Positions 1-54,699 of a stretch of DNA of 54,699 bases are shown here, in pieces. The stretch comes from a virus: the IMG/VR virus record IMGVR_UViG_3300006931_000504, positions 1 to 54,699 of that record; one strand, given 5' to 3'. How positions within the stretch are numbered: position 1 is the stretch's first letter; the number at the start of each line of letters is the position of its first letter. Position numbers and translations under genes: made by a program. The notes beneath the pieces are model-generated. The model was not told the origin of the DNA. It worked only from the letters and a program-made list of their open reading frames with translations, and did not search any database.

Positions 1-13
1 TGACGAGGTTGTA
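1..13. other. attL core (left prophage end)
   Basis: The first 13 bases, TGACGAGGTTGTA, recur exactly as the last 13 bases of the window (54687-54699), next to the integrase end. Identical short words at both edges of a phage-like region are what integration leaves behind. The repeat may extend outside the window on either side. No tRNA gene is visible next to it, so the chromosomal target is unknown. Confidence 0.75.
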
Positions 14-57
14 GGGATCGTGACCTGACCTGCCTGGCCCAACATCACGTTGGGCTG

Positions 58-77
58 TGGCGCCCGTGTGGCGCCCG
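58..77. repeat. Direct repeat, candidate left arm-type integrase site
   Basis: The sequence is a 9-mer TGGCGCCCG repeated twice with a 2-bp TG spacer, an 11-bp period of about one helical turn. The identical 20 bases occur at 54561-54580. In the circular excised form the two copies would flank the att core in the same orientation, as arm-type sites of tyrosine integrases do. The binding role is inferred. Confidence 0.6.
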
Positions 78-91
78 ACAGGGGGATCACC

Positions 92-1123
92 ATGACGGAC
101 GGCCCGGCGACCCAGACCGACGCACCACCCACCACACCGCGCACGACCGACGACATCCACGGTTGGGACCTGTCCGACTGGGAAGACGTCCGCACCCAGC
201 TGATGACCGTCGCCCAGACCGCGCTCGACGCCCACAGATCCGGAGACGTTGACGACGTGGTCGGGCGGATCGCGGGCATGCGGGCCTGCCTGGACACCGC
301 GATGGTCGCGCTCGGACGAGGGCCCGCCGCGCCGGCCGGCTGGACGCTGGAGACAGCACCCGTCGGCGCCCTCGCCCGCATCCCGGCCGAGCCCGGATCG
401 GACGGCAGCCCAGCCGTGGACCTCGTCCGGATCTCGCCGGCCTCCGACCGCATCGACCCGTCGTGGATCGAGGCTGGCGGCACGGACGACGCCCGTTGGA
501 CGCTCTCGGATCTGGAGCGTCACGGCGCCGTGCTCGTCCTGCCCCCCACGCCGCCGGCACCCGCCGCGCCGGACACGACCGGCCCGGGCGACGGCAGCGA
601 GACCGACCGGGCCGAGCAGTGGCGGGCCCGCGCGGAGGCGCTCCAGGCCGAGCTGGACCGGGCGCAGGCCGTCTCCGCGCGCCGACAGTCCCTCCTCGAC
701 ACAGCGCAGCGGCGCATCGCCGAGCTGCTCGACGCGCAGGCCGCGCCGACGCCGGCCGAGGAGCCCTCGCTCGTCGACGTCGACCCGGACAGTCCTGCCG
801 GGAAGGTTGCCGCCCAGCTCGTCGAGCAGCTCGGAGAGCACCTCCACAGCACCGGCTTCGCGCTCAGCCGGCGCACCGGCGAGCTGATCGTCTGCCCCCC
901 GCCACTCGACGACCCGATCGGCCACCTGCGCGCGGTCGCCGGACTCCTGCCCGACGGAGAGGTCACGGCGAACATCTCCAGCGGCTGGCTGCACCTCAGG
1001 GTGAGGGTTATCCGAGACGGCCTGTCGGCCCGAGTGGCGACCACGGTCAACCCGCAGAACGACACCGAGCAGGCCGACGCCCGCGCCTGGCTGGCCGAGA
1101 TCGGCGTCGAGGTGCGGTCGTGA
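92..1123 (+). CDS. Hypothetical protein, first gene of left arm
   Basis: A 343-residue protein that I do not recognise. The ATG at 92 has an AGGGGGA ribosome site 5-6 bases upstream. The N-terminal quarter is acidic and Thr/Pro-rich, the middle (about residues 165-225) is a Glu/Arg/Ala-rich helical or coiled-coil stretch after a Pro-rich linker, and the C-terminal ~90 residues look like a compact alpha/beta domain. It has no signal peptide or membrane segment. It opens a chain of overlapping genes reading away from attL, and its stop overlaps the next GTG start by 4 bases, so the genes are probably translationally coupled. Confidence 0.75.
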   Translation: MTDGPATQTDAPPTTPRTTDDIHGWDLSDWEDVRTQLMTVAQTALDAHRSGDVDDVVGRIAGMRACLDTAMVALGRGPAAPAGWTLETAPVGALARIPAEPGSDGSPAVDLVRISPASDRIDPSWIEAGGTDDARWTLSDLERHGAVLVLPPTPPAPAAPDTTGPGDGSETDRAEQWRARAEALQAELDRAQAVSARRQSLLDTAQRRIAELLDAQAAPTPAEEPSLVDVDPDSPAGKVAAQLVEQLGEHLHSTGFALSRRTGELIVCPPPLDDPIGHLRAVAGLLPDGEVTANISSGWLHLRVRVIRDGLSARVATTVNPQNDTEQADARAWLAEIGVEVRS

Positions 1124-1446
1124 CGGCCGCCAAGCGGGTTGCACGCGGTGCGGCGCTGCTGGACGAGAAGCGGCCCGGCTGGGCAGCGGAGATCGACCTG
1201 CGGAAGCTGGACCTGGCTAGCGGCCGTGACTGCCCACTTGGTCAGCTCTGGACGGCGAAGCTCGCGGGGCCGCCGTTCCGGACCGATGACGCCTACATGC
1301 TCGGACTCGAAGATCTCGGCATCTACGGCGATAGCGACGAGTACGGCTTCAACCGGAGCGAGGAGAACTGGTCCACCTGGGCCGAGCTGGACGAGCTGTG
1401 GATCGCCGAGATCCGCCGCCGGACCGAGACGGCAGGTGCCCGGTGA
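1120..1446 (+). CDS. Hypothetical protein
   Basis: A 108-residue soluble protein of unknown function starting at GTG 1120, which overlaps the preceding TGA (GTGA). The N-terminus is basic and the C-terminal half acidic with several Trp and Tyr residues (for example ENWSTWAELDELW). It overlaps the next gene by 4 bases, so 92-1939 is one translationally coupled run. Confidence 0.7.
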   Translation: MTAAKRVARGAALLDEKRPGWAAEIDLRKLDLASGRDCPLGQLWTAKLAGPPFRTDDAYMLGLEDLGIYGDSDEYGFNRSEENWSTWAELDELWIAEIRRRTETAGAR

Positions 1447-1856
1447 GCCGCCGCGACGCGCTGGCCCAGCTCGGCCGAGTCAAGGACCCGTCCCCGTGGG
1501 GTGACCTGTCCGCGCCGACCGTGACCCTGTTCCGCGGGCCCGACGCGCCGATCGTCCTGCCCGTCGGCGTGACGCTCGACGCCACTGCCGCTGTGCGGGT
1601 CCGTGACGGCCACAGTGCGCCCGGGCGGGGTCTCGCTCTCGGATCGATGCTGGCGCCCGAGACGCTCGTCTGGGCGCGGCACGCCGGCTGGTGGCGGCAC
1701 GGCATGGTCGACGGCGAGCCGGTATCGACGCGCACCATCACCGGCCACGCGGGGCGCCAGACCACCGTGCTGGTGATCTACACGGCGGACCGGACGGGGC
1801 GGCTCGACCGGCACCGCTGGCCGGTGTCGGAGCTGCGGCTGCGGGAGCCGGCGTGA
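1443..1856 (+). CDS. Hypothetical protein
   Basis: A 137-residue protein of unknown function starting at GTG 1443, overlapping the previous stop. Beta-rich-looking segments with paired Trp/Arg (WARHAGWWRHG) suggest a small folded domain. There are no membrane segments, no cysteine clusters and no motif I can name. Codon usage matches its neighbours and the GTGA junctions on both sides support it as a real operon member. Confidence 0.7.
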   Translation: MSRRDALAQLGRVKDPSPWGDLSAPTVTLFRGPDAPIVLPVGVTLDATAAVRVRDGHSAPGRGLALGSMLAPETLVWARHAGWWRHGMVDGEPVSTRTITGHAGRQTTVLVIYTADRTGRLDRHRWPVSELRLREPA

Positions 1857-1939
1857 TCCGGCCCGTGCGCGCCTGCGAGTGCGGCCACCTGCGCCTGCGG
1901 CCACGGTGGCGCTGGATGCGCCGCCGGCCGCTGTTCTGA
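1853..1939 (+). CDS. Very small basic protein
   Basis: A 28-residue reading frame from GTG 1853, which overlaps the stop of the gene before it. It has a CEC triplet near the start and an Arg/Trp-rich tail (RWRWMRRR). It is last in the first overlapping run. Size and composition fit a small nucleic-acid- or membrane-binding peptide, but function is unknown and it could be an untranslated tail of the operon. Confidence 0.4.
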   Translation: MIRPVRACECGHLRLRPRWRWMRRRPLF

Positions 1940-2120
1940 GACCCCCGCCGTCCCGTCCTGCGGATACGGCCACCGATCGGTGCAGCGCCGCATCGCACGG
2001 CCAACCCCCCGATGGGTCTGCCCCGCCACGTGGCGGGACGGCGGGCGCTGACCGCCCGGCGCCGGACTCCCCCACCGGCGCCGGGCGCCATACCACGAGC
2101 CACCGACAGGAGAGACCCCG
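1940..2120. other. Intergenic region with palindromic hairpin
   Basis: No convincing gene. At 2056-2084 a 10-bp palindrome CCGGCGCCGG occurs twice, separated by nine pyrimidine-rich bases. The same arrangement recurs at 2349-2377. A strong ribosome site for the next gene (AGGAGA) ends the region. Confidence 0.5.
2056..2084. repeat. Paired palindrome, copy 1
   Basis: CCGGCGCCGG, nine bases, CCGGCGCCGG. Each half is self-complementary and the halves can also pair with each other, giving a strong stem-loop. Copy 2 is at 2349-2377 and a variant pair (GGCGCCGGCC, twice) is at 7578-7603. Each lies downstream of a gene stop and upstream of another small gene, consistent with a terminator or mRNA-processing element. 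Confidence 0.55.
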
Positions 2121-2345
2121 ATGGCACTCCCCGACTGGGCGTCCGACCCCGACGTGCTGGAGCGCCTCATCCACGCCGCCCTCAAAGCGCATGACCCCAA
2201 GGGCGCCGTGGGCGCGCTGAAGATCATGGCGCTGTGCGACCCGTGCCGTGCGCAGCGGCTCTACGACGAGCTGCGGACGGCGGTGCATTTCGCCAAGGGT
2301 GGTGACTTCCGGATCTCGATCGTGCCCGTAGGCGACCGCCACTGA
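2121..2345 (+). CDS. Hypothetical protein
   Basis: A 74-residue protein with a good ribosome site (AGGAGA) before ATG 2121. It is mostly helical in appearance, with two cysteines in CDPC near residues 38-41. It stands alone between two copies of the paired palindrome, so it may have its own mRNA. Function unknown. Confidence 0.75.
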   Translation: MALPDWASDPDVLERLIHAALKAHDPKGAVGALKIMALCDPCRAQRLYDELRTAVHFAKGGDFRISIVPVGDRH

Positions 2346-2348
2346 CCT

Positions 2349-2377
2349 CCGGCGCCGGCCTTCCCCTCCGGCGCCGG
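2349..2377. repeat. Paired palindrome, copy 2
   Basis: Same design as 2056-2084: CCGGCGCCGG, nine pyrimidine-rich bases, CCGGCGCCGG. It starts four bases after the stop of the 2121 gene and lies just before the ribosome site of the 2404 gene, so it could attenuate transcription or protect an mRNA end between the two. Confidence 0.55.
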
Positions 2378-2403
2378 GCAGAACCACCACCCCAAGGAGA
2401 GAG

Positions 2404-2574
2404 ATGACCAACGACTCGCACTGGCCCAAGGACCTGCAGATCGCGGACGCCCAGGGCGACGTGGTCAAGTCCCGCCGCCGCACCGACGACGGAGCCGACA
2501 CCGAGCTGCGCACCGCGCATGCCGTCCTCGCTCGCGCCGAGATGCTGCCCGATCCGCCTGGCAGGCCCCACTAG
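2404..2574 (+). CDS. Hypothetical small protein
   Basis: A 56-residue hydrophilic protein beginning at ATG 2404 with a very strong ribosome site (AAGGAGAGAG). It is rich in Asp and Arg with no membrane segment. A G+C-rich stem-loop follows at 2592-2627. Function unknown; the start signal and codon usage make it very likely real. Confidence 0.7.
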   Translation: MTNDSHWPKDLQIADAQGDVVKSRRRTDDGADTELRTAHAVLARAEMLPDPPGRPH

Positions 2575-2591
2575 CCACCCACCCGTAAGGC

Positions 2592-2627
2592 GGCCCCGCC
2601 CGGTGTAGCGAGCACCGGGACGGGGCC
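2592..2627. terminator. Stem-loop terminator candidate
   Basis: A near-perfect 14-15-bp inverted repeat (GGCCCCGCCCGGTG against CACCGGGACGGGGCC) with a 7-base loop, directly after the 2404 gene. It has no T-run, which is common for actinobacterial terminators. Confidence 0.55.
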
Positions 2628-2666
2628 TAGGCCAACCACACCCGACCTACCTCGGAGTGATCGACC

Positions 2667-2846
2667 GTGTGCGACACACTGCACGACGACGACGCCGGGC
2701 GCCAGACCTCTGCGCCCTTCGACCCGAACCCGGCCGAGACCTGGCCCGGGAAGATCCGCGACGACGAGCCCGACCTCACCCCGCCCGAGCGCTGGCGCGT
2801 GCCCGTGTCCGGGCTCCGGCGGCGCAGCGGGGACGGTGCCCGGTGA
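2667..2846 (+). CDS. Hypothetical small protein
   Basis: A 59-residue acidic, Pro/Asp-rich protein from GTG 2667; a CGGAG ribosome-site-like word lies about 10 bases upstream. Its stop overlaps the next GTG by 4 bases. It opens the coupled run 2667-5953 that ends in the FtsK-type translocase. No motif recognised. Confidence 0.6.
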   Translation: MCDTLHDDDAGRQTSAPFDPNPAETWPGKIRDDEPDLTPPERWRVPVSGLRRRSGDGAR

Positions 2847-3139
2847 GGTTCCGCCGCCGCGGCTCGCAGCCCGAGCCGACCCCCGAACCGGCGCGCGGCG
2901 CCCACAGCGACGAGAGTGCCCGCGTCAAGGACGTCCGCCACGCCGGCACGAGCCAGGTGGGGCGCAAGCGGCGCAACGGCATGCCGCCGCGATCCTTCGA
3001 GCACATGCCGTGGGATCACGAAATGGAGATCACGCCGGCTGAGAGTGACGCGCGGGACCGGCGCCACCCTCAGCTCGACGTGTTCTGGCCGACCCCGCTC
3101 GACGGCCGGTTCCACGACCGACGCCAGGGGCCGGTATGA
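2843..3139 (+). CDS. Hypothetical protein
   Basis: A 98-residue hydrophilic protein from GTG 2843. The N-terminus is basic (VRFRRRG), followed by a Pro/Glu-rich linker, and the centre is Arg/Lys-rich. Start and stop overlap both neighbours by 4 bases. It is in the same translational unit as the translocase at 3710, so a role in DNA transfer or regulation is possible but not shown. Confidence 0.65.
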   Translation: MRFRRRGSQPEPTPEPARGAHSDESARVKDVRHAGTSQVGRKRRNGMPPRSFEHMPWDHEMEITPAESDARDRRHPQLDVFWPTPLDGRFHDRRQGPV

Positions 3140-3315
3140 CCCGCCTCGCCCTGCTCCTGCTCGCGGTCGCCCTGACCCCCGTGACGGGCGTGCTGCTCGC
3201 CGCCGTCGTCCTGGCCCTCGCCGGGGCGGCGGTGGGCGCAGCGGTCTGGTCGCGCCGGGTCGACCCGTCGCCATGGTTCCCGCCGCCCGACTGGGACGGG
3301 GCGCCGATCCGATGA
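3136..3315 (+). CDS. Small membrane protein upstream of translocase
   Basis: A 59-residue protein from ATG 3136 whose first ~38 residues are almost entirely hydrophobic, enough for two short membrane segments or one hairpin, followed by a Trp/Pro-rich tail. Conjugative elements of actinomycetes often carry small membrane proteins (Spd type, for plasmid spreading) beside the FtsK-like Tra gene. That role here is inference from size, topology and position only. Confidence 0.65.
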   Translation: MTRLALLLLAVALTPVTGVLLAAVVLALAGAAVGAAVWSRRVDPSPWFPPPDWDGAPIR

Positions 3316-3713
3316 GCGACCCGCAGATCCGGACCCTGACCCTGACAACCGGGCTGACCGTCGCGCAGGCTGCCGCCCTGCTCGGCGACCTCGACCCGGA
3401 CGACCGGCTCGTCTGCCCGGACGGCCGGGTAACCCTGGCCTGGCTCGTCGTCGCGAGCCTCGATCATGCCAACTCGCATGACAGTGAGCATGACCCGGTC
3501 GCCGCGGCGCTGGCGGTGCCGCACCTGGCGACCATCGCCGGCCACCTGCGGCACCTGCCGGCAGCCCCCGGCAGGCCGAAAATCCAGGACGCCGCCCTGG
3601 CGCTCCGGCTCGAGGTCCGCAGGCCCGCCGCGGACCGGATCGCAGGCGCGCTAGCTGGGCTGCCGTGGCCACCCGTCTGGCTGCCGGCCGCGGACGGCGA
3701 GGACGGCAGGTGA
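3312..3713 (+). CDS. Hypothetical protein upstream of translocase
   Basis: A 133-residue soluble protein from ATG 3312, overlapping the membrane-protein gene before it and the translocase gene after it by 4 bases each. It opens with a segment like a short regulatory fold (LTVAQAAALLGDLDPDDRLV) and continues helical and Leu/Ala-rich. Function unknown. The tight coupling suggests it is made together with the translocase. Confidence 0.65.
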   Translation: MSDPQIRTLTLTTGLTVAQAAALLGDLDPDDRLVCPDGRVTLAWLVVASLDHANSHDSEHDPVAAALAVPHLATIAGHLRHLPAAPGRPKIQDAALALRLEVRRPAADRIAGALAGLPWPPVWLPAADGEDGR

Positions 3714-5953
3714 CGGCCGAGAGGTCGACACGTGCCCTCATACCGATGGAGGTCGACCAGGACGGGATACCCATCGTCGGCGTCGTCGAGCCCGCCGGGC
3801 CGGACGCTGCCGCACCTGCCGGCAGCGCCGTCGAGCGGCGCCGGCCGGGCCGGCTGCTGCCCTGGCGGCCCGTCGGCCGGTGGTGGTCCGGCGACCAGGA
3901 CGGCCGGGTCTACGTCCTCGGCCGGCCCAAGCCGCGCGACGGTGAGCCGGCCGGGCCGGGCCGGCTGCCACGGTGGGCGCTGCGGACGGTGTGGCGGATG
4001 GGTCGGGGCCATCTGGTCATCGGCCGACGCGCCTGGGACGCCCTGACGCATGCGGCGATCCGCGAGCAGATCCGGACGGCGCGGGCAGCCGGCGACCGGG
4101 AGGCGCTTGGCGTCTGGATCGACCGTCTCGACGCGATCCGGTCCGGCCGCCGGCAACGCCTGCGCGAGCTGCCGGCGGCTGCCGGCGGCCTGGCGGTCGG
4201 TGCCGGCCTGGCCGCCGGCAGCGGCGGGGTGTTCGTGGGCGGCGGCGGGATCGTCGTCGCCGCGACCCATCCCGCCGGCTGGGACTGGTCGGACTGGTGG
4301 TCGTTCTGGGCTGCCGTCGTGCACTGGGGCGCGACGGCCGTCGTGATCGGGCTACTGGTCGCCGTCGCGCTGGCCGTACCGGGCTGGCTGTACGGGACGT
4401 GGCACGCCGGCCGGCTCGATGGCGTCATGCCGGGGTGGCTGTCCCCCGCGCTGGCCAGCGAGCACGAAGACGTGCCGATCACGCCGTCGCTGGTCGTCAC
4501 CGCCCTGCGCGACCTCGGGATCTCCGACCTCACCAAGAAGATCAAGGCGATGCCCGACCACGGCGCCGGCATGCTCAGCCTGATCAAGGTCGCCGGCTGC
4601 GGCGTCGAGCTCGACATCGCCCTGCCCTCGGGCACCGAGACGGCCGACGTGCGCAAACGGCACTCGAAGCTGGCCGAGAACCTGTACCGCCACGAGCACG
4701 AGCTGCACCTGACGATCCCCAAGAGGGCACGCACCATCCGTGCCTGGATCGCCGACCCCGGCGCGCTCGACGAGCCGATCGGCCCGTCGCCGCTCGTGTA
4801 CGACCAGGACATGCAGGCCGACTACTACACCGGCCGGGCACCCTGGGGCGAGGACCTGCGCGGCGACGCCGTCGCGCTGCTGCTCAAGCAGTGCCACATG
4901 CTTGTCACCGGCCTGTCGAACCAGGGCAAGACCGCGGCCCTGCGCGCCCTGCTGCTGTGGCTCGCGTTCGACCCGTCCGTCGAGTTCTGGATCGGCGACC
5001 TGAAGGGCATCGGCGACTGGGGCATGTTCCGCGGCCTGGCCACCGTGCTCATCGAGGGGCCGACCGACGAGCATGTCGTCGCGGTCACGCACATGGTCGA
5101 GGCCGGCGTCGCCGAGATGAACCGGCGGACCCTCGCCGTCCAGGACATGGCCACCGCCAAGGGTGTCACCCGGGAGATGGCCCGCGCCGGCTCCGGCCTG
5201 CACCCGCTGAAGATTGTCGTCGACGAGGCGCAGATCGCGTTCATGTCGCCGGAGGTCGGCGAGGACGGCAGGCCCTACGGCGGGCGCGGCGCGCGCAGCC
5301 GGTTCTTCCAGGCCGTGCGGCAGATCCAGAACCAGGGGCGCGCCGTCAACGTCACGATCGACCTCGGCACCCAGGACCCGACGAACGACAACCTCCCGAA
5401 GATCGTCCGGGAGGCGTTCCACATCCGGGCCAGCCTGTTCGTCGGCACCGAGTCCCAGGCCCGGATGGCGCTCGGCGAGGCGGCCGTCGATGGCGGCGCC
5501 GCACCCCACAAGCTGCGCCGCGGCCTCGACCGGGGCACGCTCGTCGTCACCGGCGACGGCGTGCCGCTCCCAACGGGCGCCGCGTCCATGACCGTCCGCA
5601 CCCACTACATCGACGGTGACGAGGCAACCGAGATCGCCGAGCGGGCCAAGGCCCGGCGCGACCCGGTCGACACCGCGAGCCCTGTCGATGTCGAGGCGCC
5701 GCGCGACCTGCTCGACGATCTCGACCTCGTGCTCGGCACCGAGCCCATCAAGAGCGCCGACGTGCCCGCCCGGCTGCGGAAACTCGCGCCAGACCACCCG
5801 GCGTACCGGAACCTGACCGGCGTCCAGCTGCGCGAGTGGCTCGCCGAGGAGGGCGTGAAGGTCCCCAGCACCGGCAACCTGTGGCCGCTCGACCCGGCCG
5901 CGGTCCGGACCGCCATCGCCGTGCGCGGCGCGCTCGCCCGGGACGCCGAGTGA
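3710..5953 (+). CDS. FtsK/SpoIIIE-type DNA translocase (TraB-like)
   Basis: A 747-residue predicted membrane ATPase that pumps double-stranded DNA. GTG 3710 overlaps the previous stop. Two hydrophobic stretches (about residues 154-185 and 199-230) would anchor it. The motor follows with Walker A GLSNQGKT at 401-408 and a Walker B-like strand ending VVDEA at about 502-506. The last ~55 residues (APDHPAYRNLTG and onward) resemble a small winged-helix end domain of the kind that reads short DNA repeats in FtsK and TraB. One FtsK-like protein of this kind suffices for conjugal transfer in actinomycete integrative elements. In a prophage it is unexpected. Four related 8-bp words lie directly downstream. 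Confidence 0.85.
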   Translation: MTAERSTRALIPMEVDQDGIPIVGVVEPAGPDAAAPAGSAVERRRPGRLLPWRPVGRWWSGDQDGRVYVLGRPKPRDGEPAGPGRLPRWALRTVWRMGRGHLVIGRRAWDALTHAAIREQIRTARAAGDREALGVWIDRLDAIRSGRRQRLRELPAAAGGLAVGAGLAAGSGGVFVGGGGIVVAATHPAGWDWSDWWSFWAAVVHWGATAVVIGLLVAVALAVPGWLYGTWHAGRLDGVMPGWLSPALASEHEDVPITPSLVVTALRDLGISDLTKKIKAMPDHGAGMLSLIKVAGCGVELDIALPSGTETADVRKRHSKLAENLYRHEHELHLTIPKRARTIRAWIADPGALDEPIGPSPLVYDQDMQADYYTGRAPWGEDLRGDAVALLLKQCHMLVTGLSNQGKTAALRALLLWLAFDPSVEFWIGDLKGIGDWGMFRGLATVLIEGPTDEHVVAVTHMVEAGVAEMNRRTLAVQDMATAKGVTREMARAGSGLHPLKIVVDEAQIAFMSPEVGEDGRPYGGRGARSRFFQAVRQIQNQGRAVNVTIDLGTQDPTNDNLPKIVREAFHIRASLFVGTESQARMALGEAAVDGGAAPHKLRRGLDRGTLVVTGDGVPLPTGAASMTVRTHYIDGDEATEIAERAKARRDPVDTASPVDVEAPRDLLDDLDLVLGTEPIKSADVPARLRKLAPDHPAYRNLTGVQLREWLAEEGVKVPSTGNLWPLDPAAVRTAIAVRGALARDAE

Positions 5954-6130
5954 GGCCCGCGCAGGTATCGGCAGGGGCGCCCTGGAGGGGGTCCGGGATG
6001 GTCGGGCTAACTGGCCGCGCGGACCTAACTCACATCATTCGCGCAGGTCAGAGCGGACGCGGGCCACCTCACTCGCCGAATTAGGAACCTAACTCGCCTT
6101 CCGCCCACCTAACCCCCGAAGGAGACTGCC
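5954..6130. repeat. Repeat cluster downstream of translocase (candidate transfer locus)
   Basis: No gene. Four related 8-mers occur: GGCTAACT (6005-6012), ACCTAACT (6023-6030), ACCTAACT (6087-6094) and ACCTAACC (6107-6114). The third lies in a palindrome, TTAGG-AA-CCTAA (6081-6092). TraB-like translocases recognise repeated 8-bp words in a cis locus near their gene, so this could be that locus; an operator for the 6131 gene is the alternative. Confidence 0.45.
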
Positions 6131-6313
6131 ATGCCGCCCAAGAGGCGCACCCAGGCCGACCGCGACGCCGCGGTGCGGAGAGCCCACGAGGACAACATCG
6201 CCGACACGGCGGACGCTGCCGAGGCATGGGGAGCCGACCTGTCGACGCTGACGCCCGACGAGCAGGAGGCGGTCCGCCAGGCCCGCGCGGCGCGTGACAG
6301 CAGGAGCAACTGA
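6131..6313 (+). CDS. Hypothetical small hydrophilic protein
   Basis: A 60-residue highly charged, Ala/Arg/Asp-rich helical protein. ATG 6131 is preceded by GAAGGAGA, a strong ribosome site. Its TGA shares one base with the next ATG, so the two genes are coupled. No known domain. Confidence 0.75.
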   Translation: MPPKRRTQADRDAAVRRAHEDNIADTADAAEAWGADLSTLTPDEQEAVRQARAARDSRSN

Positions 6314-6558
6314 TGGCCAACTTCTGGTCCTCCAGACAGGAGGACATCGACGCGCACCTGCAGAGCCCCGACCCGCACACCCGCCGGTTCTTCGGCACCA
6401 AGGTCGCGATGCGGTCGCTGCAGGACGCCACGACCAGCGGTGACTACGACCCGTGCGTGGGGTGCGGGGGTACGTCGTCGGTAGCGACCAGGTCCGGGGT
6501 TGCACACTGCGCGGCTTGCTCAGGCACCGGACGGACAGCACGCCCAGGCTCGGGCTGA
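6313..6558 (+). CDS. Small zinc-finger-like protein
   Basis: An 81-residue protein. Its C-terminal third carries CVGCGG and CAACSGTG, two CxxCxG units like half of a DnaJ-type zinc-binding module. The N-terminal part is hydrophilic. It is coupled to the gene before it. Such small CxxCxG proteins are frequent in actinobacterial mobile elements; a zinc-binding role is inferred and the partner is unknown. Confidence 0.7.
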   Translation: MANFWSSRQEDIDAHLQSPDPHTRRFFGTKVAMRSLQDATTSGDYDPCVGCGGTSSVATRSGVAHCAACSGTGRTARPGSG

Positions 6559-6574
6559 TCGCAGCCTGGCCGGA

Positions 6575-6802
6575 TCAGCTCTTGCCTCGCCAGCCGGGCC
6601 GGTTGGCGTCGAACCAGGTCTCCACCTCGGCCCGGCGCCAGAGCCGGATCTGCCCGTCCGCCGACACGAACCAGGGCGCCGGGAAGTCGCGGTCCCTCGT
6701 GATCGTCCACGCGCGGGACTTCGCGACGCCGAGTGCGGCGCGGACCTCGCCGAAGGTGACCAGCTCGTCGGCGTACGCCGCTGGCCCACGGTCCGCACCC
6801 AC
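6575..6802 (-). CDS. AlpA/MerR-like helix-turn-helix DNA-binding protein
   Basis: A 75-residue winged helix-turn-helix protein, the only minus-strand gene in the left arm. After a short lead it reads VTFGEVRAALGVAKSRAW then DFPAPWFVSADGQIRLW and RRAEVETWF, the classic AlpA/excisionase arrangement (HTH followed by a wing and a short closing helix). GTG 6802 is preferred because it lies just before the domain; the frame stays open upstream to TTG 6853. Position and size fit an excision factor or a local repressor of the arm. Confidence 0.75.
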   Translation of the reverse strand: MGADRGPAAYADELVTFGEVRAALGVAKSRAWTITRDRDFPAPWFVSADGQIRLWRRAEVETWFDANRPGWRGKS

Positions 6803-6922
6803 GGGCCTGACACTGGGGTGCGGACGGTGGGTCAGACCCTCTCGTCTTCCCAACCGTCCACTAGCGCGCTACGGTGCCCGATGAGTCGCGCGCCGTCACA
6901 GACGAGCGCCAAAACGAAGAAA

Positions 6923-6951
6923 CCCCGGTGCGGCCTGCCAGCCGCCCGGGG
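6923..6951. terminator. Stem-loop, terminator-like on minus strand
   Basis: CCCCGGTGCGGC pairs with GCCGCCCGGGG around a 6-base loop. On the minus strand the stem is followed by a T-rich run (TTTCTTCGTTTT), as in an intrinsic terminator, although no minus-strand gene lies just upstream of it. On the plus strand it would sit in the leader of the 6974 gene and could act as an attenuator. Confidence 0.45.
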
Positions 6952-6973
6952 CACGACGCGAGGAGCCGCGCCG

Positions 6974-7132
6974 ATGGAACTGGACACATCATGCCCGCCG
7001 CCGGAGCAGGCCGTCGAGACCGAGCCGGCCGGCGCCGCGCAGACCGAGACCACCCCGCCGCCTTACGACTGGCACTACGGCATCTGGCCGCAGTACGCCG
7101 GCGACGGCGCACCCTGGCGGGCCGGCCGGTGA
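6974..7132 (+). CDS. Hypothetical small protein
   Basis: A 52-residue acidic, Pro/Thr/Glu-rich protein with an aromatic patch near its end (YDWHYGIWPQY). ATG 6974 has a GAGGAG ribosome site. An in-frame ATG at 6881 would give a longer, basic N-terminus running through the 6923-6951 stem-loop, which argues for the later start. Its stop overlaps the next GTG by 4 bases. Confidence 0.6.
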   Translation: MELDTSCPPPEQAVETEPAGAAQTETTPPPYDWHYGIWPQYAGDGAPWRAGR

Positions 7133-7398
7133 GCCGGACCGTCACCGGAGCGAGGCACACAGGGATCGCCCGCCGGCCAGCGCGAGGCGCGGGCGACGCC
7201 GGCCGCGACGACGGGCCGCCGCTACGCATCCGCGTGGTCGGCGCACCCGAGGACGTCGCCGACGCGGTCGCAGCGCTGCGGCTCGTCCTGCCCGTGACCC
7301 ACGTCAGCCAGCCCGCACCGGCCCGCGACGTTCCCGGGCAGGTGCGGGTGTACGTCCACTCCGACGTGCCACCACCGCCCGGGGAGTGCGGCGGATGA
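7129..7398 (+). CDS. Hypothetical protein, paralogue of next gene
   Basis: An 89-residue protein from GTG 7129. The core LRIRVVGAPEDVADAVAAL followed by VTHVSQP aligns by eye with VVVVGTTDECADVLEIL and VTCVRTE of the 59-residue product of the next gene, so the two are probably tandem duplicates. The beta-alpha-beta look suggests a small ferredoxin-like fold. Function unknown. Confidence 0.65.
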   Translation: MSRTVTGARHTGIARRPARGAGDAGRDDGPPLRIRVVGAPEDVADAVAALRLVLPVTHVSQPAPARDVPGQVRVYVHSDVPPPPGECGG

Positions 7399-7574
7399 CG
7401 GCCGTCGTGGTGGTCGTCGGGACTACCGACGAGTGCGCCGACGTGCTGGAGATCCTCAAGCTGGCCGCGGACGTCACGTGCGTCCGCACCGAGGAGCCCC
7501 CAGACGGTATGGCCGTCGCGTCCGCCCACGTCCGGCCCGACTCACACGGACGCCAGGGCGGCGAGCCCCGCTGA
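7395..7574 (+). CDS. Hypothetical protein, paralogue of preceding gene
   Basis: A 59-residue protein from ATG 7395, overlapping the previous stop (ATGA). It repeats the beta strand, Asp-rich helix and VT strand pattern of the 7129 product in a shorter form. The pair may form a heterodimer; this is inference. A paired palindrome follows at 7578-7603. Confidence 0.65.
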   Translation: MTAVVVVVGTTDECADVLEILKLAADVTCVRTEEPPDGMAVASAHVRPDSHGRQGGEPR

Positions 7575-7577
7575 GCT

Positions 7578-7603
7578 GGCGCCGGCCGCCAACGGCGCCG
7601 GCC
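7578..7603. repeat. Paired palindrome, variant copy
   Basis: GGCGCCGGCC occurs at 7578-7587 and again at 7594-7603 with a 6-base spacer. The design matches the pairs at 2056-2084 and 2349-2377, and it again directly follows a gene stop. Probably an mRNA-end or terminator element. Confidence 0.5.
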
Positions 7604-7654
7604 GGCGTCGCACACCCCGCGTCCGCCCGGTGGCACGGCCGGGCGGACGCGGCT

Positions 7655-7703
7655 GCACTGCACAACGGCCACTGTGGCGCTGTGCTGTACAACAGTGCAG
7701 TCC
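7655..7703. promoter_or_regulatory. Inverted-repeat region before 7717 gene
   Basis: TGCACTG near 7656 and CAGTGCA near 7694 form an inverted repeat about 30 bases apart, with GCACAACGG and GTACAACAG words between them. It lies just upstream of a helix-turn-helix gene, as an autoregulatory operator would. No clear -35/-10 pair is visible. Confidence 0.35.
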
Positions 7704-7716
7704 TACCGTGCGCCGG

Positions 7717-7998
7717 ATGTCGGACCCGGACAATGACGCCGATGCGCTGCGCTACTCCCAGCACGACATCGACACCCTCGTCGGCATCCAGGAGCTGCGC
7801 GGGCTGCTCAGCGCCGGCCGCGACCATCTCCTGACCAGGTCATACGCAGAGTTCGTGGCCTCCCGGAAGGGGTTCCCTGAGCCGCTGATCACGTACCCAC
7901 GCGAGGGCAGGATCCACATGCGGCTGTGGCTGCTGCGGGACGTGGAGAAGTGGCTGGAGGGGTTCGAGCCGCGGCGCGGCAGGCCGCCGAAGAACTGA
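7717..7998 (+). CDS. AlpA-like DNA-binding protein
   Basis: A 93-residue protein whose middle and end match the AlpA/excisionase pattern: a leading helix pair (ELRGLLSAGRDHLLTRSYAE), FPEPLITYPREGRIHMRLW as wing, and LLRDVEKWLEGFE as closing helix, ending in a basic RRGRPPKN tail that could bind the minor groove. It is the last gene of the left arm, and a two-way terminator follows. Likely roles are excision factor or regulator of the arm; the second helix-turn-helix protein at 6575 makes assignment uncertain. Confidence 0.75.
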   Translation: MSDPDNDADALRYSQHDIDTLVGIQELRGLLSAGRDHLLTRSYAEFVASRKGFPEPLITYPREGRIHMRLWLLRDVEKWLEGFEPRRGRPPKN

Positions 7999-8015
7999 CC
8001 CCGGGCGCGCGAAAA

Positions 8016-8050
8016 CCGCCCCGCCCCGCCGTGAGGCGAGGACGGGGCGG
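8016..8050. terminator. Bidirectional terminator
   Basis: CCGCCCCG pairs with CGGGGCGG around an inner stem with a GTGA loop. It lies between the convergent left arm (plus) and lysis genes (minus), so it can stop both transcripts. On the minus strand an AAAACC-derived T-run follows the stem. Confidence 0.65.
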
Positions 8051-8066
8051 CTTCGGCGTGCGGGAG

Positions 8067-8273
8067 CTACCGGTACGAGTCCGGCAGCTTCGCTGTCGGC
8101 GTCACCCGCTTCCGGGTCGACACGGTCGTCCAGAAGAACAGGACGGCCGAGACGACGCCCAGGATCGCCTGAGTCAGCGCGTCGTCGATCGTCACGACGC
8201 CCGCCGTGCCGATCACGGCCAGCAGCGCCTTCACGAAGTCGAGGATGGCGACGGGCTCGTACTTGAGCTTCAC
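8067..8273 (-). CDS. Probable holin or small lysis membrane protein
   Basis: A 68-residue protein with two hydrophobic segments (about residues 9-28 and 34-50) separated by a short DDAL turn and a basic tail, the usual two-span holin layout. GTG 8273 overlaps the endolysin stop and has GGAGG just upstream inside the endolysin gene. Pairing with the endolysin is the main evidence; sequence alone does not prove it makes holes. Small membrane proteins at 11075-12083 are alternative holins. Confidence 0.65.
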   Translation of the reverse strand: MKLKYEPVAILDFVKALLAVIGTAGVVTIDDALTQAILGVVSAVLFFWTTVSTRKRVTPTAKLPDSYR

Positions 8274-9121
8274 GATGTACCTCCAGACGAGTCGGCTAGT
8301 CGGCCGACGCAGTGGTTGGTGAGCGCCGCCAGCTCGGCCCGCGGCAGGGCGTCGACGGCGTCGAAGAGGACGGCCAGGGTGACCGGCGCCGGGAGGTTGC
8401 CGGGCAGGGAGCCGATGAACGCCTCGATCCGGGCCGCCGAGTCGGACGCGGCCTTCGCCGAGTTGGCCGCGGCGGCGGCGGCGTTGTAAGTGTGCTGGGC
8501 GACGTTCAAGGTCTCCTTGACCGTGCCGCCGAACGACACCTGCCCCGGCGCGGTGGCCACCCGGTCCAGGTCGGCGATCTCCATGTCGTCTCCCGTTGTC
8601 TGGGCGGTCGCGCCGCCGGTCAGGCCGCGCGCCGCGGCGAGGATCGCTGGGCGCTGGTCGGCACGCAGGTCACCAGGACACGAGTGGCCGCCCCACGCCG
8701 CCCCGCCCATCCGGTGCGCACCGAGACCACGGCCGCCCGGGTCGTCGGTCACCTGTGCCGGCCAGCCGTAGACCGACATCCCCCACGCGTACAGCTCGGC
8801 GAGCCGGGCGAGCTGGACCGGGGTGTAGTCCTCGGCCGTGAAGCCCTCGCACTCCACCGAGATCCAGTACGGGTTCCCGGCGGCCTGCGCCCACGCCTTG
8901 CGGGTGAGGTCGACGTACTGCTCGAACGCGCCCCGCTTCGACAGCCACAGATGACTGGACGCGTTGCTGTCCGGGTTGTTGAACATGGCGTACAGCGAGC
9001 CGTTGCCCTGCTGGACGTGCGGGATCAGACCCCGCGGCGGGAGCAGGAAGCCGGTGCTGGAGTTCCGTACCGGCCGCCAGGCGGCGCCCGGGTAGCGCGT
9101 CGGCCAGGGCGGGCCGGTCAT
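8270..9121 (-). CDS. Endolysin, N-acetylmuramoyl-L-alanine amidase
   Basis: A 283-residue lysin that cuts the amide bond between muramic acid and the stem peptide. The N-terminal ~160 residues look like an amidase_2/PGRP domain: IPHVQQGNGS (H35), SSHLWLSKRG (H57), WISVECEG, and the end motif GHSCPGD (H146, C148) carrying zinc ligands. A linker and a helical Ala-rich C-terminal part (~200-283) follow, probably for wall binding or oligomerisation. ATG 9121 is chosen because the domain starts at once. It lies directly upstream of the probable holin and far downstream of the late genes. Confidence 0.88.
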   Translation of the reverse strand: MTGPPWPTRYPGAAWRPVRNSSTGFLLPPRGLIPHVQQGNGSLYAMFNNPDSNASSHLWLSKRGAFEQYVDLTRKAWAQAAGNPYWISVECEGFTAEDYTPVQLARLAELYAWGMSVYGWPAQVTDDPGGRGLGAHRMGGAAWGGHSCPGDLRADQRPAILAAARGLTGGATAQTTGDDMEIADLDRVATAPGQVSFGGTVKETLNVAQHTYNAAAAAANSAKAASDSAARIEAFIGSLPGNLPAPVTLAVLFDAVDALPRAELAALTNHCVGRLADSSGGTS

Positions 9122-9128
9122 GTCGCCT

Positions 9129-9192
9129 CCCCATGCTCGTGGGGTTGCGCTCCCCACGGTCGTGGGGTAACGTCGTCCCCACGATCGTGGGG
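9129..9192 (+). promoter_or_regulatory. Promoter with three palindromic operators
   Basis: Three 16-bp near-identical palindromes: CCCCATGCTCGTGGGG (9129-9144), CCCCACGGTCGTGGGG (9152-9167) and the perfect CCCCACGATCGTGGGG (9177-9192). TTGCGC (9145-9150) and TAACGT (9168-9173) are spaced by exactly 17 bases and fit a -35/-10 pair, with the middle palindrome filling the spacer. It faces the 9212 gene and is divergent from the endolysin. A dimeric repressor site is the natural reading. Confidence 0.65.
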
Positions 9193-9211
9193 CGAGTGAG
9201 AGGGGAACGCG

Positions 9212-9637
9212 ATGAGGAAGTACACCGACGAGCGGCTCACCGACGAGCAGATGGACCGCCTTACCGTCGCCCTCCTTGGCTCCCGGGTTGACGGCGTCCC
9301 GCTGCACTGCCTGAACCTCGACCACGACGAGCCCCGGTGGCTCCAGTTCGGTGGGCCATCCACCCAGTACGACGCGTTCGCCGCGGGCAGTGACCCCTGG
9401 CACACGGTCACCACGGTCGATCTGCTCGCCGAGCAGGAGGACGGCCGGACGCAGCTCGAATGGTCCGTGCAAATCGTCACCCCGGCCGGGACGATCCCGA
9501 CGGTCGACGACGTCCTCGACGCCGCCCGCCTCTGCCTCACGTCCGGGACCGAGCTGGGTGCCGACAAGTTCGCCCGCGCCGAGGATGAGGGTGACCTCGT
9601 CGAGCGCCGCGAACTGCGCCCGGCAGGCCACGCGTGA
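9212..9637 (+). CDS. Hypothetical protein of plus-strand island
   Basis: A 141-residue soluble acidic protein that I do not recognise. It starts at ATG 9212 after GAGAGGGGA. The early part (DERLTDEQMDRLTVALLGSR) is helical and the middle beta-rich. It is first of a three-gene rightward unit placed between the late structural genes and the lysis genes, behind the palindrome-filled promoter at 9129-9192. Confidence 0.7.
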   Translation: MRKYTDERLTDEQMDRLTVALLGSRVDGVPLHCLNLDHDEPRWLQFGGPSTQYDAFAAGSDPWHTVTTVDLLAEQEDGRTQLEWSVQIVTPAGTIPTVDDVLDAARLCLTSGTELGADKFARAEDEGDLVERRELRPAGHA

Positions 9638-10014
9638 GCATCGACGCGCGCCAGCCACACAGCCGCTATCGCGCCGCCGAGCGCGACGACGACGCCCGCG
9701 CCGGCCACGCCGCAGAGGCCCGGCGCATCCGCGAGGAGCGGGCCGCCGACACCTTCCCGCCCGAGACCCGCGCTAGCGTTCTGGAAGCCGTCGCGAAAGG
9801 CGTGACCCTCGCCGACGCGGCGCAGGCCGTAGGGCTCACCCGGCAGTTCGTGTCCGCTTGGGCCGTCCGCGACGACGGGTTCGCCGACGAGCTGGACGAC
9901 GCCTACCGGGCCGCCGCACCGACGGACACGCCACACGGGACGCCGACGGGCTACCGGTACCACCGGTGCCGGTGTCGGGAGTGCCGCGCGGCACACCACG
10001 GGCCGCGCGGCTGA
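9634..10014 (+). CDS. Helix-turn-helix protein
   Basis: A 126-residue protein from GTG 9634, overlapping the previous stop. Residues ~47-75 (ASVLEAVAKGVTLADAAQAVGLT, then RQFVSAWAVRDD) read as a resolvase/terminase-small-subunit-type helix-turn-helix. The C-terminal end has a Tyr/Arg/Cys cluster (YRYHRCRCRECRAAHH) that could bind zinc or nucleic acid. It is a good candidate for the factor binding the palindromes upstream of this operon, though that is unproven. Confidence 0.7.
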   Translation: MSIDARQPHSRYRAAERDDDARAGHAAEARRIREERAADTFPPETRASVLEAVAKGVTLADAAQAVGLTRQFVSAWAVRDDGFADELDDAYRAAAPTDTPHGTPTGYRYHRCRCRECRAAHHGPRG

Positions 10015-10026
10015 GCGGTCACGGCA

Positions 10027-10055
10027 CCTCCTGTCCGGTTGGGCTGTACAGGAGG
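10027..10055. promoter_or_regulatory. Inverted repeat upstream of 10111 gene
   Basis: CCTCCTGT (10027-10034) and ACAGGAGG (10048-10055) form a perfect 8-bp inverted repeat with a 13-base loop, 13 bases after the 9634 gene stops. Either a terminator for the first two island genes or an operator for the third. TGTCCGG/CCGGACA words lie around it. Confidence 0.45.
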
Positions 10056-10110
10056 AGTCCGGGGCGCTACTGTTGTCCTACTGAGCCGGACAGCACGAGC
10101 GGGGGACGAC

Positions 10111-11070
10111 ATGGCCTGGTACGACATCCACCACACCTGCGGACACGACAGCCGCACCCAGATTTACGGCCCGTCCGACACCCGCCAGGCCCGCGCGAAC
10201 CGGCGCGGCGACAGGCCCTGCCCCGACTGCCAGGCCGCCGCCCGCGCCGAGGCCCGCGAGGCCGCGACCGCCGAGGCCGCCGACCACGCCGTCGTCGACG
10301 GGCTCCCCGCCCTCACGGGCACCGAGAAGCAGATCGCCTGGGCGCTCGCCCTGCGCGAGAAGGCAATCGTCGCCATCACCACAGAGCTGACGCCCGTGCC
10401 CGGACAGGCCCGGCTCATCATCGCCGAGATGACCGCGCGCCACACTGACGCCCGCTGGTGGATCGACAACCGCAGCCTCGGCGAGCACGGTCTCGTCCTG
10501 GCCAAGGAGGTGCTGCGCGAGCTGCCGGAGGATCGACAGGCCGAGATCCTCGCCGCCGACGACGAGCCCGCTACAAGCGAGGTCACCGCCGAGGATGCCG
10601 AGATTCCTACCCGGCCCGCCGACCTCACCGACGCGCAGCTGCGTGCGGCGCTCGCCGTGGCGCACCATGACGATGAGCGGTGGGAGGAAGCCGAGCGACG
10701 CAGCCTGGTGCTCGGCGTGATCGCCCAAGCGGTCCACGTGGTCTCCCGGGCGGAACTCGCCGCCACACTCGCCGAGCACGGCATCGGCGGCCCGATCCTG
10801 AGCCTGACCCCCGGATTCGCTGCCCTGGCGCGGCTGCAGGCCGAGACCCGTCAGCACTGGCTCGACCAGACTCTGTGGTTCGCCCCTGGCGTTGACGACT
10901 GGCTGACCCGGGCCGAGGTCGCCGAACTGTGGGGCGTCCAGCCCGACAGTGTCACCCGCTACGTCCAGCGCGGCATCCTGCCCGCGCCAGCCGGCAGTCG
11001 GTGGCGGCGCGCGGACGTCATGGCCGCGCTGGCGGATCGACGCGTACCCGGGCAGCACCGCGCCGGCTGA
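10111..11070 (+). CDS. Zinc-ribbon protein with C-terminal helix-turn-helix
   Basis: A 319-residue protein. The N-terminal ~45 residues contain HHTCGHDSR and CPDC, a likely zinc ribbon. The middle is helical and Ala/Glu-rich. The C-terminal ~50 residues carry an AlpA/MerR-type fold (LTRAEVAELWGVQPDSVTRYV, GILPAPAGSRWRRADVMAAL). I know no family with this order. ATG 10111 lies after GCGGGGGAC. A DNA-binding regulator or site-specific accessory factor of the island is the best guess. Confidence 0.7.
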   Translation: MAWYDIHHTCGHDSRTQIYGPSDTRQARANRRGDRPCPDCQAAARAEAREAATAEAADHAVVDGLPALTGTEKQIAWALALREKAIVAITTELTPVPGQARLIIAEMTARHTDARWWIDNRSLGEHGLVLAKEVLRELPEDRQAEILAADDEPATSEVTAEDAEIPTRPADLTDAQLRAALAVAHHDDERWEEAERRSLVLGVIAQAVHVVSRAELAATLAEHGIGGPILSLTPGFAALARLQAETRQHWLDQTLWFAPGVDDWLTRAEVAELWGVQPDSVTRYVQRGILPAPAGSRWRRADVMAALADRRVPGQHRAG

Positions 11071-11074
11071 ACGG

Positions 11075-11302
11075 TCACAGGACCGCGCCGAGCACGACGA
11101 CGACGACGCAGCCGAGGGCGAGCAGGACGACCAGCAGCCACACGCCCAGCCGGTCGGCCGCGTCGGCGAGGCGAGACATGTCCTGGTCGATCTCGGCGAG
11201 CTCGGGCCGCGGGTAGCGGCCCCGACCGGTCGCCTCGACGCTGGCGTCGACGTGCTGGTCCCATCGCATATGGCGAGTCACATCCGGGCCGTCGCCGGTC
11301 AC
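11075..11302 (-). CDS. Small membrane protein
   Basis: A 75-residue protein with a hydrophilic N-terminal two-thirds and a single very hydrophobic C-terminal segment (VWLLVVLLALGCVVVVVLGAVL region), so probably tail-anchored. GTG 11302 overlaps the upstream stop. It is last in the late operon and converges with the plus-strand island, with only four bases between stops and no terminator visible. Possible lysis accessory or superinfection-related protein. Confidence 0.65.
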   Translation of the reverse strand: MTGDGPDVTRHMRWDQHVDASVEATGRGRYPRPELAEIDQDMSRLADAADRLGVWLLVVLLALGCVVVVVLGAVL

Positions 11303-11649
11303 TTCTCGCACCCCAGAGTCCGCGCAGCTTCCGCGTGATCGGCCACGATCTTCCGCGCCAGCGGGCTCGCGTCCGGGCGCAGCAGCGCCGGATTCCCGAC
11401 CCCGGCGAACGCGACGCAGGCCGCCCGCTCGTTCTGCCTCAGATCCACGACCGCCGTCGTCAGATACACGATCACCACCGTGAGCGCCACAGCCCCGACG
11501 GCCGCGACCGACAGGACCCAACGCCACAGTCGCCGGGTCCGCTTACCCAGGTCCGCTCGCAGCGCCTTGACGGCGCCCGCGAGATCCTCAACCGCCTGCG
11601 TCAGAGTCGCCCCCGCTTCGCCGCTCATCGGCTCGCTCACCGCCCCCAC
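11299..11649 (-). CDS. Small membrane protein
   Basis: A 116-residue protein (109 if ATG 11628 is used). A helical head is followed by one hydrophobic span (about residues 44-66, VLSVAAVGAVALTVVIVYL) and an extracytoplasmic-type tail with two cysteines that could pair. GTG 11649 overlaps the preceding gene by ~60 bases, which makes the later ATG attractive. One of four small membrane or helical proteins between the tail genes and lysis genes. Confidence 0.6.
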   Translation of the reverse strand: MGAVSEPMSGEAGATLTQAVEDLAGAVKALRADLGKRTRRLWRWVLSVAAVGAVALTVVIVYLTTAVVDLRQNERAACVAFAGVGNPALLRPDASPLARKIVADHAEAARTLGCEK

Positions 11650-11779
11650 CCCCCTGTTCGTCCAGAAGGCGGATCTCCCGCCGTAGTCGACGGACCATGT
11701 CGTCGAGCTGGTCCGCCAGCGCGTTCAGCCGGTGGCGGGCATGTTCGGCGTCGGTGGCCAGCCGGCCCGGGTCATCCAT
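11588..11779 (-). CDS. Small coiled-coil protein
   Basis: A 63-residue protein. Residues ~8-45 form a charged heptad-like helix (RHRLNALADQLDDMVRRLRREIRLLDEQ) followed by a Gly-rich, flexible end. ATG 11779 overlaps the upstream stop. It has no membrane segment. Function unknown; it may partner the neighbouring membrane proteins. Confidence 0.6.
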   Translation of the reverse strand: MDDPGRLATDAEHARHRLNALADQLDDMVRRLRREIRLLDEQGGGGGERADERRSGGDSDAGG

Positions 11780-12083
11780 CGCGCCTGGCCCGGCTCAGCG
11801 CGTCCGTCGCGTCCGCGACGGCGCGCGCCGCCTCGGCGAGTGCACCGGCGTACCGGTCCAGAACCGTCCTGTTGAGGTCGCCGAGCTGCGTTTCGAGCCG
11901 GTCGGCCCGCTGGGTCTCACGCAGGTAGGCGGTGCGGGCGAACACGAGCAGCACGGCGGCAAGGCTGCCCGTGACACCGGTCTGCACGAGGGTGTCCAGG
12001 CCGAGCCCGCGGCTGCCCTCCGCGGCGTCGACCAGCAGCGGCGAACCGACGAGCGCGCCGCCGAGGGCGTACAGGACCACCAT
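11772..12083 (-). CDS. Small membrane protein, holin-like
   Basis: A 103-residue protein with a hydrophobic N-terminus (residues ~1-20), a second hydrophobic span (~32-50) and a long charged helix after it (RETQRADRLETQL and onward). Two spans plus a cytoplasmic coiled coil occur in phage membrane proteins found near lysis cassettes. It could be the holin or an antiholin, but the lysis pair at 8067-9121 is 2.6 kb further along the same strand. Confidence 0.65.
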   Translation of the reverse strand: MVVLYALGGALVGSPLLVDAAEGSRGLGLDTLVQTGVTGSLAAVLLVFARTAYLRETQRADRLETQLGDLNRTVLDRYAGALAEAARAVADATDALSRARRDG

Positions 12084-12086
12084 GGG

Positions 12087-12167
12087 CTATGCCGCTACCC
12101 GGCCAGCAGCAGCCAGTCCCGCAGTGCCCCCGCCGGTCTGGTTCGCCATCGGCGCATGTCCCCTCAT
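12087..12167 (-). CDS. Possible tiny peptide
   Basis: A 26-codon frame from ATG 12167 (or 20 codons from ATG 12149), Gly/Ala-rich and nearly filling the gap between its neighbours. The only support is its fit between overlapping genes; it could be non-coding. Confidence 0.25.
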   Translation of the reverse strand: MRGHAPMANQTGGGTAGLAAAGRVAA

Positions 12168-12168
12168 G

Positions 12169-12249
12169 TCAAGTAGTGACGATGTCGACCTCGCGCCAGA
12201 GCAAGAAGTTCGGGTCGGTGGCCGGTGGCCGCGGTTGCGGGTCGGTCAC
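12169..12249 (-). CDS. Tiny protein after tail gene
   Basis: A 26-residue frame from GTG 12249, which overlaps the stop of the tail gene by 4 bases. It is Pro-rich then ends FLLWREVDIVTT. The GTGA junction is the same as throughout the operon and is the main support. Confidence 0.4.
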   Translation of the reverse strand: MTDPQPRPPATDPNFLLWREVDIVTT

Positions 12250-12764
12250 GCCCGCACCCAGAGCACGGAGACCTTTGGGTCGAAACCGCTCAGCCCGGTG
12301 TCGATCGGGCCGCCCGCGCTCGTCAGCGTCGCGAGGATCTCGATGTAGTCCCCCGCGGCGAGGTGGACGATGTTGCCCATCGGCAGACCCTCCGGGCTGG
12401 CGCCGAGCGCCGAGCGGCGGACCGAGCCGTCCAGGCTGGACCCGTTGATCCGGATGTCGACGCGGCGGGAACCGGACGCGTTCGAGCCGAACTCGACCAC
12501 CGGCAGCACGACATAGTTGCCGGGGTACACCGCCGTGATCCGGGTCGGACTGCCCGAGTCCCACATGCCCAGGTCGTCGGCAAGGGCGGAGTTCCAGACC
12601 AGCGCCGTCGTCGTGTTGTCCGGCAGCGACTGGACGACGGTGCTCGTGACCTTGCAGTAGGGCGGCGACATTAGGAACGACGCCACGTCGGCCATCTGCT
12701 GCAGCTTGGCACTGGTGACCTTGTCCTTGTAGGCCCAGGTCGGTAGGGACGGGACGGCAGTCAT
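12246..12764 (-). CDS. Minor tail or virion decoration protein
   Basis: A 172-residue protein from ATG 12764, sharing one base with the stop of the large tail protein. After a short helical N-terminus (TSAKLQQMADVASFLM) it looks entirely beta-sandwich, with a glycine-rich turn pattern (GNYVVLPVVEFGSNASGSRRVDIRING). This resembles small distal tail proteins of actinobacterial siphophages. The specific role, perhaps receptor contact, is inferred from its position at the end of the tail block. Confidence 0.65.
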   Translation of the reverse strand: MTAVPSLPTWAYKDKVTSAKLQQMADVASFLMSPPYCKVTSTVVQSLPDNTTTALVWNSALADDLGMWDSGSPTRITAVYPGNYVVLPVVEFGSNASGSRRVDIRINGSSLDGSVRRSALGASPEGLPMGNIVHLAAGDYIEILATLTSAGGPIDTGLSGFDPKVSVLWVRA

Positions 12765-15331
12765 CAGTACCCCGCAATGCAACGATCATCGTCAGCGATC
12801 CCGTACCGGTCGTCGTCACACACCCCGATCTCGTCGATGACCGCCGGCTCCAGCTGCGCGGTCACCGTCCACGTCCCGGCCTCACCCCCCGTGAAGGCGT
12901 GGGAGACGCGGCCGATCAGCGCGTCGTATTCCGGGCCGTAGTCGCCGTAATCATCGGCATAGACCTCGGAGACGAGGTCGTAGGGCGCGACGTCGGGCAG
13001 CTCGGACAGCACGATCCGGTCGCCGAACCCGAGCGGCAGCAGCAGGTCCCAGAGGTCGGGGATGCCCTGCGGCAGCCAGCTGACGGAGTCGTTACGGGTC
13101 TGCGGCTCGGCGGTGCGGCTCAGCCGCCAGCGGGCATGGGTGATCGACTCGTCATCGTCCGCCGCGCCGAGCGGGATCGTGTCGCCCTTGATCTTGCCGT
13201 AGCGGACGATCGAGTCCCGGTCGCGGACAGTGACGGTGCCGCCGCCGATCTTCTCGACCTCGACCTCGTTCTCGACGCCGCTGTCGTCGATCCACGGCGT
13301 CCAGTCGTCCGGCGTCGGGTCCGTGTCCTCCGTGCCGGTGAACCAGCCGCCGACTTCGACGCGGTTGACGTACCGGTGCCGGCTGCGAGCGAGAACCGCG
13401 CCGCGAGCGTCCATCACCACCGCGCCGCCGCCGAAGCCGGCAATGTCCTGGCACAGGCCGAGCACGTTGGTCTCCGACCAGTCGCGCGCCAGCAGCTGAG
13501 TAAGCCCCGCGTCGATGACCGTGTCCTCGGCCGGCCAGTCGGCGAGCTGCAGCACCGCAGCGATCCGGTCGCCGTCGGCCTCCTCGGCCAGCCCCGTGGC
13601 GCCCAGGTCGTAGCGGTCGGCCAACTCGGCGAGCGAGGGCGCGCCGAAGAACCAGAACGCCAGGTGCGACATGCGTCCCTGCCAGCGGAAGTCCGCCGTG
13701 TTCAGGAACGTGTTGAACGCGGCGCCGAAGAAGCAGAGCGTTGGAGAGCCGTAGGGCCGCGGGTCTGCGGTCAGGGCCAGCGAGCCGACCTGCACGCCGT
13801 CGAGTACCAGGCTGGCCGTGCCCCAGGTGCCGCCGGGCACCCAGCGGATCGCGACGTGGTGCCCCCGTCCGTCGCACACGCTGGCCGCCGTGGTGGCGAC
13901 GGTCTCGCTGCCGCCGGTCGACGCGGTCAGCGTGCCAGTGCTGGTGTGGAGCACTAGCCGGAATCCCGAGATCGGGTTGCCGCCGGCGTACTCGACGCCC
14001 TGCTGCATGACAACCCGGTCCGTGACCGCTGGCGGCGCGGAGCCGAACCAGGCCAAGAACTCGACACACCAACCGCCGAACGCGATAGACGGACCCATGC
14101 CGGGCGCGAACCGGGCATCCAGCACGGCGCCCGCACCGGTCGGCAGTGTCGTGTCCTGGTGGAACGCAAGCGCCGTCGAGCCGCCGTCGGCGTTGCGGCC
14201 GGTCGCCAGCTCGGGCAGCACAGTATCGGCCCCGAACGCCGTGCCCGCGATGCCGAACTTCGACACCAGGAGCCGCGCCGTCGCCGGCGATTCCGCGGTC
14301 GACCATGTCGAGCTGTCGGTGACCACCTCGGTCCCCGACTGCTCCGTCAGCGGGTACAGCGACGTCGGGACAGCGGCCAGCAGTGCCGCGGTGTACGGCG
14401 CGAGGACGGTCGCCGCGGTCAGCCAGCGGAACCCGTCGTCACAGCTGACCGTGACCTCGGCCGCGGATGGGATGCCCGTCGGGACCATCTCCACCCAGCG
14501 GCGGGTGTAGCCCGACCAGATCGGGTGCAGCACGCCCCTCCACTCCGCGAGGATCCACACCCGCCGCCTGGGCGTGATGTTGCCCAGGTAGGGGGCGACG
14601 CCCTGGATCCGGCCGGGCGAGTACCGGCCGTCGAGGTTGGAGAGCCTGATCGTGGCGGACCCGGCGGTCGTCTGGTCGAGCTCGTGGTTCCGGCCGCACA
14701 GGCCGGCCTCCCACGCCAGCACGTCGTCGGAGACGTCGGTGCCCGCATCGTCGACCGCGACCGTGTCGACGTAGTGGACCTCGCCGGCCCCGCAGTCGAG
14801 CACGTCGACGGCGATGTCGAGCCGCTCCGCGGCGATCGGCGCCGTCGCCAGCACTCCGATCCGGGCCCACCGGTCCGTCGACGTGACGACGAGCGCCGAC
14901 GTCGCAGAGGTCAGGAAGATGTCGCTGCCGGACTTCCACAGCAGCACAACTCGGGCCTGGCGCGCGACGGTCTCGGAGCGGACATGGCCCCACATCAGGT
15001 ACGTCCGCCCCGGCTGGATGACCGTGGAGTCACCCAGGCCGTAGATCAGCATCGAGATGTCGCCGGCACCGACGGCGGTCAGCCGCGCCGAGTGATGCCC
15101 GGCGTAGACCCGGCTCGTCGCGTCGTTGAGCTCCAGCGTTGTGTTCGCGCCCTCGGTCCAGTCGCCGAGGTCCTCGAGCGTGCTGTTGGTGCCGGTGCAG
15201 ATCCCGCCGAGGTCCTGGCCGTCGCGGTCAAACGCGATCCGGACATGGGTCTGCGGCAGCCGCGGGACGCCGCCGCCGTACGGCCCGGAGCCATAGGTCC
15301 CAGCGCCGTACTGCCCGGCGAGCAGCGTCAC
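12764..15331 (-). CDS. Large minor tail protein with lectin-like domain
   Basis: An 855-residue structural protein. GTG 15331 overlaps the preceding stop. The first ~20 residues are Gly/Tyr-rich (YGAGTYGSGPYGGG), then comes a beta-sandwich typical of carbohydrate-binding modules. Around residues 215-270 is IRLSNLDGRYSPGR, a strand pattern common in siphophage baseplate or minor tail proteins. Residues ~380-540 look like a LamG/concanavalin-type domain, with GHHVAIRWVPGG and SLVLDGVQVG. The C-terminal part is again beta-rich. It probably forms the tail tip and binds surface polysaccharide. Confidence 0.75.
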   Translation of the reverse strand: MTLLAGQYGAGTYGSGPYGGGVPRLPQTHVRIAFDRDGQDLGGICTGTNSTLEDLGDWTEGANTTLELNDATSRVYAGHHSARLTAVGAGDISMLIYGLGDSTVIQPGRTYLMWGHVRSETVARQARVVLLWKSGSDIFLTSATSALVVTSTDRWARIGVLATAPIAAERLDIAVDVLDCGAGEVHYVDTVAVDDAGTDVSDDVLAWEAGLCGRNHELDQTTAGSATIRLSNLDGRYSPGRIQGVAPYLGNITPRRRVWILAEWRGVLHPIWSGYTRRWVEMVPTGIPSAAEVTVSCDDGFRWLTAATVLAPYTAALLAAVPTSLYPLTEQSGTEVVTDSSTWSTAESPATARLLVSKFGIAGTAFGADTVLPELATGRNADGGSTALAFHQDTTLPTGAGAVLDARFAPGMGPSIAFGGWCVEFLAWFGSAPPAVTDRVVMQQGVEYAGGNPISGFRLVLHTSTGTLTASTGGSETVATTAASVCDGRGHHVAIRWVPGGTWGTASLVLDGVQVGSLALTADPRPYGSPTLCFFGAAFNTFLNTADFRWQGRMSHLAFWFFGAPSLAELADRYDLGATGLAEEADGDRIAAVLQLADWPAEDTVIDAGLTQLLARDWSETNVLGLCQDIAGFGGGAVVMDARGAVLARSRHRYVNRVEVGGWFTGTEDTDPTPDDWTPWIDDSGVENEVEVEKIGGGTVTVRDRDSIVRYGKIKGDTIPLGAADDDESITHARWRLSRTAEPQTRNDSVSWLPQGIPDLWDLLLPLGFGDRIVLSELPDVAPYDLVSEVYADDYGDYGPEYDALIGRVSHAFTGGEAGTWTVTAQLEPAVIDEIGVCDDDRYGIADDDRCIAGY

Positions 15332-16425
15332 AGGATCCCGGCCCAGACCTGCTGTGCAGGGGTGCCGCCGGTGGTGCAGACGTACAGCCGCTGGAGGGCT
15401 GTCGATGGCGTGTCGGACCGCCACCAGCGGTCGCCCGCGACCGTCTGCCCGTGGCCGCTCCAGGGCTGGGCGACGGCCGGCGGCGCCCAGCTGGTCACGG
15501 TCCCGTCCCACAGGCCGCAGCCGGACAGGTAGTGCTGCTCGGACGCGACGGTCGTCGGCCAGGACGCGACGACCTCCGCACTGGCGGTACTGGCAGGGGC
15601 AGTCAGACCACCGGATGTGATCTTTGTCCACGTGCTGGTGTTCGTCGCCGTCCCGGACCCGAGCAGGGTCGAGATGGTGGCGCCGCCCGCGTCTTTGAAC
15701 CGGATGCCGGCCTGCGGGCTGCGGCCGGTAGCGACGGCCTTGCTGTGGATGATGGAGCTGTACGTCTGCCCGGCGACCGCCGGAACCGAGACGCCGGTCA
15801 GCGCCGTCATCGACGTGGTCGGCGCGGTCAGCCTGACGATGTTGCGGCTGCCCACGGCGGCGATGCCGTTACCAGTGACCACGGCCGGAGCGGAGCCGCC
15901 CACGACGGTCCACGACCCGGCGCCGCCCGCACGGGTGCCCTGGTAAAGCTCCTGCAGCGCGTCGATATAGGGCAGTTTGTTTCCGGGCGGGCCGGCGTAG
16001 GAATACTCGGCGATGCCGTTCGTTATCCTATTCCCGTAGATGTCCAGCCAGTTCTGGGGTGACAGCGAGATGTCGCGCTGCAAACTCAGGTCGTCATTCA
16101 GAAACAGCCCACCGGCATTGGCCAGCCACATGATGGCGGCGTTCTGGTAGTCGTCGACGCGGATTAGGTGCTTCACGACAGTGTCGACGGCGCCCTTGAT
16201 GTACAGGCCGCGCTGGTCGACCTCGGTAGCTATCACGAGCTCCTTGACGCCCGCGATGCCGATCGCGGCAGCGGAGGCCGTCGCCTCGTCGCCCGCGTCC
16301 ATGGCGATCTCCAGCGTGTTCAGACCGGCCTTGATCAGGTCGAGAATCTTGTTCAGGCCGTCGGTGCCGTTAGCCCAGGCATTCAGCATCGTGCCGGGCG
16401 TCGGGTTGGTCCAGGTCGTGACCAC
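15328..16425 (-). CDS. Tail fibre-like minor tail protein
   Basis: A 365-residue protein. The opening TTWTNPTPGTMLNAWANG is a frequent start of actinophage fibre or tip proteins. A helical section follows, and the C-terminal ~180 residues form a jelly-roll-like beta domain (YSSIIHSKAVATGRSPQAG) as in carbohydrate-binding modules. It sits between two other tip proteins. Host-surface binding is likely but inferred. Confidence 0.65.
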   Translation of the reverse strand: MVTTWTNPTPGTMLNAWANGTDGLNKILDLIKAGLNTLEIAMDAGDEATASAAAIGIAGVKELVIATEVDQRGLYIKGAVDTVVKHLIRVDDYQNAAIMWLANAGGLFLNDDLSLQRDISLSPQNWLDIYGNRITNGIAEYSYAGPPGNKLPYIDALQELYQGTRAGGAGSWTVVGGSAPAVVTGNGIAAVGSRNIVRLTAPTTSMTALTGVSVPAVAGQTYSSIIHSKAVATGRSPQAGIRFKDAGGATISTLLGSGTATNTSTWTKITSGGLTAPASTASAEVVASWPTTVASEQHYLSGCGLWDGTVTSWAPPAVAQPWSGHGQTVAGDRWWRSDTPSTALQRLYVCTTGGTPAQQVWAGIL

Positions 16426-16436
16426 TCAGACTCCGC

Positions 16437-17108
16437 TCAGAAGATGGTGATCCGCGGAACGAACGTGCTCGCGGCGGGGGCCGGCAGGATCTCGGCGAGA
16501 ACATAAGTGATCTTGGCGGTTGGCGCGGTGGTCCCGACCGCAAGCGACTGGCCCACCGACCCGGACAGCGCCGTCTTGTACAGGCAGGCGCCGGTCGAGG
16601 CGCCCTGGTTGCCCGACTGGCGCGTCGTGTTCGCGTCGGCCGTCGGCACCGCGGCGGCATTCCAGTCGGCGTAGGAGCCCACCGCCAGCGAACCGACGGC
16701 CGTGCTCGTCACCGAGGCAGACAACGTGCCGCTCGCGATCTGGCCCTTGGTCTTCGCGCCAATCGGCGCACTGGGATGCGCGCCGGTAATGACCAGCGTC
16801 TGGAGGAACTTGTAGAGCGTGTTCGTGGTCGCCGATGCGGTGACGGTGCGCGACGTCGCGGACCCGGTAATCGCCCACCACATGACAGCCTCGTCGTAGC
16901 CCGCGCCACGCTGCCGGTCGACGAGAGTCCAGCTCAGGCCGCCCGAGTCGGAGATCGCACTACCGACGTCACCATCAGCCAGCGTCGACCCCATGTCGGC
17001 CACCGCGAGCAGCAGCGCGCCGGACGGCGCCGTGAAACTGGCCGTGGCCGCGTTGCCGCTGGCGACAACGACCGCAGCCGGCGTCGTGCCATCGATCGCG
17101 ATGGTCAC
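16437..17108 (-). CDS. Minor tail protein, beta-sandwich
   Basis: A 223-residue protein from ATG 17108, almost wholly Ala/Thr/Ser/Gly-rich beta strands with no cysteine cluster. The pattern (ASFTAPSGALLLAVADMG, later VMWWAITGSATSRTVTAS) is that of a small immunoglobulin-like or jelly-roll virion domain found repeatedly in phage tail operons. Precise role unknown. Confidence 0.65.
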   Translation of the reverse strand: MTIAIDGTTPAAVVVASGNAATASFTAPSGALLLAVADMGSTLADGDVGSAISDSGGLSWTLVDRQRGAGYDEAVMWWAITGSATSRTVTASATTNTLYKFLQTLVITGAHPSAPIGAKTKGQIASGTLSASVTSTAVGSLAVGSYADWNAAAVPTADANTTRQSGNQGASTGACLYKTALSGSVGQSLAVGTTAPTAKITYVLAEILPAPAASTFVPRITIF

Positions 17109-17109
17109 G

Positions 17110-18060
17110 TCAGGCCCCGAACCGCAGGATCACGCCGAGGCCCTTGGCGCCGGTGCCCGCCACGTCGACGTCCACCGCGATGAGGTCGCCCGTCGCAACG
17201 TCCTTGTTGGAGTTGTCAATAACCGGCGCCGTCGCCGCGGTGTAGGACGTGAACTCCGAGGCGTCGATCGTGATTCGTGTCGTAAGCATGTCCGCAGCCT
17301 GCGTGACATTGCGGATCTGAATTGTCGGAAGGCCCGAGCTGGACACGGTTGTGACGAAAGCGTCGGCATCGACGAGGTTCCACCCGCCGATATCAGACGG
17401 AATGCAGAAGATTATCTTCCCGTCGCCGGTCGTCAGCATGGTGCTGTCGTCCATGACCTTGATCTGGATCGTGCGCTCCAGGCCGTGCGCGTGGTCGGCC
17501 CTGGACACGTTGCTGCTCGCGCCGGCCGAGCCGGCGTTCGCGACCGCCGCCGGCGTCGACGACGAGAGCGCCGACGTCAGCAGCAGACCCGTCGTCGGGT
17601 GGACGTGGTCGTCCCGCGATGACGCCGTGCCGGCGCCCGCGCCGGCCGAGCCCAGCGCAGCCGGCGTCGCACTCGACAGCTGCGGCGACGCGTGCACGTG
17701 GTCGGACCGCGCCGACGTCGTCCCCGCGCCAACGCTGCCGGATGCCGCGGTGGCCGCCGGCGTCGAGGACGTGAGCTGGGGGCTCGCGTGGACGTGGTCG
17801 GCCCGCGCAACGGTCGTGCCCACACCGACGCTGCCCGCGGCCGCCGTCGCCACCGGCGTGGTGCTCGCCAGATCCGACGTCGACGACGAGCCGAGGCCGA
17901 GGTTCGTCCGCGCCGTCGACAGCGATGCTGGGGCCGAGTCCCCGCCGAAGTTCTCGGACGCGAGCTGCGCGCCGTTGCAGATCGTCGCAATGTCCTCGTG
18001 GTCATCGCGATGCGCGCCCTGGCCCCTGACGTACGTCGTCGGCAGGGTGGGGCGGGTCAT
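17110..18060 (-). CDS. Tail fibre with DHVH repeats
   Basis: A 316-residue fibre protein. Residues ~65-195 hold four tandem repeats of roughly 30 residues, each ending ARADHVHA, ARSDHVHA, SRDDHVHP or SRADHAHG. HxH motifs of this kind bind a metal ion on the axis of trimeric phage fibres (known for T4-type fibres). The last ~120 residues form a beta-rich head. ATG 18060 overlaps the tape-measure stop by 4 bases. The repeats may vary in number between relatives. Confidence 0.8.
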   Translation of the reverse strand: MTRPTLPTTYVRGQGAHRDDHEDIATICNGAQLASENFGGDSAPASLSTARTNLGLGSSSTSDLASTTPVATAAAGSVGVGTTVARADHVHASPQLTSSTPAATAASGSVGAGTTSARSDHVHASPQLSSATPAALGSAGAGAGTASSRDDHVHPTTGLLLTSALSSSTPAAVANAGSAGASSNVSRADHAHGLERTIQIKVMDDSTMLTTGDGKIIFCIPSDIGGWNLVDADAFVTTVSSSGLPTIQIRNVTQAADMLTTRITIDASEFTSYTAATAPVIDNSNKDVATGDLIAVDVDVAGTGAKGLGVILRFGA

Positions 18061-20882
18061 CGGCGTCTCCCTGTCGGCAGTCCGGTATCGCGGGCGTTGC
18101 TGCCGGCATCGTTGGCGATCGCGTTACGTACCTTCGGGGCGATGCGCTCGACGAAGTCCCGCTCGCCGGTGATCGAGCCCTGGACGGTCATGTAGACGTT
18201 CACGACCTGGACCGGCGCCGCCCCGCCGTCCCAGCCCCACGCGCCGCCCGATCCGCCGCTGCGGGCCATCCGCGCCGACGTCTGCGAGTCGTAGACGCGC
18301 GCCGGGGACTGCCAGTGCACGAGTTCCGGGCCGTCCTCACCGACGACCGACCACTCGCCCGCGCGCGGCGTACCGCCGGAGGCGTAGTAGGTGAGGCCTG
18401 GCGCGTTCGGGCTGGTCGAGCTGTAGTAGGACAGCTCCCGCCGCTCCTGAATTGTGATCGTGACCGTCTTGTCGTGGATCCCGCCGAGCCAATCGTTGAT
18501 TGACGTGGCCGTGTCGCGGGCCTTTCCGGCGGCGGCGTCGAGTTGGCTATCTACATTGCTCTTGAAGGTGTCCACCTCACGCGACGCCTGCCGGAACGGC
18601 TCACCGAGCGGACCAGGCAGCAGGCCCCAGACGTCGAGGATTCCCTTTACCGTCGTTGCGGCAGCATCGAACATTGCCTTGAACCCAGTAATCGCGTCGG
18701 CGGCAACATTCAGAATCGTGACCGCCATCTGCAGCGCCGCGTTCACCAGATCACCGATCACGGTGATAATCGCGCCGATCACGAGGATCGCGGCATCGAT
18801 CTGGGCGATCAGGTTGTGCTCGATCGCCCACGCCAAAACGTCGACGATCACGCCGGCTACGGTGGCCGCCGCCGTTCCCAGCGCCTCTAGCTGCGGCTTG
18901 TTCTCGTCGAGCTTGGTCTTCAAGTAATCCAACCCGGGGCCGAGGTGATCGGCCACGGCAGAGGCGATCTCGCTGATAGCCGGGAAGACGTGATCGCGGA
19001 GAAGATCACCGAGCGCCTGGAAAGCCGGCACGACATAGTCGCGCAGAATCGGCGCGACGTGCTCGCCGAAAAGCGGCACCAGGTCGTCACGCACGATCTG
19101 AAGCAGCGTCGACAGGGCTTCCAGCACAACGCCGTGGATCACGTCCGCTATCGACAGCATCGCCTGGCCGAACGGCCCGGTCACGAGATCGGCCAGCGCC
19201 GCCAGCGTCGGCAGGACGTCCAGCTGCACGAAGTCCGCCAGCTCGCGCAGGTTCGCGCCGAGGTGCTCCACCACGCCGAGCCAGCCCGAATCCACCGGGG
19301 CGCCGGTCACAAATCCGACCGCGAGGGCGGTGAAAACCTCGCTCGCCGTCTCCCGGATAGCGGCCAGCGCCGTGTTGATCCGGTTAAGCGTTTCCTCGCT
19401 GGTCGCCCAGGTCCGGAACGAGGTCGAGACATTCAGCAGGGACGCGCTGAGATTCGTACTGTCACTCGTCAGCGTGCCGAGAATGGAATGGGCGCCGACC
19501 GCGAAGTTGTACAGCGCGGTCACGAAATCCCCGACGTTCTGCGCGCTCTCCGAAATCGCCCGGCCGAGGTCGCCGGACTCGCGCTTCGCCTCGACCCACA
19601 GCGCGACATGCTTCGCACTCACCTGGATCAGCGAGGTGAGGTTCTGCCACACCGGCTGGGCGGCAACAGTGACATCCCAGAACGCGCCCGCGAGCGACAC
19701 GCCAGCGTCTCCGAGACGCCACACCGCAGTGGCGTTCTCGTTCATGATCCGGCCTAGGTCGGCCCGGAACGCCGGACCGCTAAATACGCTGGCCGCCTCG
19801 TTCGCCAGCCACCCCAGCGCCCCCGCGGTACGCCGAACACCCTCCTCGACCACCGGGAAGTTCGACGAGAAGGTCTTCAGTGCCTGCGAGAAGCCGGGCG
19901 CGAACGCCTTCTCGGCTGACGCCTTGATCTGGTCAAGCTGCGGCTTGAACTTCTCGAGCTGCTTCGACGCCTCGTCGCCGACGAGTTTCACCGTGCCCAG
20001 GCCCTGCGCCATCGTCAGCAGTGCCGGCGCGGCGATGGCCGCGGCCGGGCCGAGCTGGGCGACGAACTGGCCCACCTGCGCAACCGCGGTGACACCGACC
20101 GCGGCCTTGCCTGCCAGCAGACCCAGCGACGTGGCCAGGCCGGTCACCGACGCGGTCGCCGAGCGCGCCCGGTCGCCGAGAGCAGCCAGCCGGCCACCGT
20201 CGTCCGCATCGCGCGCCGCCGCGGACGCGCCCGACGAGTCGACCCGGATGTTGACGGTGCGGTCATGGTCCAGCCGGTCGAGCAGCTCGTTGAGCAGCTC
20301 GACCTCGTGGATGTCGTTGATGTCGACATCGATCCCGACCGTGATCCGGTCGCGGGAGTCGAACCACATCAGGTCGCGGCTCAGGTCCGCGAGCTGGCGC
20401 GACGCCTGGGTGGCGCCGGTCAGGCGCAGCGAGACGGTGACCCGCCGGCCGTCGAACCAGTCCAACGCCGTGCGTAGGTCGGCGAGGTCGCCCCAGTCGA
20501 CGTCGAGCTCGACGCGCACCCGGGCGGTCGCCGTCCGGGCCGCGTTGTCCAGCAGTGCCCGTAGCCGGGTCAGATCGTCGCCGACGACCTCGACCCGCAC
20601 GCGCGTGGTGACGTCCCGGGTGGCGCGGTCCAGGTCGGCCCGCAGTCGCGACACGTCGTCGCCGACGATCTGCACCCGCACCTGGGCGGTGATGTCGCGG
20701 CCGAGTGCGTCGAGCTGCTCGCGCAGCGCCCGCAGTTGTGCGTCGAGGACCCGCGAGACGCTGATCTGGTCGAGCTCGCGGTCCGCCTCGTCCGCGGCGC
20801 GTGCGACGTCGCGCAGCGTCCGCGACGCTGACACGTCGCGGCCGAGCAGGTCGAACCGGAGCCGCTCGGTGGAGGAGGACAC
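18057..20882 (-). CDS. Tail tape measure protein
   Basis: A 941-residue protein that sets tail length and fills the tail tube. The first ~270 residues are charged coiled coil with repeated RVRVE-type segments. Hydrophobic stretches follow (for example around 265-310 and 640-720), with Ala/Ile/Val-rich helices throughout and a short Gly-rich C-terminus. GTG 20882 is preferred because GGCGGGGG lies just upstream; GTG 20897 is an in-frame alternative. It directly follows the frameshifted tail chaperone, the standard siphophage order. Confidence 0.92.
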   Translation of the reverse strand: MSSSTERLRFDLLGRDVSASRTLRDVARAADEADRELDQISVSRVLDAQLRALREQLDALGRDITAQVRVQIVGDDVSRLRADLDRATRDVTTRVRVEVVGDDLTRLRALLDNAARTATARVRVELDVDWGDLADLRTALDWFDGRRVTVSLRLTGATQASRQLADLSRDLMWFDSRDRITVGIDVDINDIHEVELLNELLDRLDHDRTVNIRVDSSGASAAARDADDGGRLAALGDRARSATASVTGLATSLGLLAGKAAVGVTAVAQVGQFVAQLGPAAAIAAPALLTMAQGLGTVKLVGDEASKQLEKFKPQLDQIKASAEKAFAPGFSQALKTFSSNFPVVEEGVRRTAGALGWLANEAASVFSGPAFRADLGRIMNENATAVWRLGDAGVSLAGAFWDVTVAAQPVWQNLTSLIQVSAKHVALWVEAKRESGDLGRAISESAQNVGDFVTALYNFAVGAHSILGTLTSDSTNLSASLLNVSTSFRTWATSEETLNRINTALAAIRETASEVFTALAVGFVTGAPVDSGWLGVVEHLGANLRELADFVQLDVLPTLAALADLVTGPFGQAMLSIADVIHGVVLEALSTLLQIVRDDLVPLFGEHVAPILRDYVVPAFQALGDLLRDHVFPAISEIASAVADHLGPGLDYLKTKLDENKPQLEALGTAAATVAGVIVDVLAWAIEHNLIAQIDAAILVIGAIITVIGDLVNAALQMAVTILNVAADAITGFKAMFDAAATTVKGILDVWGLLPGPLGEPFRQASREVDTFKSNVDSQLDAAAGKARDTATSINDWLGGIHDKTVTITIQERRELSYYSSTSPNAPGLTYYASGGTPRAGEWSVVGEDGPELVHWQSPARVYDSQTSARMARSGGSGGAWGWDGGAAPVQVVNVYMTVQGSITGERDFVERIAPKVRNAIANDAGSNARDTGLPTGRRR

Positions 20883-20900
20883 GGCACCCCCGCCCACCTG

Positions 20901-21517
20901 CTATCTGCGGGCGGCCTGCCTCTGGGCAGATCGCTGCTCCTGCTCGGCGCGGCGCTTGCGGCCGACGTTCACCTCGTGGCTCACCTGGCGCAGCAGGTGC
21001 AGCCGGTCGTCGTCCTGCCGGTCGACGACGTCCGGTGGCCAGCCGAAAAGCTCGGCCCAGTAGAGGTCGTCGAGCGCTGTCAGGTGGTCGGCGGTGAGCC
21101 CGCCGACGAACCGCTGGTCGAATCCGGACTGGCCGAGTCGTCGGAGCTGGTCGGCGATTTTGGGTCCAGCCCGGACGCCTCCGTCGCGCCAGCCTCAGCG
21201 TCGGTCTTGGCCTTCGCCCGGACCGTGAGGATCCGGTCGATCGAGGGCTTCGCGACGGCCAGCAGCGCCTCGAAGTCCTCGTCGTCGAGGTCGCTCATCG
21301 CGTCCGCCGAGCTCGGCCCGTCGAGGGACCAGGCGACGACCATCCCGGCGACGACGCGCTGCTCGATGGCGGCCATGAGCTCGAAGCCGCGGGTGCCGTC
21401 GTCGTCGTCCGGCGGCCGGTTCGCGGCGATGTACTTCTCGGCGTCGACCCGACCGCCGCGGGTGATGCGCTCCCGCATCTGCGCCCACTGGCCGCCGGAC
21501 AAATCAACGCGTGGCAT
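20901..21517 (-). CDS. Tail assembly chaperone, -1 frameshift product
   Basis: A predicted 205-residue fusion made when ribosomes slip back one base at CCCAAAA (21164-21158 on the minus strand, codons 119-120). The -1 frame then reads on without a stop for 85 codons (IADQLRRLGQSGFDQRFVGG and onward) and ends at TAG 20903-20901, next to the tape-measure start. The extension has an acidic-aromatic core (LYWAELFGWPPDVVD) like other long-form chaperones. This mirrors the lambda G/GT arrangement that guides tail tube assembly on the tape measure. Confidence 0.8.
21080..21517 (-). CDS. Tail assembly chaperone, short form
   Basis: A 145-residue acidic protein from ATG 21517 (MPRVDLSGGQWAQMRERI) with a Ser/Asp/Pro-rich tail. 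It lies between the major tail protein and tape measure, the fixed place of lambda G-type chaperones. Near its end it carries the slippery heptamer C CCA AAA in the correct frame for -1 slippage. It probably keeps the tape measure soluble during tail assembly and is not in the mature virion. Confidence 0.85.
   Translation of the reverse strand: MPRVDLSGGQWAQMRERITRGGRVDAEKYIAANRPPDDDDGTRGFELMAAIEQRVVAGMVVAWSLDGPSSADAMSDLDDEDFEALLAVAKPSIDRILTVRAKAKTDAEAGATEASGLDPKSPTSSDDSASPDSTSGSSAGSPPTT
21158..21164 (-). other. Programmed -1 frameshift site CCCAAAA
   Basis: On the minus strand the sequence is C CCA AAA in the reading frame of the short chaperone, an X XXY YYZ heptamer. Shifting back one base opens a long conserved-looking frame that ends just before the tape-measure gene. 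The plus strand reads TTTTGGG here. Confidence 0.75.
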
Positions 21518-21550
21518 GGGTCTCCTCAGGATGGGTGAGGGCGTGTGGTG

Positions 21551-22588
21551 TTACAGGGCGCTGGTGTTGGTCACCAGCACGACCTGGACCGGGGGGTTCG
21601 AGGCGTCGTCGTACGCCTCGAAATCGATCTCCATTGCGACCAGGTCCGGGCCGTCGACCTGCGGCGGGGCCGACGTGAACTTCACCGCCGGCAAGATGAT
21701 CGACAGGCGGAATGCCTGGCCGGTGCCGGCCGTGCCGTGCGCGAGGTCGAGCTGGATCGGGGTCGTAGTGTTCGACCGGTACAGGTCGTAGATCTCCGAC
21801 TGGCTGCCGAACTCGCCGTCGAACTTCCCGGTCAGGGTGGGGATGTCGTTCTGGATCTGGTTCTTCTTGATGCCGGAGTTGCCCAATCCGAACCGCTCGG
21901 TCGCCATCGGCGTGCTGCCGGTGAGCGTGAAGCCCTTCATCACCGTCGCGACCGCGGACCCGCCAGTGATCGACGTCAGGCCGGTCGTCGTGGTGACCGT
22001 CCCGCCGAGGGTGAACGTCGACGCGTCGGCGAAGGTGAACACGCCGGTCGTCGCGTCGAACGACGCCGAGGCGAGCCCGGTCGCGGTCGTCTCATCCCAG
22101 GCATCGAACGTCACCGCGAGCTGGGCGATCTCGCCATCCGAGACGGTGAACTCCCAGTCGGTGATCTTCGCGCCCCGGTAGGTGAACGGCTTGACCGTGC
22201 CGTCCGAGGTCTGCGGCCGGCCGACCTGCAGCGTCAGCCCCAGGCCGTCCTTGATGTTCGGCGTGTGGATCTGCCGGTAGGCGCCGGTCGTACCGATCTG
22301 GATCCCGCCGGTCGCCTGCGAGCCGAGGCAGTGCTGCCACAGCAGCCCCATGCCCTGGTCAGCGTGCTCGAGCGTGACGTCCCCGCCGGCGCCGACCCGG
22401 GAGACGACGGAGCGAGTCACCCGCTTGTACGCCTGGCCGGCCTTGAGGCCCATGCTGTCGAGCCGCGTGAGGTCGTACTTCAGGCTCTCCGAGAGGAACT
22501 CGTAGAACCTGGTGACCGTGACCGCGGTGCCCGGCGTCGTCTCAGCGGCGATGCCGAACTGCGCGGACAGGCCGCTGCGGTAGCCCAT
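21551..22588 (-). CDS. Major tail (tube) protein
   Basis: A 345-residue protein whose N-terminal MGYRSGLSAQFGIAAETTPG then TVTRFYEFLSESLKYD is typical of actinobacteriophage major tail proteins; the rest is beta-rich, with Ig-like strands towards the middle (TTTTGLTSITGG). ATG 22588 is chosen; a GTG three bases earlier is also open. It polymerises into the tail tube, and lies just upstream of the chaperone and tape measure as expected. Confidence 0.88.
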   Translation of the reverse strand: MGYRSGLSAQFGIAAETTPGTAVTVTRFYEFLSESLKYDLTRLDSMGLKAGQAYKRVTRSVVSRVGAGGDVTLEHADQGMGLLWQHCLGSQATGGIQIGTTGAYRQIHTPNIKDGLGLTLQVGRPQTSDGTVKPFTYRGAKITDWEFTVSDGEIAQLAVTFDAWDETTATGLASASFDATTGVFTFADASTFTLGGTVTTTTGLTSITGGSAVATVMKGFTLTGSTPMATERFGLGNSGIKKNQIQNDIPTLTGKFDGEFGSQSEIYDLYRSNTTTPIQLDLAHGTAGTGQAFRLSIILPAVKFTSAPPQVDGPDLVAMEIDFEAYDDASNPPVQVVLVTNTSAL

Positions 22589-22923
22589 CACTACTCCCTG
22601 GTCTCGTGCTGGATGAGGGCGCGCAGAGGGATGGGCTCAGCGCTTACGGTGGAAGCCCGGGAGGGGCGCGTCTTCCGGATCGGAGCCCGTTCCGGGACTG
22701 ATCAACCCGCAGGGGCGGCTAGATCGCCTGTCAGCCAGCAGGGCTGGTGTGTGGCAGGAACAACGCGCGTAAGCTGCGAACTGCCGGGGTGTCGGGACCG
22801 AGTGGTGCGGAGTTAGCCAGCCTCGAACGCGGGTGATCTCCGAACGTGGCCGGTGGCCCGGTCGCACGGTGGACCTGTCCGCCAGCGGCCGGAAAATGGA
22901 TTCCGGCGCTCGCCACTCCGGCG
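22589..22923. other. Unusual gap inside structural operon
   Basis: 335 bases without a convincing gene between the tail terminator and the major tail gene. A 61-codon minus-strand frame (22731-22916) exists but lacks the strong G/C third-position bias of real genes here. A small inverted repeat CCGGAA-6-TTCCGG lies at 22889-22906. The gap may hold an internal promoter or the decayed remains of a gene. Confidence 0.45.
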
Positions 22924-23403
22924 CTAGATCCGGGCCTTGGCGACGATGTCGAACGTCACCTGCGCAATCGCGCCGGACTTCCCGACCGCCGCCCGGTAAC
23001 CGAGGTTCGTAACCCCCGGCAGCGTCACCAGCACCGTGCCGCCGAGATTCGCGCTCGCCCGGACAATGTCCTCGACCGCGGCGACGATCTCGAACGCGGC
23101 GCGGCGCGCAGCCCGGATGTCGGCGTCACCCGTCCACGCGCGGGCTGCGTGGGCGATCGACAGCATCTCGTCCTTGCGCAGTGCGCCGAGGCCGGCCCAG
23201 TCCTGGTCGCCGCTGGCGCCGTCCGACGGCTCCTCGAGGTCAGGTTCCGACACGCCGACCCACAGCACCCGCTGCACCGACAGGTCGACCGGCTCGGGCC
23301 CGTCCAGCACGAGCACGGCGGGGTCGTCGGCGCCGAGCGTGGCCGCGGCGCGGAACGTGTCGACGCACCAGTCGATCGCGTCTGGTAGCGCCGAGCTGGC
23401 CAC
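22924..23403 (-). CDS. Tail terminator-like protein
   Basis: A 159-residue protein from GTG 23403, immediately after the connector stop. The order VLVLDGPEPVDLSVQRVLWVGV, then an acidic loop, then a helix (AARRAAFEIVAAVEDIVRA) and TVLVTLPGVTNLGYRAAVGKSGAIAQVTFDI fits tail terminator or minor tail (gpU-like) proteins that cap the tail tube. Assigned mainly by position before the major tail protein. Confidence 0.7.
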   Translation of the reverse strand: MASSALPDAIDWCVDTFRAAATLGADDPAVLVLDGPEPVDLSVQRVLWVGVSEPDLEEPSDGASGDQDWAGLGALRKDEMLSIAHAARAWTGDADIRAARRAAFEIVAAVEDIVRASANLGGTVLVTLPGVTNLGYRAAVGKSGAIAQVTFDIVAKARI

Positions 23404-23982
23404 TTAGAACGCCACCATCGGCACGGCCTCGCCGTCGAGCAGCTCCTTGACCTTGTTCGGCACCGCGAACCAGATCCCGGGCACCGACATGGTGTCGTCG
23501 ACCGACAGCGCCGGCGGGTTCATCCGCGCCGCGCCGCGCTGCGTCTCCCAGAAATGCTCGACGAGCATGCGTGCGGCCAGGCCGATGTTCTCCGGGGCCT
23601 CCGCCCGGCCGACCTGGTAGACCGCGGTCCAAGGGCCGCCGATGATCGCCCCGCCGTCGCTCCGCCGGACGATCCCGGCGAGCGGGCTGTCGACGTACAG
23701 GGCGGCGACGTCGTAGGCGCTGTCATCCCGGATCGACGTCAGCGACGTGACGGACAGGACCGGCCGCGAGGCCAGCATCAGCGAGGTGCAACCGCCGCGC
23801 TGCCGGGCGACCTCGGTCACCTCGCGCGGGAGGACGGCACCGGCGAGACGCTCGACAATGCGGGTCGCCGCGTCGATGAAGAACTGGAGTTCGTCGTCGT
23901 CGACGGTCGTCCGGATGTTGAGCTGCTCCTTGGCGTCGTCGAGGGTGATGAGCGAGCCGCTCGGCCCGGCTGGAATCGGCAC
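23404..23982 (-). CDS. Head-tail connector protein
   Basis: A 192-residue protein from GTG 23982. The N-terminus (SLITLDDAKEQLNI then DDDELQFFIDAATRIVERLAG) is the helical hallmark of the HK97 gp6-like adaptor family that docks on the portal ring; a beta-rich middle and a helix (IGLAARMLVEHFWETQRGA) follow, also typical. It connects the packaged head to neck and tail. Confidence 0.85.
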   Translation of the reverse strand: MPIPAGPSGSLITLDDAKEQLNIRTTVDDDELQFFIDAATRIVERLAGAVLPREVTEVARQRGGCTSLMLASRPVLSVTSLTSIRDDSAYDVAALYVDSPLAGIVRRSDGGAIIGGPWTAVYQVGRAEAPENIGLAARMLVEHFWETQRGAARMNPPALSVDDTMSVPGIWFAVPNKVKELLDGEAVPMVAF

Positions 23983-23985
23983 CGG

Positions 23986-24075
23986 TCACACTCCCCGGGC
24001 GATGACGACATAGTCCCAGATGTGGGTACCGAGCGGCTGGGACGCGGCCGGCGCATTGGTGTCAGGGGCAGGCAC
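23986..24075 (-). CDS. Tiny protein before connector
   Basis: A 29-residue frame from GTG 24075, overlapping the end of the preceding small gene and ending GTG-TGA just before the connector start. It reads APAASQPLGTHIWDYVVIARGV at its core. It is supported by tight packing and codon bias only. Confidence 0.4.
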   Translation of the reverse strand: MPAPDTNAPAASQPLGTHIWDYVVIARGV

Positions 24076-24238
24076 AGGTCACGTCCCCGCGGGTCGAGTC
24101 GACCAGGCCGAGTAGGAGGCGGATCGGCGAGCTGGCGGGCCGTCCGCTTGCTTGCTGGAGTACGCCCGCCGCGTCAATCCAGGGGCTGCATGGCCCGCTC
24201 GCGGTGACGTCGTCGCCGGGCACTGCCGGTATCGGCAT
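24062..24238 (-). CDS. Hypothetical small protein
   Basis: A 58-residue protein from ATG 24238 with a strong ribosome site (GGGAGGTGACCG then ATG). It reads SPWIDAAGVLQQASGRPASS in the middle, then a Leu-rich stretch, and ends in CAC. It lies between the fibre and the head-tail connector. Function unknown; the start signal makes it likely real. Confidence 0.6.
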   Translation of the reverse strand: MPIPAVPGDDVTASGPCSPWIDAAGVLQQASGRPASSPIRLLLGLVDSTRGDVTCACP

Positions 24239-24280
24239 CGGTCACCTCCCCGGGTGGGCGGCGGGCGGGTGGCTGCCATG

Positions 24281-24487
24281 TCAGGTCCCGTCGTCTGTGT
24301 CCAGCGCGCCCAGCGTCAGCCGGATCAGTGCGTTGACCTGCATGGTGATGCGGCGTACCTGCGCCACTACCTGGGCGTTGGTCGGGCTGGCGATCCCGAG
24401 ATAGGTGATGTTGGTAGCGAGGGCCTGGATGCCGCGACCCCTAAGCGTTTCCGCAGTTGCACGCATTGGCGCATCAACGTCGTCCAT
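24281..24487 (-). CDS. Hypothetical small helical protein
   Basis: A 68-residue protein. NITYLGIASPTNAQVVAQV then MQVNALIRLTLGALD is a pattern I associate with small proteins placed beside fibre genes in actinobacterial phages; it looks like a helix pair. ATG 24487 overlaps the fibre stop by one base. Possibly a fibre accessory; not proven. Confidence 0.7.
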   Translation of the reverse strand: MDDVDAPMRATAETLRGRGIQALATNITYLGIASPTNAQVVAQVRRITMQVNALIRLTLGALDTDDGT

Positions 24488-26238
24488 TATGTGACCTTCA
24501 CAAAGGTTCGGGGAGCCGTTCCAATAAAGCCCGCGCTAGATATGGTCGTAAAGTTGGCGGGCAATGCCCCGCTCACTGAGGCCTGGCTGTAGCCAAAAGC
24601 TCCGGACCCAGTCCCGGGGATACTGGTCCCGACCGATGACCCGAGCGCCAGACCGCCGACGGATGTGGTCCGCGCGGTAGGTTGTGTCGTTGGTGCTCCC
24701 TGGACGGCGGCGCCAATCCAGTACAGTCCAGGTGGAATAGCCTGCGAAACAGTTTTCTCCTGCACCGTTGCGCTCGTTCCGTCGATGGTTCCCGCATCCA
24801 GCAGGAGGGCACCCGGGAATCCGGTGCCGTCGTCACTGTATATACCGAGGCGCACCGTTGACCCTGCCTCGCCGACGCCGGTCAGCTCGGCACCTATGCG
24901 CGAGATGGTGATCGAGTTTGGAACCACCCACGGATGCAGTCGGAGCGTGCCGTTCCCCAGGGCGTTGGATGTGCTGGTGGAGAAGGGCGGGCTGGTGTGG
25001 AAGTAATGCCCCGACCTATAGGGGATGAAGAACGGGAGCGTGCCCCATCGAACGCCGCTCGACTGCGAGGAGTCGGCAAAAAGTATCTGGGCATTGCTGC
25101 CGACAGCGAGGCGGGCCAATGTGTTGTCGGCCGTGCCCACGAGCAGGTCGCCCTTGGCATCAATGGTGGAAAGTTGCGTATACCTGGCGTCCGTCGTGGA
25201 CGGGTAGTCGACGACCGCCGCCAGCGACGGCCGGACAACCCGCTGCCAAGCCGTCCCATCGGCGACCAGATCGACAGCCTGATGCTGGCTGGAGATCGTC
25301 GGGTTCGAGCTGCCGTCAACCGTGCCGGTGATGGTGACCGCATTCGCGCTGGCGTCCGTCTTCTTGACCAGAACCTTGCGGCCCGCCGTCGCGGCGGGCA
25401 AGGTGACTGCGAACGCGCCACTCGTGGCGTCACACAGCACCGCATCACCGGAGGCGGCGGTGTAAGCCGTCGTCCGGCTGACCACCGTCCATGGGACGTC
25501 CAGCTCGGTCAGGGTGACCGCACCCGTCCGGCCCGCCACCGACTGCACCGTCGGGTCCGACCATGCCAGGCCGGTGCTCTGCCCCGATGCGGCCGTGAGC
25601 ACCTTGCCGTCGGCGCCCACGGCCAGCCGACCAACCGTGTTGTCGGCAGTGCCGGCGAACAGGTCACCCTTGGCGTCGACCGTGGAGAGCGACACCTTGC
25701 CGGCCAGATCCGAGACCAGGCCGGTCACGTCCGACTCGGGATGGCTGTGCGTCGTCGGCGTGCGCGCGTCCGACAGCCGAGCGTCGTTGCCAGCCGCGGC
25801 CGTCGTGCCCGACGTACCGAGCGCGCGCAGCGCGGGCGTCCCCGCAGGCCCACCCGACGGAATCGCCGCCACTGCGGCGGCAGCGGCATTCGCCGTGGAC
25901 TGCGCCGCGGCGACGTCGGTCTCCAACGTGTCCAGCCGGTCATCGACCCGCGCGGACACCCGCCCCGCCGGCCCGCCGTTGATCGACGTGTAGAGCACGT
26001 CCGGCAGCGTCGTCGGCACCTGAAAATCAGGCAGCATCGAATAGGCATCGACCCGCAGCGGGTGGTCGTCGTCGACAACATCGCCGTTGGCATGAAGCAG
26101 ACCGGCCGCCGGGATCGTCAGTGCCTCATCCTCGAACATCGGGGCCTCGGACCCCGCCGCCGCCGGTCGCAGCACACGGCCCGAGACGTTCCACACGCCC
26201 CGCGACCCGTCCGACGGGAACCAGCGATAGGTCGTCAT
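24487..26238 (-). CDS. Tail fibre or spike located among head genes
   Basis: A 583-residue protein from ATG 26238. The N-terminal ~100 residues (YRWFPSDGSRGVWNVSGRVLR) probably attach to the particle. A helical linker with an SHPESDVTGL segment follows. Two copies of the common fibre motif AKGDLxxGTADNTxxRLAVG occur (about residues 195-220 and 375-400), with a QSVAGRTGAVTL shaft unit between them. The last ~200 residues are a beta-rich head. Its place between capsid and connector genes is odd for a tail fibre and could mean a head fibre. It directly follows the modification genes. Confidence 0.75.
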   Translation of the reverse strand: MTTYRWFPSDGSRGVWNVSGRVLRPAAAGSEAPMFEDEALTIPAAGLLHANGDVVDDDHPLRVDAYSMLPDFQVPTTLPDVLYTSINGGPAGRVSARVDDRLDTLETDVAAAQSTANAAAAAVAAIPSGGPAGTPALRALGTSGTTAAAGNDARLSDARTPTTHSHPESDVTGLVSDLAGKVSLSTVDAKGDLFAGTADNTVGRLAVGADGKVLTAASGQSTGLAWSDPTVQSVAGRTGAVTLTELDVPWTVVSRTTAYTAASGDAVLCDATSGAFAVTLPAATAGRKVLVKKTDASANAVTITGTVDGSSNPTISSQHQAVDLVADGTAWQRVVRPSLAAVVDYPSTTDARYTQLSTIDAKGDLLVGTADNTLARLAVGSNAQILFADSSQSSGVRWGTLPFFIPYRSGHYFHTSPPFSTSTSNALGNGTLRLHPWVVPNSITISRIGAELTGVGEAGSTVRLGIYSDDGTGFPGALLLDAGTIDGTSATVQEKTVSQAIPPGLYWIGAAVQGAPTTQPTARTTSVGGLALGSSVGTSIPGTGSGAFGYSQASVSGALPANFTTISSAGFIGTAPRTFVKVT

Positions 26239-26750
26239 CAGCCCTCCCGCCTCGCCACACAGCGCACGTCCGCCGGGTAGAGCTGCTCGTCCACCACGAT
26301 GTCGACGAAGCCGGCCGCGGCCAGCGCCTGGTCCAGCTCGAAGCGGGAGATCCCGGCGTAGTGCTCCCCCGGGTAGGGAGCGCCGACGGGATCGATGCCC
26401 GAATGCGCCGGCCGACCCGGCGAGGCCGCGGTTGCGATGAACGCACCACCCGGCACGAGCGCCGCGTAGGCCGTGCGGATGATGTCCCGCCAGGACGGGG
26501 TGTGCTCGAAGACCTCGGTGCACAGCACGACGTCGAAGACGTTCGTCGGCTTCCAGGTCGCCGCGTCCGCGACGATGTTGACGTTCTCGCCCGGACGCAC
26601 GTCGAGGACCGCGTAGGCGACCGAGTCCGGGAACAGGTCGCGGCAGGTGCCGTTCACGTCCCGGCCGCCGATGTCCAACACGCTCGGCGGGTGGTCGAAG
26701 GGTAGCGACGCTGCGGCAGCGGCCACCCACTGGAGCGCGGCGTCATGCAC
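26238..26750 (-). CDS. SAM-dependent methyltransferase
   Basis: A 170-residue class I methyltransferase. GTG 26750 lies just before motif I (VLDIGGRDVNG, residues 24-34); an acidic strand end (AVLDVRPGEN), FDVVLCTEVFEH (72-83) and PGGAFIATAAS complete the Rossmann fold. The N-terminus is short for the family. The 58-residue frame just upstream reads as the missing N-terminus in another frame, so the gene may be split by one inserted base near 26770. It is coupled with the oxygenase and glycosyltransferase; a small-molecule, sugar or protein substrate is likelier than DNA bases. Confidence 0.82.
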   Translation of the reverse strand: MHDAALQWVAAAAASLPFDHPPSVLDIGGRDVNGTCRDLFPDSVAYAVLDVRPGENVNIVADAATWKPTNVFDVVLCTEVFEHTPSWRDIIRTAYAALVPGGAFIATAASPGRPAHSGIDPVGAPYPGEHYAGISRFELDQALAAAGFVDIVVDEQLYPADVRCVARREG

Positions 26751-26919
26751 GGCGGCGCCCCCTCCCGCGAAGCGGCAGGCCGCCCGAGTCGTAGCCCGCG
26801 AGGGTGGGGTCGTAGTACCTGTCGACGAAGCTTCGGGGAGGCATCGGGTCGGGTTCTGGGCTAGCTGACGAGGGCGGCGATTCCTCGCCCGGGGCGGCCT
26901 CGCCGGGCGGGTCAGGCAT
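26743..26919 (-). CDS. Small protein, probable lost N-terminus of methyltransferase
   Basis: A 58-residue frame from ATG 26919, overlapping the oxygenase stop by 8 bases and ending inside the methyltransferase start (GTGCATGA). After a Pro/Glu-rich lead it reads SFVDRYYDPTLAGYDSGGLP. In the methyltransferase frame the same DNA continues FAGGGAAVHDAALQWV. Joining the two needs a one-base change near 26770, so this may be half of a frameshifted gene rather than a separate protein. Confidence 0.55.
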   Translation of the reverse strand: MPDPPGEAAPGEESPPSSASPEPDPMPPRSFVDRYYDPTLAGYDSGGLPLRGRGRRRA

Positions 26920-27616
26920 CGCGCGTCCCCGGGTGCCAGACCGTCGACTGCTCTCCCGCGTAGCCGGGCGACGGCTCGTCGGTGAAGAAGTACGCCGCGC
27001 AGCTCTTGCGCCAACGCGCCGCCGGCTTCGGGTGGCCGTGCCACGACGTCGACGACGTCTCGAAAACCACCGTCCGGCCCAGCTCCGGCACCACGTCTAC
27101 CGCCGGGCCGTCCGCGCCCCACAGCTCCAGGTGGCCACCGTCGTCCTGCCAGCCCTCGTTCAGGTAGATCATCAGGTTCAGTCGGCGATGCCGGCCCGTC
27201 TGCGGCGAACGGGAGAAGTCGGTGTGCACGCCGAGATACCCGCCGGGCGGGATCAGGTGGTAGCCGCCGCCGACCGTCTCGACCTGGAGACCCCAGATTC
27301 CGAACAGCTCGCTCAGCTGCTGCCTATAGGCGCCGATGTCGAGGAACAACTCGCGGGTGCACGGGCCCCAGAGTCCGGGCGGGCCCTCCAGCTTGACCTC
27401 GTTCTCCGAGCCGTAGCGCTTCCAGCCGGGCGCCGAGGGGTCCGGGAACTCTGCGGCGACTGCGCGTAGGAGGTCCAGATTCCACCAGCCGTCGACGACG
27501 AGATAGGGGAACGGCTTGCGGTCACCCATCGCGGGCGTGCCTTGCGCGCTCATCGTGATGGCGGCGTCGGCGAGATCGGACAGCGGTTCACCGCAGTCGG
27601 GCGGGCAGGCGGTCAC
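26912..27616 (-). CDS. 2-oxoglutarate/Fe(II) oxygenase (prolyl-hydroxylase-like)
   Basis: A 234-residue predicted hydroxylase. GTG 27616 overlaps the glycosyltransferase stop. The iron triad is visible: H131 and D133 in VHTDFS and a distal His in SWHGHP (H193 or H195), with Arg at 201/203 to hold 2-oxoglutarate. The stretch RRLNLMIYLNEGW then GGHLELW is a hallmark of the P4H-type family. It would use 2-oxoglutarate and oxygen to add a hydroxyl group, perhaps the site the neighbouring glycosyltransferase then decorates. Confidence 0.85.
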   Translation of the reverse strand: MTACPPDCGEPLSDLADAAITMSAQGTPAMGDRKPFPYLVVDGWWNLDLLRAVAAEFPDPSAPGWKRYGSENEVKLEGPPGLWGPCTRELFLDIGAYRQQLSELFGIWGLQVETVGGGYHLIPPGGYLGVHTDFSRSPQTGRHRRLNLMIYLNEGWQDDGGHLELWGADGPAVDVVPELGRTVVFETSSTSWHGHPKPAARWRKSCAAYFFTDEPSPGYAGEQSTVWHPGTRDA

Positions 27617-29052
27617 AGGTTCACCTTCGCGCGCGCCTCGAACAGCGCCCTGTCGCTCTCCGCCGCCGACATTCCCAGCTCGTACACCTCGTCCGCCGCC
27701 GCCTTGCCGGCGGCCGGGTGCAGGTGCTCGACCTTCGACAGCGGGCAAGGCGACCAGACCCCGCGCGCCTTGGCCGCAATGACGATCTCGTCGTCCACGA
27801 ACCAGTGCCGGTAGCCCTCGTGGGCCACGACGCCGGGACCGTCCCAGCTCGCGCCCATCTCGTCGACGTAGGAGCGGCGGATCAGCATGTGCGTCGCGTG
27901 CTCGCCGGCGACGACCCGCGGGTTCAGCATGTCGTCCGTGCCGATTACGTGGGTCTCGCTGTCGGCCGCAGCCTGGGCGTGGTCCAGCCAGCCCGGCCAG
28001 AACCGCACGTCATCACCGACGACGAACAGCCAGGGCTCGCTCGTCTCGCGGTAGCCGAGATTCACCTTCTCCGCGAACGTCCCGACGCCGAACGGGCCCG
28101 GCTTCGCGTGCAGCACCGTGGCGCCCGCAGCCTCCCAGGCGTCGATCGTCTCCTGGTCATCCTCGTCCGCGACCGCATACACCGCCGCCAGCCCCGTCGT
28201 CGCCCGCAACGACGCCATGAACGGCGCCGCGTTCGCCGGCCGGCGCAGCACCGGCACGATGACCGCAGTCGGCGCCGTGGCCGGCGGGGGCACCAGCGTG
28301 CCGAGGTAGTCCAGCTCGCCGATCCACGTCGACTTGTGGTGCGTCGTCTGCACGCCTGTATGCACATAGACCGGGATCCCTAGCTGTCCGAGCCGCATGC
28401 AGAACGACAGATCCTCGCTGGTCAGCTCGTTCATCGACTTGTTGAAGATCCGGTCGTACCAGGTTGCTCCGTACTTCTCGTGCACTCGCTCAAACACCGA
28501 CCGGTGAATGAGGATGCAAGCCGAACCGGTCCCGTGGACCCGCGTCACGACGTCCCGCGAGTAGCTGAAGCGGACGGCGAAACCCTCCTGCTCGCCGATG
28601 TGGCGCCAGTCGAAGATGGTCGGCGCCGGTGCGCACCGGAACCCGCCGAGACCGTCCGGCGACACCTGGCGCTGCGAATAGCAGAGTCCACCGACTACTG
28701 GCCGCTCCACCGGGTCTGCGGCGTTCATGAGCAGATCCACCGTGTACGGCGGAAAGCCCATGTCGGTATCGATCCAGAACAGCCAGTCCGCCTCGGTCTC
28801 CAGGAACTGAGCGACCGCCTTGTTGCGGGCCGCGACCAGGCCGTCGGTACCACACAGCATCGCGATCTCCGCGTTCCCGCGCATGATCCGCTGCCGGTTT
28901 CCCAGGTCCCAGCCGATCATCTCGTGGTGCGAACGATGCCAGCTGTAGGAGACGGTCTCGCCGTCGTAGACGTAGGCGATGGCCACCGTGTCGCCAGCTG
29001 GCGGCGGCTCCGGTGGTGGCTCGGCCGCCGAGGCGACCATAGGTTCAGACAC
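27613..29052 (-). CDS. Two-domain glycosyltransferase
   Basis: A 479-residue enzyme with two probable GT-A domains. Domain 1 (about 22-250) has WLFWIDTDMGF (D95-x-D97, metal and nucleotide-sugar site), SEDLSFCMR (212-220, likely base) and a final His-rich strand. Domain 2 (about 262-479) has TAVIVPVLRRPANAAPF, FVVGDDVRFWPGW (346-348) and a VDDEI-type acidic motif. GTG 29052 follows GGAGG by 4 bases. Lying between the capsid and fibre genes, it probably decorates virion proteins. Domain 2 could be specific for a second sugar. Confidence 0.85.
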   Translation of the reverse strand: MSEPMVASAAEPPPEPPPAGDTVAIAYVYDGETVSYSWHRSHHEMIGWDLGNRQRIMRGNAEIAMLCGTDGLVAARNKAVAQFLETEADWLFWIDTDMGFPPYTVDLLMNAADPVERPVVGGLCYSQRQVSPDGLGGFRCAPAPTIFDWRHIGEQEGFAVRFSYSRDVVTRVHGTGSACILIHRSVFERVHEKYGATWYDRIFNKSMNELTSEDLSFCMRLGQLGIPVYVHTGVQTTHHKSTWIGELDYLGTLVPPPATAPTAVIVPVLRRPANAAPFMASLRATTGLAAVYAVADEDDQETIDAWEAAGATVLHAKPGPFGVGTFAEKVNLGYRETSEPWLFVVGDDVRFWPGWLDHAQAAADSETHVIGTDDMLNPRVVAGEHATHMLIRRSYVDEMGASWDGPGVVAHEGYRHWFVDDEIVIAAKARGVWSPCPLSKVEHLHPAAGKAAADEVYELGMSAAESDRALFEARAKVNL

Positions 29053-29103
29053 GAATCCTCCGTGATGGGTAGGGAGGGTTGGGCACCCCGGCCCGAGGTC
29101 CAT

Positions 29104-29131
29104 CCCCCGGCACTGGCGCCGGCGCCGGGCC
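29104..29131. terminator. Stem-loop between capsid accessory genes and glycosyltransferase
   Basis: CCCGGC and GCCGGG halves around a GC-rich loop (with a GGCGCCGGCGCC core) lie between the 29147 gene and the glycosyltransferase. It may reduce read-through from the highly expressed capsid genes into the enzymes. Confidence 0.4.
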
Positions 29132-29146
29132 CTCGGACCGGGGCGA

Positions 29147-29404
29147 TCAGGACCGGGCCGCGCGCGCGGTCTGGCGCCGCGTGCCAGGCGGGGCGTCCGC
29201 CGTCTCGACGGCCGGGTCGTCCAGCCCAGGGGGCTGCGCCGTGAACCGCAGCCCGTAGCGCGGATCGCGGCTGAACAGGTCCGGGTGGTCGAGCACGAGC
29301 GGGTCGTCGTCCGGGTAGTGGTCGCCGACGCGCAGACGGGCCTGGGCGCCGCCAGGCAGCGTCACCACCGTCGTCGCCGTCGCGAACACGGGAGTGATCG
29401 CCAT
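29147..29404 (-). CDS. Hypothetical protein downstream of capsid
   Basis: An 85-residue protein. The first half is beta-like (TPVFATATTVVTLPGGAQARLRVGD) and continues HYPDDDPLVLDHPDLFS; the end is basic. The opening and the PLVLxHPDLF stretch are of the type seen in small proteins after the capsid gene in actinophages, possibly head decoration or neck proteins. That role is inferred from position. Confidence 0.7.
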   Translation of the reverse strand: MAITPVFATATTVVTLPGGAQARLRVGDHYPDDDPLVLDHPDLFSRDPRYGLRFTAQPPGLDDPAVETADAPPGTRRQTARAARS

Positions 29405-29417
29405 CTGACATGTCCTC

Positions 29418-29648
29418 TCAGGCGTAGCCGAGCTCGGAGAGATCGGCGGCGATCCGGTCCAGCGCAGGCTGGTCGACAGGCGGCTCGGCCGCGGCCTGCC
29501 GCTCGAACATCAGTCGGTGGACATCCGGGTCGGACGCCTCGGCCGCGGGAGGGAGCGACGTCGGCGCCACGGGCTCCGGCGCCTCGGGTGGTGAGGGCGC
29601 CGACGTTGGCGTCGGGTCGCCATCGGTCGTGCGCGTACGTGGGGGCAT
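29418..29648 (-). CDS. Hypothetical protein downstream of capsid
   Basis: A 76-residue protein. The N-terminal half is Pro/Thr/Ser-rich and probably disordered; the C-terminal ~35 residues form an acidic amphipathic helix ending DLSELGYA. It may be a flexible head-associated protein. Function unknown. It starts at ATG 29648. Confidence 0.65.
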   Translation of the reverse strand: MPPRTRTTDGDPTPTSAPSPPEAPEPVAPTSLPPAAEASDPDVHRLMFERQAAAEPPVDQPALDRIAADLSELGYA

Positions 29649-29709
29649 CGAGACCTCCCTGCGGGACCCCGGCCGGCCGGGAAGCGATCCGGCCGACCGG
29701 AGTCGATGA

Positions 29710-31260
29710 TCAGGAGTTGACGAGAAGGCGGAAGGCCAAGTCGTTGGTCGACGCCGAGCCGATCCGCGCGTGCGCGAACCAGCCCCGCTGACCGGTCGGG
29801 AAGCCGACCCCCGTGCCGGCGGTCTGCTGCTGGAAGAGGTTCGGGATCAGCTCGACCTCCATGCCGCCGCGGCGTGCCAGCACGAAGTTCTGGAAGTCGC
29901 CGACGACCGCGAGCCCCGTCGGCGCGGTGGTGCTCGCCGTGGTGTCCGGCATATACGGCGACTCGTAGACCGGCTTCCGGAAGAACGACTCCGCCCACTC
30001 CTCGGTGATGTTCACCGACTGCGAGTGGAACTGGTCCGTGCCGAGCTGACGGAATGCGTTGTTCACGCCGACGCTCATCAGCCACTTCGCGTTGCGGCGG
30101 AACCGCTGCGGCACGGCCTTCCAGACCTTGTACGGGTCGGGCTGGCCGATCGTGCCGACCGTGGTCACCGTGACGCGCACGTTGGTGTTCGCGGAGAGCA
30201 CAGTCAAGATTCCGTAGGGCTCACCCGAACCCGAACCGCGGGTGTACTTGTCGACCTGCAGCTCGTCCCAGCCGTCCGCCAGCAGCCGTGCCATTTCGTC
30301 CGCGAACGCCGGGTAGTCATCCGCGACCTCGATCGTGTACGGAATGAATCCCTTCGCCATGTGAATCGTGACCGACGGCTGAGTCAGGGTCGGACTGTTG
30401 TCCGTCGCCACGGACGCCTCAGTCCCGAACGCCCAGGTGACACCCGCGCTGGCGACACCCTTCCAGATGTTCGACGGCGTGGTCACCTGCCGACAGATCT
30501 GCAGGAACGGGTTGTCGCTGCCCTGACCGGTCTCGATGATGCTCGGGTCGATGAACACCGGGATGCCGTAGCCACCCGAGCCCGCGACGTTTTCGCTCAG
30601 GGCCCGGTACTCGTGCCAGGCGCGCACGGCGTTCCGCTCGTCGTCGTCGAGCGTTGCCGCGGCGTGCGGGTCGGTGATCAGCTTCATCCACGCCGAGCGG
30701 TACGCCTCGTTCTCGGTCACGATGATCCGCGCGCCGATCGTGAAGTCGCGCCGAACCGCCTTGTTGACCGCCGAGCGCTGCTCGTCGGTCATGTGAGCCG
30801 TGTCGTGCCGGTTCTCCAGGATTCGCAGCGCCCGGTCCCGGAGCTCGCCGCGGCTCGCCGTGCGCAGCGAGGAGGTCTCCTCGCCGAACATCCGCGTCCG
30901 CGTCGCCTCGTAGTGCGCCGGCCGGGTGTCCAGCAGCCGCTTCAGGCTGGCGTGCTTGTCGAGCCGCTTCCTCGCCGCGTCCCGCAGCTCGACCAGCCGG
31001 TTGAAGACGACGTCCTCGTCCTCGGACAGGTCGCGCAGCGCGCCGGTCTCGTCCTGCGACAACGACACCAGGTGCGCGTCGATGTCGCGCATCCGCTGCT
31101 CGAGGACCTCGGGCCGCAGCCCCACCAGGTCGTTGTCGGTCCAGGCGAGCACGTCGCCGCGAGTCTCGTCCTCGGAGCCGCCCATCACGGGCCAGACCGG
31201 GCCGCGGCGGCCCCATCCCAGCGCGCGGAGCCCCGTGGTCGGGTGGATCGGGAGATTCAT
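29710..31260 (-). CDS. Major capsid protein (HK97 fold)
   Basis: A 516-residue protein. Residues ~45-150 are a charged helical delta domain acting as built-in scaffold, removed by the protease. The mature part has the usual HK97 order: an E-loop region, NPFLQICRQVTT, the long spine helix (ADEMARLLADGWDELQVDKYTRGSGSGEPYGIL) and the ending LAFRLLVNS. ATG 31260 overlaps the protease stop. It is longer than many capsid proteins because of the fused delta domain; no separate scaffold gene is seen. Confidence 0.93.
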   Translation of the reverse strand: MNLPIHPTTGLRALGWGRRGPVWPVMGGSEDETRGDVLAWTDNDLVGLRPEVLEQRMRDIDAHLVSLSQDETGALRDLSEDEDVVFNRLVELRDAARKRLDKHASLKRLLDTRPAHYEATRTRMFGEETSSLRTASRGELRDRALRILENRHDTAHMTDEQRSAVNKAVRRDFTIGARIIVTENEAYRSAWMKLITDPHAAATLDDDERNAVRAWHEYRALSENVAGSGGYGIPVFIDPSIIETGQGSDNPFLQICRQVTTPSNIWKGVASAGVTWAFGTEASVATDNSPTLTQPSVTIHMAKGFIPYTIEVADDYPAFADEMARLLADGWDELQVDKYTRGSGSGEPYGILTVLSANTNVRVTVTTVGTIGQPDPYKVWKAVPQRFRRNAKWLMSVGVNNAFRQLGTDQFHSQSVNITEEWAESFFRKPVYESPYMPDTTASTTAPTGLAVVGDFQNFVLARRGGMEVELIPNLFQQQTAGTGVGFPTGQRGWFAHARIGSASTNDLAFRLLVNS

Positions 31261-32069
31261 GACCGAATCCCTCTCAGTTGCAGGAGACGCCCGCGCGCAG
31301 CGCGGGCCTTCGCGGCCTCGTCCGCCTGGCCGTCCTCGTGTCCGCGCTCCGCGCTCCGCGCAACAGAGGCCCCGGACAGGTCGGGCAGGTGGCTGAGTGC
31401 CGAACGGATGTAGACCTCGGTGTCCCGATAGGCCGGGAAGACGACCGGGCCAAGCTCAGAGACGTCCGCGTCGCGGATCTCGCGAACCTGCATGCCGCCG
31501 GCGCGCGTCGACCATGAGTCGCCGCCGTCGGGCACCGAGAAGCGGAACGACATGCCGGTGATCGCGCCGTCGCGGATGGCTGCACGCACGGGCTCGGTCA
31601 GCCAGCTGTCCGTGAGACGCGTCTCCGTGTACAGACCGCGACTGTCCTCCTCGGCCCGCTGCAGGACGCCAAGCGGTATCGAGCCGACCAGGGGGTGCTT
31701 GCCGTGGTCGAACATGACCACCGGCCGCCGCTCACCCAGGCTTCGCGTGAAGGTCCCGCGCCGCACGATCTCCTCGAACTCGCCGAGCGAGTCGCGGATC
31801 GTCGTGGCCCTGTCGAAGACGGCCGCGTAGCCGGCCAGAGTCCGTCCGTCCGTCGACGCCTCGATCTCGAACGGGACGTCGCGGAGGGCCTCGCCGTAGC
31901 GGCTAGCCGCGTTCGCGCCGTCCTTCCGGCGCCGAGCCGCGGCCGCCATCGCGTCGAACTGGCCACGGCCGTACTTCTTCTTGCCGATCCAGGCCGCGAG
32001 CGCGTCCGGGTCGTGCGCGCCCTTCGCCGCCAGCTGCGCCGACAGCGCCCTGAAACCGATGTGCGCCAT
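31257..32069 (-). CDS. HK97-type prohead protease (S78)
   Basis: A 270-residue serine protease that trims the prohead. The catalytic His lies in MFDHGKHPLVG (H122 or H125) and the Ser in TGMSFRF (S174), preceded by LAGYAAVFD. An N-terminal ~60-residue helical extension (WIGKKKYGRGQFDAMAAAARR) is fused on, and a charged C-terminal tail follows. ATG 32069 shares a base with the previous stop. It lies between portal and capsid in the standard order. Confidence 0.93.
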   Translation of the reverse strand: MAHIGFRALSAQLAAKGAHDPDALAAWIGKKKYGRGQFDAMAAAARRRKDGANAASRYGEALRDVPFEIEASTDGRTLAGYAAVFDRATTIRDSLGEFEEIVRRGTFTRSLGERRPVVMFDHGKHPLVGSIPLGVLQRAEEDSRGLYTETRLTDSWLTEPVRAAIRDGAITGMSFRFSVPDGGDSWSTRAGGMQVREIRDADVSELGPVVFPAYRDTEVYIRSALSHLPDLSGASVARSAERGHEDGQADEAAKARAARGRLLQLRGIRS

Positions 32070-33046
32070 CAGCCCTCCGCTCCAGTCTCGGCCTCGGCCG
32101 CCTCGAGGTCGGCGACCGACAGGCCGGCCAGGTCGGGCAGGTCCTCGTAGTCGTCCCAGTCGTCGGGCAGCGCCAGCGTGCTCGGGTACGTCTCGGGTGC
32201 GTCGGCGTTCTCTCCGGCGTCGCGGCGCCCCTTCTTCTTGCCTTTCTTGCCGGTGTTCGCCGACCCGGGCCACGTCCCCAGCACCGCGTGGTGCCGCTCG
32301 GCGCAGTAGCCCCACGCCTCCTCGTCGCCCATCCCCGCGTGCTCCATCACCAGCCGGTGGCAGCGGGTCGTCGCCCCGGGCGAGCCCCAGCGGATCTGCA
32401 GCGCGCCCTTGCCGTGCTCCCAGTAGTCCCTGCCGTACTCGGCGATCCGCGGGTTCCCGGCGCGGCCGGTGTCGGAGGCGACCGGGTTGCGCGCCGGCAC
32501 CTTCGACGCCGCGGTCTTCGCGGGCGCAGTCTTGGTCGAGGTCGACTTCGCCGGCGCGTGGGTAGCCGTCTTCGCTGGTGGCCTCGTGGCGGTCGACGCC
32601 TTGGGCTTGGGTGGCGTGGCCCCCTTGGCTGCCGCCGGCTTCGCCGTGGCCTTAGCTGGCGCCGCACCGGCGGCCCTGCCGGGTTCCTTGCCGGCCGCGA
32701 TGTCGCGCAGCTTCTGCCGATCGGCGTCGGTGAGCTTTCCAGGCGCGCGCTTGCCCTCGCCGAGCAGCGAGGCGATCGTCTGGGCGCCGACCTTGCCGTC
32801 GACCTGGAGGCCGTGCTCCCGCTGGTACTTCTTCACGGCCTCGGCGTCGGCCGGCGAGAACCTCCCGGTCGGCTCCAGGCCGAGGAGCTTCTGGACGGCC
32901 TTGACCTCGGCGGTCTTCTCATCCGTCGCGCCCTCGCCGCCAGCCTCGCCCTTGCCCGCGTCGGCCGACACGAACTGGCCACCCGTCGGGCTGCCGGTGG
33001 GCCCGCGCGGGTGCAGGGCTTCGTCGAACGCGCGGCAGTAAGTCAC
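32069..33046 (-). CDS. Portal-linked protein with peptidoglycan-binding domain
   Basis: A 325-residue protein from GTG 33046, overlapping the portal stop. The start FDEALHPRGPTGSPTGGQFV resembles processing or attachment tags seen in actinophage head operons. Residues ~45-90 are a PG_binding_1 domain (VKAVQKLLGLEPTGRFSPAD, then VDGKVGAQTIASLLG). An Ala/Lys/Pro-rich linker (~115-185) follows, then a conserved-looking segment with RCHRLVMEHAGM and GYCAERHH, and an acidic end. The order is unusual; it could be an internal head protein or a wall-binding virion protein. Confidence 0.75.
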   Translation of the reverse strand: MTYCRAFDEALHPRGPTGSPTGGQFVSADAGKGEAGGEGATDEKTAEVKAVQKLLGLEPTGRFSPADAEAVKKYQREHGLQVDGKVGAQTIASLLGEGKRAPGKLTDADRQKLRDIAAGKEPGRAAGAAPAKATAKPAAAKGATPPKPKASTATRPPAKTATHAPAKSTSTKTAPAKTAASKVPARNPVASDTGRAGNPRIAEYGRDYWEHGKGALQIRWGSPGATTRCHRLVMEHAGMGDEEAWGYCAERHHAVLGTWPGSANTGKKGKKKGRRDAGENADAPETYPSTLALPDDWDDYEDLPDLAGLSVADLEAAEAETGAEG

Positions 33047-34440
33047 GCGGCAGGCCCTCCCGTCGGTGGGGCCGCCGCGGCCGGCTCCTGGCCCTGGCCC
33101 GGCGGGAGCAACTGGACGGACACGAGACCCGAGTGCTTCAAGAGCGACATGTCCTTCGCCTGCACCGCAGCCACCACCGACCCCGGCTCGAAGCCGCCGT
33201 CGACGAGCTGGCGGATGGTCGCCGCCTTCGCCTGCTCGATCTCTGCCGCGTCCTTCTCGTCCTCGCGCAGCAGCGGGATGTCGCCGACGTCGAACCACAA
33301 CTCGGCGTCCCGCGGCACATCCACGAGCGGACCGAGGGCTGCGGACAGGTCCTGCAGCGTCGGATAGACCCACGTGTCCGCGAACAGGCGCCGAGCCTGG
33401 CTGAAGTTGCCCGCGTTCAGACTGGAGCCGCTCAGGCCCTCGGCGATGCCAAGCACCGGCGCCGGCACTCGCGACAGGAAACTGATCCGCGTCTCGCTGG
33501 CGCCCTGCACCGTCTTCGTGTCCAGTTGCGACAGGTCGCTGCCGACGACGGTCGCGTCCGCGCCCGCGGTCAGGTACAGCGTCCGGAACGCGTTCGCCAC
33601 GCCGGTGTGGCGCTCCTCGAGCGCGTCGACGGCCGCCATGAACGCCTCGACCGACGTCGCCGGCAGGCCCTTGACCACAAGGTTCGGCGTCGCCCCGTTC
33701 TCCAGGTACCGGACCTTGAAGTCGGTCATCGACCGGTCGAGCTGCATGTCCCGGATCGCCGGCGTCAGCCACGACATCCCCATGCCGGGCGACTCTGGGT
33801 CGGGAATCGGCGACCACCACGCCACCTCGTCCGGCAGCAGGACCTGCGGCGTGCCCGTCCCAGCACCGCCGACCCAGTAGGCGAACCCGAGCAGCTCGCC
33901 GTCGAGCTCCAGGCCGGGGCACCTCGAGTCGGGCACCGAGTCCGATCCCCAGATCACGCCCACCCAGTCCGGGCGCAGCACCCGCAGCCGGCCCGACTGA
34001 CGGGCCACGTAGGCATTGCCCGCGAGGCCGGCGTGCCATTCCATTCGCGAGATCAGCTCGCCCGTCGTCGCGCCCGTCCACGGCTCCTCGAGCGGCGCCA
34101 GTGCCGTCGTCCCGAACGTCCGCCGGCCCTGCGGAGACCAGCGCTTCGACCGGAACACGAACCGCGCCTGCGACAGGACCAGCGCCCGGACCATCTCCGC
34201 GGCGAACGCCGGCGGGCAGCGCTGCAGCGCCGCCATGTAGCCCGGCAGGGAGCTGGCGACCTCCATCGCCCGCGCGCCCGCGTACGTCGTCGTCAGGCCC
34301 GGGATGCCGCCGTATTGGTAGCGCGTGCCGCCGTAGTTGAAGCTACCCGGAATCAGGTAGTCGCTGATCCAGCTGTCGATGCTCGAGCGGGCCTCGCCGT
34401 CGCCACGGCGCCGCGCCGCGGCGCGTTCGAGGATCCCCAC
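33043..34440 (-). CDS. Portal protein (HK97 family)
   Basis: A 465-residue protein forming the ring for DNA entry and exit. It has typical features: AGARAMEVASSLPGYMAALQRCPPAFAAEMVRALVLSQARF near the start, GNAYVARQ, VRYLENGATPNLVVKGLP with the SVEAFMAAVDALEERHTG helix, and FSQARRLFADTWVYPTLQDLS. GTG 34440 begins just after a small membrane-protein gene. Order and length match HK97-type portals. Confidence 0.92.
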   Translation of the reverse strand: MGILERAAARRRGDGEARSSIDSWISDYLIPGSFNYGGTRYQYGGIPGLTTTYAGARAMEVASSLPGYMAALQRCPPAFAAEMVRALVLSQARFVFRSKRWSPQGRRTFGTTALAPLEEPWTGATTGELISRMEWHAGLAGNAYVARQSGRLRVLRPDWVGVIWGSDSVPDSRCPGLELDGELLGFAYWVGGAGTGTPQVLLPDEVAWWSPIPDPESPGMGMSWLTPAIRDMQLDRSMTDFKVRYLENGATPNLVVKGLPATSVEAFMAAVDALEERHTGVANAFRTLYLTAGADATVVGSDLSQLDTKTVQGASETRISFLSRVPAPVLGIAEGLSGSSLNAGNFSQARRLFADTWVYPTLQDLSAALGPLVDVPRDAELWFDVGDIPLLREDEKDAAEIEQAKAATIRQLVDGGFEPGSVVAAVQAKDMSLLKHSGLVSVQLLPPGQGQEPAAAAPPTGGPAA

Positions 34441-34441
34441 C

Positions 34442-34654
34442 TCAGCCGGCCCGCGGCTGACGCGCCTCGTGCCAGCCCAGCGCGACCAGCGAGGCCGACC
34501 AGCGCGCCGCGGCGACCGTCAGGACGACGGTGCGACCTGGAACCCAGCCCAGGCCGTAGAGGACACCGGCGACCAGGGCCAGCAGCCAACGGCCGATCCG
34601 TCGGGCGGCGGGCTCGGCGAGCGAGAGGTCGACGACGACCACGGTCACCTCCAC
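34442..34654 (-). CDS. Small membrane protein between terminase and portal
   Basis: A 70-residue protein with one or two hydrophobic spans (about 24-42 and 42-58) and charged ends. GTG 34654 lies inside the end of the terminase gene. A membrane protein here is not part of the usual packaging order. It could act in superinfection exclusion or be a small accessory; function unknown. Confidence 0.6.
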   Translation of the reverse strand: MEVTVVVVDLSLAEPAARRIGRWLLALVAGVLYGLGWVPGRTVVLTVAAARWSASLVALGWHEARQPRAG

Positions 34655-36189
34655 GCGCCGAAGAACTGTTCAGGCTCCGGCTGGATGGCCGCGGCACGCG
34701 AATCGCCGATGATCGCGCAGATGGCGAGGTCGATCTTTCGCTTGGAGTTCTTCGACTCCTTGCGCACCCGCGGCCCCGCCGGCGTGCTGTCCACGACCGC
34801 GTTCCTGACGTGCCGGGCCAGCCGAGGGTCGCCACTGTGCGTGAACGTGTTCCCGGTCGCCGACTCGTAGAACGACTGAGCCGCCAGGTTCATGACCTTG
34901 CCCTGCGGTACCTCGACCACCGGGAAGCCCTGGGCTTCGAGGCGTTCCAGCATGCCGCGGTACAGCCACATGTCCGCGGCGAGCTCCCGGACGCGGAAGG
35001 TACGGAACAGCTCCCGCAGCGACTCCTCGACGGCCTCTTCGGGTACGTGCCAGTCCAGGCGGGCGTCGACGGGCTTCTCCCAGGCCGCCCAGACGTCCAT
35101 GTGTCGCGTTCCGAGCTCATGCACCGTGATCCCGGTCGAGTCGCCCGAGTACGACCCGTCGAACGCGGCCACGACATCCGCGCCAGCCGGCACGGTGCAT
35201 GGATCGTCCGGCGACAAGCGGACGCGTTCGGCGTGCCGGCAGCTGTCCCAGACGCCCGGCGACAGGAACGCCTGCGCACCGGAGACCCACTGGTTGAGGT
35301 GGTAGCGGCGGAACTCGTGCGGCTCGATCTGCCGGGCCCGCTTCACCAGGTTCTCGGCCGGCCAGAACACGTCCGCGCCCGGGTTGCAGGCCAGGACCGC
35401 GGCACGCACCGCTTCCGGGTCTTTGAAGTCGACTTCCTCGGGCCCCTCGTACCAGACGAACAGGAACTCCGGGTCGACGATCTCGCCCGAGGCGACCTTG
35501 CAGCCGTAGTCGTACATCTGCGCGAGTAGCGAGTCCGGGTCGGTGCCAGCCGTCGAGATGTTCAGTTCCAGGCCGTCGGGCCGCTTCTGGAGCGAGTTCG
35601 ATACCACCAGGTGGACGCGGGCCTTTCGGCCGTCCCATTCGTGCAGCTCATCGCCCACGAATGTCGTCGGTCGGCCGCCGTCGTTCGTCCCAGCAACCGC
35701 AGCGATCTTCTTCATCAGCCCGGGGCGGTCACGCAGGGTGATGCGGTCCTCGAAGACGTCAAGGTGGTCCTTCAGCGGCCCGTCGCGCACCATCGCCGCG
35801 GCCGTCCCGAACAGCAGGTCGGCCTGCTCGTACGACGCCGCGGCGACGGGGATGTCGGGGGCGGTGACCGCGAGCGGCCCGGCCAGTTCGGCGAGTGCCA
35901 CCGCCGCCATCAGCTCCGTCTTCGCGTTGCCCTTCGGCAGGCCGAACAGGGCCCGGCGGAAGCGGCGGCGCTCCGTCGCCTGGTCGTACTCGTACAGCCG
36001 GTACAGGAACGACCGCTGGAACTGCTGGAGGCGAAAGGGCTGGCCGTAGACCGGCCCGGGCCCGTGGATCAGGAACGCCTGCATCCACTTGCAGATCAGT
36101 GGGCCGTGCGTCGGCGGCAGCGGGTCAGGAAGAGGCGAGGCGAGGATCGATGACCCGCGGGTCGGCGTCGCCGTCGTCACTGGCGTCAC
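34645..36189 (-). CDS. Terminase large subunit
   Basis: A 514-residue packaging motor and nuclease. The ATPase domain has FGLPKGNAKTE (Walker A, 82-92) and TFVGDELHEW (Walker B, 177-186). The RNase-H-like nuclease starts near D345 (VAAFDGSYSGDSTG) with later acidic residues (ELAADMWLY; KIDLAICAI). ATG 36189 overlaps the small-subunit gene by 65 bases, a rather long overlap, but no better start is seen. Confidence 0.93.
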   Translation of the reverse strand: MTPVTTATPTRGSSILASPLPDPLPPTHGPLICKWMQAFLIHGPGPVYGQPFRLQQFQRSFLYRLYEYDQATERRRFRRALFGLPKGNAKTELMAAVALAELAGPLAVTAPDIPVAAASYEQADLLFGTAAAMVRDGPLKDHLDVFEDRITLRDRPGLMKKIAAVAGTNDGGRPTTFVGDELHEWDGRKARVHLVVSNSLQKRPDGLELNISTAGTDPDSLLAQMYDYGCKVASGEIVDPEFLFVWYEGPEEVDFKDPEAVRAAVLACNPGADVFWPAENLVKRARQIEPHEFRRYHLNQWVSGAQAFLSPGVWDSCRHAERVRLSPDDPCTVPAGADVVAAFDGSYSGDSTGITVHELGTRHMDVWAAWEKPVDARLDWHVPEEAVEESLRELFRTFRVRELAADMWLYRGMLERLEAQGFPVVEVPQGKVMNLAAQSFYESATGNTFTHSGDPRLARHVRNAVVDSTPAGPRVRKESKNSKRKIDLAICAIIGDSRAAAIQPEPEQFFGAWR

Positions 36190-36643
36190 CGCCCATCAGC
36201 GCCGCGTTCAGCTCCGACAGGCTGCGGCTGGCCTCGCCGACCTGCACGCCGAGCTTCATCCGCGCCATCGGTCCGATGCCCAGCTGCGCCTCGCACCGCT
36301 CGGCCGTCTTCAGGGCCCGGTCGGCGATCGAGTAGTACGGGCTCTCGACATCCTGGCCCTGACTACCACTAGTGACCGGGTTCGCGTCGCCCAGCTCGGT
36401 GGCTCGGCGGTACCGCGCCAGCGCATCCACATAGCGGGCGACGATGATGTGCTCGGTCTCCAGCAGCAGCTGCGCCTGCGGCGCCGACCAGAACGTGTCC
36501 CACTGCCTCAGCTCGTCCAGGCCGAGGCCGGCCGGGGCCGCGGGGATGCCTGACGTAGGGGCCTGGGCGGGCGTGACCAGCGACAGTCGCGCCCCGTTAC
36601 GGGCATCGACCGCCTGGCCGGGCGGCTTCTTCGGCCGCGGCAT
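36125..36643 (-). CDS. Terminase small subunit (P27-like)
   Basis: A 172-residue DNA-recognition subunit. The basic start (MPRPKKPPGQAVDARNG) is followed by a helical core (LDELRQWDTFWS; EHIIVARYVDALARYRRATEL; YYSIADRALKTAERCEAQLGI) as in the P27 family. It recognises the packaging site and recruits the large subunit. ATG 36643 shares one base with the HNH gene stop. Confidence 0.88.
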   Translation of the reverse strand: MPRPKKPPGQAVDARNGARLSLVTPAQAPTSGIPAAPAGLGLDELRQWDTFWSAPQAQLLLETEHIIVARYVDALARYRRATELGDANPVTSGSQGQDVESPYYSIADRALKTAERCEAQLGIGPMARMKLGVQVGEASRSLSELNAALMGGDASDDGDADPRVIDPRLASS

Positions 36644-36945
36644 CAGCCGGCCTTACGGTGCCGGGAGCTAGCACGGGCATTGCACGCTGCGTGACTGAAA
36701 CCGCGGTAGCCCTGACGGTCATCGGTGTGGTCGAGCTCTAGCCGCTGGCCAGGCCGCATCACGCCAGGACACTTCGGATCCTGTCCGTAGCGCGAGCAGG
36801 TCTTCCCGTACGCCGCCGGCAAGCCGGCCTTGCGTGCCTTCTTGTGGGCGGCGCCATAGCCGCGGGCGGTCGTGCCAGGCCGTGGATGCATTCGGCACTG
36901 CTGCCCGCGTTCGACGACGCAGCCACATTCACGCAGCGACTTCAC
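36643..36945 (-). CDS. HNH endonuclease
   Basis: A 100-residue nuclease from GTG 36945. CSRYGQDPKC and LELDHTDDRQGY with SHAACNARASSR give the Cys pair, the paired acid-His and the Asn/Arg of an HNH beta-beta-alpha metal fold. HNH proteins next to terminase genes take part in cutting the packaging site in several cos-type phages (established for HK97-like phages), and the adjacency here suggests the same. Confidence 0.87.
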   Translation of the reverse strand: MKSLRECGCVVERGQQCRMHPRPGTTARGYGAAHKKARKAGLPAAYGKTCSRYGQDPKCPGVMRPGQRLELDHTDDRQGYRGFSHAACNARASSRHRKAG

Positions 36946-37517
36946 AGCCGCCCTACCGCGCGCTCCAGCGCCCGCCGGCCGGCGAGGCGCATGCCTGGCG
37001 TCGACTCCTGCATCGCCAGGTTCCACCAGGGCTGGGACGCCTGGCTCACCCAGACATCCCGGTCGCCGTGCACCGGATGGCGGAAGCGGGTGCTGTTGGT
37101 GGCGAACGCCATCGGGTGGGCGGCGTAAATCCGCCAGCCGACGCCGCCAGCGCTGTCCTGTAGCGCCACGTGTACCGACTGGGCCAGCTCCGAACGGAGC
37201 CCCGTCGAGCGCGACCGGCGACGGCGTGCTGGCGGCAGCCCCGGCAGGCGAAGACGCAGAGCGCGACGAGCGGCGCGACGAGCCGCCGGCCTGGCCGCGG
37301 CCTCCAGCTCGCGACGCAGCTGCGCGTCGAGGACCTCGTCCCAGCCCTGAGCCCGCGCACGCAGCAGGCCGAAGTTGCCCGGGTCGCAGTCGACCACCAG
37401 GCCGGTCCCGGGCGCGCCGCGGCCGATCGTGGCGCGGCGACTGCGGTTGGCAGCGGCGCGGCGGTTACGAGCGGCGCGACCAGTCTGGGGGCGACTGACC
37501 TGGACCACGGTGATCAC
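36942..37517 (-). CDS. Neck/tail completion-like protein (HK97 gp10-like)
   Basis: A 191-residue basic protein from GTG 37517, the first gene of the late operon. The middle is very Arg/Ala-rich helix. The C-terminal segment FRHPVHGDRDVWVSQASQPWW then MRLAGRRALERAVGRL resembles the end of gp10-like head-tail joining proteins, which carry an FRHPVxGxRxxWV pattern. That gene normally lies between connector and tail terminator, where none is found here. The assignment rests on this motif and is moderate. Confidence 0.65.
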   Translation of the reverse strand: MITVVQVSRPQTGRAARNRRAAANRSRRATIGRGAPGTGLVVDCDPGNFGLLRARAQGWDEVLDAQLRRELEAAARPAARRAARRALRLRLPGLPPARRRRSRSTGLRSELAQSVHVALQDSAGGVGWRIYAAHPMAFATNSTRFRHPVHGDRDVWVSQASQPWWNLAMQESTPGMRLAGRRALERAVGRL

Positions 37518-38095
37518 CCCCGACCGAGATTACACAGCGTCACGTCACTCAGCGTCACGTTCATTGATCCACAAGCGGTCACGCTCGGTCACGGTGACGC
37601 AGGGTCATGATCGGGCTAGTCATCACAGCGCGTAGCGATCATGGCCGGATAACCACGCTCAGTGGTACCGCGCAGCCAGGAAGCGCGATGGGGGTCGACG
37701 GGGTCCCCACCCGCCACGTCGGGGGCCCACCCCCCTGCCCCGCCACCCTGCGCGACGGCTGAGCACCGCGCGTGAGCACCGCGTGCCTTGCCTCACGATC
37801 AAGCATCGCAATAGCGTCACGCAGCGTGAATCGATCTTCATCACGCAGAGCGACGTCACGCGGTGTCACGTCCACCTGGGCCGCGGCCTGACCCACCCGG
37901 GCCACCCCGGGCACACCCCTGCCCTGCCACCCCTGCCCACCGTCCGGGTAGCCCCTGGCCACCCCTGCCACCCAGCGAGGGCAGCCGGGGCGGGCAGCGC
38001 CCGGGCCTGGCATGACGAAGGCCCCCGCCGGCGGCGGGGGCCTCTGACGCTGGTCACACGGACCCGATCACAGCACAGCCTACGTTCACCGCAGG
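37518..38095. other. Non-coding region between early and late operons, GTCACG-rich
   Basis: 578 bases with no credible gene. The word YGTCACG or a close form occurs at 37538, 37553, 37577, 37587, 37815, 37854 and 37864, plus the inverted GTGACGC at 37594. The region lies just upstream of the HNH-terminase end of the late operon, so it is the best candidate for the cos/pac site and the late promoter. A strong stem-loop at 38020-38042 closes the early operon. Confidence 0.55.
38020..38042 (-). terminator. Early operon terminator
   Basis: A perfect 10-bp stem, GGCCCCCGCC with GGCGGGGGCC around a 3-base loop, followed on the minus strand by TTCGTC. It lies 50 bases after the last early gene and before the late control region, so it probably ends the long leftward early transcript. 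Confidence 0.75.
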
Positions 38096-38338
38096 TCAGG
38101 CGTCTACTAGCCCCTGAGTGACACGCCGGGCGTGGCGCACCTGGGCTACGGCGAGGGCGTCGTACAGGGGGTGTCCGGCGCGCTGGCCCACGGCGACGAT
38201 GGCGCCCTCGTGCGCGTAGCGGCGCACGGTGGATGGCGGGATGCGCAGCGCCGCCGCGATCTCCTGTGCCGTCCCTGCCCGATCACCCGTGCCGCCGTCA
38301 CCGTGCGTCACGCCCGCATTGTCGCAGGTCAGCGTCAT
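38096..38338 (-). CDS. Helix-turn-helix protein
   Basis: An 80-residue protein from ATG 38338 (ATGA overlap). TAQEIAAALRIPPSTVRRYAHEGAI reads as a MerR/homeodomain-type helix-turn-helix, followed by a short wing and a basic closing helix. It is the last gene of the early operon and directly upstream of the late control region, which makes it a candidate late-gene regulator. Confidence 0.7.
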   Translation of the reverse strand: MTLTCDNAGVTHGDGGTGDRAGTAQEIAAALRIPPSTVRRYAHEGAIVAVGQRAGHPLYDALAVAQVRHARRVTQGLVDA

Positions 38339-38574
38339 TTGGCGAGCCACAAACCCATCATCCGGATCTCGGGCTCTGGCTCGCTGCCAGGCCGCCACAT
38401 GAGCCGCTCCCAGCGCGCCGGGCTCTGCTCCGTGGCGGCGAATGAGCCGTACCACCGCTCGCAGCTGCACCGCCAGGCCTCACCGGGCGGCAGCTCCGGT
38501 TCGTACCCCCCCTTCTGTGCGAGCTGCATCGGCGGGTAGCAGTAGTGCAGCCAGACCGCAGGCTTGTCGCTCAC
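38335..38574 (-). CDS. Hypothetical protein
   Basis: A 79-residue protein from GTG 38574. It is rich in aromatic residues, with CSC near residue 34 (AWRCSCERWYGSF) and a Trp/Arg/Met-rich end. The fold looks like a small compact domain with few helices. Both ends overlap neighbours by 4 bases. Function unknown. Confidence 0.65.
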   Translation of the reverse strand: MSDKPAVWLHYCYPPMQLAQKGGYEPELPPGEAWRCSCERWYGSFAATEQSPARWERLMWRPGSEPEPEIRMMGLWLAK

Positions 38575-38762
38575 CCTTCCCTCACCACCGCCGTCTGCAC
38601 TGCCGGCCAGTTGACCAGCATCGTCTCGCCGTCCGCGAGCGTCAGCACCGTCCGCTGGTTGCCCTCGATCCACGTCCTGATCTGCTGGCGCAGGTCGTCC
38701 GCCCCGCGCTGCCAGTGGACCTCGTAACGCTGCGTGCCGTCGATGACGAGCGTGAGGGTCAC
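38571..38762 (-). CDS. Hypothetical protein
   Basis: A 63-residue protein from GTG 38762. It alternates beta strand and helix (TLTLVIDGTQRYEVHW; DDLRQQIRTWIEGNQ; TVLTLADGETMLVNW), suggesting a small beta-grasp or SH3-like fold. No catalytic residues can be named. It is coupled to both neighbours by GTGA junctions. Confidence 0.65.
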   Translation of the reverse strand: MTLTLVIDGTQRYEVHWQRGADDLRQQIRTWIEGNQRTVLTLADGETMLVNWPAVQTAVVREG

Positions 38763-39109
38763 AACGCCCAGTCCTCCCGGTAGTCGGGGTGCCAGTTCCA
38801 GATCGCGGCAAGGTGCTTCCAGAGCGAGTACGGCGCTTGCGGCCACGAGGAGTCCGGACCCCAGCCGCTCGTCTCCCGGTGGGTCTGGAGCATGGCCCGC
38901 AGCGCCGCCACCCGCGCGAGCGTCGCCGCCGGGTCCTGGCGGGCGATGTGGGCCTCGACGGGCCTGCTTGCAGGACCCACGACCTCGTCGGTCGGGTGAC
39001 CACGGTAGACGGTGCCGTCGTGGGTCCAGCGCTCGTCTGGGCCGCCAGCCGCCCGCGCGTCGGCTTCTTCCTCGTCGAGGCGCGCGTTGATGAATTCGAC
39101 GACCTCCAC
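38759..39109 (-). CDS. DUF6221-like protein
   Basis: A 116-residue protein resembling a family common in actinobacterial phages and elements: an N-terminal helix VEFINARLDEEEADARAA, a Trp-containing middle, VEAHIARQDPAATLARVAALRAML, and a C-terminal WKHLAAIWNWHPDYREDW. The family has no proven function. GTG 39109 lies 4 bases after the upstream stop. Confidence 0.75.
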   Translation of the reverse strand: MEVVEFINARLDEEEADARAAGGPDERWTHDGTVYRGHPTDEVVGPASRPVEAHIARQDPAATLARVAALRAMLQTHRETSGWGPDSSWPQAPYSLWKHLAAIWNWHPDYREDWAL

Positions 39110-39113
39110 GCCC

Positions 39114-39944
39114 TCATCCTCCCAGTCCGACGTGCGCGACCACCAGATCGCTGATCTCGGCGTCCTCCGGCTCGTACCAGCACGAGAAGCACACCACGCG
39201 CGGCCGCCCCGAGAACGTCTGTTCGTCCCGCAGCAGCGCGATCCGTGACCGCCGCCAGATTTCCCGGTCCCCGTCGCCCTCGGTCATCGCCGCCAGGTCG
39301 AGCGTCCAGCACCGGTTGTCGGTGACCTCGACGAGCGCCCCCTCGACGCGCGTGAGCCGGGTCGTCTCGACCTCGTACCAGCCCGGGCACTCGCCGAGCC
39401 ACTGGACATTCCGACTCAGTCCGAGCACGTCGCGGGCTCGCTGGCGGCGGACCTGCAGCATGCGCATAGCCTGTCGACGCCGCGGGCTGGCCGGGTCCGG
39501 CTCGGCGGCGTCCACCAGTGCCGGTAGGGCCTCCAGGGCCACGAGCGCGAGCCTGTGACGGGTCTTATGGCCAAGCGTCCGTCGGAGGTCGTTGGCGAGG
39601 TCGACGGTCACCTTCCAGATGTCCTCCTGCGCCACGAGCGCGTCGAGAGCCGGCCCGGACAGCGGCGGCCTCGACCCGGGCACCCCGCGCCGCGCACCGT
39701 TGTCCGGCCGCGCCGTGGCCATCAGCGAGGCCGCCACGGTCGGTTTGGGCCCGACGACGTGCCGGCGGATGTCGACCGGCCCGTACGGCAGCAGGTGCCG
39801 GTGCAGCAGGCACCACCGTTCGGTCGCGTCGCGGGCCATGCTGCGGTCGACGGCGGCGGCCGGGGTGATGGCGTCGGCGAGCTCTCGGTAGAGCCGGGCG
39901 ACGTCGGCGCACAGCTCGGCGAGCGTCTCGGGCTGGCTGCTCAC
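39114..39944 (-). CDS. Hypothetical protein
   Basis: A 276-residue protein that I do not recognise. It is helical in the first two-thirds with many Arg/Asp pairs (DATERWCLLHRHLLPYGP; RRRQAMRMLQVRRQRARDVLGL), then a beta-rich end with VEGALVEVTDNRCWTLDL and VVCFSCWYEPED. GTG 39944 overlaps the preceding small gene. The conserved-looking Cys residues near the end could bind metal. Confidence 0.65.
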   Translation of the reverse strand: MSSQPETLAELCADVARLYRELADAITPAAAVDRSMARDATERWCLLHRHLLPYGPVDIRRHVVGPKPTVAASLMATARPDNGARRGVPGSRPPLSGPALDALVAQEDIWKVTVDLANDLRRTLGHKTRHRLALVALEALPALVDAAEPDPASPRRRQAMRMLQVRRQRARDVLGLSRNVQWLGECPGWYEVETTRLTRVEGALVEVTDNRCWTLDLAAMTEGDGDREIWRRSRIALLRDEQTFSGRPRVVCFSCWYEPEDAEISDLVVAHVGLGG

Positions 39945-40114
39945 GCGGTCGGGGCCTCCTCGGGCTGGTCAGCGTCGGTCTCGTGCTCGTCCTCGGGCTG
40001 CCCGCACGCCAGGCAGCCGCGGTCCTCCTCGTCCGGGTCCGGCGCGACGTAGGCGCCGGACGGGCAGCCGGGGTCGAAGCAGACGCGGAGCGTCGTCGCC
40101 CGCCGGAGAGTCAT
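39941..40114 (-). CDS. Small zinc-ribbon-like protein
   Basis: A 57-residue protein from ATG 40114. CFDPGC and CLACG give two Cys pairs spaced about 18 residues apart, as in a zinc ribbon, followed by a strongly acidic tail. The stop overlaps the next GTG. Function unknown. Confidence 0.6.
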   Translation of the reverse strand: MTLRRATTLRVCFDPGCPSGAYVAPDPDEEDRGCLACGQPEDEHETDADQPEEAPTA

Positions 40115-40284
40115 CGGGATGCCTCCCCAGTCGGTCGTCTCGGGCTGTGCAGCTCACCCCAGGCCCGGTACCGGCAGGCGGGCGGGCAGAGCCACCAGTC
40201 CAGGCCGTACGGGCTCGGGTTGGTGCAGGCGAGCAGGTTGTGCAGCGGCGGGTGCTGCGCGTCGGGCACGGGAAGCCCGGTCAC
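40111..40284 (-). CDS. Small protein
   Basis: A 57-residue protein from GTG 40284 with a Pro/Tyr/Trp-rich middle (CTNPSPYGLDWWLCPPACRY) including three Cys that could bind zinc, and a basic end. It is coupled at both ends. Function unknown. Confidence 0.6.
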   Translation of the reverse strand: MTGLPVPDAQHPPLHNLLACTNPSPYGLDWWLCPPACRYRAWGELHSPRRPTGEASR

Positions 40285-40496
40285 GGCGTCCGCCTCGGGA
40301 AGACGAGGCCGCTGGCGAGTCCGCCATCCAGCGGGTGGGTGGGCCGCCGCTGGGTCCCGTACGTCGTGATCCGCTCGACCCGCGCGAGCAGCGCCCGCAG
40401 CTCGGCGACGGCGCCCCACCGCTCCAGCTCGCCGGCGGTCGGCAGGGGCGGGGTGATGGCGACGCACCACTCGCCGCCCGGTCGGCGGCGGATCAC
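40281..40496 (-). CDS. Small protein
   Basis: A 71-residue protein from GTG 40496. The start is basic (IRRRPGGEWCVAITPPLP), followed by an amphipathic helix (GELERWGAVAELRALLARVERI) and a Pro-rich end. No known domain. It overlaps both neighbours by 4 bases. Confidence 0.6.
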   Translation of the reverse strand: MIRRRPGGEWCVAITPPLPTAGELERWGAVAELRALLARVERITTYGTQRRPTHPLDGGLASGLVFPRRTP

Positions 40497-40906
40497 GGCG
40501 CCTCGCTCTCGTCGCGCTCCCGTGCCATGTGCTCATCGACCGACAGGCCGCCGGTCCAGTCCGGTGCGGCGCCGAGCAGCTCGTCGACGGACGCTTGGGT
40601 GACGCCCGGGACGGGGAAGTAGTCGGTCGTCATCAGGGCACGCGTGACCTCGTCGCGCTGCGCTCTTGCATCGGCGGTCCTGGCGTTGGCGTTGGCAAGC
40701 CTGGCCGTCAGCAGCCTGTTCGCCGCCTCCAGCTCGGCCACGCGGGCCCGCAGCCGCTGCATCTCGTCCTCCTCGCCAGCCAAGGCCACCTGCTCGGCGA
40801 TGTGCTGCGCGGCGCCCGGGACGAGCGTCACTCCGGCTTCAGCGGCGATGGCGGCCACGCCCGCCGCGTCGATGCCGTCCAGCCAGTGCCGCTCGTCGTT
40901 CACCAT
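40493..40906 (-). CDS. Coiled-coil protein
   Basis: A 137-residue protein. Residues ~40-90 form a long Glu/Arg/Ala coiled coil (EMQRLRARVAELEAANRLL). The C-terminal part carries SVDELLGAAPDW, and the end is acidic. ATG 40906 lies inside the end of the upstream gene (overlap of 7 bases). Function unknown. Confidence 0.7.
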   Translation of the reverse strand: MVNDERHWLDGIDAAGVAAIAAEAGVTLVPGAAQHIAEQVALAGEEDEMQRLRARVAELEAANRLLTARLANANARTADARAQRDEVTRALMTTDYFPVPGVTQASVDELLGAAPDWTGGLSVDEHMARERDESEAP

Positions 40907-41628
40907 GGCCACCGCCCGACGAGCCCGATCACGGCGACAGCACCGCTGGCGACACCGAGCACGACCCCGCCGATCCCGACGCCGAGCGCCTGGCCGAATG
41001 TGAAGCACAGCGACGGCCGCCGCTCCAGCAACGTCTCGTCGGTCCACACGTCGACGAAGCTCGGCCGCGTGACCGGCTCCAGCCCGGCGTACGCCTGCCG
41101 CTCGTCCTCGGACGCCCGGTGCCCCTGGAGCGCGAGGACGGTCGCCGTGGCCAGTGCGGTGGCGCTGTCGACGTCGCCGCCGGGCCAGAGCGGCGCCAGG
41201 GTGGCGCGGACCTGCTCCAGCTCGGTGCGGACCTCTGCGAGCTCGGCGGCGTGCCGTTTCCGGACGCGGGCCGCGCCCTTGCTGGCTTCCTCGCGACAGA
41301 TACGCAGGGTCTTCTGCCACTCCTCGACCTCGGCCTCGGCTCGCTTCGCGCGGCTGTTGGCCTCGGCCAGCTCGGTGCGCAGCGTCTCGTTGGCCGTCTC
41401 GGCGACGAGCAGCTCGTCCTTGACGGCGTCGAGGACCTCATGGGTGCGCTCGTGCTGGCGCCGCTCGATCGCCAGGTCGACGGGCTCCAGCGGGTTACCG
41501 CCAGCGGACGCGATGCGCTGCTGGTAGCGGGCGATGGTGGCGGCCTGCCCGTCAAGGCGCTCGTGGAGCCGGCCGACCTCCTCCAGGAGTGCGTTGACCC
41601 GCTCGGCGTCGGTGAGGGTGCGGATCAC
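40900..41628 (-). CDS. Coiled-coil membrane-anchored protein
   Basis: A 242-residue protein from GTG 41628. The first ~150 residues are a continuous coiled coil (RVNALLEEVGRLHERLDGQ; ETLRTELAEANSRAKRAEAEVEEW) and the C-terminal ~28 residues are a Gly/Val-rich membrane span (VGIGGVVLGVASGAVAVIGLV). Tail-anchored coiled-coil proteins can tether DNA or replication complexes to the membrane; that role is speculation. Confidence 0.7.
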   Translation of the reverse strand: MIRTLTDAERVNALLEEVGRLHERLDGQAATIARYQQRIASAGGNPLEPVDLAIERRQHERTHEVLDAVKDELLVAETANETLRTELAEANSRAKRAEAEVEEWQKTLRICREEASKGAARVRKRHAAELAEVRTELEQVRATLAPLWPGGDVDSATALATATVLALQGHRASEDERQAYAGLEPVTRPSFVDVWTDETLLERRPSLCFTFGQALGVGIGGVVLGVASGAVAVIGLVGRWPW

Positions 41629-41825
41629 AGCCACCCCCATAGCCGCAGCCAGACGGCGATCGCCCCGCCGGCGAGTCCGCCGATCGTCGCGGGCACGGCG
41701 ACGAGCATCGCCGTGCCGCCCAGCCGGGCCGTCAGCGTGCGGATCCGCCGTGGCGGGGTGAGGGGCTGGGGTCCGGTGTCGAGGCCCATCAGGGGCGCCA
41801 TGGCGGCGCGGCGCTCGGCGTTCAC
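41625..41825 (-). CDS. Small membrane protein
   Basis: A 66-residue protein from GTG 41825 with a basic front (PPRRIRTLTARLGG) and one C-terminal span (LVAVPATIGGLAGGAIAVWLRLW). It is second of a cluster of membrane proteins at 40900-42324. Function unknown. Confidence 0.65.
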   Translation of the reverse strand: MNAERRAAMAPLMGLDTGPQPLTPPRRIRTLTARLGGTAMLVAVPATIGGLAGGAIAVWLRLWGWL

Positions 41826-42100
41826 CGGGGGCCGCCGAAGGTCCGGTCGTAGCCGGCCATGCGCATCCGGTGCGTACGGCGCTGTAGCCGGAAACAGACG
41901 GTGATCGCCCACGCGAACACGCACACGATGGCGGCCCAGACGACGAGCAGCGGACAGAACGCCACTGCCGCCTTGAGCTGGGCGAGCACCTGAAGTACGA
42001 CGGCGAGCACGGCCTGGCTGAGCAGCGCGGGCCACATGATCCGTTCACGGCGCGCGAGGCAGGCTTCCAGCTCGGCGAGCGTCGCGTCGGGCGTGGTCAT
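41822..42100 (-). CDS. Two-span membrane protein
   Basis: A 92-residue protein with two hydrophobic segments (about 22-42 and 46-68) and a basic C-terminus (RLQRRTHRMRMAGYDR) expected to stay inside. ATG 42100 overlaps the preceding stop. It could take part in superinfection exclusion or membrane attachment of the replisome; no direct evidence. Confidence 0.65.
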   Translation of the reverse strand: MTTPDATLAELEACLARRERIMWPALLSQAVLAVVLQVLAQLKAAVAFCPLLVVWAAIVCVFAWAITVCFRLQRRTHRMRMAGYDRTFGGPR

Positions 42101-42324
42101 CGCTCACCGACCCGCGCTTGACGCTCCAGCCGGCGGGCGTACCGGTTCGAGAGCCAGCCGGCGACGAGGAACGGCCAGCACGTCCACCACGGCGGGACGA
42201 CGTCGAAGATCCCGGACAGGGCGAGAACCGTCCCCGCCCCGAAGATCCATGCGGCGGCCATGCGGGCGACGGTGGCCCACTCGTGGAGGGTTGCGGGGCT
42301 GGCGGGCCCGGGCGTCTCGGTCAC
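42097..42324 (-). CDS. Small membrane protein
   Basis: A 75-residue protein from GTG 42324 with one clear span plus a second Trp/Pro-rich hydrophobic stretch (IFDVVPPWWTCWPFLVAGWL) and a basic C-terminus. It is coupled with the other membrane-protein genes of this block. Function unknown. Confidence 0.65.
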   Translation of the reverse strand: MTETPGPASPATLHEWATVARMAAAWIFGAGTVLALSGIFDVVPPWWTCWPFLVAGWLSNRYARRLERQARVGER

Positions 42325-42608
42325 TGGCTGGCCTCTCGTGCTCGCGTGCGGGCGGTCTGGCAGGTCGGGCATGGCGTCACGCCGTCCTCGCTGGGCGTCG
42401 AGCCGCGCTGGTGGTAGCCGGGCCCGTGGACCCCTGGCGTGGTCTGGAACGGCCCGGCGGGTCGCTGGCCGCGGTCGCAGGGCTGGTCGTCGGGGTCGGT
42501 GTGGTCCCACTCCCGGTCGGGGTCGTGGTGGCAGGTGCAGCCGGCGGCGCCGCAGGTGCGGTCGTCCCAGCGCGACGGCGGGCGGGCGGGACGGGCCGGG
42601 GTCGTCAC
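42321..42608 (-). CDS. Cys/His-rich putative zinc protein
   Basis: A 95-residue hydrophilic protein with CGAAGCTCHH near residues 19-28 and CPTCQ near the end, plus several Asp/His residues between, suggesting one or two zinc sites. Pro/Arg-rich elsewhere. ATG 42608 overlaps the preceding stop. Function unknown. Confidence 0.65.
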   Translation of the reverse strand: MTTPARPARPPSRWDDRTCGAAGCTCHHDPDREWDHTDPDDQPCDRGQRPAGPFQTTPGVHGPGYHQRGSTPSEDGVTPCPTCQTARTRAREASQ

Positions 42609-42907
42609 GTCGCCACCGGCTCAAGCGTGATCGTCCAGCCCTGGTCAGCGCCGTGGTTGCCAACCCAGACCGAGCCGTGCCGCAAGTCGGCGGACACGGT
42701 GACGTCGACGTTGTAGCCGGCGTAGGGGACGAGGTGGTCCAGCAGCGCGCGGCGGGCGGCGGCCTGGTCGGCGGGGACGTCGAGCGGCCGGATCGGCGCC
42801 GAGCGCAGGAACGGGGCGAAGGTCGCGCGGAGGGTTGGCGCCGGCTCGGTCAGCGCGTCGCGGTAGCCGGCGAGCCAGGCGTCGGCTCGCTGGTCGCCGG
42901 TGCTCAC
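42605..42907 (-). CDS. Hypothetical protein
   Basis: A 100-residue protein from GTG 42907. The first part is helical with Trp/Tyr (ADAWLAGYRDALTEPAPTLRA); the second is beta-rich with VDVTVSADLRHGSVWVGNHG. Both ends overlap neighbours. No domain recognised. Confidence 0.65.
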   Translation of the reverse strand: MSTGDQRADAWLAGYRDALTEPAPTLRATFAPFLRSAPIRPLDVPADQAAARRALLDHLVPYAGYNVDVTVSADLRHGSVWVGNHGADQGWTITLEPVAT

Positions 42908-43236
42908 GTCGTGCCTCGCTCGCCGCGCGCGGTCTGCTTGGCGATGGTGAGCGCGTGGGCGTACCCGAGCGCCCACATCGGCTCCAAGTCCTCGCCCAGG
43001 CCGGGCGGGCAGTCGGGCAGCGTGAGCGCCAGCACCGCGTCTAGCCGCTTCCGCAGCACCCCCGCCGGTACCAGCTCGATCGTCGCCCCCGCCACGAACC
43101 CGGGGCACGCGACGTTGCTGGTGGAGCCGGCGACCATGCCGAGGCGCTTGCCGCGGGTGCCGTCGGCGCGGATCTCGTGGGCGGTCTCCAGGGCGCCGCA
43201 GGTGGCGCACTCGGTGACGGTCGGGTAGGCGGTCAC
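42904..43236 (-). CDS. Hypothetical protein with CxxC
   Basis: A 110-residue protein from GTG 43236. ECATCGALETAH near the start and a later Cys-Pro (NVACPGF) may form a zinc site. A helix-rich C-terminus (VLRKRLDAVLALTLPD; MWALGYAHALTIAKQTARGE) follows. No known family; coupled at both ends. Confidence 0.65.
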   Translation of the reverse strand: MTAYPTVTECATCGALETAHEIRADGTRGKRLGMVAGSTSNVACPGFVAGATIELVPAGVLRKRLDAVLALTLPDCPPGLGEDLEPMWALGYAHALTIAKQTARGERGTT

Positions 43237-43448
43237 GCTGCCTCCCTCGGCTTCCACGTCGTCGTGCGCCGCCGACCACGCGCAGCCTCGGCCCGGTCCT
43301 CGGCGATCTGCGCCGACAGCCGGTCGAGCCACGCGGCCAGGTCGCCCTCGTCGGTCTGCGGGTAGGTCCGCTCGCCGCGCGGCTTGCGGTGGCTGGCGGT
43401 GTGCGACCAGCGGACGAGGGCTTCGGCGGCCTGGGTCTCGTCATCCAT
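43233..43448 (-). CDS. Small hypothetical protein
   Basis: A 71-residue charged helical protein from ATG 43448. It includes EALVRWSHTASHRK and WLDRLSAQIAEDRAEAARGRR; the end is very basic and may contact nucleic acid. The ATG lies inside the end of the loader-like gene. Function unknown. Confidence 0.65.
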   Translation of the reverse strand: MDDETQAAEALVRWSHTASHRKPRGERTYPQTDEGDLAAWLDRLSAQIAEDRAEAARGRRRTTTWKPREAA

Positions 43449-44280
43449 TGCCGGCCTCCATGAACGCCTCCAGCGCGCGGAGCTGGGCGGCGCGGTTGGC
43501 CTCGAAGTCGGCGGCGCTCTGGCTGGTCGAGTGCCGGGCGATCTCCTGCCGGGCCTCGCGCAGCGCCCGGTCCGGGCGGGTTGCCCAGCCAAAGCCGTTG
43601 AGCCGGCCGAGCAGCGCCGACCGCGCGAGGCGGCTACCGAGGGACATGCCGCGCGGGAGCAGGAAGCGGGCGTCCTCGCCGAGTTCGGCGATCGCCTCAT
43701 CGAGGCGGGGAGTGTCGCCGACCATGCGTAGGTGCCGGCGCGGCTCGGGCGGTCCGGCCGGCTCCAGCTCGGGCCGTGGCTGCGGGCGGCCGGCGTCGAT
43801 CGCGCCGCGGGCGGCGGTGATGCCGCCGGGGTGCAGTGCGCCGGTCTCCCACGCCTTGGCCTGCGGCTCGTAGGCGGCCCGCCAGTCGTACGGGCGCAGG
43901 TTCGCGGCGGTGTCCACGCCGCCGGCCGCGCGGATCGCGGCGAGGACGGCGGGGTGGATGTCGGGGTACTCGCCGCGCGGCTGGCTGCCGACCGGGCCGT
44001 ACCAGTTGTTCAGCGCGACGGCCTGTGCCTGCGCGGTGGCCGCGTCGGGCGGCAGGATGCCTGCCTTGGCGGCGGCGTACCGGCGGACGTCGGCCGGCAT
44101 GATCCAGCGGGTCTCGGTCGCGTAGTGGGCGTGGACGGCGGCGGTCGCGATCTCGACCGGGATCTCGTGCACCTGGATGGGCCAGACCTCGGTGAGGCCG
44201 CGCAGGCGGTCCTTGGACGCGAAGCCGGGCGAGTAGTTGTCGATCAGCCGGAAGAACCCGGCGAGGTCTTCACGGTTCAT
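43441..44280 (-). CDS. Helicase-loader-like replication protein
   Basis: A 279-residue protein from ATG 44280. The N-terminal domain (MNREDLAGFFRLIDNYSPGF; VWPIQVHEIPVEIATAAVHAHYATETRWIMPADVRRYA) has the helical pattern of phage helicase loaders of the G39P type, in which a helical domain grips the host DnaB helicase. It follows the initiator-like gene with a 4-base overlap, the usual initiator-loader pairing. The C-terminal half is less structured and Pro/Arg-rich. Confidence 0.65.
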   Translation of the reverse strand: MNREDLAGFFRLIDNYSPGFASKDRLRGLTEVWPIQVHEIPVEIATAAVHAHYATETRWIMPADVRRYAAAKAGILPPDAATAQAQAVALNNWYGPVGSQPRGEYPDIHPAVLAAIRAAGGVDTAANLRPYDWRAAYEPQAKAWETGALHPGGITAARGAIDAGRPQPRPELEPAGPPEPRRHLRMVGDTPRLDEAIAELGEDARFLLPRGMSLGSRLARSALLGRLNGFGWATRPDRALREARQEIARHSTSQSAADFEANRAAQLRALEAFMEAGNG

Positions 44281-45275
44281 CGGATGATCACTCCTTCGAT
44301 CACGTCGCCAGCGGGGATGGGCGGCTCGCCGCGGAGTTCGCGTTCGAGGTCGTCGAGGGCGGCTTGACGCTCGGCGGCGGCAGAGACGGGTGGCCGGCTG
44401 GGCGGCCCACCGCGAACGCTCACGGCACCGCGCCCGCCAGGCGGCCCGTAGCGACCGGAGTTCTGCACCCAGGTCATCCACGCTCGGTTCCAGTCGATGA
44501 ACGCGCTGCCCTTGGCGCCGTGGTGGTTCGTGAAGTGCTCGAACATCTCGGCGACGGCGACAGGCGGGACGCCCTTGTTGATCGCGTACTGGCGGCGACC
44601 CTCATCGAGGGCGAAGCCATCGGGCAGGCGGGTGGCCCGCTTCGGGGCGGCTTTGGGCTTCGACGCACCCGTCCCGGTGTGTGTGTCTGCGCGCTCGTCG
44701 CGCACACACAGATCCGAAGGATCTGTGGTCTTACGTCCTTCGTAACCGTCCTTCTTAGTAGCGCCTGAAAATCCGGCGTCGGTTTTCCAGGCTTCGGCTG
44801 GCGTGTCGATCTGGCCACTGTCCGGAGTTTCCGCAGGTGGGACCGAAGACGGGTTTCCAGGCGTCGGGTTTCCGTCCGAAGACGGGTTTCCAGGCGTCGG
44901 AGCGACCTGCGGATTTGCTCCCGACGACGGGTCGCCGGAGACGGGTTTCCAGGCGCCGGTGTCATCGGCGGGCCAGCCATCGACGGGCGTATCAAAGACC
45001 TGCGCGGTGGTTGACCAGAGGCCGCGTGCGCCCTGCGTTTTCGACTGCACCCAGTAGCCGGCGGTCTCCAGCTCACGGATGGCGGCGCGGATGGCGTCAC
45101 GGCCTTCCTTGGTGCCCTCGGACAGGCGGGACGAGTCGGTCTCCCAGCCGTCGGGGTAGCTCAGGATGCGCAGGAGCAGGCCGCGGGCGCGGTCGGAGAT
45201 GCGGTCGTCGCGCAGGACCCGGTTGTCGACCTGGAGGAAGCCGGCTGCCGGGCGAGGGCTGCGCACGATCTTCAC
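44277..45275 (-). CDS. Replication initiator-like protein (winged helix)
   Basis: A 332-residue protein from GTG 45275. The N-terminal ~95 residues form a winged-helix module (FLQVDNRVLRDDRISDRARGLLLRIL; SRLSEGTKEGRDAIRAAIRELETAGYW) common in phage replication initiators. A Pro/Asn/Ser-rich middle (~105-155) with repeated PGNPSS is encoded by DNA repeats at 44781-44959. The C-terminal ~120 residues (FALDEGRRQYAINKGVPPVAV; WNRAWMTWVQN) resemble a DnaD/DnaT-like helical tail. It probably binds the origin within its own gene, as lambda O does. Confidence 0.75.
   Translation of the reverse strand: MKIVRSPRPAAGFLQVDNRVLRDDRISDRARGLLLRILSYPDGWETDSSRLSEGTKEGRDAIRAAIRELETAGYWVQSKTQGARGLWSTTAQVFDTPVDGWPADDTGAWKPVSGDPSSGANPQVAPTPGNPSSDGNPTPGNPSSVPPAETPDSGQIDTPAEAWKTDAGFSGATKKDGYEGRKTTDPSDLCVRDERADTHTGTGASKPKAAPKRATRLPDGFALDEGRRQYAINKGVPPVAVAEMFEHFTNHHGAKGSAFIDWNRAWMTWVQNSGRYGPPGGRGAVSVRGGPPSRPPVSAAAERQAALDDLERELRGEPPIPAGDVIEGVIIR
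44707..44727. repeat. Perfect hairpin beside iterons
   Basis: CACAGATCC, GAA, GGATCTGTG: a 9-bp perfect inverted repeat with a 3-base loop. It sits in the least GC-rich stretch of the initiator gene (about 44700-44770), next to the iteron-like repeats, as a possible part of an origin-melting region. Confidence 0.55.
44781..44959. repeat. Iteron-like direct repeats in initiator gene (candidate origin)
   Basis: GGTTTTCCAGGCTTCGG (44781-44797), two exact 23-bp copies starting GAAGACGGGTTTCCAGGCG (44845-44867 and 44878-44900), and a fourth copy with two changes (44937-44959) share GGTTTYCCAGGC. They lie inside the initiator-like gene beside a less GC-rich hairpin segment. This parallels the lambda origin within gene O. 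Origin function is inferred. Confidence 0.6.
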
Positions 45276-45667
45276 CGGCGTCCACCGGGAGCGACGGCTT
45301 CGGCGAGCGTCTCAATGACGGCGCACAGGTCGCGCTGCTGGTCGGGCCGGAGTGGCGGCACCGGCTTCTGGCCCCACCGGGGCCAGCCTGCGGCCAGCTC
45401 GCGGCGTAGGGCGTCGTCGTCGTCGCGACGCTGGGTGACGGGCGCCGCGTCGGCGCGCACCGTCGTTGAAAGGCATGGCAAAATAGCCACTGCATCTTCC
45501 CTTCTGGCGCTAACAGTCGGGGTGGTGCGGGGCGTCTCCCGCTGCGAACGGGATTCGTCCAGCCGGCTCCGAGATGGTCCAGACATCTCGGGGCCGGTGC
45601 CATTTCTGGCCGTCAACATCGTACCGCGCCCCGTCCGGTTTGCCCTGGTCAGGGCCCGTGTCGTCAC
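45272..45667 (-). CDS. Hypothetical protein upstream of initiator
   Basis: A 131-residue hydrophilic protein. GTG 45667 has GGGAGGTG just upstream. The N-terminal ~75 residues are Arg/Thr/Ser-rich and probably disordered; the C-terminal ~55 residues form helices with DDALRRELAAGWPRWGQ and QQRDLCAVIETLAEAV. Its stop overlaps the initiator start, so the two are coupled. Function unknown. Confidence 0.6.
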   Translation of the reverse strand: MTTRALTRANRTGRGTMLTARNGTGPEMSGPSRSRLDESRSQRETPRTTPTVSARREDAVAILPCLSTTVRADAAPVTQRRDDDDALRRELAAGWPRWGQKPVPPLRPDQQRDLCAVIETLAEAVAPGGRR

Positions 45668-45784
45668 GCCACCTCCCACACAACATCCACACCATTCGCC
45701 GTGCGCTTCTCGCGCGCTTTCCGAGCGCGCGCATGCCGCTCGCCCGCGCGTCTTTCCGGCGGCGGGGAGCGGCGTTTGCGGGCG

Positions 45785-46603
45785 CTATTCGTGGGCGTTC
45801 TCCAGTCCCGTGAAGAGGTCGCGCCCGAGCGGCCGGTTGAACCACAGCACCTCGGTCCGCTCGCTGCGTTTGTTGCCCTGGAAGGTCTGCGTCTCGATCG
45901 TCAGTCGGTCCCAGCCGGCGTACAGCTCGCGATACAGCCGCGAGTCGTAGCCGGACAGGACGACAGCACCTCGAGCGGTGCCCAGCGCTTCAGCGAGCGC
46001 GCGGTGGTCGTCCGCGCCGCCCATCTCGGTCTGGTAGTTCCGGTGCCGCAGCGACCCCAGGTAGGGCGGGTCGACGTAGAGCAGGCACTCCGGCTCGGCG
46101 CCGTACTTCGCGACGACCTCGAGGCCCGGCAGGCATTCGAGCGAGACCGCGGCGAGCCGTTCGGCGGCGGACGCCATCCGGTCGACGTAGGCCTCGAGGT
46201 AGTCGGGCATTGACGTGCTCGATCCGGACGGGTTCACGAAGTGCCGCCATCCGGTCTTGCGCAGCGTGCCGGTGCGGCCCTGCGCGATCCGGACCCAGGC
46301 GCGGCGTGCCTGCTCCAGCTCGTCGCCGGCCGGCTCGCGGCAGGCCTCGAGCTCCGCACGCGAGTGCGGGGTCAGCGCACACAGCCGGATGAGTTCGTCG
46401 GGGCGGTCGCGCAGGACGCGCCACCAGGTCATCAGGTCGCCGTCGAGGTCGTTGACGGTCTCCATCGCGCTGGCCGGCTTGGCGAAAAGGACGGCCAGCG
46501 ACCCGGCGAACGGCTCGACGTAGTGACCATGGGCGGGCAGCAGCGACACGATGCGCTCGGCGATGGTCGTCTTCCCCCCGTAGTAGGCGAACGGCGGCTT
46601 CAC
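45785..46603 (-). CDS. DNA adenine methylase (D12 class)
   Basis: A 272-residue N6-adenine methyltransferase. Motif I is AYYGGK (6-11) with VEPFAGSLAVLF (29-40), and the catalytic motif IV is DPPY (178-181, in LLYVDPPYLGS). SYDSRLYRELYAGW-type sequence and a C-terminal RTEVLWFN complete the D12 pattern. GTG 46603 overlaps the preceding gene. It probably protects phage DNA from host restriction or marks it for a regulatory step. No partner endonuclease gene is seen next to it. Confidence 0.92.
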   Translation of the reverse strand: MKPPFAYYGGKTTIAERIVSLLPAHGHYVEPFAGSLAVLFAKPASAMETVNDLDGDLMTWWRVLRDRPDELIRLCALTPHSRAELEACREPAGDELEQARRAWVRIAQGRTGTLRKTGWRHFVNPSGSSTSMPDYLEAYVDRMASAAERLAAVSLECLPGLEVVAKYGAEPECLLYVDPPYLGSLRHRNYQTEMGGADDHRALAEALGTARGAVVLSGYDSRLYRELYAGWDRLTIETQTFQGNKRSERTEVLWFNRPLGRDLFTGLENAHE

Positions 46604-46896
46604 CGGGGCACCGGCCAGGGCCCACGGCCGAGGATGAGCGTCCCCGCCGAGGTGACCGGGCAGCCGCAGTCGAAGCCGACCCGCTCCCCGCCGTCCTCGT
46701 CGACGACGGGCCCCTCGTGCAGACATCCGCCGGCGGGGCTGTGGCCGGTCGTGGGGTGGCCGCAGGGCTCGTCGAAGGTGCCGTCGCAGAGCGGAGCGGG
46801 TGGGATCCAGGGGGCGGGCATGGTGCCGGGGGCGATGGGGCCGAGGGGGAGGTGGGTCACGGGCACGACCGGCTCGTCGGAATAGCACGGCGTCAT
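46600..46896 (-). CDS. Cys/His-containing hypothetical protein
   Basis: A 98-residue Pro/Gly-rich protein with CDGTFDEPCGHP, GGCLHEGP and FDCGCPV, so up to six Cys and several His suited to zinc. ATG 46896 overlaps the preceding stop. No helix-rich core is seen, so it may be a small metal-stabilised fold. Function unknown. Confidence 0.65.
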   Translation of the reverse strand: MTPCYSDEPVVPVTHLPLGPIAPGTMPAPWIPPAPLCDGTFDEPCGHPTTGHSPAGGCLHEGPVVDEDGGERVGFDCGCPVTSAGTLILGRGPWPVPR

Positions 46897-47195
46897 GCGG
46901 GCCGTCCGGCGACGCGCAGTCCGACGAGCCGGTCGGCCTCACGCAGGAGACTGGCCGCGTCCCAGCGGCCGGTCCGTACGGCCATGACCTGCTCGGCGAC
47001 GGCGTCCATGCTGGTCCGCGTCGGGCTGGCTGCGAGCACCAGGAGCTGGATGAGGGCGAGGTCGGCGCGTTGGGCGTCGCACATCGCGAGGTGGATCGGG
47101 CCGCCGTCGGTGAGGCGGCCGAGCTGCACGCGTCGGTTGCGGGCCCGGTCGGCGATGTCGGCGAGCAGGCTGCGGGCGGCGTCACCGTCTGCCAC
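46893..47195 (-). CDS. Helical hypothetical protein
   Basis: A 100-residue all-helical-looking protein with paired Arg/Asp surfaces (ARSLLADIADRARNRRVQLGRL; RADLALIQLLVLAAS). GTG 47195 has GGAGGAG-like bases upstream. A strong stem-loop (47220-47250) lies just before it in the operon. Function unknown. Confidence 0.65.
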   Translation of the reverse strand: MADGDAARSLLADIADRARNRRVQLGRLTDGGPIHLAMCDAQRADLALIQLLVLAASPTRTSMDAVAEQVMAVRTGRWDAASLLREADRLVGLRVAGRPA

Positions 47196-47219
47196 GGCTC
47201 CTCCTCTCGTGAGTGTGAG

Positions 47220-47250
47220 CCCGGCCGCCGTCGGGGGAGCGGCGGCCGGG
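47220..47250. terminator. Intercistronic stem-loop
   Basis: CCCGGCCGCC pairs with GGCGGCCGGG around an 11-base loop, just after the 47256 gene stops on the minus strand. Inside an operon it may act as a partial terminator or mRNA-processing site, lowering expression of downstream genes. Confidence 0.55.
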
Positions 47251-47255
47251 CGGTC

Positions 47256-47603
47256 TCAGGTGGCGACGAGCGCCGGCTTGTCAGCGAAGGCGCACCGGAC
47301 GCAGGAGTGGTCACCCTCGTGGCCGAGCGGCAGGGCGCAGGGCATCTCCTCGCCCCAGCCGCAGCAGAGGGTTGAGCACGCCCCGCCAACGACGGTGCCG
47401 CGCGTGTCGTCGTAGCGGTTGGCGCAGGCGATGCACTGCTTGAGGACCCACGGCGTTTTGCCGCCGTTCGCGTCGTCACCGGGGAAGGCGACGTGGCGCA
47501 GGTACCGGTGGCCGGGCCTGATCACGCGTGCGCCGTGCCAGTTGTCGTGGTCGTCGCACCATTGCGGCTTCCGCGCCGTGTGGGCGGTCGTGGCGGTGGC
47601 CAT
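47256..47603 (-). CDS. Cys-rich zinc-binding-like protein
   Basis: A 115-residue protein with CDDHDNWH, CIACANR, CSTLCCGWGEEMPC and GDHSCVRC. At least nine Cys plus several His suggest two or three zinc sites. ATG 47603 overlaps the upstream stop. Related Cys-rich proteins are frequent in actinobacterial phages with no proven role; nucleic acid binding is possible. Confidence 0.7.
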   Translation of the reverse strand: MATATTAHTARKPQWCDDHDNWHGARVIRPGHRYLRHVAFPGDDANGGKTPWVLKQCIACANRYDDTRGTVVGGACSTLCCGWGEEMPCALPLGHEGDHSCVRCAFADKPALVAT

Positions 47604-48181
47604 CAGGCGCCTCCGGGTGCGAGTGCGATCACGGTCAGGGCGGCGGCGAGGACGAGGACGACCAGGGCGGCGAGGGCGGCCGGCCAGGCCAACGACGGCG
47701 CGGTGTCCTGCCGGGGCGGGGGCAGGATCGGCAGCGGGCCGCTGTGCTCCCAGGGTGAGAGCGCCTCTGGCTCTGGGTCGGGACCGGCGAGGCTTGCGGG
47801 CAGCAGGGTGGCTCCGGTGGCCGCTCCGAGTTCGGCGAGCGAGAACGAGCCGGTCGTCTCCGAGTCGGACGGCGGCGCGCTGGGGGTGGCTACCGGGGCG
47901 GGGGGTGGTCCGAGCAGCAGGGGCGCGATGTGGTCGTAGAGCGCCTGCTGCTCTGGCGTGAGCCGGATGCCCTCGCCGGGTGGCGGTACGGGTGGCCGCG
48001 CCGGTACGGCGGCCTGGTCCCAGCCGGTGGCGGGCAGGTCGCCGCGGCGGGTGAGGTGCCGGCGGCCGGTCGGCTGGTCCCAGCGGGCCGGGGGCGGCGG
48101 GTCGGTGTACGGGTCGTCCGCGAGGACGCGGTCGACGAGGAGCCGCAGCTCGACGTGCTCGGCGCGGTGGCGGCCGGTCAC
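47603..48181 (-). CDS. Membrane-anchored hypothetical protein
   Basis: A 192-residue protein from GTG 48181. The N-terminal ~35 residues are helical (RHRAEHVELRLLVDRVLAD), the middle ~125 are Pro/Ala-rich and probably disordered, and the end is one hydrophobic span (AALAALVVLVLAAALTVIALA) with no tail. Orientation suggests a cytoplasmic bulk held to the membrane. Function unknown. Confidence 0.65.
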   Translation of the reverse strand: MTGRHRAEHVELRLLVDRVLADDPYTDPPPPARWDQPTGRRHLTRRGDLPATGWDQAAVPARPPVPPPGEGIRLTPEQQALYDHIAPLLLGPPPAPVATPSAPPSDSETTGSFSLAELGAATGATLLPASLAGPDPEPEALSPWEHSGPLPILPPPRQDTAPSLAWPAALAALVVLVLAAALTVIALAPGGA

Positions 48182-48486
48182 GATGTCGCCGCCTTGGCGC
48201 TGGCCACGTCGTCGAGCGCTTCTCGTGCCCACTGCGGGTGGGCGCAGCCCTGCGGGTTGACGGAGATGGTGCGCAGCCAGCGTTCGGCGGTTTCCAGCGC
48301 GGCGCGCAGCCGGCTGTTCTCGTTCTCGGCCTGGTTGTTCAGGTCGAGCAGGCGCACGATCTGGTCGCGGTCCTGCTCCCGCTCGCGCACGGTCTTGGCG
48401 CACTGGGCGTTGGCCGCGTCCCGCTCAGCGCGGGCCTGGTCGCGCTGCCCCTCCGCCCGGAACAGCGCGGCAGTGTCGGCGCTCAT
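48178..48486 (-). CDS. Coiled-coil hypothetical protein
   Basis: A 102-residue protein from ATG 48486 (ATGA overlap). Residues ~8-70 form a charged coiled coil (FRAEGQRDQARAERDAANAQ, then QAENENSRLRAALETAERWL). The C-terminal GCAHPQWAREALDDV could fold back on it. Function unknown. Confidence 0.65.
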   Translation of the reverse strand: MSADTAALFRAEGQRDQARAERDAANAQCAKTVREREQDRDQIVRLLDLNNQAENENSRLRAALETAERWLRTISVNPQGCAHPQWAREALDDVASAKAATS

Positions 48487-48644
48487 GCCGCCCGCCTCTC
48501 CTGCGCGCGGACGCGCTGCACCGCCTGCTCGGCGCGGACGTCGGCGACCAGCTCGGCGAAGCGGACGATGGCCCTGACCAGCCCCGCCTGTTCGACTCGC
48601 ACAGCCTCGGCGCGCTCGAGGCCGAACGGTCCGATGGTGGTCAC
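48483..48644 (-). CDS. Small helical protein
   Basis: A 53-residue protein from GTG 48644, almost wholly amphipathic helix (LVRAIVRFAELVADVRAEQA) and basic at the end. It is coupled at both ends by 4-base overlaps. Function unknown. Confidence 0.55.
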   Translation of the reverse strand: MTTIGPFGLERAEAVRVEQAGLVRAIVRFAELVADVRAEQAVQRVRAQERRAA

Positions 48645-48910
48645 TGGCCACCGCCCGGCGGCAGCTCGAACAGGTGCAGGACGAGGCCAGTGGCGATCCA
48701 CGTCCCGAGATGGGTGCCGCCCGGGAAGGGCTCGCCGGTGCCCGCGATGGTGAACCGGCGCGGCTGGCCGACGGGAGCGTCGACGTCGTGGATCTCCCAC
48801 AGGCACGGGACGCCGCTCGGGTCGAGGCCGGAGTGGATGACGCGGGCACCCTCGGGCAGGGCGAGGACGTCGCGGTTGAGGGAGTGCTTGTAGATGACCT
48901 GCGTGCTCAT
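48641..48910 (-). CDS. DUF7352-like protein
   Basis: An 89-residue protein from ATG 48910. Its sequence order (KHSLNRDVLALPEGARVIHSG; CLWEIHDV; RRFTIAGTGEPF; THLGTWIATGLVLHLFE) matches a small family very common in phages of actinobacteria and others, with no established function. Beta-rich, single domain. Confidence 0.75.
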   Translation of the reverse strand: MSTQVIYKHSLNRDVLALPEGARVIHSGLDPSGVPCLWEIHDVDAPVGQPRRFTIAGTGEPFPGGTHLGTWIATGLVLHLFELPPGGGQ

Positions 48911-49083
48911 CCCCACCACCCCGCAACGGCGGCCAGCTCGTCGGCCGTCGGCTCGTCGTCGGGCGCGGTGGCGCGGTTGAGTGCCGCCGCGACGTGGAGC
49001 TCGTCGGGCTCGCGGACGACGTTCTCGACCGGCCAGACCCGGGCGGGCGGGGCGACGAGCCACGGCTTGTCGAAGGGGTTCAC
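48907..49083 (-). CDS. Small hypothetical protein
   Basis: A 58-residue protein from GTG 49083, acidic, with a Trp/Pro-rich front (FDKPWLVAPPARVWPVENV) and a helical end. It lies between RecT and the DUF7352-like gene, coupled to both. Function unknown. Confidence 0.55.
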   Translation of the reverse strand: MNPFDKPWLVAPPARVWPVENVVREPDELHVAAALNRATAPDDEPTADELAAVAGWWG

Positions 49084-50063
49084 TGCACGCCGCCCTGGGC
49101 GCGGGCCGCCGCTTCGGCGATCTCGTCGGGCGTGCGCTCGTCGGTGTAGTCGTCGTCGTCCGCGTTGGCGCCGCCGGTGTCGACCGGAGCGGGCAACGCC
49201 GGCGTCTCGTCGTCGTCCGCGTCGATGACGTCGGTGTCGTCCAGCGCGCCGGAGGAGAGGTAGTCGAGGTCGGGGCTGGTGCCGTGGTGGGTGCGGTCGT
49301 CCGCGGCGACCGCGGCGGCGAACTCGATGGATGTGGGCAGCCAGGGCCGCATGGCGCGGATGACGGACTTCCGCCACATCCCCGGCTCGGACTCGGGCCG
49401 GTTCCACGGGGAGAACTCGGAGTTCCGCGAGTCAGACAGCGCCTTGCGCTGCATGATCTGCTGCTTGGACAGGAGCATCGGCACTCGGCCGCCGTCGGCG
49501 AGGTTCGCGACGCCCCAGGCGCACCACATCTCGCCGGGGTCCTCGCGCAGTTCGCGACGGTGGGTGAGCCGCAGGTCGAAGCCGTCCTGGTACTCGAAGT
49601 AGTCCTTCTCGCGGACGACTTCGGCGCGGATGTCGGTGAGCTGGCCGGAGCGGCGGGCGAGGTCGACGATGCCGACGTAGCCGAGCTGCCAGTTGACCTC
49701 GAAGACCTGCCGTCGGCGGTTCACCGGCTGGTTTTGGTCCTCGAGCTTCTTGTTGCGGCGGGGGACGAACCAGCAGTGCCCGAGCGGTCCGGGCTCCAGG
49801 CCGAGCTGCGCGGACAGCATCAGCGCACCGAGCAGCGACTCGGACGTGCAGTTGCCGAGCTTGGGTGTCGTGCGGATGACGGTGAGCGCGATCCGGATCA
49901 GCCGGTCGGGGTCCATGTGCCGGGGCAGGGCGCGGGCGATCTCGGAGCGCTGAAGGTCGAACAGCTCGCGGATGGTGAGCGGCGCCTTCTGCTCGCGGGT
50001 GGCGACCTGTGCCTGCTGGGCGCGCTGCGCGACGGCGCCGCGCAGCCCTTCGGAGTTGGTCAT
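49080..50063 (-). CDS. recT: RecT family single-strand annealing protein
   Basis: A 327-residue recombinase from ATG 50063. Typical RecT sequence: DLQRSEIARALPRHMDPDRLIRIALTVIRTTPKL, LLGALMLSAQLGLEPG, GYVGIVDLARRSGQL and SPWNRPESEPGMWRKSVIRA, ending in a long acidic tail that could bind partners or host SSB. It anneals strands produced by the adjacent YqaJ exonuclease; the two genes overlap by 4 bases, the common phage pairing. Confidence 0.93.
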   Translation of the reverse strand: MTNSEGLRGAVAQRAQQAQVATREQKAPLTIRELFDLQRSEIARALPRHMDPDRLIRIALTVIRTTPKLGNCTSESLLGALMLSAQLGLEPGPLGHCWFVPRRNKKLEDQNQPVNRRRQVFEVNWQLGYVGIVDLARRSGQLTDIRAEVVREKDYFEYQDGFDLRLTHRRELREDPGEMWCAWGVANLADGGRVPMLLSKQQIMQRKALSDSRNSEFSPWNRPESEPGMWRKSVIRAMRPWLPTSIEFAAAVAADDRTHHGTSPDLDYLSSGALDDTDVIDADDDETPALPAPVDTGGANADDDDYTDERTPDEIAEAAARAQGGVQ

Positions 50064-51061
50064 GCTTCGGTCCGTTCGGTCTGGCGCCCGGCGAGGACAC
50101 GTGCGAGGTCTTTCGGCTTGGGCCGCAGGACGCGTGGGATGGAGGGGGCGACGGTGTGTCCCGCGCGGGGCTCGGTCGCGAAGCGGACGACGTCGACGTC
50201 GTCGACCTGGCCGGTCGTCGCGTCGCCGAGCAGCTCCCAGAGGCGGACCTTCGCCGCGTCGGCCTCGGCCTTGGCGGCACGTTCGGCGTCCTTCGCGGCG
50301 AGGTAGTCGACCAGCGCCTCGAGGCCGGCGTCGCCGAGGTCGACAACCTCGCCGTTGTCGGTGCCGTGGATGCGGTGCAGCAGGTCGAGCGCCGGGCCGA
50401 CCGGCTCGCCCTCGAGCGACGGCGGGTCGCGGTGGATGACGCGCTGCCAGAACTCGGCGCCGACGGTGATAAGCCCGTCGATGACCTGCTGGTCGCGTTC
50501 GACGGTCGCTTCGATGAACCGCTGGCCGCCGAGCAGGCAGCCGATGTGGACCCGCGGCAGGCCCCAGACGGCCATCTCCCACTGACACTGGGCCTGGTAG
50601 TGGTCGGGGACCCGGTCGCCGTCCCAGTCGTCGCGCTTCCATGCGGAGGCGGTCTTGCCCTCGTAGATCGCCTCGGGCATGAGCTGGCCGTCGTCGTACC
50701 GGCCGAGGCCGCTGAAGCTCTGGGGGTAGACCAGCCGGTCGACGGTGACGAGCATCCATGGCCGGTCGGGGTGGGCGACCAGGCCGGGCTCGGTCAGGAA
50801 CTTGCCGTGCAGCCGCGCCCAGTGCTCGGCGACTGGCGCCTCGAGGACGCTGCCCCAGAACGCAGCCTCGCCGGCGGTGTCATCAGGCGGGTCGTCGCTG
50901 GTCTTGTCGAGGTAGACGTGCAGTGCTGTCTTATACGGGTGCAGGCCGACGAGGGCGGCCATGTCGCTACCGCCGATGCCGTCGCGCCGCGCCTCGAGCC
51001 ACTCGGCGCGGGGGGCGTCCGCGGGCAGGACGGGCCGTGGAATGCCGAGTGTCGCCGTCAC
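50060..51061 (-). CDS. YqaJ-type viral exonuclease
   Basis: A 333-residue nuclease from GTG 51061. WLEARRDGIGGSDMAALVG (GGSD at 30-33) is the family signature; D108 in VTVDRL, with E134 and K136 in IYEGKTAS, forms the PD-(D/E)xK-type active site. QAQCQWEMAVWG is also characteristic. The C-terminal ~90 residues are helical. It makes 3' single strands for RecT. Confidence 0.93.
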   Translation of the reverse strand: MTATLGIPRPVLPADAPRAEWLEARRDGIGGSDMAALVGLHPYKTALHVYLDKTSDDPPDDTAGEAAFWGSVLEAPVAEHWARLHGKFLTEPGLVAHPDRPWMLVTVDRLVYPQSFSGLGRYDDGQLMPEAIYEGKTASAWKRDDWDGDRVPDHYQAQCQWEMAVWGLPRVHIGCLLGGQRFIEATVERDQQVIDGLITVGAEFWQRVIHRDPPSLEGEPVGPALDLLHRIHGTDNGEVVDLGDAGLEALVDYLAAKDAERAAKAEADAAKVRLWELLGDATTGQVDDVDVVRFATEPRAGHTVAPSIPRVLRPKPKDLARVLAGRQTERTEA

Positions 51062-51387
51062 GGCTGCCCCGGCGTCCGCCGCCGCTTCAGGTTCTCCACC
51101 ATCTGCGCGCGCAGGTCGAGGTGGTCGCTGATCTCGCCCCACGTCCGCGCCGTCGCCGCCCGCTCGACGTCCCGGCTGCCCCAGCGGAGCAGCGCGTCGA
51201 CATCGCGCGCCCAGTCCCCCGCGTCGATAACGGCGCGGCGGATGTCGACGGCGCCCTCGTCGTCGTAGTCGCACTCGGCGAGCTGGGCGGCGCGTTCCAG
51301 CTCGTCCACGACGCCGACGGCGCGGCGGCAGTAGGCGCCGAGCAGTGGCGCTGGTCTGGCCCTGGTGAGGGCCTGTACGGTGGTCAT
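51058..51387 (-). CDS. Hypothetical protein upstream of exonuclease
   Basis: A 109-residue helical protein, acidic in the middle (LERAAQLAECDYDDEGAVD) and basic at the end (VENLKRRRTPGQP). ATG 51387 has a GGACAGGAG ribosome site. It is coupled to the exonuclease gene by a 4-base overlap. No domain recognised. Confidence 0.65.
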   Translation of the reverse strand: MTTVQALTRARPAPLLGAYCRRAVGVVDELERAAQLAECDYDDEGAVDIRRAVIDAGDWARDVDALLRWGSRDVERAATARTWGEISDHLDLRAQMVENLKRRRTPGQP

Positions 51388-51416
51388 TGCACTCCTGTCC
51401 TGGGGGATGGGGTTCC

Positions 51417-51444
51417 GCCCCGGTCGTTCGCGCGGCCGGGGCGT
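51417..51444. terminator. Intercistronic stem-loop
   Basis: CGCCCCGG (51417-51424) pairs exactly with CCGGGGCG (51437-51444) around a 12-base loop, between the first early gene and the rest of the early operon. It could be an attenuator controlling entry into the operon. Confidence 0.5.
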
Positions 51445-51461
51445 TGTGCTGTGTGGGGAGG

Positions 51462-51740
51462 TCAGGCGGCGGCCTTGGCGCGGTCGCGGCGACCACGAGC
51501 CGGCCGCTTGGACACCTGTGGGTTCTCGGCTTCCTGCTCCGCCTTGATCTGCTGCTGATAGGCGATGAGATGGGACTCCCAGATCACCCAGGCGGCCGTC
51601 CGTGCCGTACCGATGCGGCGAGCGAGAAGGCGGCCGGCCTTGATCTCCGCGCGGATCCGCTTGTCCGGCATCCCTGTGATCTCCATCACCTCTGCGATGG
51701 AGTACTCACGGTCGACCTTGGTCGAGGTTGGTTCGTGCAC
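51462..51740 (-). CDS. MerR/AlpA-like DNA-binding protein, first early gene
   Basis: A 92-residue protein from GTG 51740 (AGG just upstream). EYSIAEVMEITGMPDKRIRAEI then KAGRLLARRIGTARTAAWVI is a winged helix-turn-helix of the MerR/excisionase type; the end is Lys/Arg-rich (KRPARGRRDRAKAAA). It faces away from the repressor and is transcribed leftward from the operator region, the place of Cro or Xis. Which of the two it is cannot be told. Confidence 0.75.
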   Translation of the reverse strand: MHEPTSTKVDREYSIAEVMEITGMPDKRIRAEIKAGRLLARRIGTARTAAWVIWESHLIAYQQQIKAEQEAENPQVSKRPARGRRDRAKAAA

Positions 51741-51860
51741 CCTGCCAACATAGACCAGGGTTGGCTGATAGAGAAGCCAAGGATGGTCAAGGCTGCCCAA
51801 GGATGGCTAAGCTAGGCAGAGTTGTTGGCGCAGGGCTGACTAGTTGGGCCAACCTTGGTC
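51724..51860. promoter_or_regulatory. Immunity operator region
   Basis: The divergent control region between first early gene and repressor. Related words built on AAGG(A/T)TGG occur five times: GAGGTTGG (51724), CCAGGGTTGG (51755), CCAAGGATGG (51777), CCAAGGATGG (51797) and, reversed, CCAACCTTGG (51849-51858). Repeated half-sites of this kind are what a repressor/Cro pair would bind. No clear -35/-10 pair could be fixed. Confidence 0.5.
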
Positions 51861-51878
51861 TCATGCCACCATCCCGGT

Positions 51879-52289
51879 GTGCCAACCGACCAGTACTCGC
51901 CTGAGGCCCGGGCCCGACTCGCGCGACTGATTGAGCAGGAGCGCCAGCGGCAGGGGAAGAGCAAGAAGGAGCTAGGGGGAGGATCTTGGGATACCTACCA
52001 GAACCTGATCAAGGGCCTGAAGGTCTGGGACAAGACGCTCCGCAACGTCGAGAGAGTGCTCGGTCTCGCCGAGTTCGCCTGTGATGACGTCCTCGCAGGA
52101 GCTGCGACACTCCGCCGGGCTCGCCCCGGCGAGCAGCCTGACCCTGAGGCGGCCATCACCGCTCGTGTCAACGTGGCGCATGGGCAGATCTTCGAAGGGC
52201 TGGCCGGAGCGACACCCGAGGAGATCTTTCAGGTCGCCGAATACCTGGCAGACGCGCGGGCTAGAGCCCGGCAAAGCCGGGCAAAATAA
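51879..52289 (+). CDS. Putative immunity repressor
   Basis: A 136-residue protein. The N-terminal ~65 residues (ARLARLIEQERQRQGKSKKEL, then SWDTYQNLIKGLKVWDKTLRNVERVLGL) form an XRE/cI-like helix-turn-helix. The C-terminal ~45 residues form a helical dimerisation-like region (EEIFQVAEYLADARARARQ). No peptidase domain is visible. GTG 51879 has no ribosome site and may be leaderless. Its divergence from the early operon beside the integrase supports the repressor role. Confidence 0.75.
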   Translation: MPTDQYSPEARARLARLIEQERQRQGKSKKELGGGSWDTYQNLIKGLKVWDKTLRNVERVLGLAEFACDDVLAGAATLRRARPGEQPDPEAAITARVNVAHGQIFEGLAGATPEEIFQVAEYLADARARARQSRAK

Positions 52290-52403
52290 GTGGAACATAC
52301 TTCCGGTTTGACAACGCTGTGGCAACGCGCCGATCGGGGTCTTGCGTCGTACGCCATCGCGGGCGCAATGTCCCGGCCGCTCCACTAGACCGCTGTGGAG
52401 TAG
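52290..52403 (+). promoter_or_regulatory. Intergenic region before integrase operon
   Basis: A perfect -35-like TTGACA lies at 52308-52313, but the -10 at the right distance (around 52331) is poor. No gene. It may drive the 52404 gene and integrase. Confidence 0.3.
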
Positions 52404-52607
52404 ATGTGGGGACTCGGGATGCAGAAGGTACGTGTTACGGAGCGTCATCTGCCGGGCGAGACCTGGCTTCAGGGGGAGATGGTGACCAGGGCAGGTGCGG
52501 CCGACACGGCGACCTTCACGATCGATCCCAGCAATCCGCCACCACTGAGCGTTGTGGTCCGAGACGTCGCTCGCGCCTGCTTCGCACTGATCGAGAAGCA
52601 AGGCTGA
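52404..52607 (+). CDS. Hypothetical small protein before integrase
   Basis: A 67-residue protein from ATG 52404 (ATG 52419 is an alternative). It begins beta-rich (KVRVTERHLPGETWLQGEM) and ends in a helix (VRDVARACFALIEKQG). It lies 6 bases before the integrase gene and is probably co-transcribed. Size would fit an excisionase, but no helix-turn-helix is visible. Confidence 0.6.
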   Translation: MWGLGMQKVRVTERHLPGETWLQGEMVTRAGAADTATFTIDPSNPPPLSVVVRDVARACFALIEKQG

Positions 52608-52613
52608 TGACCG

Positions 52614-53918
52614 GTGGCGATCTCGCCGAACGATGAGAACGCGGTCGGCCCATTCAAGATCACGGTCTCGAAGAACATCAACGGCGCCCGGCGGCGCTGG
52701 TACTGGTGGCGCGACACCTGGGACGAGGCAGTCGAGTGCCAGGTCTTAGCCAAGATGGATCTGCGCCAGGACCCGCCGCGCGACCCCTACGAGCGGTACG
52801 ACACCACTCACCTACAGGTCCGGCCTCGGGGTCAGACGGTGCGCCAGTGGGCGGAGATCTGGCTGGCCGCGCAGGACCTCGACCGACGGGTCAGGGAGAA
52901 CTACCGGCAGAAGCTGGAGCATGATCTCCTCGGCGAGTTTGGCTCTCTCGGTGTAGCCGAGGTCCGTCACATCGCTATGCAGGGCTGGTACACGAGGCTC
53001 AAGCGGACACCACGGGAGCGCACAGGCATGGCGCCGGCGCCGGGCACGGTGGCTGGCATCCTCAGCCTGGTTGACAGCATCTTCACGGCGGCGAAGCTCG
53101 AAGGGATCATCGAGACGAACCCGTGTGATGGGCTGAAGCGGCCGTCGGTGCCGCGGATCGCGACCGTGCGGCCGGCACACTTGCTGACTCCGGCTCAAGT
53201 GGTCGCGGTCGCTGAGCAGATCGGCAAGGCCACCGAGGGCCGCCACCCGAGGCGCGACGAGCGCACCGGGAAGCCGGTGCTCACCGTCCCAGAGCGGCGG
53301 GCACGCTTCCGGGACCTGACCTTGGTGCTCGGCTTCACCGGCGCGCGACCCGAGGAGCTGGAAGGTCTACGGCGCCGGCCGCAGGAGGTAAAGCTCATGC
53401 GCCGGCCGCCCGCGATCCAGGTCGTCGAGCCCATTAAGCGCGGGCCGAAGGAGCAGCCAGAGCCGGACGGGCCCAAGAGCGAGCTGTACCACGGCGAGCC
53501 GAAGTCCGAGGCTGGCGCACGCCTGATCGAGCTGATCCAGCCGCTCGCCGACATCATCGCTGTCCGCATGGCGTCCGGGAGGCCATACGTCTTCGGCGGC
53601 CGTACCGGCCAGCCGGTACAGCACCCCGACTACTGGTCGATGTTCAAGGACGCGGGGAAGGAGTTGGGACATCCGGAGTGGACGCCCTACGACCTGCGCC
53701 ACAGCTTGGCCAGCTGGGGGCAGCGATGGCCGCGCCGGGCGCTCAAGGAGATGCTCGGCCACGCCCCGGCCGACACGACCGAGGGCTACCAGCTCGTCAG
53801 TGCCGCCGACCGGGCGGAGATCCGGGCCGACCTCCAGCGCCTCTGGGACGAGGGTTGGGCCGGCTACCTCGGCGGAGACCTGGAGGGCACGAACGTGCGC
53901 CAAGCTGCGAGTCCCTAG
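52614..53918 (+). CDS. int: Tyrosine site-specific integrase
   Basis: A 434-residue recombinase from GTG 52614 (ATGACC CGGTG junction). An N-terminal arm-binding region (~1-70) precedes a SAM-like core-binding domain (VRQWAEIWLAAQDLDRRVREN) and the catalytic domain: R245 in TGARPEELEGL, R362-H363 in YDLRHSLAS (Tyr replaces the more common first His of HxxR), H383 in MLGHAPADTTEGY and nucleophile Y392. It inserts and excises the prophage at the 13-bp core. The gene lies about 770 bases from attR. Confidence 0.94.
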   Translation: MAISPNDENAVGPFKITVSKNINGARRRWYWWRDTWDEAVECQVLAKMDLRQDPPRDPYERYDTTHLQVRPRGQTVRQWAEIWLAAQDLDRRVRENYRQKLEHDLLGEFGSLGVAEVRHIAMQGWYTRLKRTPRERTGMAPAPGTVAGILSLVDSIFTAAKLEGIIETNPCDGLKRPSVPRIATVRPAHLLTPAQVVAVAEQIGKATEGRHPRRDERTGKPVLTVPERRARFRDLTLVLGFTGARPEELEGLRRRPQEVKLMRRPPAIQVVEPIKRGPKEQPEPDGPKSELYHGEPKSEAGARLIELIQPLADIIAVRMASGRPYVFGGRTGQPVQHPDYWSMFKDAGKELGHPEWTPYDLRHSLASWGQRWPRRALKEMLGHAPADTTEGYQLVSAADRAEIRADLQRLWDEGWAGYLGGDLEGTNVRQAASP

Positions 53919-54499
53919 GCTGCGGTCCGTCTCGCGCTCGCGAGTGAGCAGGACAGCGGTTTGCCCGCCGGGACCTCCTGGCCGGGGAAGGCGTTGCGCG
54001 TGGTGACTTGGCCGGGCGCCAGCGTGTCGATGTTGACCCACCCTTCGCCGTAGCTGACCGAGCCGTCTGGTGAGGCATAGGCAATCTTGATGTAGTAGGT
54101 GCTCGGCTTGCTGGACCGGTTGGTGACCTTCACGTCGACACCGGCCCAGCCGAGTCCGGCGGAGCGGGTGCAGTTGAGCAGTTCGACGTCCTCGGGGTGT
54201 TCGAGCGAGCCGAACAGGCCGCCACTCTGCCCGCCGGCCGCCGTCGCCGATGGCCCTCCAGCGGGTGCGCTGAAAGCGGGTGCCGGGGTGTAGCTCGCGA
54301 GCGCGTCGTTCGCCTTCTGGGCGCTGTTGCCGATCGCTACCGCGCAGGTAGTGAGAAGCGCGGCCATCAGGATGAAGGCGCCGCCGCCGAGGGCGACTGG
54401 CAGGACCCAGCCGCGGCGGCGGCGCGGCGGCTGGAACTGAGGAGGCTGCGCGGGATGCCCCCAGGTTGGTGGTCCGTATCCCGACGGCGGTGTGGACAT
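53915..54499 (-). CDS. Membrane-anchored extracytoplasmic protein (cargo)
   Basis: A 194-residue protein from ATG 54499, preceded by GGGGGAAGC. A Pro/Gln-rich cytoplasmic head and RRRR precede one span (about 32-55, WVLPVALGGGAFILMAALLTTCAVA). A Ser/Ala/Pro linker leads to a beta-sandwich domain (~105-190) resembling FxLYD-type domains (VDVKVTNRSSKPSTYYIKIAY), with two Cys that could pair. It is convergent with the integrase (4-base overlap) and lies between int and attR, the usual place for lysogeny cargo; superinfection exclusion or host-surface change is possible. Confidence 0.75.
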   Translation of the reverse strand: MSTPPSGYGPPTWGHPAQPPQFQPPRRRRGWVLPVALGGGAFILMAALLTTCAVAIGNSAQKANDALASYTPAPAFSAPAGGPSATAAGGQSGGLFGSLEHPEDVELLNCTRSAGLGWAGVDVKVTNRSSKPSTYYIKIAYASPDGSVSYGEGWVNIDTLAPGQVTTRNAFPGQEVPAGKPLSCSLASARRTAA

Positions 54500-54686
54500 G
54501 CTTCCCCCTTGATCGTCGAACGTTGCGCAGGCTATCCGACGGTCAGGGGTAGATCATCTCTGGCGCCCGTGTGGCGCCCGCATCTGGGGAAAGCAGGGCG
54601 AAGTTGACGCAAGCTTGGCCAAGGTTTATGGTCAATCTCGACCAAGCTTGACCAAGACCGCAGGTCAGCCACCGTGTCCTACAACT
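54500..54686. other. Right att flank
   Basis: No gene. It holds the right arm-type repeat (54561-54580) and CAAGCTTG palindromes at 54610-54617 and 54643-54650, with several CCAAG words resembling the immunity operators. It probably contains integrase, excision-factor or repressor sites. Confidence 0.45.
54561..54580. repeat. Direct repeat, candidate right arm-type integrase site
   Basis: Identical to 58-77: TGGCGCCCG twice with an 11-base period. After excision the two copies lie about 110 bases and 44 bases either side of the core in the same orientation, the layout of paired arm sites in tyrosine-integrase attP regions. Confidence 0.6.
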
Positions 54687-54699
54687 TGACGAGGTTGTA
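54680..54699. other. attR core with inverted core-type sites
   Basis: TACAAC and GTTGTA are perfect inverted 6-mers separated by 8 bases (TTGACGAG), matching the core-type binding sites either side of a 7-8-bp crossover region. The right 13 bases equal window positions 1-13. The left half-site is missing from attL because the window begins inside the crossover. Confidence 0.7.

Follow-up and report, generated by a model that had tools for sequence, protein, structure and literature searches.

The head operon and its borders

What do a glycosyltransferase (GT), an oxygenase and a methyltransferase modify when a phage encodes them next to its capsid protein? The question is raised by the uncultivated virus IMGVR_UViG_3300006931_000504, whose entire record (54,699 bases, 71% GC) is called the window here. 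The first-pass annotation described four coupled genes within the structural operon, encoding a double GT, a P4H-like oxygenase, a methyltransferase and a fibre, and suggested that a residue of a virion protein is hydroxylated, the new hydroxyl glycosylated and the sugar capped with a methyl group. The four genes are indeed present on the minus strand, with Pfam and PHROG matches that agree with the families named, and they lie inside the structural operon as claimed, between the capsid and the head-tail connector.

The order of genes on the minus strand is terminase (34645-36189), portal (33043-34440), protease (31257-32078), major capsid protein (29710-31260), two small genes, the cassette and the head-tail connector. 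All the features given below are on the same strand. The capsid protein has 516 aa and belongs to the HK97 fold family (Pfam Phage_capsid, E = 1.7e-25). It is a possible glycan acceptor, as is an 85-aa protein encoded in the interval between capsid and GT (29147-29404), which is conserved in 71 of 80 GT-containing loci by tblastn. The connector (23404-23982; Pfam HCP, E = 3.1e-7; PHROG head-tail adaptor, E = 1.2e-23) forms the downstream border of the cassette.

Megablast found no close relatives of the window among named phages, and a capsid search of 84,980 bacterial and archaeal genomes gave no confirmed prophage host. The labels 'soil' and 'actinobacterial' rest on the high GC content and on the nearest cultured capsids, those of Mycobacterium and Gordonia phages, rather than on a host record. 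BLASTP revealed no similarity between the 85-aa protein and gp7 of Kita or Sbash, nor between the connector and Kita gp8. The window also encodes a DNA adenine methylase.

The enzymes of the cassette

The GT gene (27613-29052) begins with a GTG codon preceded by GGAGG, and encodes a two-domain GT-A-like protein of 479 aa, assigned by Pfam, PHROG and fold matches. In Pfam, residues 70-125 align with PF00535 (E = 6.5e-5) at 23.4 bits against a cut-off of 23.3. Both halves match PHROG glycosyltransferase families, different for each half, with E = 1.8e-15 and 2.5e-8. An acidic metal-binding motif, DTD at residue 95, is invariant in 14 sequences, and there is a GDD at residue 346. The predicted structure is weak overall (pLDDT 78, pTM 0.51). 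Its best fold matches are GT-A structures. From the fold and the acidic motif the protein is therefore classed as a GT-A, GT2-type enzyme, with the arrangement of the domains in the model uncertain.

The GT gene overlaps that of the oxygenase (26912-27616) by 4 nt. The latter encodes a 2-oxoglutarate (2OG)-Fe(II) oxygenase of the prolyl-hydroxylase branch, with 234 aa (Pfam 2OG-FeII_Oxy_3, E = 4e-16). The iron-binding HxD...H triad of H131, D133 and H193 and the 2OG-binding arginine R203 do not vary across 22 aligned sequences. The AlphaFold model (pLDDT 85.6) has a double-stranded beta-helix fold like that of prolyl hydroxylases, and with its catalytic residues intact this looks like a competent enzyme. 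The best Foldseek match is the Pseudomonas putida prolyl hydroxylase 4iw3, which binds EF-Tu (E = 2.9e-11). Taking sequence profile and fold together, the nearest relatives of solved structure are the P. putida P4H with EF-Tu, OGFOD1, Tpa1 and PHD2. PasI and PolD are also among the top fold matches. Both are linked to sugar-nucleoside substrates, PasI by the title given to the structure of its complex. The label P4H-like is thus correct for the family, whereas the substrate could be of either class, as the fold neighbors include enzymes acting on proteins and on sugar nucleosides.

The methyltransferase gene (26238-26750) encodes a SAM-dependent enzyme of 170 aa (Methyltransf_23, E = 4.4e-13). 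The Methyltransf_23/11 domain scores 49.7 bits against a cut-off of 27, placing the protein in class I of the SAM methyltransferases. An ORF from 26919 runs into this gene, and we considered whether the methyltransferase could be frameshifted. However, the homologues begin at the same MHxxA residue, corresponding to the GTG at 26750. The 58-aa ORF upstream of it scores negatively for codon use and lacks homologues among the other loci compared. The gene is therefore intact, and the 161 nt between oxygenase and methyltransferase (26751-26911), where the codon score is negative, are apparently non-coding.

The description of four coupled genes thus requires some qualification. The GT and oxygenase genes overlap, and those of the methyltransferase and the fibre share one base within TGATG, but the oxygenase and methyltransferase are separated. 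The fibre gene starts at 26238, so that the ORF listed as 24487-26730 exceeds the gene. Its product, a fibre-like protein of 583 aa (24487-26238; PHROG tail and fibre matches), is followed by a small protein of 68 aa (24281-24487), an ORF whose codon use marks it as a gene. Partial relatives of the fibre occur in viral contigs, and none is full-length. In a related locus, L159, a connector-like gene comes immediately after the methyltransferase. We conclude that the fibre is a neighbor of the cassette and not a member of a conserved set, contrary to what had been proposed. None of the proteins encoded here shows a probable membrane-spanning segment, and the acceptor should therefore be cytoplasmic.

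A conserved GT followed by a variable set of genes

Scanning IMG/VR with the window capsid protein gave 67 uncultivated relatives. All are metagenomic contigs, many of them short, and their genes were called with a simple codon-based caller written for this analysis. The N-terminal domain of the GT lies 0.5-2.4 kb behind the capsid in every one of the 44 relatives that extend at least 2.6 kb beyond the capsid. Sbash and Kita, two cultured phages whose capsids come nearest to that of the window (31-33% identity), lack the cassette: the connector genes follow the capsid directly, with no GT there.

The interval between GT and connector varies. It may contain the second domain of the GT, the small methyltransferase seen in the window, other methyltransferases in pairs and other GTs, and then head or fibre proteins. 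An NDP-sugar epimerase/dehydratase is present in this interval in 24 loci, and 16 loci have a three-domain C-methyltransferase of the Methyltransf_13/23/14 type. The interval looks like a surface-sugar locus set into a phage head operon. Because relatives hold an epimerase/dehydratase, a C-methyltransferase and further GTs and methyltransferases in this place, we read it as a slot for sugar synthesis. A testable rule follows for this broad group of uncultivated phages, in which the GT always stands behind the capsid and the genes beyond it vary like those of a surface-sugar locus. Should the particles bear such sugars, glycosylated virions would be the norm in a large group of phages.

The same database was scanned with the GT, giving at least 450 relatives. 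The best 80 loci were analyzed, chosen by similarity to the two-domain GT, and the proportions apply to that sample. The capsid is present in 79 of these, the methyltransferase in 54 and the oxygenase in 10. According to the first-pass annotation the proposal would fall if the three genes never co-occurred elsewhere. The order GT-oxygenase-methyltransferase in fact recurs in four lineages besides the window, namely L138, L159-L162 (a single virus), L163 and L194. The contig of L194 ends in the methyltransferase, while those of L129, L164 and L187 already stop inside the oxygenase. The oxygenase and methyltransferase genes overlap by 8 nt in L138, L159 and L163, in place of the separation found in the window.

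Yet 59 of the 66 GT-bearing loci with at least 1.5 kb of downstream sequence (the window included) lack the oxygenase. The GT therefore does not generally need a hydroxylated acceptor, which goes against the idea that hydroxylation creates the acceptor for glycosylation. A dependence of the GT on hydroxylation is accordingly not general in the family, although it could hold where both enzymes occur. On the GT tree the presence of the oxygenase requires at least five changes, and lineages with the oxygenase are nested among those with the methyltransferase only (L138 beside L193 and L196, L159 and L164 beside L133). The oxygenase is thus an optional step, gained or lost repeatedly, and it lies between GT and methyltransferase wherever both flanks are visible. 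Close relatives with and without it provide natural pairs for finding the substrate. Comparison of the capsid and 85-aa sequences revealed no proline confined to phages with the oxygenase, and no residue change in either protein that clearly tracks it.

The oxygenase outside this group of phages

Related oxygenases also occur away from head genes. In the Zukovirus phages of Streptomyces, Zuko and KimJongPhill, an oxygenase, a GT, a methyltransferase and a second GT form one operon that is removed from the structural genes. In L005 the second GT domain (61%) adjoins the oxygenase (64%) near a primase-like gene, and the rest of the set is not nearby. The window capsid was not found in the records of L005, L076 or KimJongPhill. 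Because neither Zukovirus nor L005 has its oxygenase within the head operon, location is not proof of a virion target.

The bacterial relatives of the oxygenase sit near genes for sugars and surface polysaccharides. In 52 such loci, 11 of the 56 immediate neighbors are GT2 enzymes, compared with at most about 1 of the 46 listed genes at least 4.5 kb away (Fisher p about 0.01, in a small test).

Comparison with known systems

The closest published parallel is provided by Corndog and other cluster O mycobacteriophages, in which gp35-gp38 similarly place an O-methyltransferase and GTs in the head operon of an actinobacteriophage. They are proposed to modify the capsid, and all four Corndog enzymes were detected in infected cells (PMC4351075). 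The Corndog genes are located between portal and protease and include no oxygenase, whereas those of the window are behind the capsid. Neither the GT nor the methyltransferase of the window matched mycobacteriophage records at E = 1e-5. Glycans on the major capsid protein and phage-encoded GTs are reported for Che8, as cited in PMC11256854. In contrast to the window, the F1 phage of that paper has its GT genes close to the 3' genome end, and no oxygenase is mentioned for it there.

Two parallels come from outside the phages. A064R of PBCV-1 is a GT-GT-methyltransferase that builds and caps the chlorovirus capsid glycan (PMC9614988). Like the window it is virus-encoded and combines two GT domains with a methyltransferase, but it is a single fused protein of a eukaryotic virus, the core of the N-glycan is made by other enzymes, and the unit has no hydroxylase. 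In mimivirus L230, lysyl hydroxylase and GT are coupled (PMC9614988), so that a virus-encoded hydroxylase is paired with a GT as in the window. It differs in being of the lysyl/collagen type, fused, from a giant virus and without a methyltransferase.

Similar gene sets are present in unrelated phages. In that of Zukovirus the oxygenase (36-39% identity) and the methyltransferase (37-44%) are homologous to those of the window and share an operon with GTs, but this operon is near tRNA genes outside the structural genes, the GTs are arranged differently and the oxygenase is annotated as a hypothetical protein. Pontimonas phage phiPsal1 has the order capsid-GT-methyltransferase-GT-neck. Its glycan genes thus occupy the corresponding slot, and its methyltransferase is related to that of the window (32%). 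There the methyltransferase is on the opposite strand, the glycosyltransferase is of group I and there is no oxygenase. Within open-licence papers, a limited literature search for a phage set of hydroxylase and GT returned nothing on point. The suggestion that the cassette may define a new pathway therefore stands in reduced form. Precedents exist in Corndog for GT with methyltransferase, in A064R for GT-GT-methyltransferase and in L230 for hydroxylase with GT. What is new is the addition of the oxygenase to a known GT-methyltransferase theme in a capsid-side phage cassette, and the hydroxylase step is unusual in comparison with known sugar-coated phages.

A probable role in virion glycosylation

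We think it probable, from genes and their arrangement, that this is a phage-encoded cassette for glycosylating virions in the cytoplasm. The reading is based on the position beside the capsid, the strict conservation, the absence of membrane segments, the varying sugar-making enzymes and the published precedent. The GT would be made beside the capsid protein during late expression, and would use nucleotide-sugar donors to add one or two sugars in the cytoplasm. Its acceptor would be a head protein, with the capsid protein and the conserved 85-aa protein as the likeliest candidates. The methyltransferase might then O-methylate the terminal sugar, and the oxygenase could supply an optional extra hydroxylation on the sugar or on the protein acceptor. 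The comparison establishes which genes are present, that their place and order are conserved, that the oxygenase has its catalytic residues intact, and that both oxygenase and methyltransferase are optional. We infer that the virion is the target, in what order the reactions run, that the sugar is O-methylated, and any part played in shielding, adsorption or stability.

Within virion glycosylation the oxygenase could act in two ways. It is possible, if somewhat short of probable, that it hydroxylates a sugar, either as the free nucleotide sugar or in a bound glycan, generating a rare monosaccharide around which the GT and methyltransferase act. This is consistent with the C-methyltransferase and epimerase that occupy the slot in related phages, with the enrichment of GT2 beside the bacterial relatives and with PasI and PolD as fold neighbors, although gene neighborhood is indirect evidence and the nearest solved structures are protein hydroxylases. 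Those structures argue instead for a peptidyl, prolyl-type hydroxylase, with the GT glycosylating the new hydroxyl and the methyl cap following, as do the order GT-oxygenase-methyltransferase with its overlapping genes in relatives and the coupling of the two activities in L230. Given the many GT loci that lack the oxygenase, indicating that the GT family can use an acceptor that is not hydroxylated, and the failure to find a capsid or 85-aa proline particular to oxygenase-bearing phages, we regard this as rather unlikely. The neighboring genes fit sugar hydroxylation better, and the nearest solved structures fit protein hydroxylation better. Hydroxylation followed by glycosylation is exemplified by Skp1 in Dictyostelium. 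In the full chain a head protein would be hydroxylated at a proline or at some other residue, the two-domain GT would assemble sugars on the new hydroxyl and the methyltransferase would cap them. This is possible but is not our preferred reading, and we consider it doubtful. Were it true, three genes would provide a cytoplasmic, hydroxylation-dependent glycosylation on the particle of a bacterial virus, comparable with the modification of Skp1 or collagen in eukaryotes.

The target might not be the virion at all. Many phage GTs remodel the surface glycans of the host, and these enzymes could do so in receptor masking or superinfection exclusion, in keeping with the surface-polysaccharide genes near the bacterial oxygenases. 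That is quite unlikely given the location in the head operon and the conserved capsid neighbor, and a cassette that has no membrane segments, flippase or lipid-linked GT partner. Hydroxylation plus glycosylation is also the known logic of DNA hypermodification, where a base is hydroxylated and then receives a sugar, as in T-even or TET-type phages. The pairing of these activities and the DNA adenine methylase in the window would accord with such a role here. However, by Pfam and fold the oxygenase belongs to the prolyl-hydroxylase branch and not to TET/JBP, relatives have the GT with no oxygenase of any kind, a sugar C-methyltransferase and an epimerase would be out of place for DNA, and the genes lie in the head operon, so that modification of phage DNA is most improbable.

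Gene content between capsid and connector

Across the IMG/VR contigs related to the window through the capsid or the two-domain glycosyltransferase (L007-L073 and L129-L207), the block of capsid, 85-aa protein and glycosyltransferase is constant, and the interval behind it, up to the head-tail connector, is hypervariable. The genes swapped in there encode an NDP-sugar epimerase, a C-methyltransferase, paired methyltransferases, several glycosyltransferases and fibres. The capsid to connector interval of these contigs looks like a hypervariable glycan locus. In the capsid relative L047, a gene after the glycan cassette and before the connector (11603-14860) encodes a 1085-aa minor-tail-like protein containing an apiosidase/cellulase-like domain.

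The 85-aa protein (window 29147-29404) adjoins the capsid in most relatives, and has a conserved PGE(K/R)R-like motif at its C-terminal end. It is possibly a decoration protein or a glycan acceptor. The capsid gene itself is called in two parts (~225 and ~273 aa) in relatives L066, L068-L070 and L072, with ~1 kb separating the two matches in L069 and L072. The split may reflect intervening sequence, such as an intron, or an error of assembly.

The Zukovirus homologues of the 2OG-Fe(II) oxygenase, gp110/gp109 (L001:3990-4634 and L002:3823-4470), are annotated as hypothetical proteins.

Other genes of the window

An FtsK/SpoIIIE-type translocase (3746-5953) lies close to the left end of the window, and a phage-integrase-family recombinase (52614-53918) close to the right. 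The phage may be temperate, with conjugative-element-like genes. The window also encodes a D12-class DNA adenine methylase (45785-46603) and a RecT and YqaJ recombination pair (49080-51061).
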